DNA of 64,000 nucleotides from Streptococcus oralis (GTDB lineage: Bacteria; Bacillota; Bacilli; Lactobacillales; Streptococcaceae). Where the stretch lies: positions 821,001 through 885,000 of the forward strand of contig NZ_CP065707.1 of the NCBI RefSeq assembly GCF_016028255.1, in the 5' to 3' direction. This document shows, piece by piece, positions 1 to 64,000 of this stretch. Numbering within the stretch: the stretch's first letter is position 1; each line of letters opens with the position of its first letter. Made by a program: the position numbers and the translations under genes. The notes beneath the pieces were generated by a model. The model was not told the DNA's origin. It worked only from the letters and a program-made list of their open reading frames with translations, and did no database searches.

Positions 1-844
1 TAAGTATATTCGGATCAATCCTAACCGTTCCGTAAGGCAGAAACCACAAGCCAAGCCTGAGGTTCCGGATGAACTCTTCTCCCAGTGTCCTGGTTGTAAA
101 CACACCATTTACCAAAAGGATCTTGGGAGCGAACGAATTTGTCCCCATTGTAGCTATACTTTCCGTATTTCAGCTCAGGAACGCTTGGATTTGACGATTG
201 ATTCTGGTAGTTTTGTGGAGATGTTTACAGGTATTGAAACTCAAGATCCATTAAACTTTCCTGGCTACCAGAAAAAACTAGCTACTATGCGTGAAAAGAC
301 AGGTTTGGATGAAGCAGTACTAACTGGTACAGCTAGCATCAAGGGGCAAAAAGTTGCCCTTGGGATCATGGATTCTAACTTTATCATGGCTTCTATGGGA
401 ACCGTTGTGGGTGAAAAAATCACGCGCTTGTTTGAGTATGCAACGGTAGAAAACTTGCCAGTCGTACTCTTCACAGCTTCTGGTGGAGCCCGTATGCAAG
501 AAGGAATCATGAGCCTGATGCAGATGGCTAAAATTTCTGCGGCGGTTCAACGTCATTCCAAGGCAGGACTTTTTTACCTAACTATTTTAACCGATCCGAC
601 AACAGGTGGGGTGACTGCTTCTTTTGCTATGGAGGGTGATATTATCCTAGCGGAGCCACAGAGTTTGGTTGGTTTTGCAGGGCGTCGTGTTATCGAAAAT
701 ACAGTTCGTGAGACCTTGCCGGATGACTTCCAAAAGGCAGAATTTCTACTTGAACATGGATTTGTTGATGCAATTGTTAAACGGAGAGAATTGCCTGAAA
801 CAATTGCTAAATTAGTAAGATTGCATGGAGGAAGTCGCGGATGA
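1..844 (+). CDS. accD: Acetyl-CoA carboxylase carboxyltransferase subunit beta (5' end outside window)
   Basis: The frame is open from base 2 (first full codon Lys), so only about nine N-terminal codons are missing. A four-Cys zinc ribbon is visible: CPGC at bases 86-97 and CPHC 15 residues later, typical of the beta subunit. A crotonase-like carboxyltransferase domain follows ([16 protein letters not shown]). With AccA it forms the carboxyltransferase that moves CO2 from carboxybiotin to acetyl-CoA, giving malonyl-CoA for fatty-acid synthesis in the cytoplasm. The stop overlaps the accA start (ATGA), indicating translational coupling at the end of the fab operon. Identity is firm; the true start lies upstream of the window. 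Confidence 0.96.
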
Positions 845-1608
845 ATATTGCAAAAATAGTCAGAGAGGCACGCGAGCAGAGTCGTTTGACTGCACTTGAT
901 TTTGCCAATGGAATCTTTGACGAGTTTATCGAATTGCATGGAGATCGCTCTTTCCGCGATGATGGTGCGGTCTTTGGTGGAATTGGCTGGTTAGGTGAAC
1001 AAGCAGTAACTGTCGTTGGTATCCAAAAGGGGAAGAGTCTTCATGACAACCTCAAACGGAATTTCGGCCAACCACATCCAGAAGGCTATCGTAAGGCTCT
1101 TCGCCTGATGAAACAGGCAGAAAAGTTTGGTCGTCCAGTTGTGACCTTTATCAATACGGCGGGTGCTTACCCAGGTGTTGGAGCTGAGGAACGTGGACAA
1201 GGTGAAGCAATTGCTCGAAACCTGATGGAAATGAGTGACCTCAAGGTTCCAATCATCGCGATTATTATCGGCGAAGGAGGATCTGGAGGTGCATTAGCAC
1301 TAGCCGTAGCTGACCGTGTCTGGATGTTAGAGAACTCAATCTATGCAGTACTTAGCCCTGAAGGCTTTGCCTCTATCCTTTGGAAGGATGGGAGTCGTGC
1401 CATGGAGGCGGCAGAGTTGATGAAGATCACATCCCACGAACTCCTAGAAATGAGAATCGTAGACAAGGTAATCTCAGAAGCAGGGCTGTCAAGTAAAGAA
1501 CTGCTAGGTTTCGTTAAAAATGAATTGCGTGCAGAACTAGATAGGTTGCAAGAACTACCACTTGACCAACTTATCGAAGAACGTTACCAACGGTTTAGAA
1601 AATACTAA
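841..1608 (+). CDS. accA: Acetyl-CoA carboxylase carboxyltransferase subunit alpha
   Basis: 255 residues, the usual length for streptococcal AccA, which is shorter than the Gram-negative form. It carries the carboxyltransferase signatures [17 protein letters not shown] and the glycine-rich EGGSGGALA that forms an oxyanion hole. It pairs with AccD to make the carboxyltransferase half of acetyl-CoA carboxylase, the first committed step of fatty-acid synthesis. It overlaps accD by four bases and is the last gene of the fab/acc operon, since a strong terminator hairpin begins nine bases after its stop. Confidence 0.96.
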
Positions 1609-1616
1609 GAATGACT

Positions 1617-1645
1617 AAATGAGACTAGAAAGGTCTCATTTTTTA
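1617..1645 (+). terminator. Rho-independent terminator after accA
   Basis: The arms AAATGAGAC and GTCTCATTT pair over 9 bp around a 7-base loop and run into a T tract. It closes the fab/acc operon and separates it from the peptide gene downstream. Confidence 0.85.
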
Positions 1646-1654
1646 TGGAAAAAT

Positions 1655-1721
1655 GCAATTTAGGACGAAAAATTGATAGTTGAGGAGAAGACTAATAAAA
1701 TAGATAAAAAAGAAGTATACT
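1655..1721 (+). promoter_or_regulatory. ComE-type direct repeat and promoter upstream of the double-glycine peptide gene
   Basis: Two 9-bp half-sites, GCAATTTAG (1655-1663) and ATAGTTGAG (1676-1684), are separated by exactly 12 bp. The remembered ComE direct-repeat consensus is aCAnTTcaG-N12-aCAgTTgAG. The right half matches 8 of 9 positions and the left half 7 of 9. A -10 box TATACT lies at 1716-1721 with no good -35, as expected for an activator-dependent promoter. The arrangement suggests activation by the competence response regulator ComE, or by a BlpR-like paralogue. Confidence 0.6.
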
Positions 1722-1763
1722 GTAGATGTGAGCCTACAACAATATTTTAAGAAGGTACTTAAT

Positions 1764-1946
1764 ATGACAGGTACAGAAACATTTACAGTTCTTTCAACTG
1801 AGGACTTAGAGCAAACTTCAGGTAGTGGCATGATTTGGTTGGTTGATGATAGACATTGGGATTCGCCATATGCATATAGTTTAGCGACAGAATGGAGTAC
1901 AATACTGACTCATGCGACTAGACGTGCTTATGGTATTGGCTATTAA
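1764..1946 (+). CDS. briC: Double-glycine leader secreted peptide, BriC-like
   Basis: 60 residues from the ATG at 1764, which has GAAGG eight bases upstream. A GTG at 1728 gives a longer frame but sits at the expected transcription start. The N-terminus has the ComC/class II bacteriocin leader pattern LSTEDLEQTSGS, ending in a GS processing site at residues 22-23, so a peptidase-ABC exporter such as ComAB would trim it. The mature part, about 37 residues starting GMIWLVDD, is Trp/Tyr-rich and has no Cys, so it is neither a lanthipeptide nor disulphide-bonded. In pneumococcus, BriC is a competence-induced ComE-regulated peptide encoded just after the fab operon. Position, size, leader and upstream box all fit, but the mature sequence was not compared. 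Confidence 0.7.
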   Translation: MTGTETFTVLSTEDLEQTSGSGMIWLVDDRHWDSPYAYSLATEWSTILTHATRRAYGIGY

Positions 1947-1964
1947 TAAATTAAAGGTGTAAGT

Positions 1965-2690
1965 ATGAAAAAACTAGGGCATTTGGGGGTCTTTATCTTA
2001 CTGGTATTTCTATCGGTTTATCTACCAGAGTTAGGGATTATGCATCTAACTAAGTTTTTAGGATGGGGGATAGATGGCTATTCTATCTTTTTAACAGTTG
2101 AAGTAATAGCTCTCTTGCTAATATTTATCTACTGGCTCAAAAAGAAAGAGATGCTCTATATTTTTGAAAAAAAGAGTTCAAAGAAGTCAAGATTCTTTTA
2201 CCTTGTAGTTGGTCTAGTGGCTACTTATTTTGATCGTCAATTGGTAGATGCTTTTCAGTTACAGTTTCATCATCTAATTGATAACAAGTATATCTTTCAA
2301 GATCTTCTTTCGATTCTATACTCCAATGGGCAACCAGCTTTTCTATCTACAGTTCTTAGTTTTATCTTAACAGTCGTTATTGGTCCTATTTTGGAAGAGA
2401 CGCTTGATCGTGGGTATTTTATGAACACCTTCTTTCCTAAGTCAAAGTACTATTTAGATGTCATCTTATCAGGCCTTATCTTTGGGCTTAGTCATTTGAT
2501 CCTATCTCACAGAGACCCAATTAGTTTATTATATTATAGTTTGATTGGTCTCTTTTTCGCTCTTGTCTATCGTTCTACAGACAATCTTCGATTGACCATC
2601 CTCTGCCATAGTTTTTTCAACTTTCTCAACCATGCAAAACCTATCTGGATTTTTATTTACAATTATATCTATTATTATTTTTTTAGATAG
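1965..2690 (+). CDS. CPBP family intramembrane glutamic endopeptidase
   Basis: 241 residues with several hydrophobic segments. All three CPBP (Abi/CAAX) catalytic motifs are intact: EExxxR at 144-149 (EETLDR), FxxxH at 173-177 (FGLSH) and HxxxN at 215-219 (HSFFN). These glutamate intramembrane proteases often sit beside bacteriocin or peptide genes, where they act in immunity or peptide maturation. Here the start lies 18 bases after the briC-like stop with its own AAAGG site, so the two genes probably share a transcript. A role in immunity to, or processing of, the upstream peptide is inferred. Confidence 0.85.
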   Translation: MKKLGHLGVFILLVFLSVYLPELGIMHLTKFLGWGIDGYSIFLTVEVIALLLIFIYWLKKKEMLYIFEKKSSKKSRFFYLVVGLVATYFDRQLVDAFQLQFHHLIDNKYIFQDLLSILYSNGQPAFLSTVLSFILTVVIGPILEETLDRGYFMNTFFPKSKYYLDVILSGLIFGLSHLILSHRDPISLLYYSLIGLFFALVYRSTDNLRLTILCHSFFNFLNHAKPIWIFIYNYIYYYFFR

Positions 2691-2703
2691 TAGGAAATAA
2701 AGA

Positions 2704-2736
2704 AAAAAGTGTTTGACAAATATCAAACACTTTTTC
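2704..2736. terminator. Bidirectional terminator between the CPBP gene and nusB
   Basis: A perfect 13-bp stem, AAAAAGTGTTTGA with TCAAACACTTTTT, around a 6-base loop gives a T tract on both strands. It serves the convergent CPBP and nusB genes. Confidence 0.9.
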
Positions 2737-2739
2737 TAT

Positions 2740-3162
2740 TCACTGTTCTTCTGTTACAAACTGGCTGAGCAGTCCATTGATAAAACGGGCAGACTTTTGA
2801 TCTGAGAAGTTCTTTGCAAGCTCGATAGCTTCATTAACAGCAACTAGCTGAGGGGTGTCAAATGAAGTGATTTCAAAGACTCCCAAGCGAAGGAGGTTTC
2901 TTTCCACCAGAGTTAAGCGTTCAATGGTCCAACCTGCTTTTAAATGCTGTGTGATTTGCTTGTCTAGTTCTTCCTTTTTAGCCTGAACACCAGAAACTAG
3001 CTCTGTCAAAAAGGCTGGAAGTTGCACATCCGTATCTTCACGATCGTGTGTGTAGGCGAAACGACAAGCAGTTTCGACATCTGTACCGAACTCAAGGCTC
3101 ATGAGAGCTTGAAAAGCGCATTTACGGAGCTCACGTCTAGATTCTAATAGTGGACTAGTCAT
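2740..3162 (-). CDS. nusB: Transcription antitermination factor NusB
   Basis: 140 residues from the ATG at 3162 (MTSPLLESRRELR), the usual streptococcal start; an upstream in-frame Met adds six residues but is not expected. All-helical NusB domain with the C-terminal motif FINGLLSQF and the ERNLLRLG helix. NusB binds boxA RNA with NusE/S10 and promotes antitermination of rRNA transcription. The start overlaps the end of the asp23 gene by eight bases, so translation is probably coupled. It is the last gene of the efp-asp23-nusB transcript. Confidence 0.95.
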   Translation of the reverse strand: MTSPLLESRRELRKCAFQALMSLEFGTDVETACRFAYTHDREDTDVQLPAFLTELVSGVQAKKEELDKQITQHLKAGWTIERLTLVERNLLRLGVFEITSFDTPQLVAVNEAIELAKNFSDQKSARFINGLLSQFVTEEQ

Positions 3163-3544
3163 TGAGGAAATCCTCATCAAACAAGTCTTTCAAGTCTGGT
3201 TTTGGTGTTTTATCTGGAACGATACCTGCAACGTGGATATTGATAGCAGCGAGTTCTACATCAGCCATATTGCGGACTGCATCTTTGACAGCTTTTTGGA
3301 TAGCAACAGCTACCTTAGGAACTTTTACTCCGTACTCAAGGTAGAGGTAGATATCAGCTGTGAGTTCTTCGTCCACGTTTTTAAGATAAACACCGCGGCC
3401 GAGCGAAAGTTTTGAAAGGGTGTCAGATACTGATTTGTTTGAAAAAGAGTGTACACCCTCTACTTTTGCAGTAGCAATAGCAATGATTTTTTCAAGTACA
3501 CGTGGGGCGATAACGATTTCGCCAAGTTGTTCTTCAATTCCCAT
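3155..3544 (-). CDS. Asp23/Gls24 family envelope stress protein
   Basis: 129 residues of the Asp23 (DUF322) family: N-terminal GEIVIAPRVLEKI, then VEGVHSFSNK, and a C-terminal VNIHVAGI-like strand (AINIHVAGIVPD). In Gram-positives these small proteins are linked to the cell envelope and to alkaline stress; the precise role in streptococci is not settled. It lies 21 bases after efp and overlaps nusB, an arrangement conserved in firmicutes. Confidence 0.92.
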   Translation of the reverse strand: MGIEEQLGEIVIAPRVLEKIIAIATAKVEGVHSFSNKSVSDTLSKLSLGRGVYLKNVDEELTADIYLYLEYGVKVPKVAVAIQKAVKDAVRNMADVELAAINIHVAGIVPDKTPKPDLKDLFDEDFLND

Positions 3545-3565
3545 AGAATGACCTCTTTCTAGAGA

Positions 3566-4126
3566 TTAGGCACGAGAAACGTAAGTTCCTTCTGCAGTGT
3601 TGATAACGAGTTTTTGTCCTGCTTCGATGAAGTCTGGAACGTTTACGACAAGTCCAGTTTCCATCGTTGCTGGTTTACCAGAACCTGTAACAGTAGCACC
3701 TTTGATAGATGGTTGAGTTTCTGCAACTGTCAATTCAACAGTAGTTGGTACAGTTACACCGATTACTTCAGTTCCGTAGAATTGAATCTTCACTTCTGAG
3801 TTTTCAAGGATGTAAAGCAACTCGTTTTCAACGTTGACTACAGGGATTTCGTATTGGTCGTAAGTTTCAGTGTTCATGAAGTAGGCAGTTTCATCCATTT
3901 TGTACAAGTATTGAGCTGGGACAGTCTCGATGATAGCTTGTTCAAATTTTTCCTCTGGACGGTAGCTTGTGTCAAATGTAGAACCAGTACGGACATCACG
4001 CAATTTCATACGCATGATCGTGTTTCCTTTACCTGGTTTGTGGTGGCTAGCTTCCAAAACGCGGATCAATTTTCCGTCAGCTGTTTCAAAGGTCATACCA
4101 GCTTTTAATTTACTTGCTTCAATCAT
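3566..4126 (-). CDS. efp: Translation elongation factor P
   Basis: 186 residues, the standard EF-P length, with three beta-barrel domains. The domain I tip reads HHKPGKGN, where the lysine (or arginine in other clades) that contacts the peptidyl-tRNA would lie. The C-terminal signature [16 protein letters not shown] is present. EF-P binds the ribosomal E site and rescues stalling at polyproline stretches. It is the first gene of the efp-asp23-nusB operon, with an extended -10 promoter 35-43 bases upstream. Confidence 0.96.
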
Positions 4127-4160
4127 GTTTTTACCTCTTTAATAAATATTATTACTCTTC

Positions 4161-4169
4161 ATTTTACCA
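4161..4169 (-). promoter_or_regulatory. Extended -10 promoter of efp
   Basis: On the minus strand the sequence reads TGGTAAAAT, a TGn extension joined to a TAAAAT -10 box, 35 bases before the efp ATG. There is no strong -35. The same TGGTAAAAT box precedes gatC. Confidence 0.6.
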
Positions 4170-4220
4170 TAAAATACTCTGGAAATAAAGCCAAAATAGT
4201 TATTGGGAGTTGGTAGAGAA

Positions 4221-4253
4221 GAAAAAACCAACCTTAGGGCTGGTTTTTTTCTA
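4221..4253 (-). terminator. Terminator after gatB
   Basis: On the minus strand AACCAGCC pairs with GGTTGGTT (one G-U pair) around a short loop, followed by six T. It immediately follows the gatB stop and separates gatCAB from efp. Confidence 0.85.
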
Positions 4254-4254
4254 T

Positions 4255-5697
4255 CTAGTTTTCTTTCAACTTGGCCAATTCCTGGGCGAGTAGTTTAAGG
4301 GCAACTTGTGGGTTGGCTTGTCCTTTGGTTGCCTTCATGAGGAAGCCTGTGAAGGCCTTGTCTGCGTTGCGTTTACCTGATTTGAAGTCGGCAACGGCTG
4401 CTTCATTATCTGCGAAGACTTGGTGAATGATTGGAATCAGAATATTTGGATCTGAGATTTGTACCAAGCCTGCTTTTTCCACGTATTCACGCGCGCCACC
4501 GCCATTTTTAGCTAGGTGGACAAAGACTTTCTTGGCGATCTTAGAAGAGATAGTGCCGTCTTCGATGATGGCAATCATTTCTACCAAGTTTTCTGGTGTC
4601 AATTCGATTTGTTCCAGTGTTTTGCCTTCAGCATTCAAGAACTGAGCGACTTCGCCTTGGAGCCAGTTAGAGACTTGTTTGGCATCGCCACCTAGGGCAA
4701 CAGCTTTTTCAAAGAAGTCAGAAGTGACTTTGTTTGCAGTTAACTGGCTAGCGTCGTAGTCTGACAAGCCAAGGTCAGCAACGTAGCGAGCACGGCGTTC
4801 TTTTGGAAATTCTGGCAATTCTGTGCGCATTTCCTCAATCCACTCATCTGAGATTTCAAAGAGTGGTAGGTCTGGTTCTGGGAAGTAGCGGTAGTCAGCA
4901 GCACCTTCTTTGACACGCATGAGGATAGTTGCTTTGTTAGCTTCATCGTAACGGCGTGTTTCTTGGCGGATTTGACCACCTGAGCGAAGGATTTCAGCTT
5001 GTCGTTGGACTTCGTATTCAAGCCCCTTACGGACGTTAGAGAAGGAGTTGAGGTTTTTCAACTCAGTCTTGGTACCGAATTTCTCTTGACCATAAGGGCG
5101 AAGCGAAATGTTGGCATCCACACGCATGGAACCTTCTTCCATCTTAACGTCTGAAATGCCAGCGTACTGGATGACTTCCTTGAGGGCAGTCAGATAAGCA
5201 TAGGCTTCTTCTGGCGAACGCATGTCGGCTTCAGAAACAATCTCAATCAATGGCACCCCTTGGCGATTGAGGTCAACATAAGAGTAGCCATCTGTACCGT
5301 GGGTGTTTTTACCAGCATCTTCTTCCAAGTGAGCGCGCTCGATACCGATTTTCTTGGTCGTACCGTCTTCTAGCTCCACTTCAATCCAGCCGTTGTAGCC
5401 GATTGGCTCATCAAACTGAGAAATTTGGTAGGCTTTTGGATTATCAGGGTAGAAGTAGTTCTTGCGGTCGAAGTGCATCTTTTTGTGGATGTCCATGTTG
5501 AGGGCAAGAGCGGCCTTGATACCAGCATCGACAACCCCTTTATTGAGAACCGGAAGTACTCCTGGGAAAGACCAGTCAATCACGTTGGTGTTGGCATTTT
5601 GGTCATTTCCAAAGTGAGCAGAAGTTGGTGAGAAGATTTTTGAATTGGTGTTGAGCTCTACGTGGACTTCAAGTCCAATGACTGTTTCAAAGTTCAT
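4255..5697 (-). CDS. gatB: Aspartyl/glutamyl-tRNA amidotransferase subunit B
   Basis: 480 residues with the GatB N-terminal cradle signature ([30 protein letters not shown]), the metal-site region ([17 protein letters not shown]) and a C-terminal YqeY-like tail. With GatA and GatC it converts Glu-tRNA(Gln), and Asp-tRNA(Asn) where needed, to the correct amidated tRNA; GatB holds the kinase/transamidase site. Its ATG shares one base with the gatA stop (TAATG), so translation is coupled. Confidence 0.97.
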
Positions 5698-7163
5698 TAG
5701 TTGTCACCTCCAAAAATCACGGGTTGTTGTTTGTGGTAGTCTGTTGTTGCTTCAAAGGCAGCAGCAGCTTGGTAAATGGTTTCCTCAGAGTACTTAGGAC
5801 CGATCAATTGGAGACCGACTGGTAGACCTTGAGCAAATCCAGCAGGAATTGAAATTCCTGGGAGACCTGCTAAGTTGACTGGGATGGTCAAAAGGTCAGC
5901 CAAGTACATGGCAACGGGGTCGTGGTTGAGTGAGTCCAAATCATAGGCAACGCTTGGAGCAGTTGGTCCCAAAATCAAGTCGTAATCCGCAAAGACTTTT
6001 TCGAAATCTTGGATGATGAGGGTACGGACCTGACCAGCTTTCTTATAGTAGGCATCATAGTAACCTGATGAAAGGCTGAAAGTTCCTAGCATGATACGGC
6101 GTTTTACTTCTTCACCGAAACCTTGGCTACGGCTGTTTACATAGATTTCATCAAGATTCGTCGCATCCTCTGCGCGGTAGCCGTAACGGATACCGTCAAA
6201 GCGTTGCAAGTTTGAGGATGCTTCTGATGAAGCGATGATGTAGTAAACGGCAACACCGTATTTAGAGTGAGGAAGGCTGACTTCTTCAACGATGGCACCA
6301 AGCTTTTCAAAGTGTTTGGCTGCATTCAGAATGGTTTCCTTAACCTCTGGGTCAATCCCTTCACCAAGGTATTCCTTAGGCAAAGCAATTTTCATTCCCT
6401 TGATGTCTTGGCCGATTTTTGAAGTAAAGTCAGCGATGCGGACAGGAGCAGAAGTAGAGTCTTTAGCATCTTCGCTGGCAATCGCATTAAGCAAGAGGGC
6501 ATTTTCTTTAACAGTTGGCGCAAAAGGTCCAATCTGGTCTAATGAGCTACCGAAGGCAATGAGACCGAAACGAGAAACCGTTCCGTAGGTTGGTTTGAGA
6601 CCAACAATCCCGTTGAAGGCAGCAGGTTGGCGGATGGAACCACCCGTATCAGAACCAAGTGACAAGCGGACTTGCCCTGAAGCTACAGCTGCAGCAGAAC
6701 CGCTTGATGAACCACCAGGAACCTTGCTGTGGTCCCAAGCATTTTTTGTTGCGCCGTAGTAGGAAGTCTCACCAGAACCACCCATGGCAAATTCGTCCAT
6801 GTTGGTTTTCCCAACAACGATCATACCCTTAGCTTTGGCATTGGCAACGGCTGTCGCATCAAAGATTGGCTCGTAGTTGTAGAGCATTTTTGAGGCTGCA
6901 GTTGTGAGGATGCCGTCAGTAGAAATATTATCCTTAACAGCCAGTGGAATTCCTGAAAGGACATTATCCGCGTCAATTCCAGCTTCATCAACGGCTTTAG
7001 CTTGAGCAAGGGCTTGTTCTTCAGCGATAGTGACAAAAGCATTGATAGCTTTCTCGCGAGACTTGATATCTTCAAGCGTGGCTTGTGTCAATTCAGTAGC
7101 TGAAATCTCCTTAGATACAAGGAGGTTGTGCAAGTCTTCAATCGTTTTGTTATTAAAAGTCAT
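5697..7163 (-). CDS. gatA: Aspartyl/glutamyl-tRNA amidotransferase subunit A
   Basis: 488 residues of the amidase-signature family. The catalytic Ser-cisSer-Lys set is visible: VKDNIS contains the Lys, and the Gly/Ser-rich [14 protein letters not shown] and [11 protein letters not shown] contain the serines. GatA releases ammonia from glutamine and channels it to GatB. It is the middle gene of gatC-gatA-gatB, joined to each neighbour by a TAATG overlap. Confidence 0.97.
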
Positions 7164-7465
7164 TAGGCATCTCCTCCATCATCTAGGATAGCTGGTACCT
7201 TAATATAGTAGTTTTCTTTTTCAGGTACGTTTTTAAACAAGCGGTCACGGTCTGTTCCTTCTTCGGCCACATCAGGGCGGAGTACGGTCTTGCGGTCAGC
7301 CATGGTCGTAGTAGGTGCGACACCAGTTGTGTCGACTTCGCCCAGCAATTCAACCATGTCAACAATTTTAGACAAGGTTGTCGCAAAGGCAGCAGTTTCT
7401 TCTTCAGAGAATTTTAATTTTGAAAGATTGGCAACGTGTGTTACCTCTTCTTGCGTAATTTTCAT
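7163..7465 (-). CDS. gatC: Aspartyl/glutamyl-tRNA amidotransferase subunit C
   Basis: 100 residues with the GatC pattern ([18 protein letters not shown] at the N-terminus, then LRPDV and a C-terminal Val-Pro-Ala-Ile segment). GatC wraps round GatA and stabilises the GatAB complex. It is the first gene of the operon. The ATG at 7465 is preceded by AAAGGA on the minus strand, and an extended -10 box lies about 40 bases upstream. Confidence 0.95.
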
Positions 7466-7505
7466 CTTGCATCCTTTCGTGAAATGATGATTTTTAGTCT
7501 GTTCT

Positions 7506-7514
7506 ATTTTACCA
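7506..7514 (-). promoter_or_regulatory. Extended -10 promoter of gatCAB
   Basis: The minus-strand sequence TGGTAAAAT is a TGn-extended -10 box about 40 bases before the gatC ATG, with no clear -35. Confidence 0.6.
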
Positions 7515-7558
7515 TATTTTCCGATAAATAAGGGAGCCGAACTGAAAAGAAATAGAAA

Positions 7559-7587
7559 TTGAAAAATCGCTTTTAATTCGCTATAAT
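7559..7587 (+). promoter_or_regulatory. Promoter of the YwaF-like gene
   Basis: TTGAAA at 7559-7564 and TATAAT at 7582-7587 are spaced 17 bp, a near-consensus sigma-A promoter. It gives an 80-base leader before the ATG at 7669. Confidence 0.8.
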
Positions 7588-7668
7588 AGTTAAACTAAAA
7601 GAAAAATTGAGTGAGACTAGAGATTAATGTAGGAAGAATTCCTCGAAAGATGAGTTAGGATAGAAAAT

Positions 7669-8362
7669 ATGCTACATAATTTTTTTACAAGATTTCAAAC
7701 CGTTCCTCCTCCCATTCCTCCTTTTTGGTACGGAATCATGATGCTTCTCTTAGTGCTTTGTATTTATGGGGCACTTGCTTATCACAAAAATCCGAAATTT
7801 GTCCGCTTGTTTAAGGGGATTCAGATCCTCCAGTTACTAGCCCTATATAGCTGGTATGTTGGTTTTGAGATTCCATTTTCAAACAGTCTCCCTTTTTATC
7901 ATTGCCGTTTGGCCATGTTTGCGGTAGTTTTCTTACCAGATAAATGGCGGAGCAAGCAATATTTTGCCCTCTTAGGAGCAAGTGGAGCGGTATTTGCCTT
8001 GGTTTACCCCGTTTTTGACCCCTATGATTTTCCACACATCACCAGTTTTTCATTTTTGATTGGGCACTATGCCCTTTTGGTGAATTCCTTGGTTTACTTG
8101 ATGAATCACTATGACAAGAGCTTACTTAAGAAGTATATGATCGTAGTCTATACTTTCGTTCTCAATCTCTTTCTAGTTGGGGGTTAATCAGGTGACTGGT
8201 GGAAATTATGGTCTCTTAAGGGATACACCATTTATCTCGAATGCTCCTCTATGGATAAAGTACCTTCTTGTGTCCGTCATCCTCTCACTGGCTCTGGTTC
8301 TCTTTGATATCTTGTTCAAGAAACGGTGGAAAAAGAGAAATCAGGCGCAATCTGTGCTCTAG
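7669..8362 (+). pseudogene. YwaF/TIGR02206-type membrane protein, frameshifted
   Basis: The first frame (7669-8187) encodes 172 residues with about five membrane segments and stops after FLVGG. A second frame (from about 8177 to 8362) continues directly with GVNQVTGGNYGLLRDTPF and another membrane helix. The join is a run of five G at 8179-8183. With four G the reading becomes VGVNQVTGG, restoring one protein of about 230 residues, the usual length of the family. The strong promoter is intact, so the lesion looks recent, or the G run may vary in length. The family has no established function. A sequencing error is the main alternative. Confidence 0.75.
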
Positions 8363-8387
8363 TTTACCTTTTTCATCGGATGAGCAA

Positions 8388-8416
8388 TTGAAAAACTCCC
8401 CAAAATCCGATATAAT
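8388..8416 (+). promoter_or_regulatory. Promoter of prfC
   Basis: TTGAAA at 8388-8393 and TATAAT at 8411-8416 with a 17-bp spacer; the prfC ATG follows 92 bases downstream. Confidence 0.85.
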
Positions 8417-8507
8417 GGAGAGTTGAAAGGAATGGTAAAATCCAATGTAAAAATCATTCTTAGCTATATGAAACAACCAAAAATAGAGAATCAAAGAAAG
8501 AGAACTT

Positions 8508-10052
8508 ATGACTATTCAAGAAGAAATCAAGAAACGCCGTACCTTTGCCATTATTTCCCACCCGGACGCCGGGAAAACAACCATCACTGAGCAGTTGCTC
8601 TACTTCGGGGGCGAGATTCGTGAGGCTGGTACCGTAAAAGGTAAGAAAACAGGGACTTTTGCCAAGTCTGACTGGATGGATATTGAGAAACAACGTGGGA
8701 TTTCGGTAACCTCATCTGTTATGCAGTTTGACTACGACGGAAAACGCGTCAACATCCTAGATACACCAGGGCACGAGGACTTCTCAGAAGACACCTATCG
8801 GACCTTGATGGCGGTGGATGCTGCTGTCATGGTCGTGGACTCTGCCAAGGGTATCGAGACCCAAACTAAAAAATTGTTTGAGGTTGTGAAACACCGTGGT
8901 ATTCCCGTCTTTACCTTTATGAACAAGCTGGACCGTGACGGTCGTGAACCGCTAGACCTCTTGCAAGAACTAGAAGAAGTCCTAGGTATTGCTAGCTACC
9001 CAATGAACTGGCCAATCGGGATGGGGAAAGCCTTTGAAGGCTTGTATGACCTCTATAACCAACGTTTAGAACTTTATAAAGGAGATGAACGTTTTGCCAG
9101 TTTGGAAGAAGGTGACAAACTCTTTGGAAGTAACCCATTTTATGAGCAAGTAAAAGAGGATATCGAACTCCTGAATGAAGCAGGAAATGAGTTTTCAGAA
9201 GAAGCCATTCTCGCAGGTGATTTGACTCCGGTCTTCTTCGGATCAGCCCTGACTAACTTTGGGGTACAGACCTTCCTTGAAACTTTTTTGAAATTTGCTC
9301 CAGAGCCACATGGACACAAGAAAACAGATGGCGAAATTGTCGATCCTTACGACAAGGATTTCTCAGGGTTTGTCTTTAAAATCCAAGCTAACATGGATCC
9401 TCGTCATCGTGACCGTATCGCCTTTGTCCGCATCGTATCAGGTGAATTTGAGCGTGGAATGAGTGTCAACCTGCCTCGTACTGGGAAGAGTGCCAAACTG
9501 TCGAATGTCACTCAGTTTATGGCGGAAAGTCGTGAGAATGTGACCAATGCCGTGGCAGGTGATATTATCGGGGTTTACGATACAGGGACTTATCAGGTTG
9601 GAGACACTTTGACGGTTGGAAAAAACAAGTTTGAGTTTGAACCACTGCCAACCTTTACACCTGAGATTTTCATGAAAGTTTCTGCTAAGAACGTCATGAA
9701 ACAAAAATCCTTCCACAAGGGAATCGAGCAATTGGTGCAAGAAGGAGCCATTCAGCTTTATAAGAATTACCAAACAGGCGAGTACATGCTAGGCGCTGTT
9801 GGTCAACTCCAGTTTGAAGTCTTTAAGCACCGCATGGAAGGCGAGTACAATGCAGAAGTGGTCATGAGCCCAATGGGTAAAAAGACAGTTCGCTGGATTA
9901 AGCCTGAGGACTTAGACGAGCGCATGTCATCAAGCCGCAATATCTTGGCCAAAGACCGTTTTGACCAACCAGTATTCCTTTTTGAAAACGACTTTGCCCT
10001 TCGCTGGTTTGCGGATAAATATCCAGATGTAGAGTTGGAAGAGAAGATGTGA
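8508..10052 (+). CDS. prfC: Peptide chain release factor 3
   Basis: 514 residues, the usual RF3 length. Translational GTPase domain with G1 [10 protein letters not shown]2 region around [12 protein letters not shown]3 [16 protein letters not shown] and G4 NKLD. RF3 is a ribosome-bound GTPase that removes RF1/RF2 after peptide release. Monocistronic: it has its own promoter and ends before a repeat-rich intergenic region. It is separated from EF-G and TetM relatives by the RF3-specific N-terminus ([18 protein letters not shown]). Confidence 0.97.
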
Positions 10053-10095
10053 ATCGTTACAAATGACTAGCAACATAAAGTTGCTGTCATTTGAC

Positions 10096-10309
10096 GGTAA
10101 CCGCTATGGCGGTCTACCTAAACGCTTCACTAGGAAAAATCCACGAATAGTATCGATTCGTGGATTTTTCCGTCGTAACTACGTTTTACAAATGAAATCG
10201 ATTTGTAAAACTCAGTGTCGTAATCTAACAATCGGTAACCGCTATGGCGGCTTACCTAAGCGCTTTACTAGAAAAAGTCCGCGAATAATATCGCTTCGTG
10301 GATTTTTTC
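10096..10309. repeat. Duplicated 75-bp intergenic repeat with hairpins
   Basis: Two copies of one unit lie at 10096-10170 and 10234-10309. Each starts GGTAACCGCTATGGCGG and ends in a long stem (first copy AATCCACGAATA / TATCGATTCGTGGATT) with a T tract, so each could terminate transcription. Between them is a perfect 11-bp inverted repeat (GTTTTACAAAT / ATTTGTAAAAC, about 10183-10211). The copies differ at about ten positions. I do not recognise the family. A frame of 129 codons runs through the region but is only the translation of the repeat. Confidence 0.6.
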
Positions 10310-10343
10310 ATATAGTAAAGGTAATTGAAGTCAAAGGTAAATT

Positions 10344-10390
10344 AAAAACCTCAGAGAAATCATGTTACATGAATTCTTCTGAGGTTTTTC
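10344..10390. terminator. Bidirectional terminator between prfC and the FUSC gene
   Basis: AAAAACCTCAGA (10344-10355) pairs with TCTGAGGTTTTT (10378-10389). An inner partly paired segment includes CATG/CATG. T tracts on both strands suit the convergent genes. Confidence 0.85.
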
Positions 10391-11343
10391 TAGTTTCCAT
10401 ATTTCTGATAAAAATCGACCTTGACCTGAATGAAGGTTTCGGCTTCGCGTAGTAGCTGCAGGAGGGTGGCACGGGTCTCAAACTCCTCACGTGTTTTCGG
10501 GAGACTCCGATTGCGGAAGACTTGCAGATAACGTTCGATGTCATCGAGTAGGTCGTGAGCAGGATTGGTCTGGCTTAGCTGGGTAGCAATCTTAGAAAAG
10601 AGCTGGGCCAAGATCAAACTTTCACTTGCGGCTAGGTGACAAGTATTGATCTGCTGGGCCATATTTCGCAGGATACGACTTTGTCGCTGTCTCATCTCAA
10701 AGTAGTGGATATGGTAGTCCGTCTGGTGAAAGAGGTGATCCGAGTGGTCCAGATAGACCAGTTTGAGGGCTTCATCGAGGAGTTCATCTAATTCGTCAAC
10801 GAGTTGGGCGCGATTGCGCCCGTCTCCTCTTGACAGATAGTATTTAAAGCGAAGCAGGATATCTTTTAACTTTTCTTCGACCTGAAGGTGGTAGTTTTGG
10901 ATGGTTTTCTCACGAGAGGGCATATAAAGGTTGACCAATAGAGCAAAGCTTGTCCCGATGAGAAAGAGGAGTATCTCATTAAGCAAGAGCTCTGGAGAGG
11001 TAGACTCCTGCATCAAGAGATGGCCGACCAAGACACTGCTAGGGGTGATGCCAATTTCCCAACCCATTTTATAGGCTAAAGGAACGTAGAGAGCCAGATA
11101 GAGGCCGAGACTCCAGATGTGAAAGCCTGTCAGTCGAAAGGCTAGAACACCGATAGCGAGTGCTAGGAGCATAGAAAAGAGGCGGTTACGGGCTAATTTT
11201 AGCGTGCTTCTGCGCGTGTCAGATAGGCTTAAGAGGGCGATAATTCCAGCTGAAACTGCTGATGATAAGTCTAAAAAATAAGCGAGAAAACAAGCGAGGC
11301 AGGTCGCTAAGATCAGTTTTGTCGTACGTTGGGTGATAGACAT
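10390..11343 (-). CDS. FUSC / aromatic acid exporter family membrane protein
   Basis: 317 residues. The N-terminal half (about 1-140) has several membrane helices starting ILATCLACFLAYFLDL, with the SLSDTRRSTLKLARNRL segment typical of the ArAE/FUSC family. The C-terminal half is soluble and helical, matching the ArAE C-terminal domain. Homologues are proposed efflux proteins for aromatic acids, but the substrate here is unknown. The stop abuts the shared terminator. It is transcribed in the same direction as sstT, 67 bases downstream, and could be read through from the sstT promoter. Confidence 0.82.
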   Translation of the reverse strand: MSITQRTTKLILATCLACFLAYFLDLSSAVSAGIIALLSLSDTRRSTLKLARNRLFSMLLALAIGVLAFRLTGFHIWSLGLYLALYVPLAYKMGWEIGITPSSVLVGHLLMQESTSPELLLNEILLFLIGTSFALLVNLYMPSREKTIQNYHLQVEEKLKDILLRFKYYLSRGDGRNRAQLVDELDELLDEALKLVYLDHSDHLFHQTDYHIHYFEMRQRQSRILRNMAQQINTCHLAASESLILAQLFSKIATQLSQTNPAHDLLDDIERYLQVFRNRSLPKTREEFETRATLLQLLREAETFIQVKVDFYQKYGN

Positions 11344-11410
11344 GAGAATTTCCTATAATACTAGAATGAGAGTATAAAAGACAAGGCTTGGAAGACTTGT
11401 CTTAAAAAAT

Positions 11411-12616
11411 CTATTTTTTACGGGCAGACGCGTACTCAGCAACTGCTGTAAAGAGGACGTCGGTAGAAGAGTTCAGGGCAGTTTCGCAGGAGTCTTGGAT
11501 GACACCGATGACAAAACCAACTCCGACTACCTGCATAGCAACGTCATTTGAAATTCCAAATAGACTACAAGCGACGGGAATGAGGAGGAGTGATCCACCA
11601 GCAATTCCAGAGGCTCCGCAGGCAGAAATGGCAGCGACGACACTGAGCACAAAGGCTGTACCAAAGTCGACAGAGATTCCCAGAGTATTGACTGCAGCTA
11701 GAGTGAGAATGTTAATGGTTACGGCTGCGCCAGCCATGTTGATAGTGGAGCCAAGGGGAATAGAAACAGAATAGGTATCTGGATTGAGTCCGAGATCTTG
11801 GCAGAGTTTCATGTTTACAGGAATATTAGCAGCAGAACTACGAGTAAAGAAAGCTGTAATCCCACTGACACGTAAACATTTAAAAACAAGGGGGTAAGGA
11901 TTTTTTCTCATAAAGAGAAAGGCAATGAGGGGATTGATGACAAGGGCCACAAAAGCCATAGTTGCAATCAAGAGTCCTAGCAAAATTCCGTAGTTAGCAA
12001 GGCTGGAAATTCCTTTATCAGAGATGGTCTTGAAGACCAAACCCATAATTCCGAAAGGAGCCAAATTGATAATCCACTCCACAATCTTGGAAGTTACATC
12101 AGCCATGGTTTTGAGCAATTCCTTGCTGTTTTTGCTAGCTTCTCTCATAGCAAGTCCAAAGACAACAGCCCAGGATAGGATTCCAATATAGTTGGCTTTG
12201 ACGATGGCATTGAGGGGATTGTCCACGAGATTCAGCAGGAGGTTGCTGAGAACTTGACCGATGCCGTCTGGTGGGGCAATCTCTGTGCTCGCACTGCTGA
12301 GAGTAATCTGGACGGGGAAGAGAAAACTAGCCAGTACAGCAATCAAGGCAGCTGCAAAGGTACCGAGTAGATAGAGAAAAATAACGGTCTTCATATTGGT
12401 ATCTTGCCCTTTTTGATGTTGTGAGAGGGCATTTGCGACGAGGGTAAAGACCAAGACAGGAGCGATGGCTTTCAGACCCCCAACGAATAGGTCACCGAGA
12501 ATGCCGAGCCCCGACAGACTAGGAAAAAGTAGCCCTAGAGAGGCTCCAAGAAGCATGCCGATTAGGATACGTTTGATGAGGCTGGCCTTGTTCCAGGCTC
12601 GAATGATTTTTTTCAT
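11411..12616 (-). CDS. sstT: Serine/threonine:sodium symporter SstT
   Basis: 401 residues from the ATG at 12616, which has AAGGAG nine bases upstream; an in-frame TTG five codons earlier is not used. Dicarboxylate/amino acid:cation symporter family with about eight membrane helices and the re-entrant loop motifs ([39 protein letters not shown]). SstT takes up serine and threonine with sodium. It has a good promoter overlapping the region divergent from the mscS-like gene. Confidence 0.93.
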
Positions 12617-12646
12617 AATAGTCTCCTTCAAAATGTATTGTTTATG

Positions 12647-12675
12647 ATTATAGTATAAATATGCCGTTGAGGCAA
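12647..12675 (-). promoter_or_regulatory. Promoter of sstT
   Basis: On the minus strand TTGCCT (12670-12675) and TATAAT (12647-12652) are separated by 17 bp, about 30 bases before the sstT start. Confidence 0.8.
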
Positions 12676-12737
12676 GTCTTTTTTTGAGTTTGGGGGAATA
12701 TCGGAATATTTATGAGGGATTTGAACGGGATGATTTG

Positions 12738-12746
12738 TGGTATAAT
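12738..12746 (+). promoter_or_regulatory. Extended -10 promoter of the mscS-like gene
   Basis: TGGTATAAT lies 18 bases before the ATG at 12765. A TTGAAC at 12721 is only 14 bp upstream, so the TGn extension probably carries recognition. The leader is very short. Confidence 0.7.
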
Positions 12747-12764
12747 ACTAAAAAGGAGTTTTGT

Positions 12765-13325
12765 ATGCAAGAATTTTTTCAACGTTATCTTGATAAATTG
12801 GATCTAACAACTGTATTAGAGAATCTCTTGACCAAGCTGATTTCTCTTTTAATTTTGTTTCTGTTATTTTATATAGCTAAAAAGATGCTTCATGCGACTG
12901 TACGAAAGATTGTCAAGCCCTCACTTAAATTCTCAAATCGGGATGCAGGAAGACAAAAGACCATCTCTCGTTTGCTTGAGAATATCTTTAACTACACCCT
13001 TTATTTCTTTTTGATTTACTGTATCTTGTCTATTTTGGGCTTGCCAGTTTCCAGCCTCCTTGCTGGGGCGGGGATTGCTGGGGTTGCCATTGGGATGGGT
13101 GCACAAGGTTTTCTGTCCGATGTTATCAATGGTTTCTTCATCCTCTTTGAACGCCAGCTCGATGTGGGCGACGAAGTGGTCCTCACAAATGGCCCTATTA
13201 CCGTATCTGGAAAGGTTGTCAGTGTAGGAATCCGTACGACCCAACTTCGCAGTGACGACCAAGCCCTTCACTTTGTTCCCAACCGAAATATCACTGTTGT
13301 TAGCAACTTCTCTCGTACAGAGTAG
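12765..13325 (+). CDS. Small MscS-family mechanosensitive channel
   Basis: 186 residues from the ATG at 12765 (MQEFFQRYL), preceded by AAGGAG; longer in-frame starts lie upstream of the promoter. Two or three membrane helices are followed by the pore-helix glycine/alanine pattern LLAGAGIAGVAIGMGAQGFLSD and the beta domain (GDEVVLTNG, VPNRNITVVSNF). It stops at the end of the beta domain, so the C-terminal alpha/beta vestibule of E. coli MscS is absent. Short members like this exist, but truncation cannot be excluded. Expected to release solutes on hypo-osmotic shock. Confidence 0.85.
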   Translation: MQEFFQRYLDKLDLTTVLENLLTKLISLLILFLLFYIAKKMLHATVRKIVKPSLKFSNRDAGRQKTISRLLENIFNYTLYFFLIYCILSILGLPVSSLLAGAGIAGVAIGMGAQGFLSDVINGFFILFERQLDVGDEVVLTNGPITVSGKVVSVGIRTTQLRSDDQALHFVPNRNITVVSNFSRTE

Positions 13326-13347
13326 GTCTGCTATTTTGGCAGATTTG

Positions 13348-13356
13348 TGGTACAAT
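13348..13356 (+). promoter_or_regulatory. Extended -10 promoter of corA
   Basis: TGGTACAAT lies 27 bases before the corA ATG, after a small TCTGC/GCAGA hairpin that may end the mscS-like transcript. Confidence 0.6.
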
Positions 13357-13382
13357 AGAAAGAGTTTGGTAAAGGAGAGAGT

Positions 13383-14291
13383 ATGCTATTTGTAGAGAAA
13401 AAACTAGGTCATGATTGTACCTGGATAGACCTTGATGTGGACAAGATTAAAAACATGGAAGATCTTTCTGACATCTATGGATTGGACAAGGAAACCATCG
13501 AGTATGCTCTAGATAGAAATGAACGAGCCCACATGGATTATAACCGTGAAACGGGGACGGTAACCTTCATTTATAATGTTCTTGATTTAGAAAAAGACAA
13601 AGAATATTATGAAGCGATTCCGATGACCTTTATCGTTGAAAAACAACGGTTGATCACTATCAGCAATCACAAGAATACTTATGTGATTAAACGCATGGCA
13701 ACCTACCTTGAAAGCCATGAAATTATTTCCATCTACAAATTTCTTTTTGCCAGTTTAGAGATTATTAGCAATGCTTACTATCCAGTTATTGAAGAGATGG
13801 ATAAAAGTAAGGATGAAATCAGTGCACTTCTTCGTCAAAAAACAACTAAAAAAAATCTTTTCGCCCTCTCTGACTTGGAAACTGGTATGGTTTACCTGAC
13901 AGCTGCCGCTAAACAAAATCGTCTCCTCTTGGAACACATTCAAGGGCATGCTCTTTATCGCAATCTTAATGAGGTAGAAAGAGAGCAGTTTGATGATGCT
14001 ATGATTGAAGCGCATCAGTTGGTTTCGATGACAGACTTGATTTCTCAAGTTTTGCAACAACTCTCAGCCTCTTACAACAACATCCTGAATAATAATCTAA
14101 ATGATAATTTGACAACTTTGACAATTATCTCAGTTTTGCTAGCTATCCTTGCGGTTATTACAGGATTCTTCGGAATGAATGTCCCTTTACCGTTTACAGA
14201 TGAACCGAATGCTTGGATTTATATTTTGATAGCTAGTCTCATTTTATGGGCAGTCTTAGCCCAATGTTTAAAGAAAATTGCTAGAAATTAA
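13383..14291 (+). CDS. corA: CorA family magnesium transporter
   Basis: 302 residues. A long cytosolic alpha/beta domain and stalk helix are followed by two C-terminal membrane helices joined by the GMN signature (GFFGMNVPLPF), the selectivity loop of CorA channels. It is expected to import Mg2+ as a pentamer. The start is preceded by AAAGGAG. It lies 17 bases before yqeG and may be co-transcribed with it. Confidence 0.93.
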   Translation: MLFVEKKLGHDCTWIDLDVDKIKNMEDLSDIYGLDKETIEYALDRNERAHMDYNRETGTVTFIYNVLDLEKDKEYYEAIPMTFIVEKQRLITISNHKNTYVIKRMATYLESHEIISIYKFLFASLEIISNAYYPVIEEMDKSKDEISALLRQKTTKKNLFALSDLETGMVYLTAAAKQNRLLLEHIQGHALYRNLNEVEREQFDDAMIEAHQLVSMTDLISQVLQQLSASYNNILNNNLNDNLTTLTIISVLLAILAVITGFFGMNVPLPFTDEPNAWIYILIASLILWAVLAQCLKKIARN

Positions 14292-14308
14292 AAAGAAAAG
14301 GAGCCAGA

Positions 14309-14836
14309 ATGGCGATTGAAAACTATATGCCAGATTTTGCTGTGGAAGCAGTCTATGATCTGACAGTCCCAAGCCTGCAGGCGCAGGGGATCAAGGCTGT
14401 TTTGGTCGATTTGGACAATACCCTCATTGCTTGGAACAACCCTGATGGAACGCCAGAGATGAAGCAATGGCTACATGACCTCCGAGACGCAGGTATCCGC
14501 ATCATCGTGGTCTCAAATAATACCAAAAAACGGGTTCAACGAGCAGTTGAAAAATTTGGGATTGATTACGTTTATTGGGCCTTGAAGCCTTTCACATTTG
14601 GGATTGATCGTGCCATGAAGGAATTCCACTATGAGAAAAATGAAGTGGTCATGGTCGGCGACCAACTCATGACGGATATTCGTGCAGCGCACCGTGCAGG
14701 TATTCGATCGATTTTGGTCAAACCCTTGGTCCAACACGACTCGATCAAGACGCAGATTAACCGAGCTCGCGAGCGCCGTGTCATGAAGCAAATTACTGAA
14801 AAGTACGGACCAATTACATATAAAAAAGGAATCTAA
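14309..14836 (+). CDS. yqeG: YqeG family HAD phosphatase
   Basis: 175 residues, HAD superfamily subclass IIIA. Motif I is DLDNTL, motif II is VVSNN and motif III/IV is KPFTFGIDRAMKE with MVGDQLMTDI. The gene heads the conserved firmicute block yqeG-yqeH-yhbY-nadD-yqeK-rsfS, tied to ribosome assembly and NAD synthesis. Its stop is two bases before the yqeH ATG. The substrate is not established. Confidence 0.93.
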   Translation: MAIENYMPDFAVEAVYDLTVPSLQAQGIKAVLVDLDNTLIAWNNPDGTPEMKQWLHDLRDAGIRIIVVSNNTKKRVQRAVEKFGIDYVYWALKPFTFGIDRAMKEFHYEKNEVVMVGDQLMTDIRAAHRAGIRSILVKPLVQHDSIKTQINRARERRVMKQITEKYGPITYKKGI

Positions 14837-14838
14837 CT

Positions 14839-15945
14839 ATGGAAGAAATTCTCTGTATTGGTTGTGGAGCAACCATTCAGACGACAGACAAGGCTGGTCT
14901 AGGATTTACTCCCCAGTCGGCACTCGAAAAAGGTTTGGAGACAGGCGAAGTCTATTGCCAACGCTGTTTCCGTCTCCGTCATTACAATGAAATCACAGAT
15001 GTCCAGTTGACGGATGATGATTTCCTCAAACTCTTGCACGAAGTGGGAGATAGTGATGCCTTGGTGGTTAATGTCATTGATATTTTTGACTTTAATGGTT
15101 CTGTCATCCCAGGTTTGCCACGCTTTGTATCGGGTAATGATGTCCTCTTGGTCGGAAATAAAAAAGATATCCTGCCCAAGTCTGTTAAACCGAGCAAGAT
15201 TAGCCAGTGGCTCATGGAACGTGCCCACGAAGAAGGTCTTCGCCCTGTGGATGTCGTCCTGACTTCGGCTCAGAATAAGCATGCTATCAAGGAAGTCATT
15301 GACAAGATTGAACACTACCGCAAGGGCCGTGATGTATACGTAGTTGGGGTGACCAACGTTGGAAAGTCAACCCTTATCAACGCTATTATCCAAGAAATCA
15401 CTGGTGACCAAAATGTCATCACGACTTCACGCTTTCCAGGGACGACCTTGGACAAGATTGAGATTCCGCTTGACGACGGATCTTATATCTATGATACGCC
15501 GGGAATTATCCACCGACACCAGATGGCCCACTACTTGACAGCCAAAAACCTCAAGTATGTCAGCCCTAAAAAGGAAATCAAGCCTAAAACCTATCAACTT
15601 AACCCTGAGCAAACTCTATTTCTAGGTGGTTTGGGACGATTTGACTTCATTTCAGGAGAAAAACAAGGCTTCACAGCCTTCTTTGACAATGAACTCAAAC
15701 TCCACCGTACCAAGCTAGAAGGCGCTAGTGCCTTTTATGAAAAGCACCTCGGAACTCTTCTCACACCGCCAAATAGTAAGGAAAAAGAAGATTTTCCAAA
15801 ACTAGTCCAGCATGTATTTAATATCAAGGACAAGACTGACCTGGTCATCTCAGGACTAGGCTGGATCCGAGTAACAGGCACTGCCAAAGTCGCCGTCTGG
15901 GCACCAGAAGGCGTCGCTGTCGTCACACGCAAAGCAATTATTTAA
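14839..15945 (+). CDS. yqeH: Ribosome biogenesis GTPase YqeH
   Basis: 368 residues. An N-terminal four-Cys zinc finger (CIGC ... CQRC) precedes a circularly permuted GTPase domain: G4 NKKD and G5 appear before G1 GVTNVGKST, G2 and G3 DTPG. This order defines the YqeH/YlqF group. In Bacillus it is needed for assembly of the 30S subunit. It is followed by a structured element of about 190 bp rather than a simple terminator. Confidence 0.95.
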   Translation: MEEILCIGCGATIQTTDKAGLGFTPQSALEKGLETGEVYCQRCFRLRHYNEITDVQLTDDDFLKLLHEVGDSDALVVNVIDIFDFNGSVIPGLPRFVSGNDVLLVGNKKDILPKSVKPSKISQWLMERAHEEGLRPVDVVLTSAQNKHAIKEVIDKIEHYRKGRDVYVVGVTNVGKSTLINAIIQEITGDQNVITTSRFPGTTLDKIEIPLDDGSYIYDTPGIIHRHQMAHYLTAKNLKYVSPKKEIKPKTYQLNPEQTLFLGGLGRFDFISGEKQGFTAFFDNELKLHRTKLEGASAFYEKHLGTLLTPPNSKEKEDFPKLVQHVFNIKDKTDLVISGLGWIRVTGTAKVAVWAPEGVAVVTRKAII

Positions 15946-15959
15946 AATAAAATCACTGA

Positions 15960-16150
15960 GCGAACAAAGTGAGCTCATAAAAAGATAGTTATTGCCGTGG
16001 TGTGATTGCCAATCGTTAGATTGGCAAGGGGCACACTTGAGACCTAGGCTCAAGTGTGAGGTTAGGAAATCCATTTTTCAAAGATGAAATCTTTGGAAAA
16101 TTAGTTCCGACCGTCCCTCACCACCTAAAATAACTATCAAAAAAGGAAGA
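15960..16150 (+). other. Structured intergenic element A (candidate RNA or dispersed repeat)
   Basis: The gap between yqeH and yhbY is filled by nested inverted repeats. An outer pair is GATAGTTATT (about 15984) with AATAACTATC (about 16129). Inner hairpins are TTGCCAATC/GATTGGCAA, CACTTGAG/CTCAAGTG and CAAAGAT/ATCTTTG. CCGTCCCTCACCACC near the 3' side can pair with GGTG near the 5' side. The hairpin order and short shared strings match element B on the minus strand at 53990-54150. It could be a leader of yhbY, a small RNA, or a mobile repeat such as SPRITE; I cannot decide. Confidence 0.55.
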
Positions 16151-16156
16151 AAGATT

Positions 16157-16468
16157 ATGTCATTAACATCAAAACAACGTGCCTTCCTCAACAGCCAGGC
16201 ACACACCCTCAAACCCATCATCCAAATCGGGAAAAATGGTCTCAACGACCAAATCAAGACCAGCGTCCGTCAAGCTCTTGACGCTCGCGAATTGATTAAA
16301 GTCACGCTCTTGCAAAACACAGACGAAAACATCCACGAAGTAGCTGAAATTTTAGAAGAAGAAATCGGTGTAGATACTGTCCAAAAAATCGGACGCATCT
16401 TAATTTTGTATAAACAATCCAGCAAGAAAGAAAATCGCAAGATTTCCAAGAAAGTTAAAGAAATCTAA
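16157..16468 (+). CDS. yhbY: YhbY family CRM-domain ribosome assembly RNA-binding protein
   Basis: 103 residues, a single CRM domain with the GxxG loop (QIGKNGLND) and N-terminal LTSKQRAFLNSQAH. The family associates with pre-50S particles. It follows structured element A and precedes nadD by 50 bases, with an AAAGGAAG site before the ATG. Confidence 0.93.
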   Translation: MSLTSKQRAFLNSQAHTLKPIIQIGKNGLNDQIKTSVRQALDARELIKVTLLQNTDENIHEVAEILEEEIGVDTVQKIGRILILYKQSSKKENRKISKKVKEI

Positions 16469-16518
16469 ACACCTACTCCAAGAACTGTTTTTACAGAGAA
16501 TTAAAGGAAGACGAGCCT

Positions 16519-17148
16519 ATGGCAATCGAATTATTGACTCCCTTTACCAAGGTAGAGTTGGAGCCAGAAATCAAGGAGAAAAAACGCAAACAAGTCGGGA
16601 TTTTAGGGGGAAATTTTAACCCCGTTCACAACGCCCATCTTATCGTTGCGGACCAAGTACGACAACAGTTAGGACTGGACCAGGTTCTGCTTATGCCTGA
16701 ATACCAACCTCCTCATGTAGATAAAAAGGAAACCATCCCCGAGCACCATCGTCTCAAAATGCTTGAGTTGGCGATAGAGGGGATTGAAGGTCTAGCCATT
16801 GAAACTATTGAGTTAGAGCGCAAGGGCATTTCCTACACCTACGACACCATGAAGATTTTGACAGAGCAACATCCAGACACGGATTATTACTTCATTATCG
16901 GAGCTGATATGGTGGACTATCTGCCTAAATGGTACCGTATTGATGGGCTGGTCGACATGGTTCAGTTTGTGGGGGTTCAGCGCCCACGCTACAAGGCAGG
17001 AACTTCCTATCCAGTTATCTGGGTGGATGTACCGCTCATGGATATCTCATCCAGCATGGTACGTGACTTCATTGCCCAAGGTCGGAAACCTAACTTTCTC
17101 CTACCTCAGCCAGTGCTAGACTACATCGAGAAGGAGGGGCTCTACTGA
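16519..17148 (+). CDS. nadD: Nicotinate-nucleotide adenylyltransferase
   Basis: 209 residues of the nucleotidyltransferase fold with the ATP-binding motif [11 protein letters not shown] and the C-terminal ISSSMVRDF motif. NadD joins NaMN with ATP to give deamido-NAD. About 25 residues precede the first strand, a longer N-terminus than in Bacillus but usual in streptococci. The stop overlaps the yqeK start by one base. Confidence 0.95.
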
Positions 17149-17741
17149 TGGCCTATCAAGACTATATCAACTGCTCCCGTGAGGCTTTGTTGGAAAAAAT
17201 GGCAGAGCTTCTACCTGAAAAACGTTTAACCCATTGTCTGGGTGTAGAGCGTGCGGCCATAGAACTGGCTCAGCGCTTTGGAGTTGATACCGAGAAAGCA
17301 GGACTAGCAGGACTTCTTCATGACTATGCTAAAAAGCTGTCAGACCAGGAATTTCTAGACTTGATTGACCGTTGTCAGCTAGATCCTGACCTCAAAAACT
17401 GGGGCAATAATGTTTGGCATGGGATGGTTGGCATCTACAAGATTCAGGAAGATTTGAATTTGAAAGATTCTGAGATCCTGCGGGCTATTGAAATCCATAC
17501 AGTCGGAGCGGGTCAGATGACCGATCTTGATAAGGTTATCTATGTAGCTGACTATATCGAGCACAATCGTGTCTTTCCGGGAGTGGATGTGGCGCGTGAG
17601 ATTGCAAGTTTATCGCTCAATAAGGCAGTGGCCTACGAAACAGCTCGTACTGTGGAGCATTTGGCTCATCAAGGATTTCCCATCTATCCCCAAACCCTTG
17701 AAACCTATAACGCCTTTGTGCACTATTTGAAAGAGGACTAA
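17148..17741 (+). CDS. yqeK: YqeK, HD-domain diadenosine tetraphosphatase
   Basis: 197 residues, HD domain: HCLGVERAA supplies the first His and GLLHDYAKK the HD pair, with a later His in NVWHGMVG. YqeK proteins hydrolyse Ap4A symmetrically to ADP. It is translationally coupled to nadD and abuts rsfS with no gap. Confidence 0.93.
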
Positions 17742-18095
<354 letters not shown>

Positions 18096-18101
18096 AAGAT
18101 G

Positions 18102-18130
18102 AACTCAGTTGCAGTCAACTGGGTTTATTT
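18102..18130 (+). terminator. Hairpin terminator after rsfS
   Basis: AACTCAGTTG pairs throughout with CAACTGGGTT (one G-U), followed by a broken T tract. It may be leaky, allowing read-through to the methyltransferase. Confidence 0.6.
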
Positions 18131-18273
18131 GCTTATTTTAAAAGGAAAGTGATAGAAAGGATTTGAACCCGTCCTGTAATCGTCGAAAAATAGATAGCTT
18201 TGGCTTGGATCAGGATCCTAAGTCCAAGCTCCTAATTTTCATTCCGATTACGGGCGGACTTGGTATCATGACT

Positions 18274-19014
18274 ATGGCAACTTATGAAACCTTTGCGGCT
18301 GTTTACGATGCTGTGATGGACGATAGTTTATACGATAAATGGACGGATTTTTCGCTACGTCATTTGCCTAAGACCAAGGATAGAAAAAAACTCTTGGAAT
18401 TGGCTTGTGGAACAGGTATCCAGTCTGTGCGCTTTTCTCAGGCTAGTTTTGATGTGACAGGACTGGACTTGAGCGCGGATATGCTGAAGATTGCGGAGAA
18501 AAGAGCTGCTTCGGCCAAGCAAAAGATTACTTTTATTGAAGGCAATATGCTGGATTTATCCAAGGCAGGTCAATACGATTTTGTGACTTGCTACTCTGAC
18601 TCTATCTGCTACATGCAGGATGAGGTAGAAGTTGGGGATGTCTTTAAGGAAGTCTATAATGCCCTTAATGAAGATGGCATTTTTATCTTTGATGTGCATT
18701 CAACCTACCAGACTGATGAGGTTTTTTCAGGCTATTCCTACCATGAAAATGCAGAAGATTTTGCCATGCTTTGGGACACCTACGAGGACGAAGCTCCTCA
18801 CTCCATCGTGCATGAGTTGACTTTCTTTATCAAGGAGGCTGACGGTTCCTTTAGTCGCCACGATGAAGTGCATGAGGAGCGGACCTATGAGGTCTTGACC
18901 TATGATATTTTGCTGGAACAGGCTGGTTTCAAATCCTTCAAACTCTATGCGGACTTTGAGGACAAGGAACCAACAGAAAACAGTAGACGTTGGTTTTTTG
19001 TAGCGCAGAAGTAG
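18274..19014 (+). CDS. Class I SAM-dependent methyltransferase
   Basis: 246 residues from MATYETFAAVYD at 18274; an ATG two codons earlier and a TTG at 18163 are alternatives in the same frame. Motif I is LLELACGTGI, followed by GLDLSADML. The substrate is unknown. It sits between rsfS and tmcAL, ten bases before tmcAL, as in related streptococci. The 110 bases before the start are in frame and open, but their translation does not resemble the family N-terminus. Confidence 0.88.
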   Translation: MATYETFAAVYDAVMDDSLYDKWTDFSLRHLPKTKDRKKLLELACGTGIQSVRFSQASFDVTGLDLSADMLKIAEKRAASAKQKITFIEGNMLDLSKAGQYDFVTCYSDSICYMQDEVEVGDVFKEVYNALNEDGIFIFDVHSTYQTDEVFSGYSYHENAEDFAMLWDTYEDEAPHSIVHELTFFIKEADGSFSRHDEVHEERTYEVLTYDILLEQAGFKSFKLYADFEDKEPTENSRRWFFVAQK

Positions 19015-19023
19015 GAGAACATC

Positions 19024-20136
19024 ATGATCATCACAGGTATTATCGCGGAGTTCAATCCTTTTCATAATGGCCACAAATACCTGCTGGATCAGGCTGAAGG
19101 GCTGAAAATTGTTGCCATGTCTGGGAACTTCATGCAAAGAGGAGAGCCTGCTATCGTGGACAAATGGACACGGGCCCAGATGGCGCTTGAAAATGGAGCA
19201 GATCTGGTAGTGGAGTTGCCCTTTTTAGTCAGTGTTCAGGCGGCGGATTTCTTTGGTCAAGGGGCTGTGGATATCTTAGCACAGTTGGGTATTGATAGCC
19301 TCGCTTTTGGGACAGAAGAAGTTTTAGATTATCAAAAAATCGCTGACTTATACACAGAGCAAGGTAGAGAGATGGAGAATTTTGTGGAAAATTTGCCTGA
19401 TTCTCTCTCCTATCCTCAGAAAACCCAAGCCATGTGGAAGGAATTTGCTGGTCTTGATTTTTCAGGCAATACCCCCAATCATGTTCTGGCTTTGGCCTAT
19501 GCTAAGGCGGTTGCGGGACGTAGAATCAAACTCCATCCGCTTCAGCGTCAGGGGGCTGACTATCACTCTGTGGACAAGGATGTGGAATTTGCTTCGGCTA
19601 CAGCCCTCCGTCAGCATCAATCAGACCAAGATTTTTTAGAACGCTTTATGCCTTCTGTGGAGCTTTTTGAAAATGCTAGTAAAGTGAGCTGGGAAGATTA
19701 TTTTCAACTCTTACGCTATCAAATCTTGTCAAATCCAGATCTAACCACCATCTATCAGGTCAATCAAGAAATGGCTGTGCGCATCAAGGATGCTATCAAA
19801 ACAGCCCAGTCTTTGGAAGAATTGGTCGAGGCGGTTGCGACCAAGCGTTATACCAAGGCGCGTGTTAGACGCCTCTTGACCTATATCTTGGTGCAATCCA
19901 GAGAAAGTGACTTGCCAGAAGGCCTCCATGTCCTTGGCTTTACCGAAAAAGGCAGACAACATCTCAAGTCTCTGAAAGGGCAGATCCATCTAGTCAGCCG
20001 AATTGGCAAAGAACCTTGGGATGCTATGACTCAAAAGGCAGACCAGATTTACCGACTAGGACACCCAAGTATAGCAGAGCAGAATTTTGGTCGAGTGCCG
20101 ATTAGAATGGAAATAAGTGGAAACTGTAGTGGGTGA
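19024..20136 (+). CDS. tmcAL: tRNA(Met) cytidine acetate ligase
   Basis: 370 residues of the YlbM/TmcAL family, with the N-terminal nucleotidyltransferase motif [12 protein letters not shown] and the later [12 protein letters not shown] segment. TmcAL uses acetate and ATP to make N4-acetylcytidine at the wobble base of elongator tRNA(Met). The last codons (NCSG) lie in a sequence that is partly repeated downstream of the giant adhesin gene, so the 3' end may have been altered by the insertion. Confidence 0.92.
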
Positions 20137-20204
20137 CATATAACGAAGCATAGAGGGAATCAGACTGGTTCTCTCTTTTGTCATGTTTAAAGCTATGAAA
20201 ATTC
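20133..20204 (+). repeat. Left flanking copy of an imperfect direct repeat around the adhesin gene
   Basis: GTGACATATAACGAAGCAT, the hairpin with TTCTCTCTTTT, then AAAGCTATGAAAATT matches in the same order and orientation the sequence at 33560-33632 (GTGACATCTAACTAAGCAT ...). Similarity extends to the preceding ACTGT. The pair brackets the adhesin locus and may mark its insertion. Confidence 0.55.
20152..20180 (+). terminator. Terminator after tmcAL
   Basis: AGAGGGAA pairs with TTCTCTCT (one G-U) around a 9-base loop, followed by TTTT. A diverged copy of the same hairpin lies at 33580-33610. Confidence 0.7.
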
Positions 20205-20764
20205 TGGTTTTGACATTGTCAAAGTTCTAACAATCAAAGGCATTTCGTTTAATGACTATGATAAGGTTGATAGTGGCTTCCCGTTTTGTATGAGAACAGG
20301 GTGTTCCAAAGCGTTAATAATCTTGTCCTCATCTGTATCTTTCGAAAACGTCTGAAAAACGATTAAAAGTATGGAATTTACAAAAGAAATGATCTCTTCT
20401 AATGATGGTTTAGTCATTTTTATTGGAAGTATTAATGGGCTTGATTTCGAAAATCGTAAGAGAATTTCAATAGTTTGAACTTTAAAAGCGAATTTTAGGT
20501 AAAAATTAGGCGTTTTCATTGGTCATTTCGAGTATAAATGCTTGAAAAGGAGGAGCCTTTTTGGTAGAATGATAAATGGTATATACTAGATAAAAGCAAC
20601 TGGTATATCCCAGATGGAATCTGCTTTTTCTGAGTCAAAGGGATAAAAACTGAGACTGACTGCGGCTTTTATTGGCTTTGGTTTTTAGAGGGCAGCGCAA
20701 CTACGCTTTGTTAATGATCATGAGGTTAACAAAGGGTCGCATTTGGATAAAAGAAAGGAATCAA
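20205..20764. other. Intergenic region and leader before the adhesin gene
   Basis: 560 bases without a convincing gene. It includes decayed-looking coding sequence (for example a 35-codon frame at 20371-20478), a short hairpin AAAAGG/CCTTTTT at about 20545-20561, a possible -10 TATACT at 20582-20587, and a stem CTTTGTTAA/TTAACAAAG at 20706-20734 in the probable 5' leader of the adhesin mRNA. No intact mobile element is recognised. Confidence 0.5.
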
Positions 20765-23700
20765 ATGTTTCGAAGTAAAAAATTTAACAAAGATTTCGAG
20801 ATCGTAGATGAGAAAAAGCGTTACAAGCTTTACAAGTCGGGTAAAAACTGGGTAAAAGCCTCGAACTCTCAATTGGATCTCTTCCGTATCGGTGGGATGG
20901 GCGAAGTTGTCTCTAGTACCCTGTCAGACACTGAAGAACTTGATCACGCACACCTTAGTTTTAACACGCTAGCGGGTATAGGGGGAATCCTGGCCGCGGG
21001 AGCTGCAGGATTTGTGATGACTCAAGAGCAAACTGTTTATGCGGATGAAACATCTGAGTATGCAGAAAAGGATAAAACAGTCATCGCTGCTGAACCGAAA
21101 GCAGCTGAAACAACTGAAACAAGTACTAACTCAATCATTGCTCAAGCGCAAGCAGAAGTAAAGAAAGCTCAAGCAGAACAAACATCTGCAACAGCAGCCT
21201 CTGTATCAGTCAGTCAATCTGTTGAGGCTCAAGCGAGTGCGAGTCAGTCAGCTTCAGTCAGTCAATCTACCTCAGCAAGTCAGTCAGTTTCAGCAAGTCA
21301 GTCAGCATCTGCAAGTGCTTCAACATCAGCAGGTCAGTCAACTGCTCCAGCATCTGAGTCAGCGAGTCAATTAACATCAGCTCCTGTATCAGCCTCAGCA
21401 AGTGCAAAAGCATCTGCCTCAGCAAGCTCTACACCATCAGAGTCAGCGAGCGCTCAAGCGCCTGCATCTGTAGTTGAGAGTACATCAGCTGTTAGCGAAC
21501 CATCAGCGCAGGCTTCTGTGTCTACCTCAGCTTCTGCATCGCTCAACCATAAGGTCAACCCTGCGGCAAGTCTTGTATCAGGCAGTGCTAACCAAAGTTT
21601 GGTAAGTGCAGCTCTTAGCACAAGTCAAGCAACAACAACAAGCAATAATATCGCAGCTGGTGTTGTAGCGGATAAGAACCAAGCCCAAGGTAAGGATACA
21701 ACCAAGCAAGCTGAGAAAGACCAAGCAGCAGATAAGCAAGTAACTACTGCACCAAAAGAAGGTTACTCAGGTTTCCGTCAAGCAGGAAATCTAAACCGAC
21801 AAGGAAATATCACTTATTCGCGCGGTGCTACAATCATAAGTGGACCAGGACATGTTACAGTTGAACCAGGTCAAAGAATTGATTACTCAGTAGTGATTGA
21901 AGGGGCACCTATCCATCCGCAGTACTTAGCACTGGTAACCAATGATATGAGACCTACTCATGCATTGGGGATAACGACTACGTTTACGCAATCTGGGCCT
22001 AATAGGGTTATAGCTCGTATTACTGGTACTGTCCAAACGCCTGGACCGAATGCGAAAACTAAGCTTCCGTTTTACCTTGCTCGTAGAGAATACGGTTCTG
22101 TTGGGGATTATCAACCTTTGAGAAACTTTAGCCTGAACATCAGTGATGCTGGTAGCAAGTCTACTTCAACAAGTAAGCAACAGTCACTATCAAACAGTGC
22201 TTCAGCGAGTGCCTCACTTAGTGCATATCAATCCCACTCAGCAAGCGCGAGCCAGTCTGCGTCAATTAGTGCGAGCCAAAGCGCATCAGCATCAGTATCA
22301 GCAAGCATCAGTGCGAGCCAATCAGCATCAAGCTCAGCAAATGCAAGCCAAAGTGCATCAGCAAGTGCCAGCCAGTCTGCTTCTGTATCAGCTAGCCAAT
22401 CAGCCAGTGCATCGCTTAGTGCAAGTCGTTCAGCCTCAGCGAGCGTAAGCTCAAGCCGTTCAGCGAGTGCATCAGCAAGTGCGAGTCGCTCAGCCTCAGC
22501 ATCTGTAAGTTCAAGCCGTTCAGCAAGTGCTTCAGCCAGCGCATCGCTTAGCGCAAGTCGCTCAGCATCAGCTTCTGCAAGTTCAAGCCGTTCAGCGAGT
22601 GCATCAGCCAGCGCATCGCTTAGCGCAAGTCGCTCAGCTTCAGCAAGTGTAAGCTCAAGTCGTTCGGCAAGTGCTTCAGCGAGTGCATCGCTTAGTGCAA
22701 GTCGTTCAGCTTCAGCAAGTGTAAGCTCAAGCCGTTCAGCGAGTGCATCAGCTAGTGCGAGTCGCTCAGCCTCAGCAAGTGTAAGCTCAAGCCGTTCGGC
22801 AAGTGCTTCAGCAAGCGCGAGCCATTCTGCGTCTGTATCAGCAAGCCAAAGCGCTTCAGCATCAGTAAGTGCTAGTCAATCAGCATCAGTATCAGCTAGC
22901 CAATCAGCTTCAGCGTCTGTATCTGCAAGTCAAAGTACTTCAGCGTCAGTATCTGCAAGCCAAAGTGCCTCAGCTTCAGCATCTAACAACCAGAACTCAG
23001 CTTCTATCTCAGCAAGCGCGAGCCAGTCTGCGTCTGTATCAGCAAGCCAAAGTGCTTCAGCATCAGTAAGTGCTAGTCAATCAGCATCAGTATCAGCTAG
23101 CCAATCAACTAGCGCATCAGTATCTGCAAGTCAATCAACTTCAGCATCTGTATCAGCTAGTCAAAGTGCTTCAGCTTCAGCATCTAACAACCAGAACTCA
23201 GCTTCTATCTCAGCAAGCGCGAGCCACTCTGCGTCTGTATCAGCAAGCCAAAGCGCTTCAGCATCAGTAAGTGCTAGTCAATCAGCATCTGTATCAGCTA
23301 GCCAATCAGCTTCAGCGTCTGTATCTGCAAGTCAAAGTACTTCAGCGTCAGTATCTGCAAGCCAAAGTGCTTCAGCATCAGTAAGTGCTAGTCAATCAGC
23401 ATCAGTATCAGCTAGCCAATCAACTAGCGCATCAGTATCTGCAAGTCAATCAACTTCAGCATCTGTATCAGCTAGTCAAAGTGCTTCAGCTTCAGCATCT
23501 AACAACCAGAACTCAGCTTCTATCTCAGCAAGCGCGAGCCAGTCTGCGTCAATTAGTGCAAGCCAAAGCGCTTCAGCATCAGTAAGTGCAAGCATCAGTG
23601 CAAGCCAATTAGCATCAAGCTCAGCAAGTGCGAGCCAAAGTGTCTCAGCAAGTGCAAGCGTAAGTGCTTCAGTGAGCGCAAGCCAAAGTGCTTCAGCATC

Positions 23701-26700
23701 AGTAAGTGCAAGTCACTCAGCATCTGTATCAGCAAGCCAATCAGCAAGCGCATCAGAATCAGCTAGTCAAAGTGCTTCAACATCAGTAAGTGCTAGCCAA
23801 AGTGCCTCAGCTTCAGCATCTAACAACCAGAACTCAGCTTCTATCTCAGCAAGCGCGAGCCACTCTGCGTCTGTATCAGCAAGCCAAAGCGCTTCAGCAT
23901 CAGTAAGTGCTAGTCAATCAGCATCAGTATCAGCTAGCCAATCAGCTTCAGCGTCTGTATCAGCAAGTCAAAGTACTTCAGCATCAGTAAGTGCTAGCCA
24001 AAGTGCCTCAGCTTCAGCATCTAACAACCAGAACTCAGCTTCTATCTCAGCAAGCGCGAGCCACTCTGCGTCTGTATCAGCAAGCCAAAGCGCTTCAGCA
24101 TCAGTAAGTGCTAGTCAATCAGCATCAGTATCAGCTAGCCAATCAGCTTCAGCGTCTGTATCAGCAAGTCAAAGTACTTCAGCATCAGTAAGTGCTAGCC
24201 AAAGTGCCTCAGCTTCAGCATCTAACAACCAGAACTCAGCTTCTATCTCAGCAAGCGCGAGCCACTCTGCGTCTGTATCAGCAAGCCAAAGCGCTTCAGC
24301 ATCAGTAAGTGCTAGTCAATCAGCATCAGTATCAGCTAGCCAATCAGCTTCAGCGTCTGTATCAGCAAGTCAAAGTACTTCAGCATCAGTATCTGCAAGC
24401 CAAAGTGCCTCAGCTTCAGCATCTAACAACCAGAACTCAGCTTCTATCTCAGCAAGCGCGAGCCACTCTGCGTCTGTATCAGCAAGCCAAAGCGCTTCAG
24501 CATCAGTAAGTGCTAGTCAATCAGCATCAGTATCAGCTAGCCAATCAGCTTCAGCGTCTGTATCAGCAAGTCAAAGTACTTCAGCATCAGTATCTGCAAG
24601 CCAAAGTGCCTCAGCTTCAGCATCTAACAACCAGAACTCAGCTTCTATCTCAGCAAGCGCGAGCCACTCTGCGTCTGTATCAGCAAGCCAAAGCGCTTCA
24701 GCATCAGTAAGTGCTAGTCAATCAGCATCAGTATCAGCTAGCCAATCAGCTTCAGCGTCTGTATCAGCAAGTCAAAGTACTTCAGCATCAGTAAGTGCTA
24801 GCCAAAGTGCCTCAGCTTCAGCATCTAACAACCAGAACTCAGCTTCTATCTCAGCAAGCGCGAGCCACTCTGCGTCTGTATCAGCAAGCCAAAGCGCTTC
24901 AGCATCAGTAAGTGCTAGTCAATCAGCATCAGTATCAGCTAGCCAATCAGCTTCAGCGTCTGTATCAGCAAGTCAAAATACTTCAGCATCAGTATCTGCA
25001 AGCCAATCAGCTTCAGCTTCAGCATCTAACAACCAGAACTCAGCTTCTATCTCAGCAAGCGCGAGCCACTCTGCGTCTGTATCAGCAAGCCAAAGCGCTT
25101 CAGCATCAGTAAGTGCAAGTCAATCCGCTTCTGTATCAGCTAGCCAATCAGCAAGCGCATCAGAGTCAGCTAGTCAAAGTGCTTCAACATCAGTATCTGC
25201 AAGCCAATCAGCTTCAGCATCAGCATCTAACAACCAGAACTCAGCTTCTATCTCAGCAAGCGCGAGCCACTCTGCGTCAATTAGTGCGAGCCAAAGCGCT
25301 TCAGCATCAGTAAGTGCTAGTCAATCAGCATCAGTATCAGCTAGCCAATCAGCTTCAGCGTCTGTATCAGCAAGTCAAAGTACTTCAGCATCAGTATCTG
25401 CAAGCCAAAGTGCCTCAGCTTCAGCATCTAACAACCAGAACTCAGCTTCTATCTCAGCAAGCGCGAGCCACTCTGCGTCTGTATCAGCAAGCCAAAGCGC
25501 TTCAGCATCAGTAAGTGCTAGTCAATCAGCATCAGTATCAGCTAGCCAATCAGCTTCAGCGTCTGTATCAGCAAGTCAAAGTACTTCAGCATCAGTAAGT
25601 GCTAGCCAAAGTGCCTCAGCTTCAGCATCTAACAACCAGAACTCAGCTTCTATCTCAGCAAGCGCGAGCCACTCTGCGTCTGTATCAGCAAGCCAAAGCG
25701 CTTCAGCATCAGTAAGTGCTAGTCAATCAGCATCAGTATCAGCTAGCCAATCAGCTTCAGCGTCTGTATCAGCAAGTCAAAGTACTTCAGCATCAGTATC
25801 TGCAAGTCAATCAACTAGCGCATCAGTATCTGCAAGTGAATCAGCTTCAGCATCAGTATCTGCAAGTGAATCAGCTTCAGCATCTGTATCAGCTAGCCAA
25901 TCAGCAAGCGCATCAGTAAGCTCAAGTCAATCAACTTCAGCGTCTGTATCAGCTAGCCAATCAGCAAGCGCATCAGTATCTGCAAGTGAATCAGCTTCAG
26001 CATCTGTAAGTGCAAGCCAATCAGCTTCAGCGTCTGTAAGCTCAAGTCAATCAGCTTCAGCTTCTGTATCAGCAAGCCAAAGTGCTTCAGCATCAGTATC
26101 TGCAAGCCAATCAGCAAGCGCATCAGTAAGCTCAAGTCAATCAACTTCAGCGTCTGTATCAGCTAGCCAATCAGCAAGCGCATCAGTATCTGCAAGTGAA
26201 TCAGCTTCAGCATCTGTATCAGCTAGCCAATCAACTAGCGCATCAGTAAGCTCAAGTCAATCAGCTTCAGCATCAGTATCTGCAAGTCAATCAGCTTCAG
26301 CATCAGTATCTGCAAGCCAATCAACTAGCGCATCAGTAAGCTCAAGTGAATCAGCTTCAGCATCTGTATCAGCTAGCCAATCAACTAGCGCATCAGTATC
26401 TGCAAGTCAATCAACTTCAGCATCAGTATCTGCAAGTGAATCAGCTTCAGCATCAGTATCTGCAAGTGAATCAGCTTCAGCATCTGTATCAGCTAGCCAA
26501 TCAGCAAGCGCATCAGTAAGCTCAAGTCAATCAGCTTCAGCATCAGTATCTGCAAGTGAATCAGCTTCAGCATCTGTATCAGCTAGCCAATCAGCAAGCT
26601 CAAGTCAATCAACTAGCGCATCAGTATCTGCAAGTGAATCAGCTTCAGCATCAGTAAGCTCAAGTCAATCAGCTTCAGCATCTGTATCAGCAAGCCAATC

Positions 26701-29700
26701 AGCTTCAGCATCTGTATCAGCTAGCCAATCAACTAGCGCATCAGTATCTGCAAGTGAATCAGCTTCAGCATCAGTATCTGCAAGTCAATCAGCTTCAGCA
26801 TCTGTATCAGCTAGTCAATCAGCTTCAGCATCAGTATCTGCAAGCCAATCAGCTTCAGCATCTGTATCAGCTAGTCAATCAGCTTCAGCATCTGTAAGTG
26901 CAAGCCAATCAGCTTCAGCGTCTGTAAGCTCAAGTCAATCAGCTTCAGCTTCTGTATCAGCAAGCCAAAGTGCTTCAGCATCAGTATCTGCAAGCCAATC
27001 AGCAAGCGCATCAGTAAGCTCAAGTCAATCAACTTCAGCGTCTGTATCAGCTAGCCAATCAGCAAGCGCATCAGTATCTGCAAGTGAATCAGCTTCAGCA
27101 TCTGTATCAGCTAGCCAATCAACTAGCGCATCAGTAAGCTCAAGTCAATCAGCTTCAGCATCAGTATCTGCAAGCCAAAGTGCCTCAGCTTCAGCATCTA
27201 ACAACCAGAACTCAGCTTCTATCTCAGCAAGCGCGAGCCACTCTGCGTCTGTATCAGCAAGCCAAAGCGCTTCAGCATCAGTAAGTGCTAGTCAATCAGC
27301 ATCAGTATCAGCTAGCCAATCAGCTTCAGCATCAGTATCTGCAAGCCAATCAGCTTCAGCGTCTGTAAGTGCAAGCCAATCAGTTTCAGCATCTGTATCA
27401 GCAAGCCAATCAGCATCAGCATCAGTAAGCTCAAGTGAATCAGCATCAGCATCAGTATCAGCTAGCCAATCAGCTTCAGCGTCTGTATCAGCAAGCCAAT
27501 CAGCTTCAGCATCAGTATCTGCAAGCCAAAGCACTTCAGCATCAGTAAGCTCAAGCCAATCAGCTTCAGCATCTGTATCAGCTAGCCAATCAACTAGCGC
27601 ATCAGTATCTGCAAGCCAATCAACTTCAGCGTCTGTAAGTGCAAGTCAATCAGCTTCAGCGTCTGTAAGTGCTAGCCAATCAGCTTCAGCATCTGTATCA
27701 GCTAGTCAATCAGCTAGCGCATCAGTATCTGCAAGCCAATCAGCTAGCGCATCAGTATCTGCAAGCCAATCAGCTAGCGCATCAGTAAGTGCAAGTCAAT
27801 CAGCAAGCGCATCAGTATCTGCAAGTGAATCAGCTAGCGCATCAGTAAGTGCAAGTCAATCAGCTTCAGCATCAGTAAGCTCAAGCCAATCAGCTTCAGC
27901 ATCAGTATCTGCAAGCCAATCAGCTTCAGCTTCTGTAAGCTCAAGCCAATCAACTTCAGCATCAGTAAGCTCAAGCCAATCAGCTTCAGCATCAGCATCA
28001 GTAAGCTCAAGCCAATCAGCTTCAGCTTCTGTAAGCTCAAGCCAATCAGTTTCAGCATCTGTATCAGCAAGCCAATCAGCTAGCGCATCTGTATCAGCAA
28101 GTCAATCAGCTTCAGCATCTGTATCAGCAAGCCAATCAGCTTCAGCATCAGTAAGCTCAAGCCAATCAGCTTCAGCATCAGTAAGCTCAAGCCAATCAGC
28201 TAGCGCATCTGTATCAGCAAGTCAATCAGCTTCAGCATCTGTATCTGCAAGCCAATCAGCTTCAGCATCTGTAAGTGCTAGCCAATCAGCTTCAGCATCT
28301 GTATCAGCTAGTCAATCAGCTAGCGCATCAGTATCTGCAAGCCAATCAGCTAGCGCATCAGTATCTGCAAGCCAATCAGCTAGCGCATCAGTAAGTGCAA
28401 GTCAATCAGCAAGCGCATCAGTATCTGCAAGTGAATCAGCTAGCGCATCAGTAAGTGCAAGTCAATCAGCTTCAGCATCAGTATCTGCAAGCCAATCAGC
28501 TTCAGCGTCTGTAAGTGCAAGCCAATCAGCAAGCGCATCAGTAAGCTCAAGTCAATCAACTTCAGCATCAGTAAGCTCAAGCCAATCAGCTTCAGCATCA
28601 GTATCTGCAAGCCAATCAGCTTCAGCTTCTGTAAGCTCAAGCCAATCAGTTTCAGCATCTGTATCAGCAAGTCAATCAGCTAGCGCATCAGTATCTGCAA
28701 GCCAATCAGCTTCAGCGTCTGTATCTGCAAGTGAATCAGCTTCAGCTTCTGTATCAGCTAGCCAATCAACTTCAGCATCAGTAAGCTCAAGCCAATCAGC
28801 ATCAGCATCAGTAAGCTCAAGTGAATCAGCATCAGCATCAGTATCAGCTAGCCAATCAGCTTCAGCGTCTGTATCAGCAAGCCAATCAGCTTCAGCATCA
28901 GTATCTGCAAGCCAAAGCACTTCAGCATCAGTAAGCTCAAGCCAATCAGCTTCAGCATCTGTATCAGCTAGCCAATCAACTAGCGCATCAGTATCTGCAA
29001 GCCAATCAACTTCAGCGTCTGTAAGTGCAAGTCAATCAGCTTCAGCATCTGTATCAGCAAGTCAATCAGCTAGCGCATCAGTATCTGCAAGCCAATCAGC
29101 TTCAGCGTCTGTAAGTGCAAGCCAATCAGCAAGCACATCAGTATCTGCAAGTCAATCAGCTTCAGCATCTGTATCAGCTAGTCAATCAGCTAGCGCATCA
29201 GTATCTGCAAGCCAATCAGCTTCAGCATCAGTAAGCTCAAGTCAATCAACTTCAGCATCTGTATCAGCTAGTCAATCAGCTAGCGCATCAGTAAGCTCAA
29301 GTCAATCAACTTCAGCATCTGTATCAGCTAGTCAATCAGCTAGCGCATCAGTATCTGCAAGCCAATCAGCTTCAGCGTCTGTAAGTGCAAGCCAATCAAC
29401 TAGCGCATCAGTATCTGCAAGCCAATCAGCTTCAGCGTCTGTAAGTGCGAGCCACTCATCAAGCACAAGCATGAGCAACAGCGTATCCGAATCAATCAGT
29501 GCTAGCCAATCAGTAAGCACAAGCATGAGCAACAGCGTATCCGAATCAATCAGTGCTAGCCAATCAGTAAGCACAAGTTTGAGCAACAGCGTATCAGCGT
29601 CAATCAGTACAAGCCAATCAGTAAGCACAAGCTTGAGCAACAGCGTGTCAGCATCAATCAGTGCATCTGAATCAGCAAGCACAAGCTTGAGCAACAGCGT

Positions 29701-32700
29701 GTCTGCCTCAATCAGTGCAAGCCAATCAGCAAGCACAAGCTTGAGCAACAGCGTGTCTGCTTCAATTAGTGCTTCAGTATCAGCAAGCACAAGCTTGAGT
29801 AACAGCGTGTCTGCATCAATCAGTGCTTCAGTATCAGCAAGCACAAGCTTGAGCAACAGCGTGTCTGCATCAATCAGTGCGAGCCAATCAGCAAGCACAA
29901 GCTTGAGTAACAGCGTATCTGCTTCAATCAGTGCGAGCCACTCAGCAAGCACAAGCATGAGCAACAGCGTGTCTGCTTCAATCAGTGCGAGCCACTCAGC
30001 AAGCACAAGCTTGAGCAACAGCGTGTCTGCTTCAATCAGTGCGAGCCACTCAGCAAGCACAAGCATGAGCAACAGCGTGTCTGCATCAATTAGTGCATCT
30101 GAATCAGCAAGCACAAGCTTGAGCAACAGCGTGTCTGCTTCAATCAGTGCGAGCCACTCAGCAAGCACAAGCTTGAGCAACAGCGTGTCTGCTTCAATTA
30201 GTGCATCTGAATCAGCAAGCACAAGCTTGAGCAACAGCGTGTCTGCTTCAATCAGTGCGAGCCACTCAGCAAGCACAAGCATGAGCAACAGCGTGTCTGC
30301 TTCAATTAGTGCATCTGAATCAGCAAGCACAAGCTTGAGCAACAGCGTATCTGCTTCAATTAGTGCATCTGAATCAGCAAGCACAAGCTTGAGCAACAGC
30401 GTATCTGCTTCAATTAGTGCATCTGAATCAGCAAGCACAAGCTTGAGCAACAGCGTATCAGCGTCAATCAGTGCGAGTCAATCAGCAAGTACAAGTTTGA
30501 GCAACAGCGTGTCAGCGTCAATCAGTGCTAGCCAATCAGCAAGCACAAGCATGAGCAACAGCGTGTCTGCATCAATTAGTGCATCTGAATCAGCAAGCAC
30601 AAGCTTGAGCAACAGCGTGTCTGCTTCAATCAGTGCGAGCCACTCAGCAAGCACAAGCTTGAGCAACAGCGTGTCTGCTTCAATTAGTGCATCTGAATCA
30701 GCAAGCACAAGCTTGAGCAACAGCGTATCTGCTTCAATTAGTGCATCTGAATCAGCAAGCACAAGCTTGAGCAACAGCGTATCAGCGTCAATCAGTGCGA
30801 GTCAATCAGCAAGTACAAGCTTGAGCAACAGCGTGTCAGCGTCAATCAGTGCTAGCCAATCAGCAAGCACAAGCATGAGCAACAGCGTATCTGCCTCAAT
30901 CAGTGCTAGCCAATCAGCAAGCACAAGCATGAGCAACAGCGTATCTGCCTCAATCAGTGCCAGCCAATCAGCAAGCACAAGCTTGAGCAACAGCGTATCA
31001 GCTTCAATCAGTGCCAGCCAATCAGCAAGCACAAGCTTGAGCAACAGCGTATCAGCGTCAATCAGTGCGAGTCAATCAGCAAGCACAAGCTTGAGCAACA
31101 GCGTGTCAGCGTCAATCAGTGCGAGTCAATCAGCAAGCACAAGCTTGAGCAACAGCGTATCAGCTTCAATCAGTGCGAGTCAATCAGCAAGCACAAGCTT
31201 GAGCAACAGCGTGTCAGCGTCAATCAGTGCGAGTCAATCAGCAAGCACAAGCTTGAGCAACAGCGTATCAGCGTCAATCAGTGCTTCAGTATCAGCAAGC
31301 ACAAGCATGAGCAACAGCGTATCTGCTTCAATTAGTGCTAGCCACTCAGCAAGCACAAGCTTGAGCAACAGCGTATCAGCTTCAATCAGTGCTAGCCAAT
31401 CAGTAAGCACAAGCTTGAGCAACAGCGTGTCAGCGTCAATTAGTGCATCTGAATCAGCAAGCACAAGCTTGAGCAACAGCGTATCTGCTTCAATCAGTGC
31501 TAGCCAATCAGTAAGCACAAGCTTGAGCAACAGCGTGTCAGCGTCAATTAGTGCATCTGAATCAGCAAGCACAAGCTTGAGTAACAGCGTATCTGCTTCA
31601 ATTAGTGCTTCAGTATCAGCAAGCACAAGCTTGAGCAACAGCGTATCAGCTTCAATCAGTGCCAGCCAATCAGCAAGCACAAGCTTGAGCAACAGCGTAT
31701 CAGCGTCAATCAGTGCGAGTCAATCAGCAAGCACAAGCTTGAGCAACAGCGTGTCAGCGTCAATCAGTGCGAGTCAATCAGCAAGCACAAGCTTGAGCAA
31801 CAGCGTATCAGCGTCAATCAGTGCTTCAGTATCAGCAAGCACAAGCATGAGCAACAGCGTATCTGCTTCAATTAGTGCTAGCCACTCAGCAAGCACAAGC
31901 TTGAGCAACAGCGTATCAGCCTCAATCAGTGCGAGCCAATCAGTAAGCACAAGCTTGAGCAACAGCGTGTCAGCTTCAATCAGTGCGAGCCAATCAGTAA
32001 GCACAAGCTTGAGCAACAGCGTATCAGCCTCAATCAGTGCGAGCCAATCAGTAAGCACAAGCTTGAGCAACAGCGTGTCAGCTTCAATCAGTGCATCTGA
32101 ATCAGCAAGCACAAGCTTGAGTAACAGCGTGTCAGCTTCAATTAGTGCGAGCCAATCAACAAGCACAAGCATGAGCAACAGCGTGTCAGCTTCAATCAGT
32201 GCTAGCCAATCAGCAAGCACAAGCTTGAGCAACAGCGTATCTGCTTCAATTAGTGCTAGCCAATCAGCAAGCACAAGCTTGAGCAACAGCGTATCTGCCT
32301 CAATCAGTGCATCTGAATCAGCAAGCACAAGCTTGAGCAACAGTGTATCTGCTTCAATCAGTGCATCTGAATCAGCAAGCACAAGCTTGAGCAACAGCGT
32401 GTCTGCTTCAATCAGTGCATCTGAATCAGCAAGCAACAACTCAAGTAGTACTTCAGTTTCAACAAGTACTTCAGTAAGCTTGAGTAACAGCGTAAGCACA
32501 TCTACATCACTTAGCAATAGCGTTTCAAGTAGTTTGAGTACAAGTGCGTCACAACAATCTAACTCATTCAGCTATAGTAAGGGTGATCCAACAAGCGAAT
32601 CTAAGCCAGAGTTTAACCTTCCTAGCTACCTTGAATCTGTAAGTGCAAGTGAATCAGTTTCACTCAGCAAATCAGTAAGTGTGTCATTGAGCGATAGTAC

Positions 32701-33448
32701 TTCAGCATCAATCAGCGCAAGTGAGTCAGTCTCAACAAGCACAAGCTTGAGTGACAGCATTTCAGCCTCAATCAGTGCAAGCAACAACTCAGGTAGCGGT
32801 TCAGGTTCAACAAGCACAAGCAATGGCTCAGCTAGTCAATCAGCTAGCGCATCAGTATCTGCAAGTCAAAGCACTTCAGCGTCTGTATCAGCTAGCCAAT
32901 CAGCTTCAGCTTCAATCAGTGCAAGCAACAACTCAGGTAGCGGTTCAGGTTCAACAAGCACAAGCAATGGCTCAGCTAGTCAATCAGCTAGCGCATCAGT
33001 ATCTGCAAGTCAAAGCACTTCAGCATCTGTATCAGCAAGCCAATCAGCTTCTGCTTCAATCAGCGCAAGCAACAACTCAGGTAGTGGTTCAGGTTCAACA
33101 AGTACAAGCAATGGTTCAGGCAATGCCTCAACTTCAGCAAGCTTGAGCAACAGTGTATCTGCTTCAATCAGTGCATCTGAATCAGCAAGCACAAGCTTGA
33201 GCAACAGCGCAAGTACCTCAGCTAGCTTGTCTGACAGTGCTTCAATCTCAAGTGCATTGAACCACTCACAAGCTCCTGCACAACAACCTGCTGGACCAGG
33301 ACGTTCAAACGGTAGAAAACTTCCAAATACAGGAACTGCAAGTAACCAATTTGCTGGTCTTGGATTAGGAGTAGCTGCCTTGGCAACTGCCTCTCTTCTT
33401 GGCAAGAAGAAGAAATCAGCAGCTTCTGAAATGGATTTAGAAGACTAA
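20765..33448 (+). CDS. Giant serine-rich-repeat cell-wall adhesin (accessory-Sec substrate)
   Basis: 4,227 residues from the ATG at 20765, which has GAAAGGA upstream; the frame is open 31 codons earlier but without a start site. Residues 21-29 match KxYKxGKxW exactly (KLYKSGKNW), the accessory-Sec signal type, with a hydrophobic glycine-rich core at about 69-85 and likely cleavage after VYA at 93. A first Ser-rich region (about 140-260) is followed by a non-repeat region (about 260-462) that may be the ligand-binding part. A Ser repeat region of about 3,450 residues follows, then LPNTG at 4186-4190, a membrane helix and a KKKK tail for sortase. Such proteins are O-glycosylated and exported by SecA2/SecY2. 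None of those genes is in this window, so they must act from elsewhere. The repeats are of four periods (see separate entries). Confidence 0.93.
22400..22825 (+). repeat. Arg-containing Ser repeat block (SRSAS type)
   Basis: Units of the form [19 protein letters not shown], with Arg instead of Gln at the variable position. They alternate SLSASRS and SVSSSRS versions. The block forms the start of the long repeat region and is the only part rich in Arg. Confidence 0.8.
22826..25835 (+). repeat. 201-bp (67-residue) higher-order tandem repeat
   Basis: Each unit ends [14 protein letters not shown]. The AACAAC of the NNQN junction recurs at 23822, 24023, 24224, 24425, 24626, 24827, 25028, 25229, 25430 and 25631, exactly 201 bases each time. 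Earlier junctions at 22985, 23186 and 23501 have spacings of 201, 315 and 321, so the left part is irregular. Units are nearly identical, pointing to recent unequal exchange. One extra junction lies far outside the array at 27200. Confidence 0.95.
25836..29460 (+). repeat. 30-bp (10-residue) Ser repeat region with large duplications
   Basis: Units of ten residues, [10 protein letters not shown] with variants ending in E, or with SVSSS in place of SVSAS. Larger blocks are duplicated: the stretch starting at 27665 recurs at 28271 (offset 606 bp), and the stretch at about 27292-27534 resembles 28672-28920. Confidence 0.9.
29462..32431 (+). repeat. 54-bp (18-residue) tandem repeat, about 55 copies
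   Basis: The unit [18 protein letters not shown] repeats without breaks. The length divides into almost exactly 55 units. Position 4 varies L/M and position 16 varies Q/E/H/V. The array is distinct from the upstream 30-bp units and ends at [10 protein letters not shown]. Confidence 0.93.
32783..33110 (+). repeat. 144-bp tandem repeat near the adhesin C-terminus
   Basis: [19 protein letters not shown] starts at 32783, 32927 and 33071, spaced 144 bases. The first two units are complete and carry SASVSASQ segments resembling the 30-bp region; the third is partial. The Gly-rich stretches may be flexible spacers near the wall anchor. Confidence 0.85.
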
Positions 33449-33502
33449 GTCCCAAAAATCGACTAAAATGAAATTGTTGATATCATTTTAGCGATGAAAA
33501 CA

Positions 33503-33538
33503 AGAACCCCAGATGGCCTAAGGCTATCTGGGGTTTTT
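33503..33538 (+). terminator. Terminator after the adhesin gene
   Basis: AACCCCAGAT pairs with ATCTGGGGTT around a partly paired GGCCTAAGGCT loop, followed by five T. Strong rho-independent terminator. Confidence 0.9.
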
Positions 33539-33559
33539 GGATCTTTGTCAACTGTGGAG

Positions 33560-33632
33560 AGTGACATCTAACTAAGCATGAGAGAGAGTCAGATTGATTC
33601 TCTCTTTTCTAATATTCAAAGTAACGAGAATT
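33560..33632 (+). repeat. Right flanking copy of the direct repeat around the adhesin gene
   Basis: GTGACATCTAACTAAGCAT, a hairpin ending ATTCTCTCTTTT, then CAAAGTAACGAGAATT correspond to 20133-20204. It is preceded by CTTTGTCAACTGTGG, which recalls the ends of ISL3-family insertion sequences from memory; no transposase is seen. Confidence 0.55.
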
Positions 33633-34073
33633 ATCACTCTAAATTTTTGAAAATCAAATACTAGATATCTTATATTCTTGCTGATTGCTTTTAACTAATG
33701 GCGAAGTTCACCAGAACAAGTCAACGTCTGGCTGTCAATCTCACAAGGTGCTAAAGTTTCTCTGAAAGTTTGAGGATAAAAGGCTTTATTATAGCGCGAC
33801 TGAGATGTTGGAATATGTGAAATTTATTCAGTATAATTTTGGTATTTTGAAGTAGTGTGACGATAGGGATCTGGCTGTTGAATCTGTCTACAGTGAACCG
33901 CTTTCGCTTGTTCCTGAACTTTCTCTAAGCCATTTGTAGAAGTAGTATTTGGTGGGTGATTGCTCTTTTTTGCTTCGTTTTTCGTGGAAATTTAAATTTT
34001 TAAAGAATCTTTATTTTGCTTTGAAATCTAAGGAATTTCTTCAAAAATTCACACAAAACTCTTCAATTTGGGT
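33633..34073. other. AT-rich intergenic region with no recognised gene
   Basis: About 440 bases between the right flanking repeat and the rny promoter. No frame with a credible start and ribosome site was found. The sequence looks like decayed accessory DNA, but I cannot identify its origin. Confidence 0.4.
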
Positions 34074-34102
34074 TTGTGGAAATCGGTTTTTTATGATAGA
34101 AT
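34074..34102 (+). promoter_or_regulatory. Promoter of rny
   Basis: TTGTGG (34074-34079) and TAGAAT (34097-34102) with a 17-bp spacer and a TGA extension next to the -10. Confidence 0.7.
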
Positions 34103-34150
34103 ATTAAGGAATGTATGTCATTCGATAAACAAATTTAATGAGGTAAAAAC

Positions 34151-35764
34151 ATGGAAATCATGACTATTGCGATTGTTGTTTTTGCCGTCATCATTGGTTT
34201 AGTCATTGGATATGTCAGCATCTCAGCTAAGATGAAATCATCTCAAGAGGCTGCAGAGTTGATGCTTCTAAATGCTGAACAAGAAGCAACTAATTTACGA
34301 GGACAAGCTGAGCGCGAAGCGGATTTATTGCTAAATGAAGCTAAGAGCGAAAGCAAGTCTCTTAAAAAAGAAGCACTATTGGAGGCCAAAGAGGAAGCCA
34401 GAAAATACCGTGAAGAAGTGGACGCTGAATTTAAGTCAGAACGTCAGGAACTCAAGCAAATCGAAAGTCGTTTGACGGAGAGAGCTGCGAGCCTTGACCG
34501 CAAAGACGACAATTTGACGAACAAAGAAAAAACACTTGAACAAAAAGAACAAAGTATTTCTGATAGAGCAAAAAACCTTGATGCACGTGAAGAGCAATTA
34601 GAGGAAGTCGAAAGACAAAAAGAAGCTGAACTTGAACGTATCGGTTCCCTTTCCCAAACTGAGGCTCGAGATATTATCTTGGCTCAGACAGAGGAAAACT
34701 TGACCAAGGAAATTGCTAGCCGCATTCGTGAGGCTGAGCAAGAGGTGAAGGAACGTTCAGACAAGATTGCGAAAGATATCTTGGTTCAGGCTATGCAGCG
34801 TATCGCTGGTGAGTATGTAGCAGAGTCAACAAACTCGACAGTTCACCTACCAGATGATACTATGAAGGGACGCATTATCGGTCGTGAAGGACGCAATATT
34901 CGTACCTTTGAAAGTTTGACAGGGGTAGATGTCATCATCGACGATACGCCAGAAGTGGTAACCTTGTCAGGATTTGATCCGATTCGTCGTGAAATTGCTC
35001 GTATGACCATGGAAATGTTGCTCAAGGATGGCCGTATCCACCCAGCTCGTATCGAGGAGTTGGTGGAGAAAAACCGTCAGGAGATTGACAATAAAATCCG
35101 TGAATATGGGGAGGCTGCTGCTTATGAGATTGGTGCGCCAAACCTCCATCCAGACTTGATGAAGATTATGGGACGTTTGCAGTTCCGTACTTCATATGGA
35201 CAAAATGTCTTGCGTCATTCGATTGAGGTTGCTAAGTTATCTGGTATCATCGCGAGTGAACTTGGTGAAAATGCAGCTCTTGCCCGTCGTGCTGGATTCC
35301 TTCATGACATCGGAAAAGCTATTGACCGCGAGGTTGAAGGTAGCCACGTTGAGATTGGTACGGAGTTGGCTCGTAAGTACAAGGAACACCCAGTTGTGGT
35401 CAATACGATTGCTAGCCACCACGGTGATGTGGAAGCAGAAAGCGTCATCGCAGTGATCGTTGCAGCAGCAGATGCCTTGAGTGCAGCGCGTCCAGGTGCT
35501 CGTAGCGAGTCTCTTGAAAGCTATATCAAGCGTCTCCATGATTTGGAAGAAATCGCCAATGGCTTTGAAGGGGTGCAAAATAGCTTTGCCCTTCAAGCAG
35601 GACGTGAAATCCGTATCATGGTTAATCCAGGACAAATCAAAGACGACAAAGTCACAATCTTGGCTCACAAAGTTCGTGAGAAAATTGAAAACAATCTCGA
35701 TTATCCAGGAAATATCAAGGTAACCGTGATTCGCGAACTTCGTGCAGTAGATTATGCTAAATAA
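34151..35764 (+). CDS. rny: Ribonuclease Y
   Basis: 537 residues. An N-terminal membrane anchor (about 5-24), a long charged coiled coil (about 30-210), a KH domain with [10 protein letters not shown] and an HD domain with [11 protein letters not shown]. RNase Y starts mRNA decay at the membrane in firmicutes. The start [10 protein letters not shown] follows GAGG. Single gene: it has its own promoter and a terminator hairpin just after the stop. Confidence 0.97.
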
Positions 35765-35770
35765 ATAAGA

Positions 35771-35800
35771 AAGAGCAGTTGAAATATTACTGCTTTTTTG
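35771..35800 (+). terminator. Terminator after rny
   Basis: AGAGCAGT pairs with ACTGCTTT around a 9-base loop, ending in a run of six T. Confidence 0.8.
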
Positions 35801-35832
35801 TTACACTAGATAGAAAGACTGTAGGAGGATAA

Positions 35833-36525
<693 letters not shown>

Positions 36526-36549
36526 ACTATAGGAAACAGGTACAAGCAA

Positions 36550-36864
36550 ATGATGTTAAAACCCTCTATTGATACCTTGCTAGACAAGGTGCCATCAAAA
36601 TATTCACTCGTAATCTTGGAAGCAAAGCGTGCCCACGAACTAGAAGCAGGCGCGCCAGCAACTCAAGAGTTTAAGTCTGAAAAATCAACTCTTCGTGCTT
36701 TAGAAGAAATCGAGTCTGGAAACGTTACGATTCACCCAGATCCAGAAGGAAAACGTGAAGCGGTTCGTCTCCGTATCGAAGAAGAAAAACGCCGCAAAGA
36801 AGAAGAAGAAAAGAAAATCAAAGAGCAAATCGCTAAAGAAAAAGAAGATGGTGAAAAAATTTAA
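36550..36864 (+). CDS. rpoZ: RNA polymerase subunit omega
   Basis: 104 residues starting [14 protein letters not shown], with the omega core [15 protein letters not shown] and a highly charged C-terminal tail rich in Glu and Lys. Omega aids folding of beta-prime. Two adjacent ATG codons (36550, 36553) are possible starts. Confidence 0.95.
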
Positions 36865-36929
36865 GGTTGGGGGGACTCAATCTTATTTTTTCTATTGCAA
36901 GAATTTACTGACAAGAAGGAGGTGAGAAA

Positions 36930-39323
36930 ATGGCTATCGCAAAGATTATCGTGGATGTTCCCCTGATGCAGACGGACCAGCCCTATAGTTATAAGGTCCC
37001 TGAAGAATTTGTAGAGATGCTGGAAGTCGGTATGCGGGTCCATGTCCCCTTCGGCAAGGGCAATCGTTTGATCCAAGGAATTGTGCTAGGTTTGGAGTCC
37101 CAGTCGGGAGAAGTAGCTGATCAGGACTTGAAGGAGATTGCAGAAGTGCTAGACTTTTCCCCCGTCTTGACTCAAGAGCAACTCTGGCTGGCTGAGGAGT
37201 TACGCAAGTCTGTCTTTTCTTACAAAATCTCCATTCTAAAAGCCATGTTGCCGGGATTTTTAAACTCTAGTTATGATAAGATTCTCTATCCTCTGGAAGG
37301 TCTGAGTCAGGCAGACAAAGAGCGTTTGTTTGGTTCAGAAGCTTCGCTAGCCTTTTCTTCTCTAGACTTTGCCAAACAGGCAGAAATGATGCGTTTGACT
37401 AGAAAAGGGCTACTCCGTTTAGAATACCAGGCAGTCGATCAAAAGAAGGTCAAGACCCAGTCTTGGTATGAGGTTGATGCTAATCGACTAGAGCAGACTG
37501 AGATTTCTACCCGTGCTAAGAAAAAGGCAGAGCTGAGAGACTATTTGCTGTCTCATCCTGAAAGTGCTCCTCTGGCTAGCTTGTTAGAGTCTTATTCGCG
37601 GGAGCAAGTCAACTTCTTTGTGGAACAAGGTGCTGTGTCCATAGTCCAAAAGGAAGTGCAACGCTCAGCTGTTTATTTTGAAGGCATTGAAGTCAGCCAA
37701 CCTTTGGAATTGAATCCTGAACAAAGACAGGCACGTGATGCGGTTGTCAGTGCTATTGGCAGTCAACAGCCTCCTTTCCTCCTCCAAGGAATTACAGGAA
37801 GTGGGAAAACTGAGGTTTACTTACAGATCATCCAAGGAGCCTTGGACAAGGGCAAGACGGCCATTTTGCTGGTACCTGAGATTTCTCTGACGCCGCAGAT
37901 GACAGAGCGTTTCATTGCTCGTTTCGGCGAGAAAGTGGCCATTCTTCACTCAGGCCTGTCCAGTGGTGAAAAGTACGATGAATGGCGCAAGGTTGAGCGC
38001 GGCGATGCCCAAGTTGTTATTGGCGCTAGATCAGCCATCTTTGCACCTTTGAAAAGTCTAGGCGTCATAATTATCGATGAAGAGCATGAAGCTAGCTACA
38101 AACAAGACAGCAATCCCCGTTATCATGCTAGAGAGGTCGCCATTCTACGGGCCCAGTACAATCAAGCAGCCCTGGTCCTTGGTTCAGCGACACCAAGTCT
38201 GGAAAGCCGTGCGCGGGCTGGAAAAGGTGTCTATCAACACTTGCGGCTAACCCAACGGGCCAATCCTTTAGCCACTATTCCTGAGGTTCAAGTGATTGAC
38301 TTTCGGGACTATATCGGACAAAATGAGACATCAAACTTTACCCCTCCTTTGCTAGAAGCCATCCAAGACCGTTTGGATAAAAAAGAACAGGCAGTCCTCA
38401 TGCTCAACCGTCGGGGTTATTCTAGTTTTGTTATGTGTCGGGAGTGTGGAACGGTAGATAGCTGTCCCAACTGTGATATTTCTCTGACTCTCCACATGGA
38501 TACCAAGACCATGAACTGCCATTACTGTGGATTTTCAAAGGGGATTCCTCATGTCTGTCCCAACTGTCAAAGCCGCAGTATTCGTTACTACGGGACGGGG
38601 ACTCAGAAAGCCTATGATGAGCTAGCAGAGCTCTTTCCTCAGGCACGCATTCTACGGATGGATGTGGATACGACCCGTAAGAAAGGCAGTCACCAAGCTC
38701 TTCTTGACCAGTTTGGCCAAGGTGAAGCAGATATCTTGCTGGGAACTCAGATGATTGCTAAGGGCTTGGATTTTCCAAATGTGACCTTGGTCGGAGTGCT
38801 CAATGCGGATACGGCCTTGAATCTGCCTGATTTCCGTTCTTCCGAGAGAACCTTCCAACTCTTAACTCAGGTGGCAGGCCGTGCAGGCCGTGCGGAAAAA
38901 GCTGGGCAGGTCTTGATCCAGTCTTACAATCCGGAGCACTATGCCATTCGATTTGCCAAAGACCAAGACTATGAAGGTTTTTATGCCTATGAAATGAGTA
39001 TCAGACGCCAACTCGGCTATCCGCCTTATTATTTCACTATTGGGATTACCCTCTCTCACAAGAAAGAAGAAGAGGTCGTCAAACGTGCCTATGAAGTCAT
39101 GGGAATTTTGCGATCAGGTTTATCGGAAACTAGTAAAATCCTTGGACCAACGCCAAAACCAATCGCCCGTACCCACAACCTTTATCATTACCAGATTTTG
39201 ATTAAATACCGTTTAGAAGATGAGCTGGGTCCAACCCTCAATCAGGTCTTGGCCTTGACTCAAGAACGTGAAAATAGCGAGCTTCGTCTCAGCATTGACC
39301 ACGAACCGCAGCAATTTTTATAA
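36930..39323 (+). CDS. priA: Primosomal protein N' (replication restart helicase)
   Basis: 797 residues. An N-terminal DNA-binding domain (DVPLMQTDQPYSYKVP) is followed by the helicase core with Walker A TGSGKTEVY and the DEEH box IIIDEEHEASYKQ. Between the helicase lobes is a zinc region with paired CxxC motifs (CREC, CPNC, CHYC, CPNC). The C-terminal lobe contains LLGTQMIAKGLDFPNV. PriA reloads the replisome at stalled forks. It starts after AAGGAGG, 12 bases ahead of fmt at its end. Confidence 0.97.
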   Translation: MAIAKIIVDVPLMQTDQPYSYKVPEEFVEMLEVGMRVHVPFGKGNRLIQGIVLGLESQSGEVADQDLKEIAEVLDFSPVLTQEQLWLAEELRKSVFSYKISILKAMLPGFLNSSYDKILYPLEGLSQADKERLFGSEASLAFSSLDFAKQAEMMRLTRKGLLRLEYQAVDQKKVKTQSWYEVDANRLEQTEISTRAKKKAELRDYLLSHPESAPLASLLESYSREQVNFFVEQGAVSIVQKEVQRSAVYFEGIEVSQPLELNPEQRQARDAVVSAIGSQQPPFLLQGITGSGKTEVYLQIIQGALDKGKTAILLVPEISLTPQMTERFIARFGEKVAILHSGLSSGEKYDEWRKVERGDAQVVIGARSAIFAPLKSLGVIIIDEEHEASYKQDSNPRYHAREVAILRAQYNQAALVLGSATPSLESRARAGKGVYQHLRLTQRANPLATIPEVQVIDFRDYIGQNETSNFTPPLLEAIQDRLDKKEQAVLMLNRRGYSSFVMCRECGTVDSCPNCDISLTLHMDTKTMNCHYCGFSKGIPHVCPNCQSRSIRYYGTGTQKAYDELAELFPQARILRMDVDTTRKKGSHQALLDQFGQGEADILLGTQMIAKGLDFPNVTLVGVLNADTALNLPDFRSSERTFQLLTQVAGRAGRAEKAGQVLIQSYNPEHYAIRFAKDQDYEGFYAYEMSIRRQLGYPPYYFTIGITLSHKKEEEVVKRAYEVMGILRSGLSETSKILGPTPKPIARTHNLYHYQILIKYRLEDELGPTLNQVLALTQERENSELRLSIDHEPQQFL

Positions 39324-39335
39324 GAAGGAGAAGAA

Positions 39336-40271
39336 ATGACAAAACTAATCTTTATGGGGACACCTGATTTTTCAGCGACAGTTTTGAAGGGGTTGTTATC
39401 AGACAACCGTTACGAGATTCTGGCTGTTGTGACCCAGCCAGACCGCGCTGTTGGCCGTAAAAAAGTGATCCAAGAAACCCCAGTCAAGCAGGCCGCCAAA
39501 GAAGCAGGTCTTCCTATCTACCAACCTGAAAAATTATCTGGAAGTCCAGAGATGGAAGACATTATGAAGCTAGGAGCTGATGGGATTATCACTGCTGCTT
39601 TTGGGCAATTTCTCCCAAGTAAACTCCTTGATAGCATGGACTTTGCGGTCAATGTTCACGCTTCCCTTCTTCCCAAACACCGTGGTGGAGCTCCCATTCA
39701 TTATGCCCTGATTCAAGGGGATGAGGAAGCTGGTGTGACCATCATGGAAATGGTTAAAGAAATGGATGCAGGTGATATGATTTCCCGTCGTAGCATTCCT
39801 ATCACAGACGAGGACAATGTCGGCACCTTGTTTGAAAAATTGGCAATCGTTGGTCGCGATTTGCTTTTGGATACGCTACCTGGCTACCTAGCAGGAGAAA
39901 TCCAACCTGAACTACAAGATCCTAGTCAAGTCACTTTCTCGCCAAATATCAAGCCAGAGGAAGAGAAACTGGATTGGACTAAAACCAATCGCCAACTCTT
40001 TAACCAAATCAGAGGGATGAATCCATGGCCTGTTGCCCATACTTTTCTTAAAGGAGACCGCTTTAAGATTTATGAAGCCCTACCAGTAGAAGGTCAGGGA
40101 AATCCAGGTGAGATCCTCTCTATTGGCAAAAAGGAATTGATTGTCGCAACGGCTGAAGGAGCTCTATCTCTCAAGCAAGTGCAGCCAGCTGGGAAGCCTA
40201 AGATGGACATTGCTTCCTTCCTCAACGGAGTTGGACGGACATTGACTGTAGGAGAACGATTTGGTGACTAA
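39336..40271 (+). CDS. fmt: Methionyl-tRNA formyltransferase
   Basis: 311 residues. N-terminal formyltransferase domain with FMGTPDFS, the folate motif [15 protein letters not shown] and catalytic Asn/His/Asp, then an OB-like C-terminal domain. It formylates Met on initiator tRNA. The end overlaps the rsmB start. Confidence 0.97.
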
Positions 40272-41577
40272 AGTAGAAACGGCTAGAAGTCTAGCTCTAG
40301 CAGTATTAGAGGATGTTTTTATCAACCAAGCATACTCCAATATTGCCTTAAACAAACACCTCAAGTGCAGTCACCTCTCAGCAACAGATAAGGGGTTGGT
40401 GACAGAGATTGTCTACGGTACGGTAGCCCGAAAACTGACTCTGGAATGGTACCTGTCCCACTTTATCGAAGACCGGGATAAGCTAGATAACTGGCTCTAT
40501 ATCCTGCTCCTTCTGAGCGCTTACCAACTTCGGTATCTGGATAAGATTCCTAATCACGCTGTTGTTAATGAAGCAGTGGAACTAGCCAAAGCGCGTAAAA
40601 AAGGCAGTGAAAAATTAGTCAACGCCGTCCTTCGTCGTATCTTGCGAGAAGGCTGGCCAGACATTGACAGTATCAAACGCAAAAACAAGCGTGATTCCAT
40701 TGCCTATTCTCTCCCAGTTTGGCTCGTGTCTAAACTCAAGGAAGAATACGGTGAAGAGAGAGCACAAGCCATTTTTGAAAGCCTCTTGGTGCGCAGCAAA
40801 GCCAGCATACGAGTGACCGACTTAAGCCGAAAAGAGGAAATCAAAGCTTTGTTAGAGGTAACTGATTCCCCTTTAGCGGCCACTGGTCTGGTCAAGGAGC
40901 AGGGACACTTTGCGGGACATGATTTGTTCGCCGAGGGAGCCATTACCATCCAAGACGAATCTAGTCAACTGGTTGCTCCCACTCTTGATTTACAAGGAGA
41001 TGAGCGGGTTCTAGATGCCTGTGCGGCTCCGGGTGGAAAAACAGCCCATATGGCTTCTTACCTCACATCTGGTAAGGTGACAGCTTTGGACCTTTATGAT
41101 CACAAGTTGGATTTGATCCAAGAAAACGCCCAACGTTTGGGTGTGGCGGATCGGGTGCAAACGCAAAAATTGGATGCCAGAAAGGTACATGAGTTTTTTG
41201 AAAAGGACTCCTTTGATAAGATTTTAGTAGATGCCCCTTGTTCTGGGATTGGACTCTTGCGTCGCAAACCAGATATCAAATACAATAAAGAAATGGCGGA
41301 TTTCGCATCATTACAGCAAATTCAGCTGGAAATACTAGGTAGTGTTTGTCAAACCTTACGAAAAGGTGGTATAATAACGTATAGTACCTGCACTATCGTC
41401 TCAGAGGAAAACTTTCACGTCGTTGAGGCATTTTTAGAAAGTCACCCCGAGTTTGAGCAGGTTAAACTAGAACATGAATGCAAGGATATTTTGAAGGACG
41501 GCTGTATCTTAATTACTCCTGAATTGTACGGAAGTGATGGATTCTTTATCAGCCAATTCCGCAAGATATCTGATTAG
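40264..41577 (+). CDS. rsmB: 16S rRNA m5C967 methyltransferase RsmB
   Basis: 437 residues from the GTG at 40264 (read [11 protein letters not shown]), eight bases after GGAGA; a TTG one codon earlier is an alternative. NusB-like N-terminal domain, then a Rossmann methyltransferase with [14 protein letters not shown], catalytic [16 protein letters not shown] and YSTCTI. Modifies a cytosine in 16S rRNA. It overlaps fmt by eight bases. Confidence 0.95.
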
Positions 41578-41592
41578 GAAGGAACTGACACA

Positions 41593-42333
41593 ATGGAAAT
41601 AGCATTATTAACAGATGTTGGTCAGAAACGAACAAATAACCAAGACTATGTCAATCACTTTGTCAACCGAGCAGGGCGCACCATGATCCTCTTGGCTGAC
41701 GGGATGGGAGGACACCGTGCAGGCAATATCGCTAGTGAGATGGCGGTAACAGACCTGGGCGTGGCTTGGGTTGATACCCAAATCGACACCGTCAATGAGG
41801 TCCGTGAATGGTTTGCCCACTATCTGGAACTTGAAAATCAAAAAATTCATCAGATGGGGAAAGACGAAGCCTATAAGGGGATGGGAACAACGCTTGAAGC
41901 AGTAGCCATTATTGGAAATCAAGCTATTTATGCCCATATCGGTGATTCTCGTATCGGTTTGATCCGTGGTGAAAATTATCGCCAGCTCACAAGTGATCAT
42001 TCTTTGGTTAATGCTCTGCTAAAGGCTGGTCAGCTAACTCCAGAGGAGGCAGAAATTCATCCACAGAAAAATATCATTACCCAATCCATTGGGCAAAAAG
42101 ATGAAATTCAACCAGATTTTGGCATGGTTAGCCTAGAGCCAGGAGACTACCTCTTGCTCAACAGTGACGGCTTGACCAATATGATCTCAGGAAGCGATAT
42201 CTACGATATTGTAACGAGTGATATTTCCTTGGCAGACAAGGCGGCAACTTTGATTCGTTTTGCAAACAATGCAGGAGGCTTAGATAATATCACGGTTGCC
42301 CTTGTTCACATGAATGAGGAGGAAGTAGAATGA
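41593..42333 (+). CDS. phpP: PP2C-type serine/threonine phosphatase PhpP
   Basis: 246 residues of the PPM family. The metal-binding motifs [11 protein letters not shown] and IGDSRIGL, and a later NSDGLTNM and GGLDNITV, are intact. PhpP reverses StkP phosphorylation of division and wall-synthesis proteins. The stop overlaps the stkP start (ATGA), giving coupled synthesis of the phosphatase-kinase pair. Confidence 0.96.
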
Positions 42334-44213
42334 TCCAGATCGGCAAGATTTTTGCCGGACGATATCGGATTATCAAACAGATTGGTCGAGGAGGCATGGC
42401 GGATGTTTACTTGGCCAAGGATTTGATCCTAGACGGGGAAGAAGTGGCGGTTAAGGTCCTGAGGACTAACTATCAGACAGATCCGATTGCTGTGGCACGT
42501 TTTCAACGTGAAGCGAGAGCCATGGCGGATCTGGATCATCCCCATATCGTTCGAATAACAGATATCGGTGAAGAAGACGGTCAGCAGTATCTGGCTATGG
42601 AGTATGTGGCAGGGCTTGATCTCAAACGTTATATCAAAGAACACTCCCCTCTCTCAAACGAAGAAGCCGTCCGTATTATGGGACAGATTCTCTTGGCGAT
42701 GCGTCTGGCGCATACGAGAGGGATTATCCACCGAGATTTGAAACCTCAAAATATCCTATTGACACCAGATGGAACTGCCAAAGTTACAGACTTTGGGATT
42801 GCCGTGGCTTTTGCAGAGACCAGTCTGACACAGACTAACTCCATGCTCGGTTCAGTCCACTATCTCTCACCTGAGCAGGCCCGTGGTTCCAAGGCAACTG
42901 TGCAGAGTGACATCTATGCTATGGGGATTATTTTCTATGAGATGTTGACAGGACATATCCCTTATGATGGGGATAGTGCAGTGACTATTGCCCTCCAGCA
43001 TTTCCAAAAACCACTTCCATCTGTTATTGCTGAGAATCCAGCAGTACCACAAGCTTTGGAAAATGTTGTTATCAAGGCAACGGCCAAGAAATTGACAGAT
43101 CGCTATCAGTCTGTATCAGAAATGTATGTGGACTTGTCAAGTTGTTTGTCTCACAATCGTAGGAGAGAACCAAAGCTAGTCTTTGATGAGGCAAGCAAGG
43201 TTGATACCAAGACCTTGCCTAAAGTTCCACAAAGCACTCTGACCTCTATTCCGAAGGCTAAGCCACAATTAGAGCGACCTCAATCAAAACAGCAGACTCA
43301 GCAGGTGGTAGATGAAGCACCAGTACCAAAACCAGCGAAAAAACGGAAGTTTAAAGCTCGCTACATGATTTTACTGGCCAGTGCCTTGCTAGTTGCAGCC
43401 TCTTTGATTTGGATCTTCTCCCGAACTCCAGCGACTATTGCTATTCCAGATGTATCGGGACAGACAGTTGCTGAAGCTAAAGAGACACTGAAGAAAGCTA
43501 ATTTTGAAGTAGGTGAAGAAAAGACAGAGGCCAGCGACACAGTAGCCGAAGGTCGCGTCATTCGAACAGATCCAGAAGCTAGAAGCGGTCGAAAAGAAGG
43601 AAGCAAAGTAAATCTAATCGTTTCATCAGGTAAGCAATCCTTCCAACTAAGTAACTATGTAGGACGTAAGTCCTCGGATGTTGTCGCGGAGCTCAAAGAG
43701 AAAAAGGTTCCAGAAAACCTCATTAAGATCGAGGAAGAGGAATCTAGCGAAAGCGATCCAGGAACAGTCATTAGGCAAACCCCAGCTGCAGGAAGCACTT
43801 ACGATCTCACGAAAGCCAGCACGATTACCTTAACAGTTGCTAAGAAGGTAACCAGCGTTTCGATGCCAAGTTACATTGGTTCAAGTCTCGAATTTACTAA
43901 GAACAATTTGACTCAGATTGTTGGTGTAAAAGAGGCCAATATCGAAGTTGTGGAAGTATCAACTGCTCCTGAAGGAACTACTGCAGGAACAGTTGTTAGT
44001 CAGGACCCTAAACCTGGAGAAAAGGTAGATCTCAATAAAACACGTGTTAAGATTTCTATTTATAAACCAAAACCACTTCCTTCTTCATCAAGTTCGTCTC
44101 AACACGGAAATTCAGGAACAGACACGACGCCTTCACAGAGTAACAATCAAGGTAGCAACCCTACAACGGATTCTTCAGATGGCAGTAGAACGTCAAGTAA
44201 TGAACGAAATTAA
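42330..44213 (+). CDS. stkP: Serine/threonine kinase StkP with three PASTA domains
   Basis: 627 residues. Kinase domain at about 1-275 with [26 protein letters not shown] and DFGIA, a juxtamembrane segment, one membrane helix (about 344-365) and extracellular PASTA repeats. Three repeats are visible, starting near [24 protein letters not shown] and [12 protein letters not shown] Ser/Asn/Thr-rich tail follows. From memory, pneumococcal StkP has 659 residues and four PASTA repeats, so this allele seems to lack one. StkP senses peptidoglycan and coordinates septal growth. Confidence 0.95.
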
Positions 44214-44216
44214 CCC

Positions 44217-44252
44217 AATCTTTGTCATGAAATCATGACAAAGATTTTTTTT
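44217..44252 (+). terminator. Terminator after stkP
   Basis: A perfect 14-bp stem, AATCTTTGTCATGA with TCATGACAAAGATT, and a two-base gap at the loop, then eight T. Strong terminator. Confidence 0.92.
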
Positions 44253-44300
44253 CATGAACTTTTGTGATAGAATAAAGGGAGTAGAAAATAGGAGTAGAAA

Positions 44301-45059
44301 ATGGACGAATCAAAAGAGTTAAATGCTGTCATTGATGTGATTATGCTAGCTGGAACCATTCTCTTGAAAAGTGGTTCGGAGATTCATCGGGTTGAGGACA
44401 CCATGATTCGCATTGCCCATTCACAGGGAATAGTGGATTGCAATGTTCTTGCCATGCCCGCGGCTATTTTCTTTTCGATTGAAAACACCAATATTTCTCG
44501 TATGAAACGGGTGACGTCATCCTCCTATAACATCGAAAAAGTCTGTGATGTCAACCAAGTATCTCGAGAACTTGTGGGCGGTCAGATCGATCTTTCTACA
44601 GCTTTTAAAAAGCTGAAGGAAATCAGAAATCAAGCCCTTCCTTATAGCAGGCTCCAAGTGACTGTAGCAGCAACCCTCAGTGCCCCTTTCTTCTCGATTA
44701 TGTTTGGGGGCAATGTCTATGACGCTTTTGGCGCAGCTATTGCGACCTTATTTGGTTTTGCCTTCTCTCTCTATGTCGAGAAGTTTATCCGAATTCCTTT
44801 TGTAACAGCTTTTGCGGGTGCCTTTGTTTTTGGCTTGATTGCCCAGCTCTGGGCTCGCTATACTGGATTTCCTTCGACGGCAGACCTGATCATAGCAGGA
44901 GCCGTCATGCCCTTTGTTCCAGGTATTGCTCTGACCAATGCGGTTCGAGATATCATGACCAATCATATCAACTCTGGTATGAGCAAGATGTTTGAATCCC
45001 TGCTCATTACCCTCGCTTTAGGGGCCGGCACCTCTGTAGCCCTGGTTTTGATGACATAA
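44301..45059 (+). CDS. Threonine/serine exporter ThrE, N-terminal-domain subunit
   Basis: 252 residues of the ThrE/YjjP (DUF1212) family. The conserved soluble start GSEIHRVEDTMIRIA is followed by about five membrane helices. In this split form a large and a small subunit together correspond to ThrE. Its stop is one base from the next ATG, so the two are co-translated. The export substrate here is inferred from the family. Confidence 0.88.
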   Translation: MDESKELNAVIDVIMLAGTILLKSGSEIHRVEDTMIRIAHSQGIVDCNVLAMPAAIFFSIENTNISRMKRVTSSSYNIEKVCDVNQVSRELVGGQIDLSTAFKKLKEIRNQALPYSRLQVTVAATLSAPFFSIMFGGNVYDAFGAAIATLFGFAFSLYVEKFIRIPFVTAFAGAFVFGLIAQLWARYTGFPSTADLIIAGAVMPFVPGIALTNAVRDIMTNHINSGMSKMFESLLITLALGAGTSVALVLMT

Positions 45060-45060
45060 G

Positions 45061-45516
45061 ATGACTCTAACAAGTATTTTACTCCAAGCAGTAGCGAGTT
45101 TGCTCGCCATTATCACCTTTCTAATCGTACTAAATGTCCAGCGTTCCATGCTCTTGCCTGGTGGTGTTTTGGGAATGGGCGTTTGGCTCCTTTATCTCGT
45201 GCTCAAAGAACCGACCAATGTTATTGTTGCGACCTTTATCGCGGCAGTAATTGGCTCTTGCATCAGCCAGATTTTAAGTATTGTCTATAAGACACCAGCA
45301 GTGGTTTTTGTCTTGGCCATTCTTGCCCCTTTGGTGCCAGGTTATTTATCCTATCGAACGACAGCTTTCTTTGTGACAGGCGATTACAGCCATGCCCTTG
45401 CCAGCGCGACTTTGGTGGTTATGTTAGCTCTGGTCATTTCTATCGGAATGGCAAGTGGAACGGTAATTCTAAAGCTTTATTACTACATCCGAAAGCAACG
45501 AAGAATCTCTTCCTAA
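45061..45516 (+). CDS. Threonine/serine exporter ThrE, C-terminal-domain subunit
   Basis: 151 residues of the YjjB (DUF3815) family, nearly all membrane, with VVFVLAILAPLVPGYLSYRT as the conserved core. It is the partner of the preceding gene. A terminator follows the stop after about 15 bases. Confidence 0.88.
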   Translation: MTLTSILLQAVASLLAIITFLIVLNVQRSMLLPGGVLGMGVWLLYLVLKEPTNVIVATFIAAVIGSCISQILSIVYKTPAVVFVLAILAPLVPGYLSYRTTAFFVTGDYSHALASATLVVMLALVISIGMASGTVILKLYYYIRKQRRISS

Positions 45517-45530
45517 TGCAGTCAAAGCAA

Positions 45531-45560
45531 AGACTTGATTTGGTGAATCAAGTCTTTTTT
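45531..45560 (+). terminator. Terminator after the ThrE pair
   Basis: AGACTTGATT pairs with AATCAAGTCT around TGGTG, followed by six T. Confidence 0.92.
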
Positions 45561-45634
45561 CTCTCTTTTGTCCCTATTTGTGATAAAATAGAATGAAACG
45601 ATTTTTTACAATGAATGAAAAAACAGAGGTAAAT

Positions 45635-46807
45635 ATGACAATCGGTATTGATAAGATTGGTTTTGCAACCAGTCAATATGTCTTGAAATTACAAGACTTA
45701 GCAGAAGCGAGGGGAGTTGACCCCGAAAAATTTAGCAAGGGACTCTTGTTAAATGAAATTAGTATTGCGCCACTGACTGAGGACATTGTTACCTTGGCAG
45801 CTAGTGCAAGCAACTCCATTTTAACAGACAAAGAAAAAGAAGAAATCGATATGGTCATCGTGGCGACCGAGTCAGGGATTGACCAGAGTAAGGCAGCGGC
45901 AGTCTTTGTTCATGGCCTATTAGGCATTCAGCCTTTTGCCCGTAGCTTTGAAATCAAAGAAGCCTGCTATGGAGCAACAGCTGCCCTTCATTATGCTAAA
46001 TTGCATGTGGAAAATTCTCCAGAGTCTAAGGTTTTGGTCATTGCCAGTGATATTGCCAAGTATGGTGTGGGAACTCCAGGTGAACCAACTCAGGGTGCTG
46101 GAAGTGTAGCGATGTTGATCACCCAAAATCCGCGCATCATGGCCTTTAACAATGATAATGTTGCTCAAACACGCGACATCATGGATTTCTGGCGTCCGAA
46201 CTATTCAAGCACTCCTTATGTAAATGGCATGTACTCGACCCAACAGTATCTTGATTGCCTGACAACGACTTGGGATGAATACAAGAAACGCTATGATTGG
46301 ACTATGGATGACTTTGCGGCTATCTGCTTCCACTTGCCTTATCCTAAGTTGGCCCTAAAAGGCTTGCGCAAGATGATGGACAAAACTTTGTCTAAAGAAA
46401 AACAGGATAGTTTGCAAGAGAACTTTGATAAGTCCATTCTCTATAGTCAGATGATTGGGAATATCTACACAGGTTCTCTCTTCCTCGGCCTCCTCTCTCT
46501 TTTGGAAAATGCAGAGACTTTGAAGGCTGGAGATAAAATTGCCCTCTACAGTTACGGAAGTGGAGCGGTTTCAGAGTTCTTTAGTGGAGAGCTGGTCGAA
46601 GGTTATGAAACTTACCTTGATAAGGATCGCTTGAGCAAACTCAAGCAACGTACAGCATTGTCAGTTGCAGACTATGAAAAAGTCTTCTTCGAAGAATTGC
46701 AGTTGGATGAGTCTGGTTCAGCCCAATTTGCAGGCTATGAACATCAAGATTATGCCTTGGTTGAAATTGTCGACCACCAACGCCGTTATAGCAAGGTTGA
46801 AAAGTAA
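45635..46807 (+). CDS. mvaS: Hydroxymethylglutaryl-CoA synthase
   Basis: 390 residues from MTIGIDKIGF at 45635, with AGAGG upstream; the frame opens 14 codons earlier without a ribosome site. Thiolase-fold enzyme with the catalytic Cys in KEACYGATAAL and a later YSYGSGAVSEFFSG. It condenses acetyl-CoA with acetoacetyl-CoA to HMG-CoA in the mevalonate route to isoprenoids (undecaprenol). One-base overlap (TAATG) with mvaA. Confidence 0.95.
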   Translation: MTIGIDKIGFATSQYVLKLQDLAEARGVDPEKFSKGLLLNEISIAPLTEDIVTLAASASNSILTDKEKEEIDMVIVATESGIDQSKAAAVFVHGLLGIQPFARSFEIKEACYGATAALHYAKLHVENSPESKVLVIASDIAKYGVGTPGEPTQGAGSVAMLITQNPRIMAFNNDNVAQTRDIMDFWRPNYSSTPYVNGMYSTQQYLDCLTTTWDEYKKRYDWTMDDFAAICFHLPYPKLALKGLRKMMDKTLSKEKQDSLQENFDKSILYSQMIGNIYTGSLFLGLLSLLENAETLKAGDKIALYSYGSGAVSEFFSGELVEGYETYLDKDRLSKLKQRTALSVADYEKVFFEELQLDESGSAQFAGYEHQDYALVEIVDHQRRYSKVEK

Positions 46808-48081
46808 TGAAGAGAAGTTGGAATGGATTTTCTAAAAAATCATACCATGAGCGCCTTGAGTTATTGCGAGCTCAGGCGCTCCTTAGTCCTGAAAAGCAAA
46901 CCAGTCTGGAGCAGGATGAACAAGTCAGCTTGGCTGTTGCAGACCAGCTGAGTGAGAATGTAGTGGGAACTTTTTCTCTGCCTTATTCTATCGTTCCAGA
47001 ACTTTTGGTGAACGGTCAGGACTACACAGTTCCTTATGTGACAGAAGAGCCCTCAGTGGTTGCTGCGGCTAGTTATGCCAGTAAAATCATCAAGCGAGCA
47101 GGTGGCTTTACTGCTCAAGTACATGAGCGCCAGATGATTGGTCAGGTAGCTCTTTACCACGTTGCTGATCCTGAACAAGCGCAAGAGAAGATTGCCAGCA
47201 AGAAAGCCGAACTCTTGGAACTTGCCAATCAAGCCTATCCTTCTATCGTCAAACGTGGTGGCGGGGCGCGTGATTTGCATGTAGAGCAGATCAAAGGAGA
47301 AACAGACTTTCTCGTTGTTTATCTCCATGTTGATACCCAAGAAGCCATGGGAGCCAATATGCTCAACACCATGCTAGAAGCCTTGAAACCAGTCTTACAA
47401 GAACTCAGTCAGGGACAGAGTCTCATGGGTATTTTGTCCAACTACGCGACCGATTCTCTGGTGACTGCAAGCTGTCGCATTGCCTTTCGCTACTTGAGTC
47501 CCCAAAGGGACCAAGGACGAGAAATTGCGGAGAAAATAGCTTCGGCTAGCCAGTTTGCGCAGGTTGATCCCTATCGAGCGGCTACTCATAATAAAGGGAT
47601 TTTTAATGGTATTGATGCCATTTTGATTTCTACTGGTAATGACTGGCGTGCCATCGAAGCTGGGGCCCATGCCTTTGCCAGTCGAGATGGACGCTATCAA
47701 GGTCTTAGTCAATGGACGCTGGACATGGAAAGAGAAGAATTGGTCGGTGAGATGACACTGCCCATGCCGGTAGCTACAAAAGGTGGCTCTATCGGTCTCA
47801 ATCCTCGTGTAGCCCTCAGTCATGAACTACTAGGAAATCCTTCAGCCAAGGAATTAGCTCAGATTATCGTGTCCATCGGTCTTGCCCAAAACTTTGCGGC
47901 CCTCAAAGCCTTGGTCAGTACGGGCATCCAGCAAGGCCACATGAAACTACAGGCCAAATCCTTAGCTCTCCTAGCTGGTGCTAGTGAGTCTGAAGTTGCT
48001 CCCCTCGTTGAGCGCCTCATCGCAGATAAAACCTTTAACTTAGAGACAGCCCAGCGCTATCTAGAAAACTTAAGATCATAA
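46807..48081 (+). CDS. mvaA: Hydroxymethylglutaryl-CoA reductase (class II)
   Basis: 424 residues, class II HMG-CoA reductase type: ENVVGTFSLPYSIVPELLVNG binds substrate, and VTASCRIAF, ATHNKGIFNGIDA and LPMPVATKGGSIG follow. It reduces HMG-CoA to mevalonate. Coupled to mvaS; a terminator follows the stop. Confidence 0.95.
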   Translation: MKRSWNGFSKKSYHERLELLRAQALLSPEKQTSLEQDEQVSLAVADQLSENVVGTFSLPYSIVPELLVNGQDYTVPYVTEEPSVVAAASYASKIIKRAGGFTAQVHERQMIGQVALYHVADPEQAQEKIASKKAELLELANQAYPSIVKRGGGARDLHVEQIKGETDFLVVYLHVDTQEAMGANMLNTMLEALKPVLQELSQGQSLMGILSNYATDSLVTASCRIAFRYLSPQRDQGREIAEKIASASQFAQVDPYRAATHNKGIFNGIDAILISTGNDWRAIEAGAHAFASRDGRYQGLSQWTLDMEREELVGEMTLPMPVATKGGSIGLNPRVALSHELLGNPSAKELAQIIVSIGLAQNFAALKALVSTGIQQGHMKLQAKSLALLAGASESEVAPLVERLIADKTFNLETAQRYLENLRS

Positions 48082-48082
48082 A

Positions 48083-48110
48083 AAAACTCAGACGAATTGG
48101 TCTGAGTTTT
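48083..48110 (+). terminator. Terminator after mvaA
   Basis: AAAACTCAGAC pairs with GTCTGAGTTTT around six bases; only two bases after the mvaA stop. Confidence 0.9.
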
Positions 48111-48118
48111 CTTGTGTT

Positions 48119-48226
48119 TATAGTCAATGAAAATCAAAAAGCAAACTAGGAAGCTAGCCGTAAGCTGTACTTGAGTACGGTAAGGCGACGCTGACGTGGT
48201 TTGAAGAGATTTTCGAAGAGTATTAA
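48119..48226. repeat. BOX element (boxA-boxC type)
   Basis: From TATAGTCAATGAAAATCAAA to TTTTCGAAGAGTATTA, including ACGGTAAGGCGACGCTGACG, which differs by one base from the remembered BOX-PCR primer core. The short form lacks boxB. Its right end overlaps the scrR stop codon (48223-48225). It lies between the convergent mvaA and scrR genes. Confidence 0.85.
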
Positions 48227-49188
48227 ATACTTTTTCCTGGTAATAATGTAACTGGTAAGAAATAACCAGTTGTCGCGACCTCTTTACCTTCAATCTTCTG
48301 CAAGAGGAGATCAACAGTGAGTTGGGCAATCTCTTTCATAGGCTGCTTAATCGTTGTCAGATGAGGGTAGTAGTTCTCGATAAAGTAGGTCCCATCATAA
48401 CCGATGACCTTGAGCTCTTCAGGAACAGAAATTCCCAGCTCCTGAGCGATTTTGATAACCAGGATAGCTGTCAAATCATCTGAAGCAAAAATCGCATCTG
48501 GTTTCTGATGGGTCAAGATATTCTTGATCTCCATTTCTTTTCTGACGGGAGAAAAGTCACTCGAAACATTGATAATAGGTGCTTTTGGGAGTACGGATGC
48601 AAAGCCAGCGTGGCGCAGTCCAGTCGGTGAGTTAGAGTTGTCATTTCCTGTAATCATGATGATAGACTGAGCGCCAGTCTTGACCAAAGTTTGGGCTGCG
48701 AGGACCCCGCCACCGTAGTTATCAGAGGAGACGACAGGGATGTCAGGTGATAGATTTCGGTCAAAGGAAATAATCGGTGCTGTCACACGATTGTAGTCCT
48801 CGATTCCCAAGTTGTGACTTCCTGAGATGATACCGTCTACCTGATTGGCCTCCAGCATTTCAATGTACTCCCGTTCTTTTTCAGAGTCATGTTCGCTGTT
48901 ACAGATGATGGTCTTGTAGCCATTCTTGAAGAGTTGGTGTTCCAACTTGTCAATCAACTCCGCATAAAAGACATGACTGATGTTTGGAAAAATAAGTCCA
49001 ATCAACTTGGCAGATTTTCCTTGGAGGCTTCGAGCCAGATTGTTGGGTTTGTAGCCCAATTCTCGCATGGCTTCATTTACCTTTTGAATGGTTTTCTCAG
49101 ATAGATACCCCTTTTTATTGATGACCCGTGAGACGGTAGTAGGGCTGACGCCTGCAAGTTTTGCGACATCAGTTAGTTTTGCGACCAT
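48223..49188 (-). CDS. scrR: Sucrose operon repressor ScrR (LacI family)
   Basis: 321 residues. N-terminal helix-turn-helix KLTDVAKLAGVSPTTVSRVINKKGYLS and the LacI hinge, then a periplasmic-binding-like ligand domain. It represses the sucrose genes on both sides of the scrB-scrA intergenic region. The start overlaps the scrB end by 20 bases, with weak ribosome-site sequence, so translation is probably coupled. The stop lies inside a BOX element. Confidence 0.93.
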   Translation of the reverse strand: MVAKLTDVAKLAGVSPTTVSRVINKKGYLSEKTIQKVNEAMRELGYKPNNLARSLQGKSAKLIGLIFPNISHVFYAELIDKLEHQLFKNGYKTIICNSEHDSEKEREYIEMLEANQVDGIISGSHNLGIEDYNRVTAPIISFDRNLSPDIPVVSSDNYGGGVLAAQTLVKTGAQSIIMITGNDNSNSPTGLRHAGFASVLPKAPIINVSSDFSPVRKEMEIKNILTHQKPDAIFASDDLTAILVIKIAQELGISVPEELKVIGYDGTYFIENYYPHLTTIKQPMKEIAQLTVDLLLQKIEGKEVATTGYFLPVTLLPGKSI

Positions 49189-50623
49189 AATCTAATTCAT
49201 AGTAAGTTCCAGTTGGATTTCCAGACTTGATCAGGATACCATTTTGATCCGCATGTGGGAAGACACGACCAGAAAATACTTTTTCTCCTTTATTGATGAA
49301 AATTTCAAAGACCGACTTGTCGATGAAGATAGTGGCAGTAGTAGCTTGCTTGTCGATTGGGCAAGAACGAGTCGTACCAAATTCTTGGGCGTACTGTTCA
49401 CCAGCCAGGCTACGGTCCACAGTTACCTGTCCATTGACAAGGTCAAAGTTGATTGAAAGCCCCTTGCCTTCTTTGTCAGCGAGCAAGACAATCTCGCTTT
49501 GGCTATTGGCCTCCAAGTTGAGCTCCAGTTCATAGGTGTTATTGGTTTGAGTACGATTTGAGAAGACCTCTTCAGAAGAACGAAGTTCTTTGACGGCTAC
49601 GACAGGATATTGGTAGAGTTTGCCATCTTGGATAGTGAGTTCTTTGACCAATGAGAAGGTTCCCTGGTGGTCAAAACGGTCAGATGGGTAAGAAACATCT
49701 GGCAAACCAAGCCAGCTTACTGCTAGTGCACGTCCATCTGGAGCGTTGAAGGCTTGAGTTGCATAGGCTTCAAAACCATAGTCTAGATTTTGCAATGGAG
49801 ACACATCTACCATTTTAGCATTTTCAGGATCAAAGGAAACCCCGATTTTGTACATGTTTGGATAAATATTATCATAGTCTAGAACACTCTTATCCAATCC
49901 TTGTGGACAGTAGAGAAGGACAGGTTGCTCCCCTACAAAGACCAGATTTGGGCATTCCATCATGTAGGCAGTGCGGTCGTTAGCAAAGTCAAGATCGCCA
50001 ACTGCCTGCCAGTTTGTATAGTCATTGTCCACAGCTTTGTAGAGACGAACAAAGCCTTTTTTCTCCAAGTCCTGTCCGCCGACGATAGCATAATATTGTC
50101 CCTTAAAGTTAAAAATTTGTGGATCACGGAAGTGGTCTGTAGAGTCTGCTGGCTGGTCAATCAAGATCTTGTCAATCTTTGTAATCTTGCCATTCTTATC
50201 CATCAGGGCACCAACCTGGTAAGGGTGACGGATCCAATTTTCATCACGGACATTTCCAGTATAAAATAAAAACAACTGATCGCCGAACTGCATGGCAGAA
50301 CCAGAGTAAGCACCGTGGCTATCCAACGGAGTATCTGGCAAAACTTTGACTCCAGTTTCTGTAAAGTGTACCAAATCATCACTTTCAAGCTGCACCCAAG
50401 ACTTCAACCCGTGGGCTGCACCAAAGGGGAAGTTCTGGTAAAAGAGAATCCATTTGCCATCGAAATAAGAAAAGCCATTTGGATCATTGAGAAGCCCCAT
50501 TTTAGGCTCGACATGGTAACAAGTATGCCAAGGAGATTGTGCCATCTTTTCCTTGATTTGCTTGATTTCATCATTAGACCAGTCTTCATAGCGTCTGTAA
50601 CGGCGCTCAGTTGTCCATTCCAT
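49169..50623 (-). CDS. scrB: Sucrose-6-phosphate hydrolase
   Basis: 484 residues, glycoside hydrolase family 32. The nucleophile motif GLLNDPNGF, FRDPQIF and MECPN (acid/base) are present in order, followed by a C-terminal beta-sandwich. It cleaves sucrose 6-phosphate, made by ScrA during uptake, into glucose 6-phosphate and fructose. The start follows GGAGG. It is the first gene of the scrB-scrR transcript, divergent from scrA. Confidence 0.96.
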   Translation of the reverse strand: MEWTTERRYRRYEDWSNDEIKQIKEKMAQSPWHTCYHVEPKMGLLNDPNGFSYFDGKWILFYQNFPFGAAHGLKSWVQLESDDLVHFTETGVKVLPDTPLDSHGAYSGSAMQFGDQLFLFYTGNVRDENWIRHPYQVGALMDKNGKITKIDKILIDQPADSTDHFRDPQIFNFKGQYYAIVGGQDLEKKGFVRLYKAVDNDYTNWQAVGDLDFANDRTAYMMECPNLVFVGEQPVLLYCPQGLDKSVLDYDNIYPNMYKIGVSFDPENAKMVDVSPLQNLDYGFEAYATQAFNAPDGRALAVSWLGLPDVSYPSDRFDHQGTFSLVKELTIQDGKLYQYPVVAVKELRSSEEVFSNRTQTNNTYELELNLEANSQSEIVLLADKEGKGLSINFDLVNGQVTVDRSLAGEQYAQEFGTTRSCPIDKQATTATIFIDKSVFEIFINKGEKVFSGRVFPHADQNGILIKSGNPTGTYYELDYGRKTN

Positions 50624-50658
50624 TTTATCTTTCCTCCATAAGTTCTATTCTATTATTA

Positions 50659-50687
50659 ATAGTAAACGTTTTCGGCAAAAAAAGCAA
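50659..50687 (-). promoter_or_regulatory. scrB promoter
   Basis: On the minus strand TTGCTT (50682-50687) and TACTAT (50659-50664) with a 17-bp spacer. The palindrome at 50661-50674 lies within it, so repressor binding there would block RNA polymerase. Confidence 0.65.
50661..50674. promoter_or_regulatory. LacI-type operator or cre-like site 1 (scrB side)
   Basis: AGTAAACGTTTTCG, a palindrome centred on CG within the scrB promoter. It matches 12 of 14 positions of the cre consensus on the minus strand; ScrR and CcpA sites are hard to tell apart by eye. Confidence 0.55.
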
Positions 50688-50715
50688 GTCTTTTATGTTA
50701 AAAAAGAGAAAAATA

Positions 50716-50731
50716 TGTCAAACGATTACCA
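50716..50731. promoter_or_regulatory. LacI-type operator site 2 (scrB side)
   Basis: TGTCAAACGATTACCA, CG-centred, upstream of the scrB promoter. Candidate second ScrR operator. Confidence 0.5.
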
Positions 50732-50898
50732 GAAATCAAGTAAAGGAAATCTGGCAAATTTTCACGAAAAAATGAAAGAAAATGTAAATAAAAAGCTTTG
50801 AATCCTCTAATATAAAGATATTTTTTTGAGGAAAAAGAGAATATCCCTCAAAAACAAGCAAAAATAATCAGAGAAAAAAGAAAGGAAATAAAAATTTC

Positions 50899-50914
50899 TG
50901 CAAAACGCTTGACA
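50899..50914. promoter_or_regulatory. LacI-type operator site 3 (scrA side)
   Basis: TGCAAAACGCTTGACA, a CG-centred palindrome that includes the scrA -35 hexamer TTGACA, so a bound repressor would cover the promoter. Confidence 0.65.
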
Positions 50915-50936
50915 TATTTTAGAAACATGATAAAAT
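50909..50936 (+). promoter_or_regulatory. scrA promoter
   Basis: TTGACA at 50909-50914 and TAAAAT at 50931-50936, 16-bp spacer, with a TGA extension before the -10. Confidence 0.8.
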
Positions 50937-50953
50937 AATAGTCGTAGGGCGAA

Positions 50954-50967
50954 TAAAATCGCTTTCA
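50954..50967. promoter_or_regulatory. Cre-like or ScrR operator site 4 (scrA leader)
   Basis: TAAAATCGCTTTCA just after the scrA transcription start; the complement TGAAAGCGATTTTA fits 13 of 14 positions of the cre consensus. Likely mediates CcpA or ScrR control. Confidence 0.6.
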
Positions 50968-51003
50968 AACAAGAACAAAATTTTTATAAGGAGATTTTTG
51001 CAA

Positions 51004-52890
51004 ATGAACAATCAGGATATTGCAAAAAAGGTCATCGAAGCCCTTGGCGGACGTGAAAATGTCAACAGTGTTGCCCACTGTGCGACTCGTCTACGTGTCA
51101 TGGTCAAAGATGAAGGGAAAATCAATAAGGAAGTGATTGAGAACTTGGATAAAGTTCAAGGAGCTTTCTTTAACTCAGGTCAATACCAAATTATCTTTGG
51201 TACTGGTACAGTAAACAAGATGTACGACGAAGTCGTTGCGCTTGGTTTGCCAACATCTTCTAAAGAAGACATGAAAGCAGAAGCTGCTAAACAAGGAAAT
51301 TGGTTCCAACGTGCTATCCGTACTTTCGGTGACGTTTTCGTGCCAATCATCCCAGTTATCGTAGCAACTGGTCTCTTCATGGGTGTTCGTGGTCTCTTGA
51401 ATGCTCTTGGAATGACACTTCCAGAAGATGTTACCATTTACAGCCAAATCCTCACAGATACAGCCTTCATCATCTTGCCAGGTTTGGTTGTATGGTCAAC
51501 CTTCCGCGTATTTGGTGGAAATCCAGCCGTTGGTATCGTTCTCGGTATGATGCTGGTTTCTGGTTCACTTCCAAACGCTTGGGCAGTAGCATCAGGTGGT
51601 GAAGTAACAGCTATGAACTTCTTTGGCTTCATTCCTGTTGTTGGTTTGCAAGGTTCTGTTCTTCCAGCCTTTATCATCGGGGTAGTCGGAGCCAAGTTTG
51701 AAAAAGCTCTCCGCAAAGTGGTTCCAGATGTCTTGGATCTCTTGGTGACACCGTTCGTGACACTTCTGGTTATGTCTATTCTTGGACTCTTTGTCATCGG
51801 ACCAGTCTTCCATGTTGTTGAGAACTACATCCTTATCGGTACAAAAGCGATTCTTGGCTTGCCATTTGGTCTTGGTGGTTTCTTGATTGGTGGGGTTCAC
51901 CAATTGATTGTCGTATCAGGTGTACACCACATCTTCAACTTGCTTGAAGTGCAATTGCTTGCTGCCGATCATGCCAACCCATTCAACGCCATTATCACTG
52001 CAGCTATGACAGCTCAAGGGGCTGCAACTGTTGCCGTTGGTGTCAAAACTAAAAATCCTAAACTGAAAACACTTGCTTTCCCAGCTGCTCTTTCTGCCTT
52101 CCTCGGTATTACAGAGCCTGCTATCTTCGGGGTGAACTTGCGTTTCCGTAAACCATTCTTCCTTTCATTGATTGCTGGTGCTATCGGTGGTGGACTGGCT
52201 TCAATCCTTGGTCTTGCTGGTACTGGTAATGGTATCACCATCATCCCTGGTACAATGTTGTACATTGGTAACGGTCAATTATTCCAATACATCCTTATGG
52301 TAGCTGTATCATTCGTTCTTGGTTTTGCACTTACTTACATGTTTGGTTACGAGGACGAAGAAGAAGTTGCTAGCGAAGTAGCGACAGAACGTTTGGTTCA
52401 AGAAGAAACAACTGGTAACATTCCAGTAGCTCCTCAAAATGAAACAATCCAAACTCCAATCGTTGGGGACGTAGTTGCCCTTGAGAATGTTGATGACCCA
52501 GTCTTTTCAAGTGGTGCAATGGGACAAGGGATTGCAGTGAAACCAAGCCAAGGCGTGGTTTACGCACCAGCTGATGCAGAAGTATCAATCGCCTTTGCTA
52601 CAGGACATGCTTACGGTTTGAAGACAGCAAACGGAGCTGAAATCTTGATCCACGTTGGTATCGACACGGTGACTATGAACGGTGAAGGCTTTGAACAAAA
52701 AGTTGCTCAAGGCGACAAGGTCAAAGCTGGTGATGTTCTCGGAACCTTTGACTCAAACAAAATCGCTGCTGCAGGTCTTGACGACACAACAATGGTTATC
52801 GTAACCAACACAGCAGACTACGCTTCTGTAACACCAGTCGCAAGCGGTTCAGTTGTCAAGGGTGACGCTATCATCGAAGTGAAAGCCTAG
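51004..52890 (+). CDS. scrA: Sucrose-specific PTS transporter EIIBCA
   Basis: 628 residues from the ATG at 51004, nine bases after AAGGAG. EIIB domain first (Cys in VAHCATRLR, about residue 25), then about ten membrane helices of EIIC, then a linker and EIIA with its phospho-His in ILIHVGIDTV. It imports and phosphorylates sucrose. The divergent partner is scrB; a terminator follows. Confidence 0.95.
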   Translation: MNNQDIAKKVIEALGGRENVNSVAHCATRLRVMVKDEGKINKEVIENLDKVQGAFFNSGQYQIIFGTGTVNKMYDEVVALGLPTSSKEDMKAEAAKQGNWFQRAIRTFGDVFVPIIPVIVATGLFMGVRGLLNALGMTLPEDVTIYSQILTDTAFIILPGLVVWSTFRVFGGNPAVGIVLGMMLVSGSLPNAWAVASGGEVTAMNFFGFIPVVGLQGSVLPAFIIGVVGAKFEKALRKVVPDVLDLLVTPFVTLLVMSILGLFVIGPVFHVVENYILIGTKAILGLPFGLGGFLIGGVHQLIVVSGVHHIFNLLEVQLLAADHANPFNAIITAAMTAQGAATVAVGVKTKNPKLKTLAFPAALSAFLGITEPAIFGVNLRFRKPFFLSLIAGAIGGGLASILGLAGTGNGITIIPGTMLYIGNGQLFQYILMVAVSFVLGFALTYMFGYEDEEEVASEVATERLVQEETTGNIPVAPQNETIQTPIVGDVVALENVDDPVFSSGAMGQGIAVKPSQGVVYAPADAEVSIAFATGHAYGLKTANGAEILIHVGIDTVTMNGEGFEQKVAQGDKVKAGDVLGTFDSNKIAAAGLDDTTMVIVTNTADYASVTPVASGSVVKGDAIIEVKA

Positions 52891-52917
52891 TCCTCTTCGA
52901 AAATCAGATTTAAAAAT

Positions 52918-52949
52918 AAAACGAACAAATATTATGTTTGTTCGTTTTT
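52918..52949 (+). terminator. Terminator after scrA
   Basis: AAAACGAACAAA pairs with TTTGTTCGTTTT around seven bases, then T residues. Confidence 0.92.
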
Positions 52950-53012
52950 ACTTGGATGGTAAGATTTACAGAGGAAAATCTAAAATATTGAGAAATCTAG
53001 CCCTTTAAAATG

Positions 53013-53021
53013 TGCTATAAT
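53013..53021 (+). promoter_or_regulatory. Extended -10 promoter of scrK
   Basis: TGCTATAAT, 28 bases before the scrK ATG; no good -35. Confidence 0.65.
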
Positions 53022-53048
53022 AGAGAAAACAAAGATAAGAGGTTTATC

Positions 53049-53936
53049 ATGACAAAATTATATGGAAGCTTAGAAGCGGGCGGTACAAAGTTTGTCTGTG
53101 CTGTCGGTGATGAAAACTTTAATGTTGTGGAAAAAACACAATTTCCAACAACAACTCCTATCGAGACTATCGATAAAACCATCGAGTTCTTTTCAAAATT
53201 CGATAATCTTGCTGGTCTTGCTGTCGGTTCATTTGGTCCGATCGATATCGACAAAAACTCAAAAACCTATGGCTTTATCACAACGACTCCAAAACCTCAC
53301 TGGGCAAATGTAGACCTACTTGGGGCTCTCCGTCGTGCCCTCAACGTACCCATGTATTTCACCACAGACGTAAATAGCTCTGCCTATGGTGAAGTAGTTG
53401 CTCGTAACAATGCTGGTGGCCGTATCGAAAACTTGGTTTACTACACGATCGGTACAGGGATCGGTGCAGGTGTTATCCAACGTGGTGAGTTTATCGGTGG
53501 TGTCGGTCACCCTGAGATGGGTCACTACTATGTGGCTAAACACCCAATGGATGTAGAAAAAGAATTTAACGGCGTCTGTCCTTTCCATAAGGGTTGTTTG
53601 GAAGGCTTTGCGGCTGGACCAAGTCTAGAAGCTCGTACAGGTGTTCGTGGCGAAAACATCGAACTCAACAGCTCTGTCTGGGATGTTCAAGCCTACTATA
53701 TCGCTCAGGCTGCGGTCAATGCTACTGTGACTTTCCGTCCAGATGTGATCGTCTTTGGTGGTGGCGTTATGGCCCAACAACACATGCTGGACCGTGTGCG
53801 TGAGAAATTCACAGCTCTTCTCAATGGCTACCTACCAGTACCAGATGTGCGTGACTACATCGTGACTCCAGCAGTCGCAGGCAATGGTTCTGCCACACTT
53901 GGGAACTTTGTCCTTGCTAAAAGTGTCGCAAAATAA
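53049..53936 (+). CDS. scrK: Fructokinase (ROK family)
   Basis: 295 residues from MTKLYGSLEAGGTK at 53049; the frame is open 13 codons upstream, but that start lies in the promoter. ATP-binding EAGGTKFVCAVG, catalytic-region GTGIGAGVI, and the ROK zinc site with HPEMGH and CPFHKGCLEG. It phosphorylates the fructose released by ScrB. It has its own promoter, separated from scrA by a terminator. Confidence 0.94.
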   Translation: MTKLYGSLEAGGTKFVCAVGDENFNVVEKTQFPTTTPIETIDKTIEFFSKFDNLAGLAVGSFGPIDIDKNSKTYGFITTTPKPHWANVDLLGALRRALNVPMYFTTDVNSSAYGEVVARNNAGGRIENLVYYTIGTGIGAGVIQRGEFIGGVGHPEMGHYYVAKHPMDVEKEFNGVCPFHKGCLEGFAAGPSLEARTGVRGENIELNSSVWDVQAYYIAQAAVNATVTFRPDVIVFGGGVMAQQHMLDRVREKFTALLNGYLPVPDVRDYIVTPAVAGNGSATLGNFVLAKSVAK

Positions 53937-53940
53937 AACA

Positions 53941-53982
53941 AACAAAACATCCGTTTGGTTGCCCAAGCGGATGTTTTGTTTG
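53941..53982 (+). terminator. Terminator after scrK (twin of the one at 54223)
   Basis: AACAAAACATCCG pairs with CGGATGTTTTGTT, with an inner TTGG/CCAA. In the transcript its core is nearly the same as the terminator of the convergent TVP38 gene. Confidence 0.85.
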
Positions 53983-53989
53983 AAGACAA

Positions 53990-54150
53990 TGTTTTTTGAG
54001 CCTTCCCTTAAGTGATTACGGACGGTAGCGACTTTCCTCGAAATTCCATACCTAAACTTTGAGCCTAATGTCTCAAAGTTTTCCAACACCTGAAATCATT
54101 AGATTTCAGTCCTTTCTATCACGGTGGAAAGGCTAGGTAAGTCCTCGCTT
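53990..54150 (-). other. Structured intergenic element B (minus orientation; related to element A)
   Basis: On the minus strand the order is CCACCGTGAT, hairpin CTGAAATC/GATTTCAG, hairpin AACTTTGAG/CTCAAAGTT, TTAGGTATGGAA, GAGGAAAGTC, CTACCGTCC. Element A has the corresponding CCGTGGTGTGAT, CCAATC/GATTGG, ACTTGAG/CTCAAGT, GAGGTTAGGAAA and CCGACCGTCC in the same order. No coding frame. Candidate dispersed repeat or RNA. Confidence 0.5.
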
Positions 54151-54222
54151 CGCTATCGAAAAATAGGCATGATTTCCATACCAAAGTATATTTAGTATCA
54201 AGCTATAGTCTATCTATGCTCT

Positions 54223-54254
54223 AAAAATCCGCTTGGGACACCAAACGGATTTTT
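54223..54254 (-). terminator. Terminator after the TVP38 gene
   Basis: On the minus strand AATCCGTTTGG and CCAAGCGGATT pair around TGTC, followed by TTTTTA. The core differs from the scrK terminator core at two positions. Confidence 0.85.
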
Positions 54255-54260
54255 CTATTC

Positions 54261-54878
54261 TCAAAACATCTGCCAGAAGAAATCAATAATATAGGTCAAA
54301 CCATAAGTATAAACCACTAGGGTAAAGGGCTTGGTCAACACGATGATAATCATATAGCGTTTGAAGGTCATCTTGGTAAGGGCAGCCAGCATGCAGAGAA
54401 AGTCAGCTGGGCTAACTGGCCAGATCATCATAAAGATAAAGAACCGCTCGAAACGATTGCCCTTATCTAACCAACCGATGTACTTGTCATAGGTGCGCTT
54501 GCTGACGACCGACTGGACAAAAGCAGCCCCATAGAGACGGACGAGGTAAAAGATAATGGCACAGCCAATCACGATGCCGATATAGTTATAGATAGTTCCG
54601 ATGATGTGGCCGTAAATAAAGACCCCAGCCACTGAGGTCAAAGCTCCCGGAATGATCGGAACAACGGTTTGTAGGATCTGTAAAAAGATAAAGAGTGGTG
54701 GTCCCCAAATCCCAGCTTGCTGGATAAAGGCCGATAGGGTTTCCTTGGACTGTAACACTCCTGCCTGATAGGCCCAAATGCAGAAAATCAAGGTGCCGAC
54801 TCCCCCGACGATAGACGAAATATTGATGACTTGCTGCAGAAGGGGAGAAACAGCTTTCATTTGCTTATCCTGTGACAT
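54261..54878 (-). CDS. TVP38/TMEM64 family membrane protein
   Basis: 205 residues with about five membrane helices and the VTT/SNARE-associated core: QTVVPIIPGALTSVAGVFIYG and a second conserved part, WPVSPADFLCMLAALTKM. Related to DedA-type proteins, some of which move lipids; the function here is unknown. It has an extended -10 promoter and a GGAG site. It is divergent from the helicase gene. Confidence 0.88.
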   Translation of the reverse strand: MSQDKQMKAVSPLLQQVINISSIVGGVGTLIFCIWAYQAGVLQSKETLSAFIQQAGIWGPPLFIFLQILQTVVPIIPGALTSVAGVFIYGHIIGTIYNYIGIVIGCAIIFYLVRLYGAAFVQSVVSKRTYDKYIGWLDKGNRFERFFIFMMIWPVSPADFLCMLAALTKMTFKRYMIIIVLTKPFTLVVYTYGLTYIIDFFWQMF

Positions 54879-54906
54879 AGAAACTCCTTATAGATAGTAT
54901 GATTCT

Positions 54907-54915
54907 ACTATACCA
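54907..54915 (-). promoter_or_regulatory. Extended -10 promoter of the TVP38 gene
   Basis: Minus-strand TGGTATAGT, about 30 bases before the ATG. Confidence 0.55.
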
Positions 54916-54950
54916 TATTTTTCTTATAAAGACTAATTTGATTCCTTATC

Positions 54951-54977
54951 TTGCTTTTTATATAAGTGTGGTACAAT
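54951..54977 (+). promoter_or_regulatory. Promoter of the helicase gene
   Basis: TTGCTT at 54951-54956 and TGG-extended TACAAT at 54972-54977, with 15 bp between the hexamers. Confidence 0.55.
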
Positions 54978-55004
54978 TAAAGAAGTAAGTCAAGAGATAT
55001 AACG

Positions 55005-57647
55005 GTGAAAGAAATGTTAGATTTAAATTTTAAAGGAAGATGGAGAAAGTACCAAAAGGAAGTCTTAGATCGTTTTCAGAGCTATCAAACAGATGGCCAT
55101 GTTCACCTAGTGGCAGCACCAGGGTCTGGAAAGACCACCATTGGTATCGAGCTGATCGCTCGTTTTGGCAACCCAGCCCTTGTCTTGGTTCCAACTGTCA
55201 CCATTCGTGAACAATGGGTAGATAGGATCCAAACAGCCTTTTTAGAGAACGAACAGAAGATTTCAGATCTCGTTTCCCAAAACTTAAAGGAGATGAAGGC
55301 ACTAACGATTGTGACCTATCAAGCCTTTCATAGTGCTATGAATCAGATTAACTCCAAGGAAGAAGGAGAGATAGAAGATTTTACAGGATTTAACCTACTT
55401 GCTAGTCTAAAAGAGCAGGGAGTAGGGACTTTCTGCCTAGACGAATGCCACCATCTACGCAATGAATGGTGGCGAAGTCTAGAAGATTTTCGTAAGCAGT
55501 ATGGACAGCTGCAAGTCATCTCCCTGACAGCGACACCACCTTATGACAGCGAGCCTGAACTCTGGGAACGCTATATCAAAATGTGCGGAGAGATTGACCA
55601 AGAGATCACCGTTCCAGAGCTAGTAAAAGAAAACACCCTCTGTCCTCATCAGGATTTTGTTTATATCTGTTCACCAACAGCTGAAGAGTCGGAACACCTC
55701 AGGCAGTTTGAAGATAGAAAGTGGGAGTATATCCATCAGCTTTTGGTCAATCCTGACTTTCAAGCTCTAGTGTCAGGTTCAAAGGTACTCAAAGGAGACA
55801 TTTCATCTGATGTTCTACTAGAAGACCCTAAGTACTTGTCGGCTATTTTAATCTTTATGCATTCTCAGGGCTTGACCATTCCTGACTCTTTAGAGAATCT
55901 TTTGGGGGCGAAACGTCTGCCTCAGGTGAATTCCTACTGGCTCGAGCTGTTGTTGCAGAGCGTTCTCTATCAAACTCCAGATTGGTATGAGGATCCAAAT
56001 GGATTTAGGGAAAAGTTAGAATCCGATTTGAAAGCACGGGGGTTGATCGAACAGCGACAGGTTTTTCTAGTCAAGTCCAAGTCTAGGGACAAGATTTTAA
56101 ATCAGTCTTTGGGGAAATTGTCTGGTATTGCAGATATTTTTCTGACTGAGTATAAAAGTATGGGACAAGATTTGCGACAACTCGTCTTAGCTGACTATAT
56201 TCGCAAGGATTTTGCCACCTATCTGGGAGATAATCAGGCAACAATTTCTCAGTTGGGAGTTCTCCCCTATTTTGAAAGCATTCGTCGGAAAGCTCAGGAG
56301 CATGAGATATCTGTATCTTTGGCTGTCTTGTCAGGGAGTGTCGTTATTCTTCCCATCAATGTGGCAGCAGAGTTGAAGGAACTCTTGCCTCAGGTTCATC
56401 TTAGTTTTTCGTCTATTGGTCAGTTAGACCAAGAGGATTATGTGCTGGTGGGATTCCCTAGTACGGCTAAGGGTATTGTAGCGGCGGTGACGGAACTTTT
56501 CCAACGCGGTCGGATCCAAGTCCTAGTTGGAACCAAATCTCTCCTCGGAGAGGGTTGGGATGCCCCTTGTGTCAATTCTTTAATCCTTGGAAGTTTTGTG
56601 GGGAGCTTTATGCTGAGTAATCAGATGCGTGGACGTGCCATTCGTACCTGGCAAGGACATCCAGAAAAGACTAGCAATATCTGGCATTTGGTAGCCGTTC
56701 AATCGGAGCCGCTCATCACACTCTCCGGAGAAGAGCCGACGCTAGATAGCAATCAGGATCTGCAAACCCTGTCGCGACGGATGGAACATTTTCTTGGACT
56801 GGCCTATAATCAGGAGAGTATTGAGACTGGTTTGGATCGTTTGGATTTTCCAAAGCCCCCTTTTAAGAAAAAGCAAATCAGAGAGTATAACGAACGGATT
56901 AAGATGTTATCCAAGGATCGAGCAGGTTTGCGCAAAAAATGGTACGATTCTCTCGTAATGGCAGATCGATTTGAGATTGTCACTGAAGTTGCGACTCAAA
57001 AACAGAAAATTCCAATCATGCTCCAGTTTGATGCATTAAAATGGGTTCGCATGTCATTGTTGCTGTTAGCAGTGGATTTGTTGGTCTTGTTGTTTAGAAT
57101 GAGACTGACTGGAGTTTGGTGGCTTACAGCAGCCTGTCTCCTCTTTTTGTCCTTTGCATCTTGGCGCTACCTCTCCTATAAGAGTCCCTATAAACGCTTG
57201 CAATCTCTGTGTGAGCAGATCCGAAAGGTTCTGCTAGATTCGGGGCATCTAACGGACGATCAATCCCGTGTTCAGGTAGAGGAGGACAAGGAAAATTATA
57301 TGGTTTTCGCCTATCTCAAGGGAGGAAGCATGAGGGACAAGGAGCTGTTTGTGCAGACTGTGGGAGAGTTCTTTGCTCCAGTGGACAATCAGCGCTATCT
57401 CTTGAAGGCAGAGAAAGTCCGACAAGGTCAGTCACCTTACTATGTCGTGCCTAGTCTTTTTGACAAGCGCAAGGAAGAAGCGCAGAAATTCCTTGACTTT
57501 CTGACGCCAACTATCGGACGCTATCACCTCGTCTACACACGAACAGAGGCCGGACGGAAAATCCTTCTCGAAGCTCGTATCAAAGCTCTCTCTAACAAAA
57601 ACGACCGTATCTTGACTAAGAAGAAGGTTAAAAGCCAGTTGGAGTAG
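55005..57647 (+). CDS. DEAD/DEAH-box (SF2) helicase with two membrane helices
   Basis: 880 residues from GTG at 55005, or 877 from ATG at 55014. Helicase lobe 1 has Walker A AAPGSGKTT, an EQW motif and the box LDECHH. Lobe 2 contains SLLGEGWDAPCVNSL and the arginine motif QMRGRAIRTW, similar to restriction-type helicases. Near residues 683-730 two hydrophobic helices (starting MSLLLLAVDLLVLLF) are predicted, unusual for this class, followed by a charged C-terminal domain. It lies 70 bases before hsdR, which has its own promoter. A role in DNA defence or repair is inferred from its neighbours only. Confidence 0.8.
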   Translation: MKEMLDLNFKGRWRKYQKEVLDRFQSYQTDGHVHLVAAPGSGKTTIGIELIARFGNPALVLVPTVTIREQWVDRIQTAFLENEQKISDLVSQNLKEMKALTIVTYQAFHSAMNQINSKEEGEIEDFTGFNLLASLKEQGVGTFCLDECHHLRNEWWRSLEDFRKQYGQLQVISLTATPPYDSEPELWERYIKMCGEIDQEITVPELVKENTLCPHQDFVYICSPTAEESEHLRQFEDRKWEYIHQLLVNPDFQALVSGSKVLKGDISSDVLLEDPKYLSAILIFMHSQGLTIPDSLENLLGAKRLPQVNSYWLELLLQSVLYQTPDWYEDPNGFREKLESDLKARGLIEQRQVFLVKSKSRDKILNQSLGKLSGIADIFLTEYKSMGQDLRQLVLADYIRKDFATYLGDNQATISQLGVLPYFESIRRKAQEHEISVSLAVLSGSVVILPINVAAELKELLPQVHLSFSSIGQLDQEDYVLVGFPSTAKGIVAAVTELFQRGRIQVLVGTKSLLGEGWDAPCVNSLILGSFVGSFMLSNQMRGRAIRTWQGHPEKTSNIWHLVAVQSEPLITLSGEEPTLDSNQDLQTLSRRMEHFLGLAYNQESIETGLDRLDFPKPPFKKKQIREYNERIKMLSKDRAGLRKKWYDSLVMADRFEIVTEVATQKQKIPIMLQFDALKWVRMSLLLLAVDLLVLLFRMRLTGVWWLTAACLLFLSFASWRYLSYKSPYKRLQSLCEQIRKVLLDSGHLTDDQSRVQVEEDKENYMVFAYLKGGSMRDKELFVQTVGEFFAPVDNQRYLLKAEKVRQGQSPYYVVPSLFDKRKEEAQKFLDFLTPTIGRYHLVYTRTEAGRKILLEARIKALSNKNDRILTKKKVKSQLE

Positions 57648-57675
57648 GGGCGTATGGGAAAATCCATCTGAAACA

Positions 57676-57684
57676 TGATATAAT
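57676..57684 (+). promoter_or_regulatory. Extended -10 promoter of hsdR
   Basis: TGATATAAT, 34 bases before the ATG at 57718, just after the helicase stop. Confidence 0.65.
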
Positions 57685-57717
57685 ATAGTAAAATTGTGCA
57701 TTATAAAGGAGAGAATG

Positions 57718-60708
57718 ATGCAAGTAAAACCAGAACTGGAGATAGAAAAACAACTGATCAACCAACTGGTAACTGGGGAAAGCCAATGGACTTATAGAGA
57801 AGACCTCAAAACAGAAGAACAACTATGGGACAATTTCTTTGAGAAACTGGCTCAAAACAATGTTGCTCTACTAGCAGACCATCCATTGACAGAGCAGGAA
57901 AAACGTCAGATTCAGAACCAACTGAACTTTGTCAGCTACTATGATGCTGCTAAGTGGTTGGTAGGTGAAAATGGCATTGCTAAAGTCGAAGTTCAAAGAG
58001 AAGATGCTAGCTTAGGCACCATCCGTTTGTCAGTCATCTGGAGAGACAATATCGCAGCTGGTAAGTCTAGCTATGAAGTTGTTAACCAAGTTGAGAGAGA
58101 CAAGGCGAATCCTCTGGACCAAGACCGTAGACTGGATGTTACTCTTCTCATCAATGGCTTGCCCATGATTCAAATCGAGCTCAAGAGTTCCCAAGCTGCG
58201 TTTATCGATGCCTTTCACCAGATAAAAAAATATGATCGTGAAGGTAAATTCCGTGGCATCTACTCTAGCTTGCAGATGTTTGTTGTGACCAACAAGGTAG
58301 ATACTCGCTATATCGCTGCAGCTCGTGAAAATAAACTCAACAAACAATTTCTAACCAAGTGGGTGGATAAGGACAATCATCCTGTGACAAACTTGACCAG
58401 TTTTGCCCATGAAGTCCTTTCTATCCCTCGTGCTCACCAGATGGTCATGCAGTATTCTGTCCTTGATGATAGCAAGAAATCTCTTATCCTCTTGCGTCCC
58501 TACCAGATCCATGCTATCGAAGCGGTGCAGGAAGCTTCGCGCCGTCAGGATTCTGGCTACGTTTGGCATACAACTGGTTCAGGAAAGACCCTGACTTCCT
58601 ATAAGGTGGCGAGGAATCTCCTTCAAATTCCATCAATCCAAAAGACGATTTTTGTCGTTGACCGCAGGGACTTGGACCAACAAACCACTTCATCTTTCCT
58701 CTCCTATGCGACCAATGATGTCATTGATATTGACGAGACGGACAATACCCATGATTTGGTCAAGCGATTAGGAAGTAATGATAAGCGTGTCGTAGTGACC
58801 ACCATCCAGAAAATCACTACTATGATGCGCAAGTTTGACCAAGGTCTTTACCAAAAAGATGCGGATAAAATCAAAGGACTCCGAGTGGCCTTTGTCGTGG
58901 ATGAATGCCACCGTGCTGTTACGCCACAAACACAAAAGGACATTAAGACTTTTTTCCAACAGTCGCTCTGGTATGGATTTACAGGAACGCCTATCTTTAA
59001 GGAAAATAAACGCCAGCAGGTCGGTGACCTTGCCCAAATCACCCAGCAACAGTATGGAGATCGTCTCCATGAATATACGGTCAAGGAAGCCATCCATGAC
59101 GGAGCTGTCCTAGGCTTTAAGGTAGACTATCGCAATACCCTCATCACGGATAAATCTGAAAATGACGTACCAGATACTGTCTACGAGGATGAGGAGCACA
59201 TGCTAGAAGTCTTGGATGCCATTATCAATAAATCGCGCCAACAGCTAGGCTTCCAAAAGGGAGTGGGCAATACCTACAATGCCATCCTGACGGTCAAGTC
59301 CATCCCTCAAGCCCAAGCCTACTATGACCTTCTCAAAAGAGTCAAGGCTGGTCAGACACGAGTCAAGGTATCTGAGAGAGTCAAGATGGTCCTTCCGGAT
59401 TTTCCAAAGGCGACCATCACTTACTCTGTCACTGAAAATGAAGAAGAGTCAAGAGCCAACCAAGACCACATGAAGCAGGTCCTAGAGGACTATAACCAAG
59501 AGTTTGATACCCACTTTACCATGGCGGATCTTCGTGGTTTTAATACAGATGTCAATAACCGTCTAGCTAGGAAACAGGATAAGTATCTCTATCGCAATGA
59601 ACAGTTGGACTTGGTTATCGTGGTCAATCGTCTCCTAACTGGATTTGATGCTCCTTGTCTATCGACTCTCTTTATCGATCGTAAACCAATGCAACCGCAG
59701 GATTTAATTCAGGCCTTTAGTCGTACCAACCGTATCTTTGACTCCAGTAAGACCTATGGTCATATCATCACCTTCCAAAAGCCTTTAGACTTTAAGGAAG
59801 CAGTCGATAATGCCCTTAAACTCTACTCAAATGGTGGAGAAAATGAGGTCCTAGCTCCGAGCTGGGAAGAGGAAAAGAGAAACTTTTTGCGGAGTTGCAG
59901 TGATTTCCAAAATCTCATCACCGATGATCCTGAGGAAGGCCTTCAAATCGAGCAAATCTCTACACCTGAGTTGAGAAAGCTCGCCAAGGCCTATCAAGTC
60001 TTTGATAAATATCTAGCCTCTATCCGAGTGTATAAAGAGTATGATGAGGAAGAAATCTATGCCCAGACAGGACTAAGCGCAGAAGAATTGGAAAACTATC
60101 TAGGCTTTTATCAAAATATCCTTGCAGAATTAAAAAGTCGAAGAGATGATGATGATGAGGATGGGGAACCCCTTGATATTCACTATGAACTAGAGTCTAT
60201 CCAAGTGGATGAGATTAACTACGCCTATATCCTGACCTTGATCCAAAGCCTGATTGAGCAAGAGCAAAGCCAGGAAAAGAGTCTCAGTGCACAGGACAGA
60301 GAAGCAGTGGATACCTATATCCAAAGTCTGGAGAAGACCAATCCAAATCTCGCGCAAATCATCTCAGAGCTTTGGCAAGAAGTACAGGCAAATCCTGAAC
60401 GCTACAGAGGTCAATCTATCGCCAATATTCTTGACCAGATGATTGAAGCAGTCATCCAGCAACATATCCAAGATTTTAGTAAGACTTGGTATGTGGGTGA
60501 AGACGAACTCCGCTACTATGTCAATCACTACCGCAAGGGAGCTAAAAAACAACTAGGAGAAAGTCAACTGACTAAGAGTCAGCGCTACAAGGACTATAAA
60601 GTTGAGGTGACAGATGCCCTCAATCCACTCCTCTATAAAAAACAAATCAAAGAAGCCTATACCCAACTCATCGAAGAAGTGATTGAGCCGTTGAGGGTTG
60701 GGAGATAG
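57718..60708 (+). CDS. hsdR: Type I restriction endonuclease subunit HsdR
   Basis: 996 residues from the ATG at 57718, six bases after AAAGGAG; an ATG one codon earlier is also possible. The nuclease motif is D140, E154 and K156 (LDVTLL ... IELK). The helicase/translocase part has Walker A TGSGKT (K290) and the box DECH (395-398), then TGTPIF and an arginine motif around [10 protein letters not shown]. The C-terminal helical domain would dock on the methylase. HsdR cuts only in complex with HsdM2-HsdS. Neither gene is present between 54261 and 63655, so they are missing, downstream of the window, or elsewhere. Confidence 0.93.
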
Positions 60709-60742
60709 AGGAAAGTATTTTATTCTTATTCGAGGAACAAAT

Positions 60743-61807
60743 ATGGTTGAAAAATTTGATATAAAACAGTTGCGTTATTTTGCAATGACTAAGAGGCTTA
60801 ATTTTCTAATTGGATCAGGGACTTCAGTTCCAGCCATACCTTTAATGTCTTTTTTCAAAAGTAAAGATAATTCAGATGAGGAAGCTAATAATTTACTATC
60901 TGATAAAGTTAAAGCAGTTTCAATGAAAGTTCTTGAAGATATTAGTAATGCTAATGATGAAGAAAATAATAAAGCAGCTTCAATGAAAGTTCTTGAAGAT
61001 ACTAGCAACGCCAATGATGAAGATAATATTAAAGCAGTTTTAAAAAGATATTCTGAATTTATTAAAGTTGTACTTCAACTTCTTTACCATGCAAATTCTA
61101 GACAAGTGACAAAAAATATCAATATTTTTACTACTAACTACGATCTCTTTATTGAGAAGTCACTGGATGAATTGATGAAATATGAATCATTTGTTTTTAA
61201 TGATGGAAGTAATGGATATTTTAATAGAATTTTAGATAGTGCTAACTATAATAAGTCTGTTGCATATAGGGGATTAAATGATAATTACCTTAATGAACTT
61301 CCTACATTATCTTTGATTAAACCACATGGTTCGATGAACTGGGAAAGAGGGCAAGAGGACAATATTTTAATAAGGCAAAGTGTAGTTGAAAATCCTGTAG
61401 TAGTTAAACCAACGGGCTTAGAGGGTCAAGAAACGTTTCTAAACAATCATTTTCATGACATGCTAAGAGTATTTCAACTTGAGTTAGATAAACAACAATC
61501 TATTCTTATTGTTATTGGATTCTCATTTCAAGATAAACATATTGCTAAAATGTTGAACAGATCTTTGAAAAATCCTGAATTAAATGTCTTTATATTTTGT
61601 TATTCTGAATCTGATAAACAAAAAATATTAACAAATTTGGGCCTCAGTGATTGTCCAAGAAATTTGAATGTCATTGCACCTAATGAATTAGAGGAAAAGT
61701 ATAAATCAAAGCAAAAAAGTGACGATGGAAGTGAATGGTTTAGTTTCGATATTAGCAATCTAACTGAGTTGCTTAGAGATGTATCTTTTGAGGAGCAGTT
61801 AGAATGA
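60743..61807 (+). CDS. SIR2-family NADase of a SIR2-HerA defence module
   Basis: 354 residues from the ATG at 60743, six bases after GAGGA. The NAD-binding loop LIGSGTS (G24-S28), TTNYD (N132, D134) and catalytic HGS (H195) are intact, with a later GFSFQDKHIAKML that closes the pocket. In SIR2-HerA the SIR2 protein destroys NAD when a phage is detected, stopping growth. A 20-residue segment with SMKVLEDISNANDEENN is duplicated at about 56-95. It overlaps herA by four bases. The region is clearly more AT-rich than hsdR, suggesting transfer. Confidence 0.88.
   Translation: MVEKFDIKQLRYFAMTKRLNFLIGSGTSVPAIPLMSFFKSKDNSDEEANNLLSDKVKAVSMKVLEDISNANDEENNKAASMKVLEDTSNANDEDNIKAVLKRYSEFIKVVLQLLYHANSRQVTKNINIFTTNYDLFIEKSLDELMKYESFVFNDGSNGYFNRILDSANYNKSVAYRGLNDNYLNELPTLSLIKPHGSMNWERGQEDNILIRQSVVENPVVVKPTGLEGQETFLNNHFHDMLRVFQLELDKQQSILIVIGFSFQDKHIAKMLNRSLKNPELNVFIFCYSESDKQKILTNLGLSDCPRNLNVIAPNELEEKYKSKQKSDDGSEWFSFDISNLTELLRDVSFEEQLE
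60910..61029 (+). repeat. 60-bp tandem duplication inside the SIR2 gene
   Basis: Two in-frame units beginning AAAGCAGTTTCAATGAAAG and AAAGCAGCTTCAATGAAAG, each 60 bases, about 85-90% alike. A third partial start (KAV) follows. The reading frame is kept. Confidence 0.85.
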
Positions 61808-63651
61808 AAATGAGTATCAAAAAATTAGGTGTAATAGTAGGTGTTGATGGGGATATTTCTCAAGTTGGAATGTATCATTTATCTAATGATGCAGAGTACC
61901 TATGGCATGGTGACGTGTTACAAGGAGCAAAAATTGGAGCATATCTAACAATTTTACAGAACAATGTAAAAATTATCGCTTCTGTTGTTACTGAAAAAGT
62001 TGCTGATCAAAAAAATACAATTAGAAGCACAGAATTTGATAATCGTTTTTCAAAGAATTCTATAAATCGAATCGTTCATTTAAAAACTAAAGGTGTTATT
62101 GAAAACGGTGAATTCCAAGTAACAAGTCAATATGTACCTATGATTGGAAATGAAGTATGTATTACTTCAAAAAAAGACTTAGAATTAATATATGGGATTA
62201 ATAAGTCTGAGCCAACTATTTCCATTGGACAGTCAATCTTAGAAGGTCAAGTTGTTCCTTTATCGATTAATAAAATATTTGCTTCTCATATTGGTGTGTT
62301 TGGGAATACTGGTAGTGGTAAGTCAAATACTTTGCATAAGTTATTCTTAGAACTCTTTCGGTCAGAATATCGAGAAAATATTTTAAAGTATTCAAAATTT
62401 TATATTATTGATTTTAATGGTGAATATACGAAAGATGATAGTTTTGGTGTGGCCGGTACCCATAAAAAAGTATTTAATGTTAAAACTAGGAGTAAAACAT
62501 CAAAGAAAATCCCTATTACTGAGAAATATCTTTTTGATCCAGATATCCTTTCAATTTTATTTGGCGCTTCTTCAGCAACTCAAGTTCCATTTCTTAGGAA
62601 AGCAATGAAAGAGTGGAATGAAAAAGAACATACTGGAGAAGTTATTGCGAAATTTGTGGTTGGAACGTTGAAAAAAATTCTTACAACGGGAGATGCAGCA
62701 TTATCTGATTCAAGGGATAATTGGATCAAAGTAGCAAAATCATACATAGCAAAAGAAAACTGGGGAATATTTATTCAAGTTTCCTCGTTAACTTATTATG
62801 CAACAACAAAAGCTTATTACACTCAGGGAGAAGAACATATTTATTTAAATGATAAGTCTGATTTAACTGAACAGATAGAAAAAAAGTTACAGATAGATGA
62901 AATTAGACAAGAACTTGCAGAAAGTTTTGATTCTTTGGACTTGATAGATAAATTAAAGTTCTTTTTAGATTTTCAGAAAGTTCACTATAGTACTTGGAAA
63001 TCAACTAATATTGAGCATATTAATCCTTTATTTCATAGGATTGATACAGCTCTGAATAGCTTGAAGAAAGTTGTTGAGGTTAAAGAGAGTATTGAGGGAG
63101 ATTTTTCTAGTCTAAATATTATTAATCTTGTACATGCTAATCAGGAAATCACTAGATTAATTCCTATGCTTATCTCTAAGATGATATATGATCAACAGAA
63201 AACGAAAATAGCTGGAAAAGATGTCACCTGTACTAGTCATTTGATTATTGATGAAGCACATAATATTTTAAATGCTCAGAATCATTCAGTAGGAGATACT
63301 TGGCAGGACTATAGATTAAATATTTTTGAGGAAATCATTAAGGAAGGACGAAAATTTGGTTTCTACTTAACTTTATCTAGTCAACGACCGGCCGATATTT
63401 CACCGACTATTCTTTCACAAGTTCATAATTATTTCATCCATAGATTGGTTAATGATAATGATTTACGAATGTTGCTGAATACTATGCCTACGCTGGACAA
63501 AACTTCCTTTAATAAAATTCCTAGTTTAGGTAAAGGAGAGGTTATAATTACTGGTAATGCTATTCAAGTTCCAGTATTTGTGAAAGTAGATAAAGAAGAA
63601 ATCATTAGACCGAATAGTGATGATGTTATTTTGACTGAATTGTGGAGTTGA
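61804..63651 (+). CDS. HerA-type ATPase of a SIR2-HerA defence module
   Basis: 615 residues. An N-terminal HAS-barrel-like domain is followed by a P-loop ATPase with Walker A GNTGSGKSN (K173) and Walker B LIIDEAHN (D483, E484), then SQRPADISPT and the C-terminal HRLVNDNDLRML. HerA forms hexamers that assemble with SIR2. The start has GAGGAG upstream and overlaps the SIR2 stop (ATGA). AT-rich like its partner. Confidence 0.9.
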   Translation: MKMSIKKLGVIVGVDGDISQVGMYHLSNDAEYLWHGDVLQGAKIGAYLTILQNNVKIIASVVTEKVADQKNTIRSTEFDNRFSKNSINRIVHLKTKGVIENGEFQVTSQYVPMIGNEVCITSKKDLELIYGINKSEPTISIGQSILEGQVVPLSINKIFASHIGVFGNTGSGKSNTLHKLFLELFRSEYRENILKYSKFYIIDFNGEYTKDDSFGVAGTHKKVFNVKTRSKTSKKIPITEKYLFDPDILSILFGASSATQVPFLRKAMKEWNEKEHTGEVIAKFVVGTLKKILTTGDAALSDSRDNWIKVAKSYIAKENWGIFIQVSSLTYYATTKAYYTQGEEHIYLNDKSDLTEQIEKKLQIDEIRQELAESFDSLDLIDKLKFFLDFQKVHYSTWKSTNIEHINPLFHRIDTALNSLKKVVEVKESIEGDFSSLNIINLVHANQEITRLIPMLISKMIYDQQKTKIAGKDVTCTSHLIIDEAHNILNAQNHSVGDTWQDYRLNIFEEIIKEGRKFGFYLTLSSQRPADISPTILSQVHNYFIHRLVNDNDLRMLLNTMPTLDKTSFNKIPSLGKGEVIITGNAIQVPVFVKVDKEEIIRPNSDDVILTELWS

Positions 63652-63654
63652 ACT

Positions 63655-64000
63655 ATGAGAAAAGAAGAAATATTTAGATTACTAGGAGTATCAGATGAAA
63701 CTGAATTGGAAAGCTTATTGGATTATAAATCAGTTGAATATGCCGATGTAATTACTGAAGAAAATTATTTTATAATTAATCGTGAAACATCTAAGTATGG
63801 AATTCCATCGATTGAACGTAGCGGATTTGATATTAAAAAACATAAGTTACTTGAATTATCAATGGATTTAAATAAGCAACCATATATTTGTGAAGCATAT
63901 CTAACTGGGGAAAGTTTGGATACTTTGGGAAGCAAGAAGAGAAAGAAATTAAAGGATCCAGTCAATTGGGAATGTGTTGCTTCAGATATATTTGCAAAAA
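63655..64000 (+). CDS. Unrecognised gene, truncated by the window edge
   Basis: 115 codons from the ATG at 63655, still open at the end of the window. It starts three bases after the HerA stop and so belongs to the same transcript. The protein begins MRKEEIFRLLGVSDETEL and is charged, with no signal peptide or membrane helix and no motif I recognise. Base composition is as AT-rich as the SIR2-HerA pair. It may be a third component of the module. Confidence 0.6.
   Translation, partial: MRKEEIFRLLGVSDETELESLLDYKSVEYADVITEENYFIINRETSKYGIPSIERSGFDIKKHKLLELSMDLNKQPYICEAYLTGESLDTLGSKKRKKLKDPVNWECVASDIFAK

What the first reader, a model, noticed from the sequence alone, without database searches (positions are those of the whole stretch)
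20765..33448. Orphan 4,227-residue SRR adhesin without its export and glycosylation genes
The KxYKxGKxW signal predicts dependence on SecA2/SecY2 and Gtf glycosyltransferases, which normally sit next to such genes. Here both neighbours (tmcAL, rny) are housekeeping genes. The strain may have a second SRR locus whose machinery serves both, or may use another export route.
Basis: partly seen in the sequence, partly recalled or inferred. Interest (0 to 1): 0.7.

Follow-up and report, generated by a model that had tools for sequence, protein, structure and literature searches.

The report
Streptococcal adhesin with remote export machinery
A giant gene with the layout of a serine-rich surface adhesin sits alone between two housekeeping genes, but the same chromosome carries one set of dedicated export and glycosylation genes about a million bases away that likely serves it; sharing of one such set by several adhesins is already described in other oral streptococci.

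Summary
In detail: window 20765-33448 encodes an intact 4,227-aa SRR protein (KxYKxGKxW signal, non-repeat head, two Ser repeat arrays, LPNTG) between tmcAL and rny. The rest of the genome solves the puzzle: one accessory Sec locus with secY2, asp1-3, secA2, gtfA and gtfB lies ~1 Mb away, with a second SRR gene whose first 115 aa are 99% identical but whose frame is broken in its head. Several SRR adhesins sharing one system is known (S. salivarius, S. oralis subsp. dentisani). Beyond that: (1) the gene is a self-contained, moved copy of the home gene; relatives carry other heads at this same site, and two head types occur both here and at the home site, so heads have swapped between sites; (2) in three relatives SRR signals were found only at a remote site; (3) the locus holds three extra genes (Ser-rich signal-less protein, truncated GH1, DivIVA-like coil). 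The Ser-rich gene was found in 17 of 284 Streptococcus genomes; named carriers are S. oralis, S. cristatus and Streptococcus sp. Tufts or asymmetric fibrils are reported for S. cristatus and S. oralis subsp. dentisani; a role of these genes in fibril placement is untested.

The parts
20443..20764 (+). 5' module shared with the home SRR gene (322 bp upstream of the ATG)
   Evidence: blastn 92-93% identity to the region upstream of the home SRR in the same genome; the alignment begins at -322
20542..20570 (+). predicted promoter (TTGAAA-17-TAGAAT, extended -10) inside the shared 5' module
   Evidence: consensus scan, 10 of 12 matches; 3 sites found vs 2.0 expected in the region, so weak
20707..20733 (+). 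leader hairpin (10-bp stem) upstream of the start codon
   Evidence: sequence, identical in the home gene's leader; RNA fold of the leader z = -1.93, 7 of 200 shuffles as good
20765..33448 (+). SRR adhesin gene, 4,227 aa, intact frame
20807..20917 (+). KxYKxGKxW-type signal region
   Evidence: PF19258 at G000:C1:841807-841917, 41.5 bits vs cut-off 23.6
21746..22189 (+). predicted binding region (head type D)
   Evidence: non-Ser-rich stretch between Ser-rich regions (core 21587-22165); 35-36% identical to head type C in relatives; no Pfam domain at E<1e-3; no PDB sequence relative at E<=1
23678..25810 (+). 201-bp repeat array, 10.6 copies, inside the first long Ser repeat region (22400-29458)
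   Evidence: TRF
29444..32435 (+). second long Ser repeat region, 54-bp unit, 55.4 copies
   Evidence: TRF
33320..33448 (+). LPNTG sortase signal, hydrophobic stretch, charged tail
   Evidence: sequence
33449..33690 (+). 3' module shared with the home SRR gene (242 bp after the stop)
   Evidence: blastn 97-98% over alignments that include the last 150-300 coding bases and end 242 bp after the stop
33501..33539 (+). intrinsic terminator-like hairpin (18 pairs) inside the shared 3' module
   Evidence: scan: 2 sites (one per strand) vs 0.3 expected
19024..20136 (+). tmcAL, upstream neighbour; terminator-like hairpin at 20152-20176
   Evidence: PF05636; scan
34151..35764 (+). rny, downstream neighbour
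   Evidence: RNase Y N, KH, HD domains

Best explanation
This 4,227-residue protein has the full layout of a serine-rich repeat adhesin and is predicted to be glycosylated and exported by the single accessory Sec locus found about 1 Mb away on the same chromosome. The gene is a dispersed copy of the SRR gene at that locus: signal, flanks and tail are near identical, while the head differs (shown). Inferred steps: the preprotein is made from its own promoter, its Ser repeats are glycosylated by GtfA/GtfB, the Asp/SecA2/SecY2 machine moves it across the membrane, sortase anchors LPNTG, and the ~3,700-residue stalk holds a ~150-residue head away from the cell. Because flanks and stalk are shared, recombination likely exchanges heads between sites, so one machine can display changing adhesins. 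In this assembly the home gene's frame is broken in its head, so this gene is likely the main SRR client.
For: Locus: SecA2 (1080 bits), Asp1, Asp2, GtfA, GtfB above cut-off, Asp3 above cut-off. Two KxYKxGKxW genes in the genome; their first 115 aa are 99% identical. Homology between the two in blocks -322 to +635 and +858 to +960, and again from the tail to +242 after the stop, with different heads between. Of 29 SRR signal places in the 17 genomes, 14 follow gtfB and 15 lie elsewhere: 9 after mapZ, 3 after tmcAL, 2 after rsmI, 1 other. In G019, G020 and G025 only a mapZ-site signal was found; in G019 the locus was read and no SRR follows gtfB. Same tmcAL site, three heads: G000 D, G093 B, G114 C; G000 is 94% and 93% identical to the other two from -700 (edge of the comparison) to about +1015. 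Head B at home in WB01_FAA12 and at tmcAL in G093; head C at home in F0407 and G005 and at tmcAL in BCC10. Precedent for several SRRPs per accessory system: passages in PMC7661464, PMC6973325, PMC9247193, PMC5826255.
Against: No expression, glycosylation or secretion data. SecY2 scores just under its curated cut-offs (245.7 vs 249.6; 269.6 vs 353). KxYKxGKxW occurs in genomes with no second SecA found. The sole remote SRR of G020 and G025 shows short open frames (1,034 and 204 aa), and G025 is a draft in which a home copy could be missed, so only G019 (1,546 aa open, by its coordinates running to the contig end) is clean support. The home frame break could be a sequencing error. The promoter-like site is little above chance.
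Confidence: 0.85

Rival explanations
1. The protein uses the housekeeping SecA/SecYEG pathway and is not a client of the accessory system.
For: KxYKxGKxW proteins exist in genomes without a second SecA at E<=1e-250 (G035, G199, G111).
Against: Its signal is 99% identical over 115 aa to that of the SRR gene seated in the accessory locus, and long Ser-rich repeats are the known substrate type of that pathway (passages). In three relatives that have the locus an SRR signal was found only at a remote site.
Confidence: 0.07
2. It is a silent reserve copy: a donor of heads for recombination with the home gene, not expressed itself.
For: Flanks and stalk match the home gene, and heads do move between sites.
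Against: Intact over 4,227 codons with a (weak) promoter-like site and a terminator of its own, whereas the home copy is the broken one. S. oralis subsp. dentisani F0392 is described as decorated with three SRRPs (passage in PMC9247193).
Confidence: 0.08

Closest known systems
The three SRRPs of S. oralis subsp. dentisani F0392 (Ronis 2019, not held; FapC is named in passages of PMC9247193, the names FapA and FapB are recalled)
   Same: Several SRRPs in one genome, asymmetric fibrils (passage, PMC9446765). G093 here has three SRR genes: home (head A), tmcAL (head B), rsmI (head E).
   Different: G000 has two SRR genes, one broken, and its head D was found elsewhere only as relatives of 36-37% identity. 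Which Fap protein matches which site, and whether theirs are remote, could not be checked.
S. salivarius SrpA/SrpB/SrpC (PMC6973325 and PMC5826255, passages)
   Same: Several SRR adhesins depend on one SecA2/SecY2 system.
   Different: There the first glycosylation is by GtfE/F encoded away from the locus; here gtfA-gtfB sit in the locus.
S. cristatus SrpA fibril protein (Handley 2005, not held; cited in PMC9446765 and PMC7661464)
   Same: SRR adhesin of a tufted streptococcus; the S. cristatus loci read here share the layout and the three extra genes.
   Different: The second SRR gene of the nine S. cristatus-like genomes lies after mapZ, not tmcAL, and where typed bears head E.
GspB/Hsa of S. 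gordonii
   Same: Signal, head, Ser stalk, LPXTG; alternative SRRPs between strains (PMC7661464, passage).
   Different: Described as one per strain and associated with the glycosylation island (same passage).

Membership tests
SRR glycoprotein adhesin (SRRP) | KxYKxGKxW-type signal | tested here: met
   PF19258, 41.5 bits in the six-frame search, cut-off 23.6
SRR glycoprotein adhesin (SRRP) | Ser-rich repeat regions on both sides of a non-repeat binding region | tested here: met
SRR glycoprotein adhesin (SRRP) | LPXTG anchor | tested here: met
   LPNTG at 33320
SRR glycoprotein adhesin (SRRP) | Accessory Sec and core glycosyltransferase genes in the genome | tested here: met
   secA2, asp1-3, gtfA, gtfB above cut-off; secY2 slightly below its cut-offs
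SRR glycoprotein adhesin (SRRP) | Gene seated in the accessory Sec/glycosylation locus (typical; not known to me to be required of every SRRP in multi-SRRP strains) | tested here: not met
   ~1 Mb away
SRR glycoprotein adhesin (SRRP) | Glycosylated and SecA2-dependent | not testable with these tools
   needs mutants
SRR adhesin with Siglec-like head | Siglec-like domain (PF20164) | tested here: inconclusive
DivIVA (228-aa product of the accessory locus) | Pfam DivIVA above gathering score | tested here: not met
   23.7 bits vs 28; 25.5 in the genome search. Called DivIVA-like only; long helix predicted at pLDDT above 90 over about 100 residues
GH1 glycosidase (391-aa product of the accessory locus) | Pfam Glyco_hydro_1 above gathering score | tested here: met
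   229.1 bits vs 22.6
GH1 glycosidase (391-aa product of the accessory locus) | Complete catalytic domain | tested here: not met
   Profile covered 59-404 of 453; 6-phospho-beta-glucosidase models below cut-off (352 vs 639); the two Glu taken as catalytic are retained (residue roles recalled), so activity is open

The most novel reading that the evidence does not exclude
The accessory Sec locus that serves this adhesin carries a three-gene fibril-placement device: a DivIVA-like coil that marks one side of the cell, a long acidic Ser-rich cytoplasmic scaffold made by the gene after secA2, and a repurposed GH1 protein. Together they hold SecA2/GtfAB at one place, so every SRR client, home or remote, comes out as a one-sided tuft, the trait behind corncob-forming streptococci.
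Probability: 0.25. Interest if true: 0.8.

Novelty: new member of a known kind. Interest (0 to 1): 0.5.

Why it matters
It shows that an 'orphan' SRR adhesin gene need not be an orphan: one accessory Sec locus can coexist with SRR genes at several chromosomal sites, and related strains change the binding head while keeping signal and stalk. That would make host and partner specificity a cassette choice. The accompanying three-gene insert offers candidate genes for an old question, how S. cristatus and S. oralis subsp. dentisani place fibrils unevenly, testable by single gene deletions.

Tried and rejected

Results against the placement reading: four further genomes (G121, G125, G131, G230) have the DivIVA-like gene at 59-60% identity without the Ser-rich gene; in the two read, G121 and G131, it stands before gtfA-gtfB with no secA2, asp, secY2 or SRR signal in the 12.5-13 kb read. 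In G093, a genome with three SRR genes, the DivIVA-like gene itself reads in two overlapping pieces in different frames, so it may be broken there (or misassembled).

Full report
OBSERVATION. The ORF is real and exactly placed: ATG at 20765, stop at 33448, 4,227 aa, no internal stop. Order: KxYKxGKxW signal, a Ser-rich stretch, a ~150-aa non-repeat head (21746-22189), a long repeat region to about 29458, a second of 54-bp units at 29444-32435, a mixed C-terminal stretch and LPNTG. Ser is 1,932 of 4,227 residues. Neighbours tmcAL and rny are confirmed by Pfam.

THE MACHINERY EXISTS. The window is G000:C1:821001-885000 of a 2.02-Mb single-contig genome. SecA searches give two places, 1,828 kb and 1,895 kb. 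The second lies in one run of co-directional genes: secY2, asp1, asp2, asp3, secA2, a 761-aa Ser-rich protein, a 391-aa GH1-like protein, a 228-aa DivIVA-like protein, gtfA, gtfB, then a second SRR gene. NCBIfam names SecA2, Asp1, Asp2, GtfA, GtfB above cut-off and Asp3 above cut-off; SecY2 is the best match of its gene but slightly below the curated cut-offs. GtfA above cut-off and Asp2 occur once each in the genome. So I found one set, about 1.04 Mb from the window gene one way and, if the contig is a circle, 0.98 Mb the other.

THE HOME SRR GENE. Only two KxYKxGKxW matches exist. The home gene opens with a 344-aa ORF and continues in another frame for 2,589 aa to the edge of one fetched stretch and for 1,433 aa in the next, to a stop after the same LPNTG tail. 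The frame changes inside the head. The same head type (A) reads open at the home site in G093, G116, S. oralis BCC10, Streptococcus sp. Marseille-P6264 and three S. cristatus strains, so intact copies exist; whether the break is real or a sequencing error is unknown.

A MOVED COPY. Home and window genes align in blocks from -322 to +635 (93%) and +858 to +960 (92%), and again 97-98% from the tail to 242 bp after the stop; the heads differ. Inside these modules are a promoter-like site (weak by the scan's own control) and a strong terminator-like hairpin. The gene therefore looks like an independent transcription unit.

SITES. Seventeen genomes that carry the Ser-rich gene of the locus (selected from 284 genus genomes) were searched with the first 115 residues: 29 places. 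By upstream neighbour: gtfB 14, mapZ 9, tmcAL 3 (G000, G093, G114), rsmI 2 (G093, G225), other 1 (G128). The names mapZ and rsmI are my reading of the sequences (recalled); tmcAL and rny are from Pfam. In G019, G020 and G025 only a mapZ-site signal was found; for G019 I read the locus and found gtfB followed by the 75-aa ORF and then a non-SRR gene. The open frames of the G020 and G025 genes are short (1,034 and 204 aa). The tmcAL-rny junction is variable: of 30 genomes searched with the RNase Y N-terminus, the SRR tail precedes rny in 3 (G000, G093, G114); five (G219, G197, G237, G157, G202) show a 166-206 bp gap; four (G112, G100, G109, G200) show 837-953 bp; in the other 18 neither was reached within the stretch held upstream of rny, at most 1.5 kb. 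Of those 18, G005, G116 and G225 were read further and hold other genes between tmcAL and rny.

HEADS. I tried to type 25 SRR loci (three pairs are the same gene held twice: L018/L033, L024/L051, L014/L050, by contig positions): type A in 7, B in 3, C in 4, D in 1, E in 9, and 1 (L021) could not be typed because its frame stops early. B is at home in WB01_FAA12 (= G225) and at tmcAL in G093, 96.8% identical DNA from -296 to +1500. C is at home in F0407 (= G201) and G005 and at tmcAL in BCC10 (= G114), 97.1% identical to F0407 over +504 to +1461. At the tmcAL site G000 is 94% identical to G093 and 93% to G114 from -700 to about +1015, after which the three carry heads D, B and C. Heads thus moved between sites within shared flanks; the direction is not resolved. 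Head D is 35-36% identical to C; a search of 284 genus genomes found 3 besides G000. The S. cristatus copy of head E that I tested (L022) has aRib and GspA/SrpA Siglec-like domains; D has none detected, and its AF2 model is too weak for a fold claim.

HOW IT LIKELY WORKS. By the established SRR pathway (recalled, and in passages of PMC7661464 and PMC6973325): GtfA/GtfB glycosylate the repeats, the Asp proteins and SecA2 deliver the preprotein to SecY2, sortase anchors it. All these steps are inferred here. The signal alone is not proof: G035, G199 and G111 have 9, 13 and 6 signal matches but one SecA each at E<=1e-250. The near identity with the home SRR signal is the stronger argument.

WHAT IS KNOWN. 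A review states that S. salivarius and S. oralis subsp. [quoted passage not shown] also PMC6973325, passages; PMC9247193, passages). I did not see the primary papers. So the adhesin is a new member of a known kind. Among the rows listed by searches (capped lists of 10-20) I noticed no paper on head exchange between dispersed SRR sites or on a DivIVA-like gene in an accessory Sec locus; the library lacks most subscription papers, including Ronis 2019 and Handley 2005.

THE THREE EXTRA GENES. Between secA2 and gtfA lie a Ser-rich acidic protein with no signal or anchor that I could see (737-993 aa in the 6 strains compared, conserved N-terminus aligned, C-terminus conserved by search), a GH1-like protein of 391 aa that keeps both Glu taken as catalytic but lacks the C-terminal part, and a DivIVA-like coil (Pfam 23.7 bits vs 28; long helix) distinct from the cell's DivIVA-family matches at 1,790 kb and 783 kb. 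The Ser-rich C-terminus was found in 17 of 284 genomes, all 17 with the DivIVA-like gene at E<1e-50 (in G093 in two pieces of different frame); 167 of 284 have an accessory SecA2 above cut-off. Named carriers are S. oralis BCC10 and DD16, S. cristatus A52 and A53, and Streptococcus sp. F0407, WB01_FAA12 and Marseille-P6264. PMC9446765 (passages) reports tufts in S. cristatus, asymmetric fibrils in S. oralis subsp. dentisani, and that S. cristatus and the S. mitis/oralis/infantis group make up nearly all streptococci in corncobs. PMC3924036 (passage) reports that Listeria DivIVA is needed for SecA2-dependent translocation. This makes a placement role plausible, but it is a correlation over few lineages, four genomes have the DivIVA-like gene without the Ser-rich gene, and the gene may be broken in G093.

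Noticed in passing
L101 (G131) 3159-6772 and L102 (G121) 6211-9797: DivIVA-like gene followed by gtfA and gtfB (80-88% identical to G000) with no secA2, asp, secY2 or SRR signal in the 12.5-13 kb read: a stand-alone glycosylation pair, perhaps a relic.
   Followed up: partly
tmcAL-rny junction in L094 (G005), L095 (G116), L096 (G225): The junction is a variable cargo site: near-empty in some relatives, unrelated genes in others, SRR genes in three.
   Followed up: partly
L091 (G157), L093 (G202): In these relatives a divergent accessory Sec locus (SecA2 49% identical) sits beside genes equivalent to window 10390-12631, about 9-10 kb upstream of tmcAL.
   Followed up: partly
L004:9298-9525: 75-aa ORF with one hydrophobic, membrane-like stretch between gtfB and the home SRR gene, 68-100% identical in the five other loci where it was found; position would suit an Asp4/Asp5-type part, but no family match.
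   Followed up: partly
L005:5583-12824: 2,413-aa BgaA-like GH2 surface protein with YSIRK signal and LPXTG anchor next to secY2.
   Followed up: no
G181, G182: 15 and 18 KxYKxGKxW signal matches in one genome each.
   Followed up: no
window 20577-20764: Leader of nearly 190 nt with a 10-bp hairpin near the start codon, the hairpin identical in the home gene's leader.
   Followed up: partly
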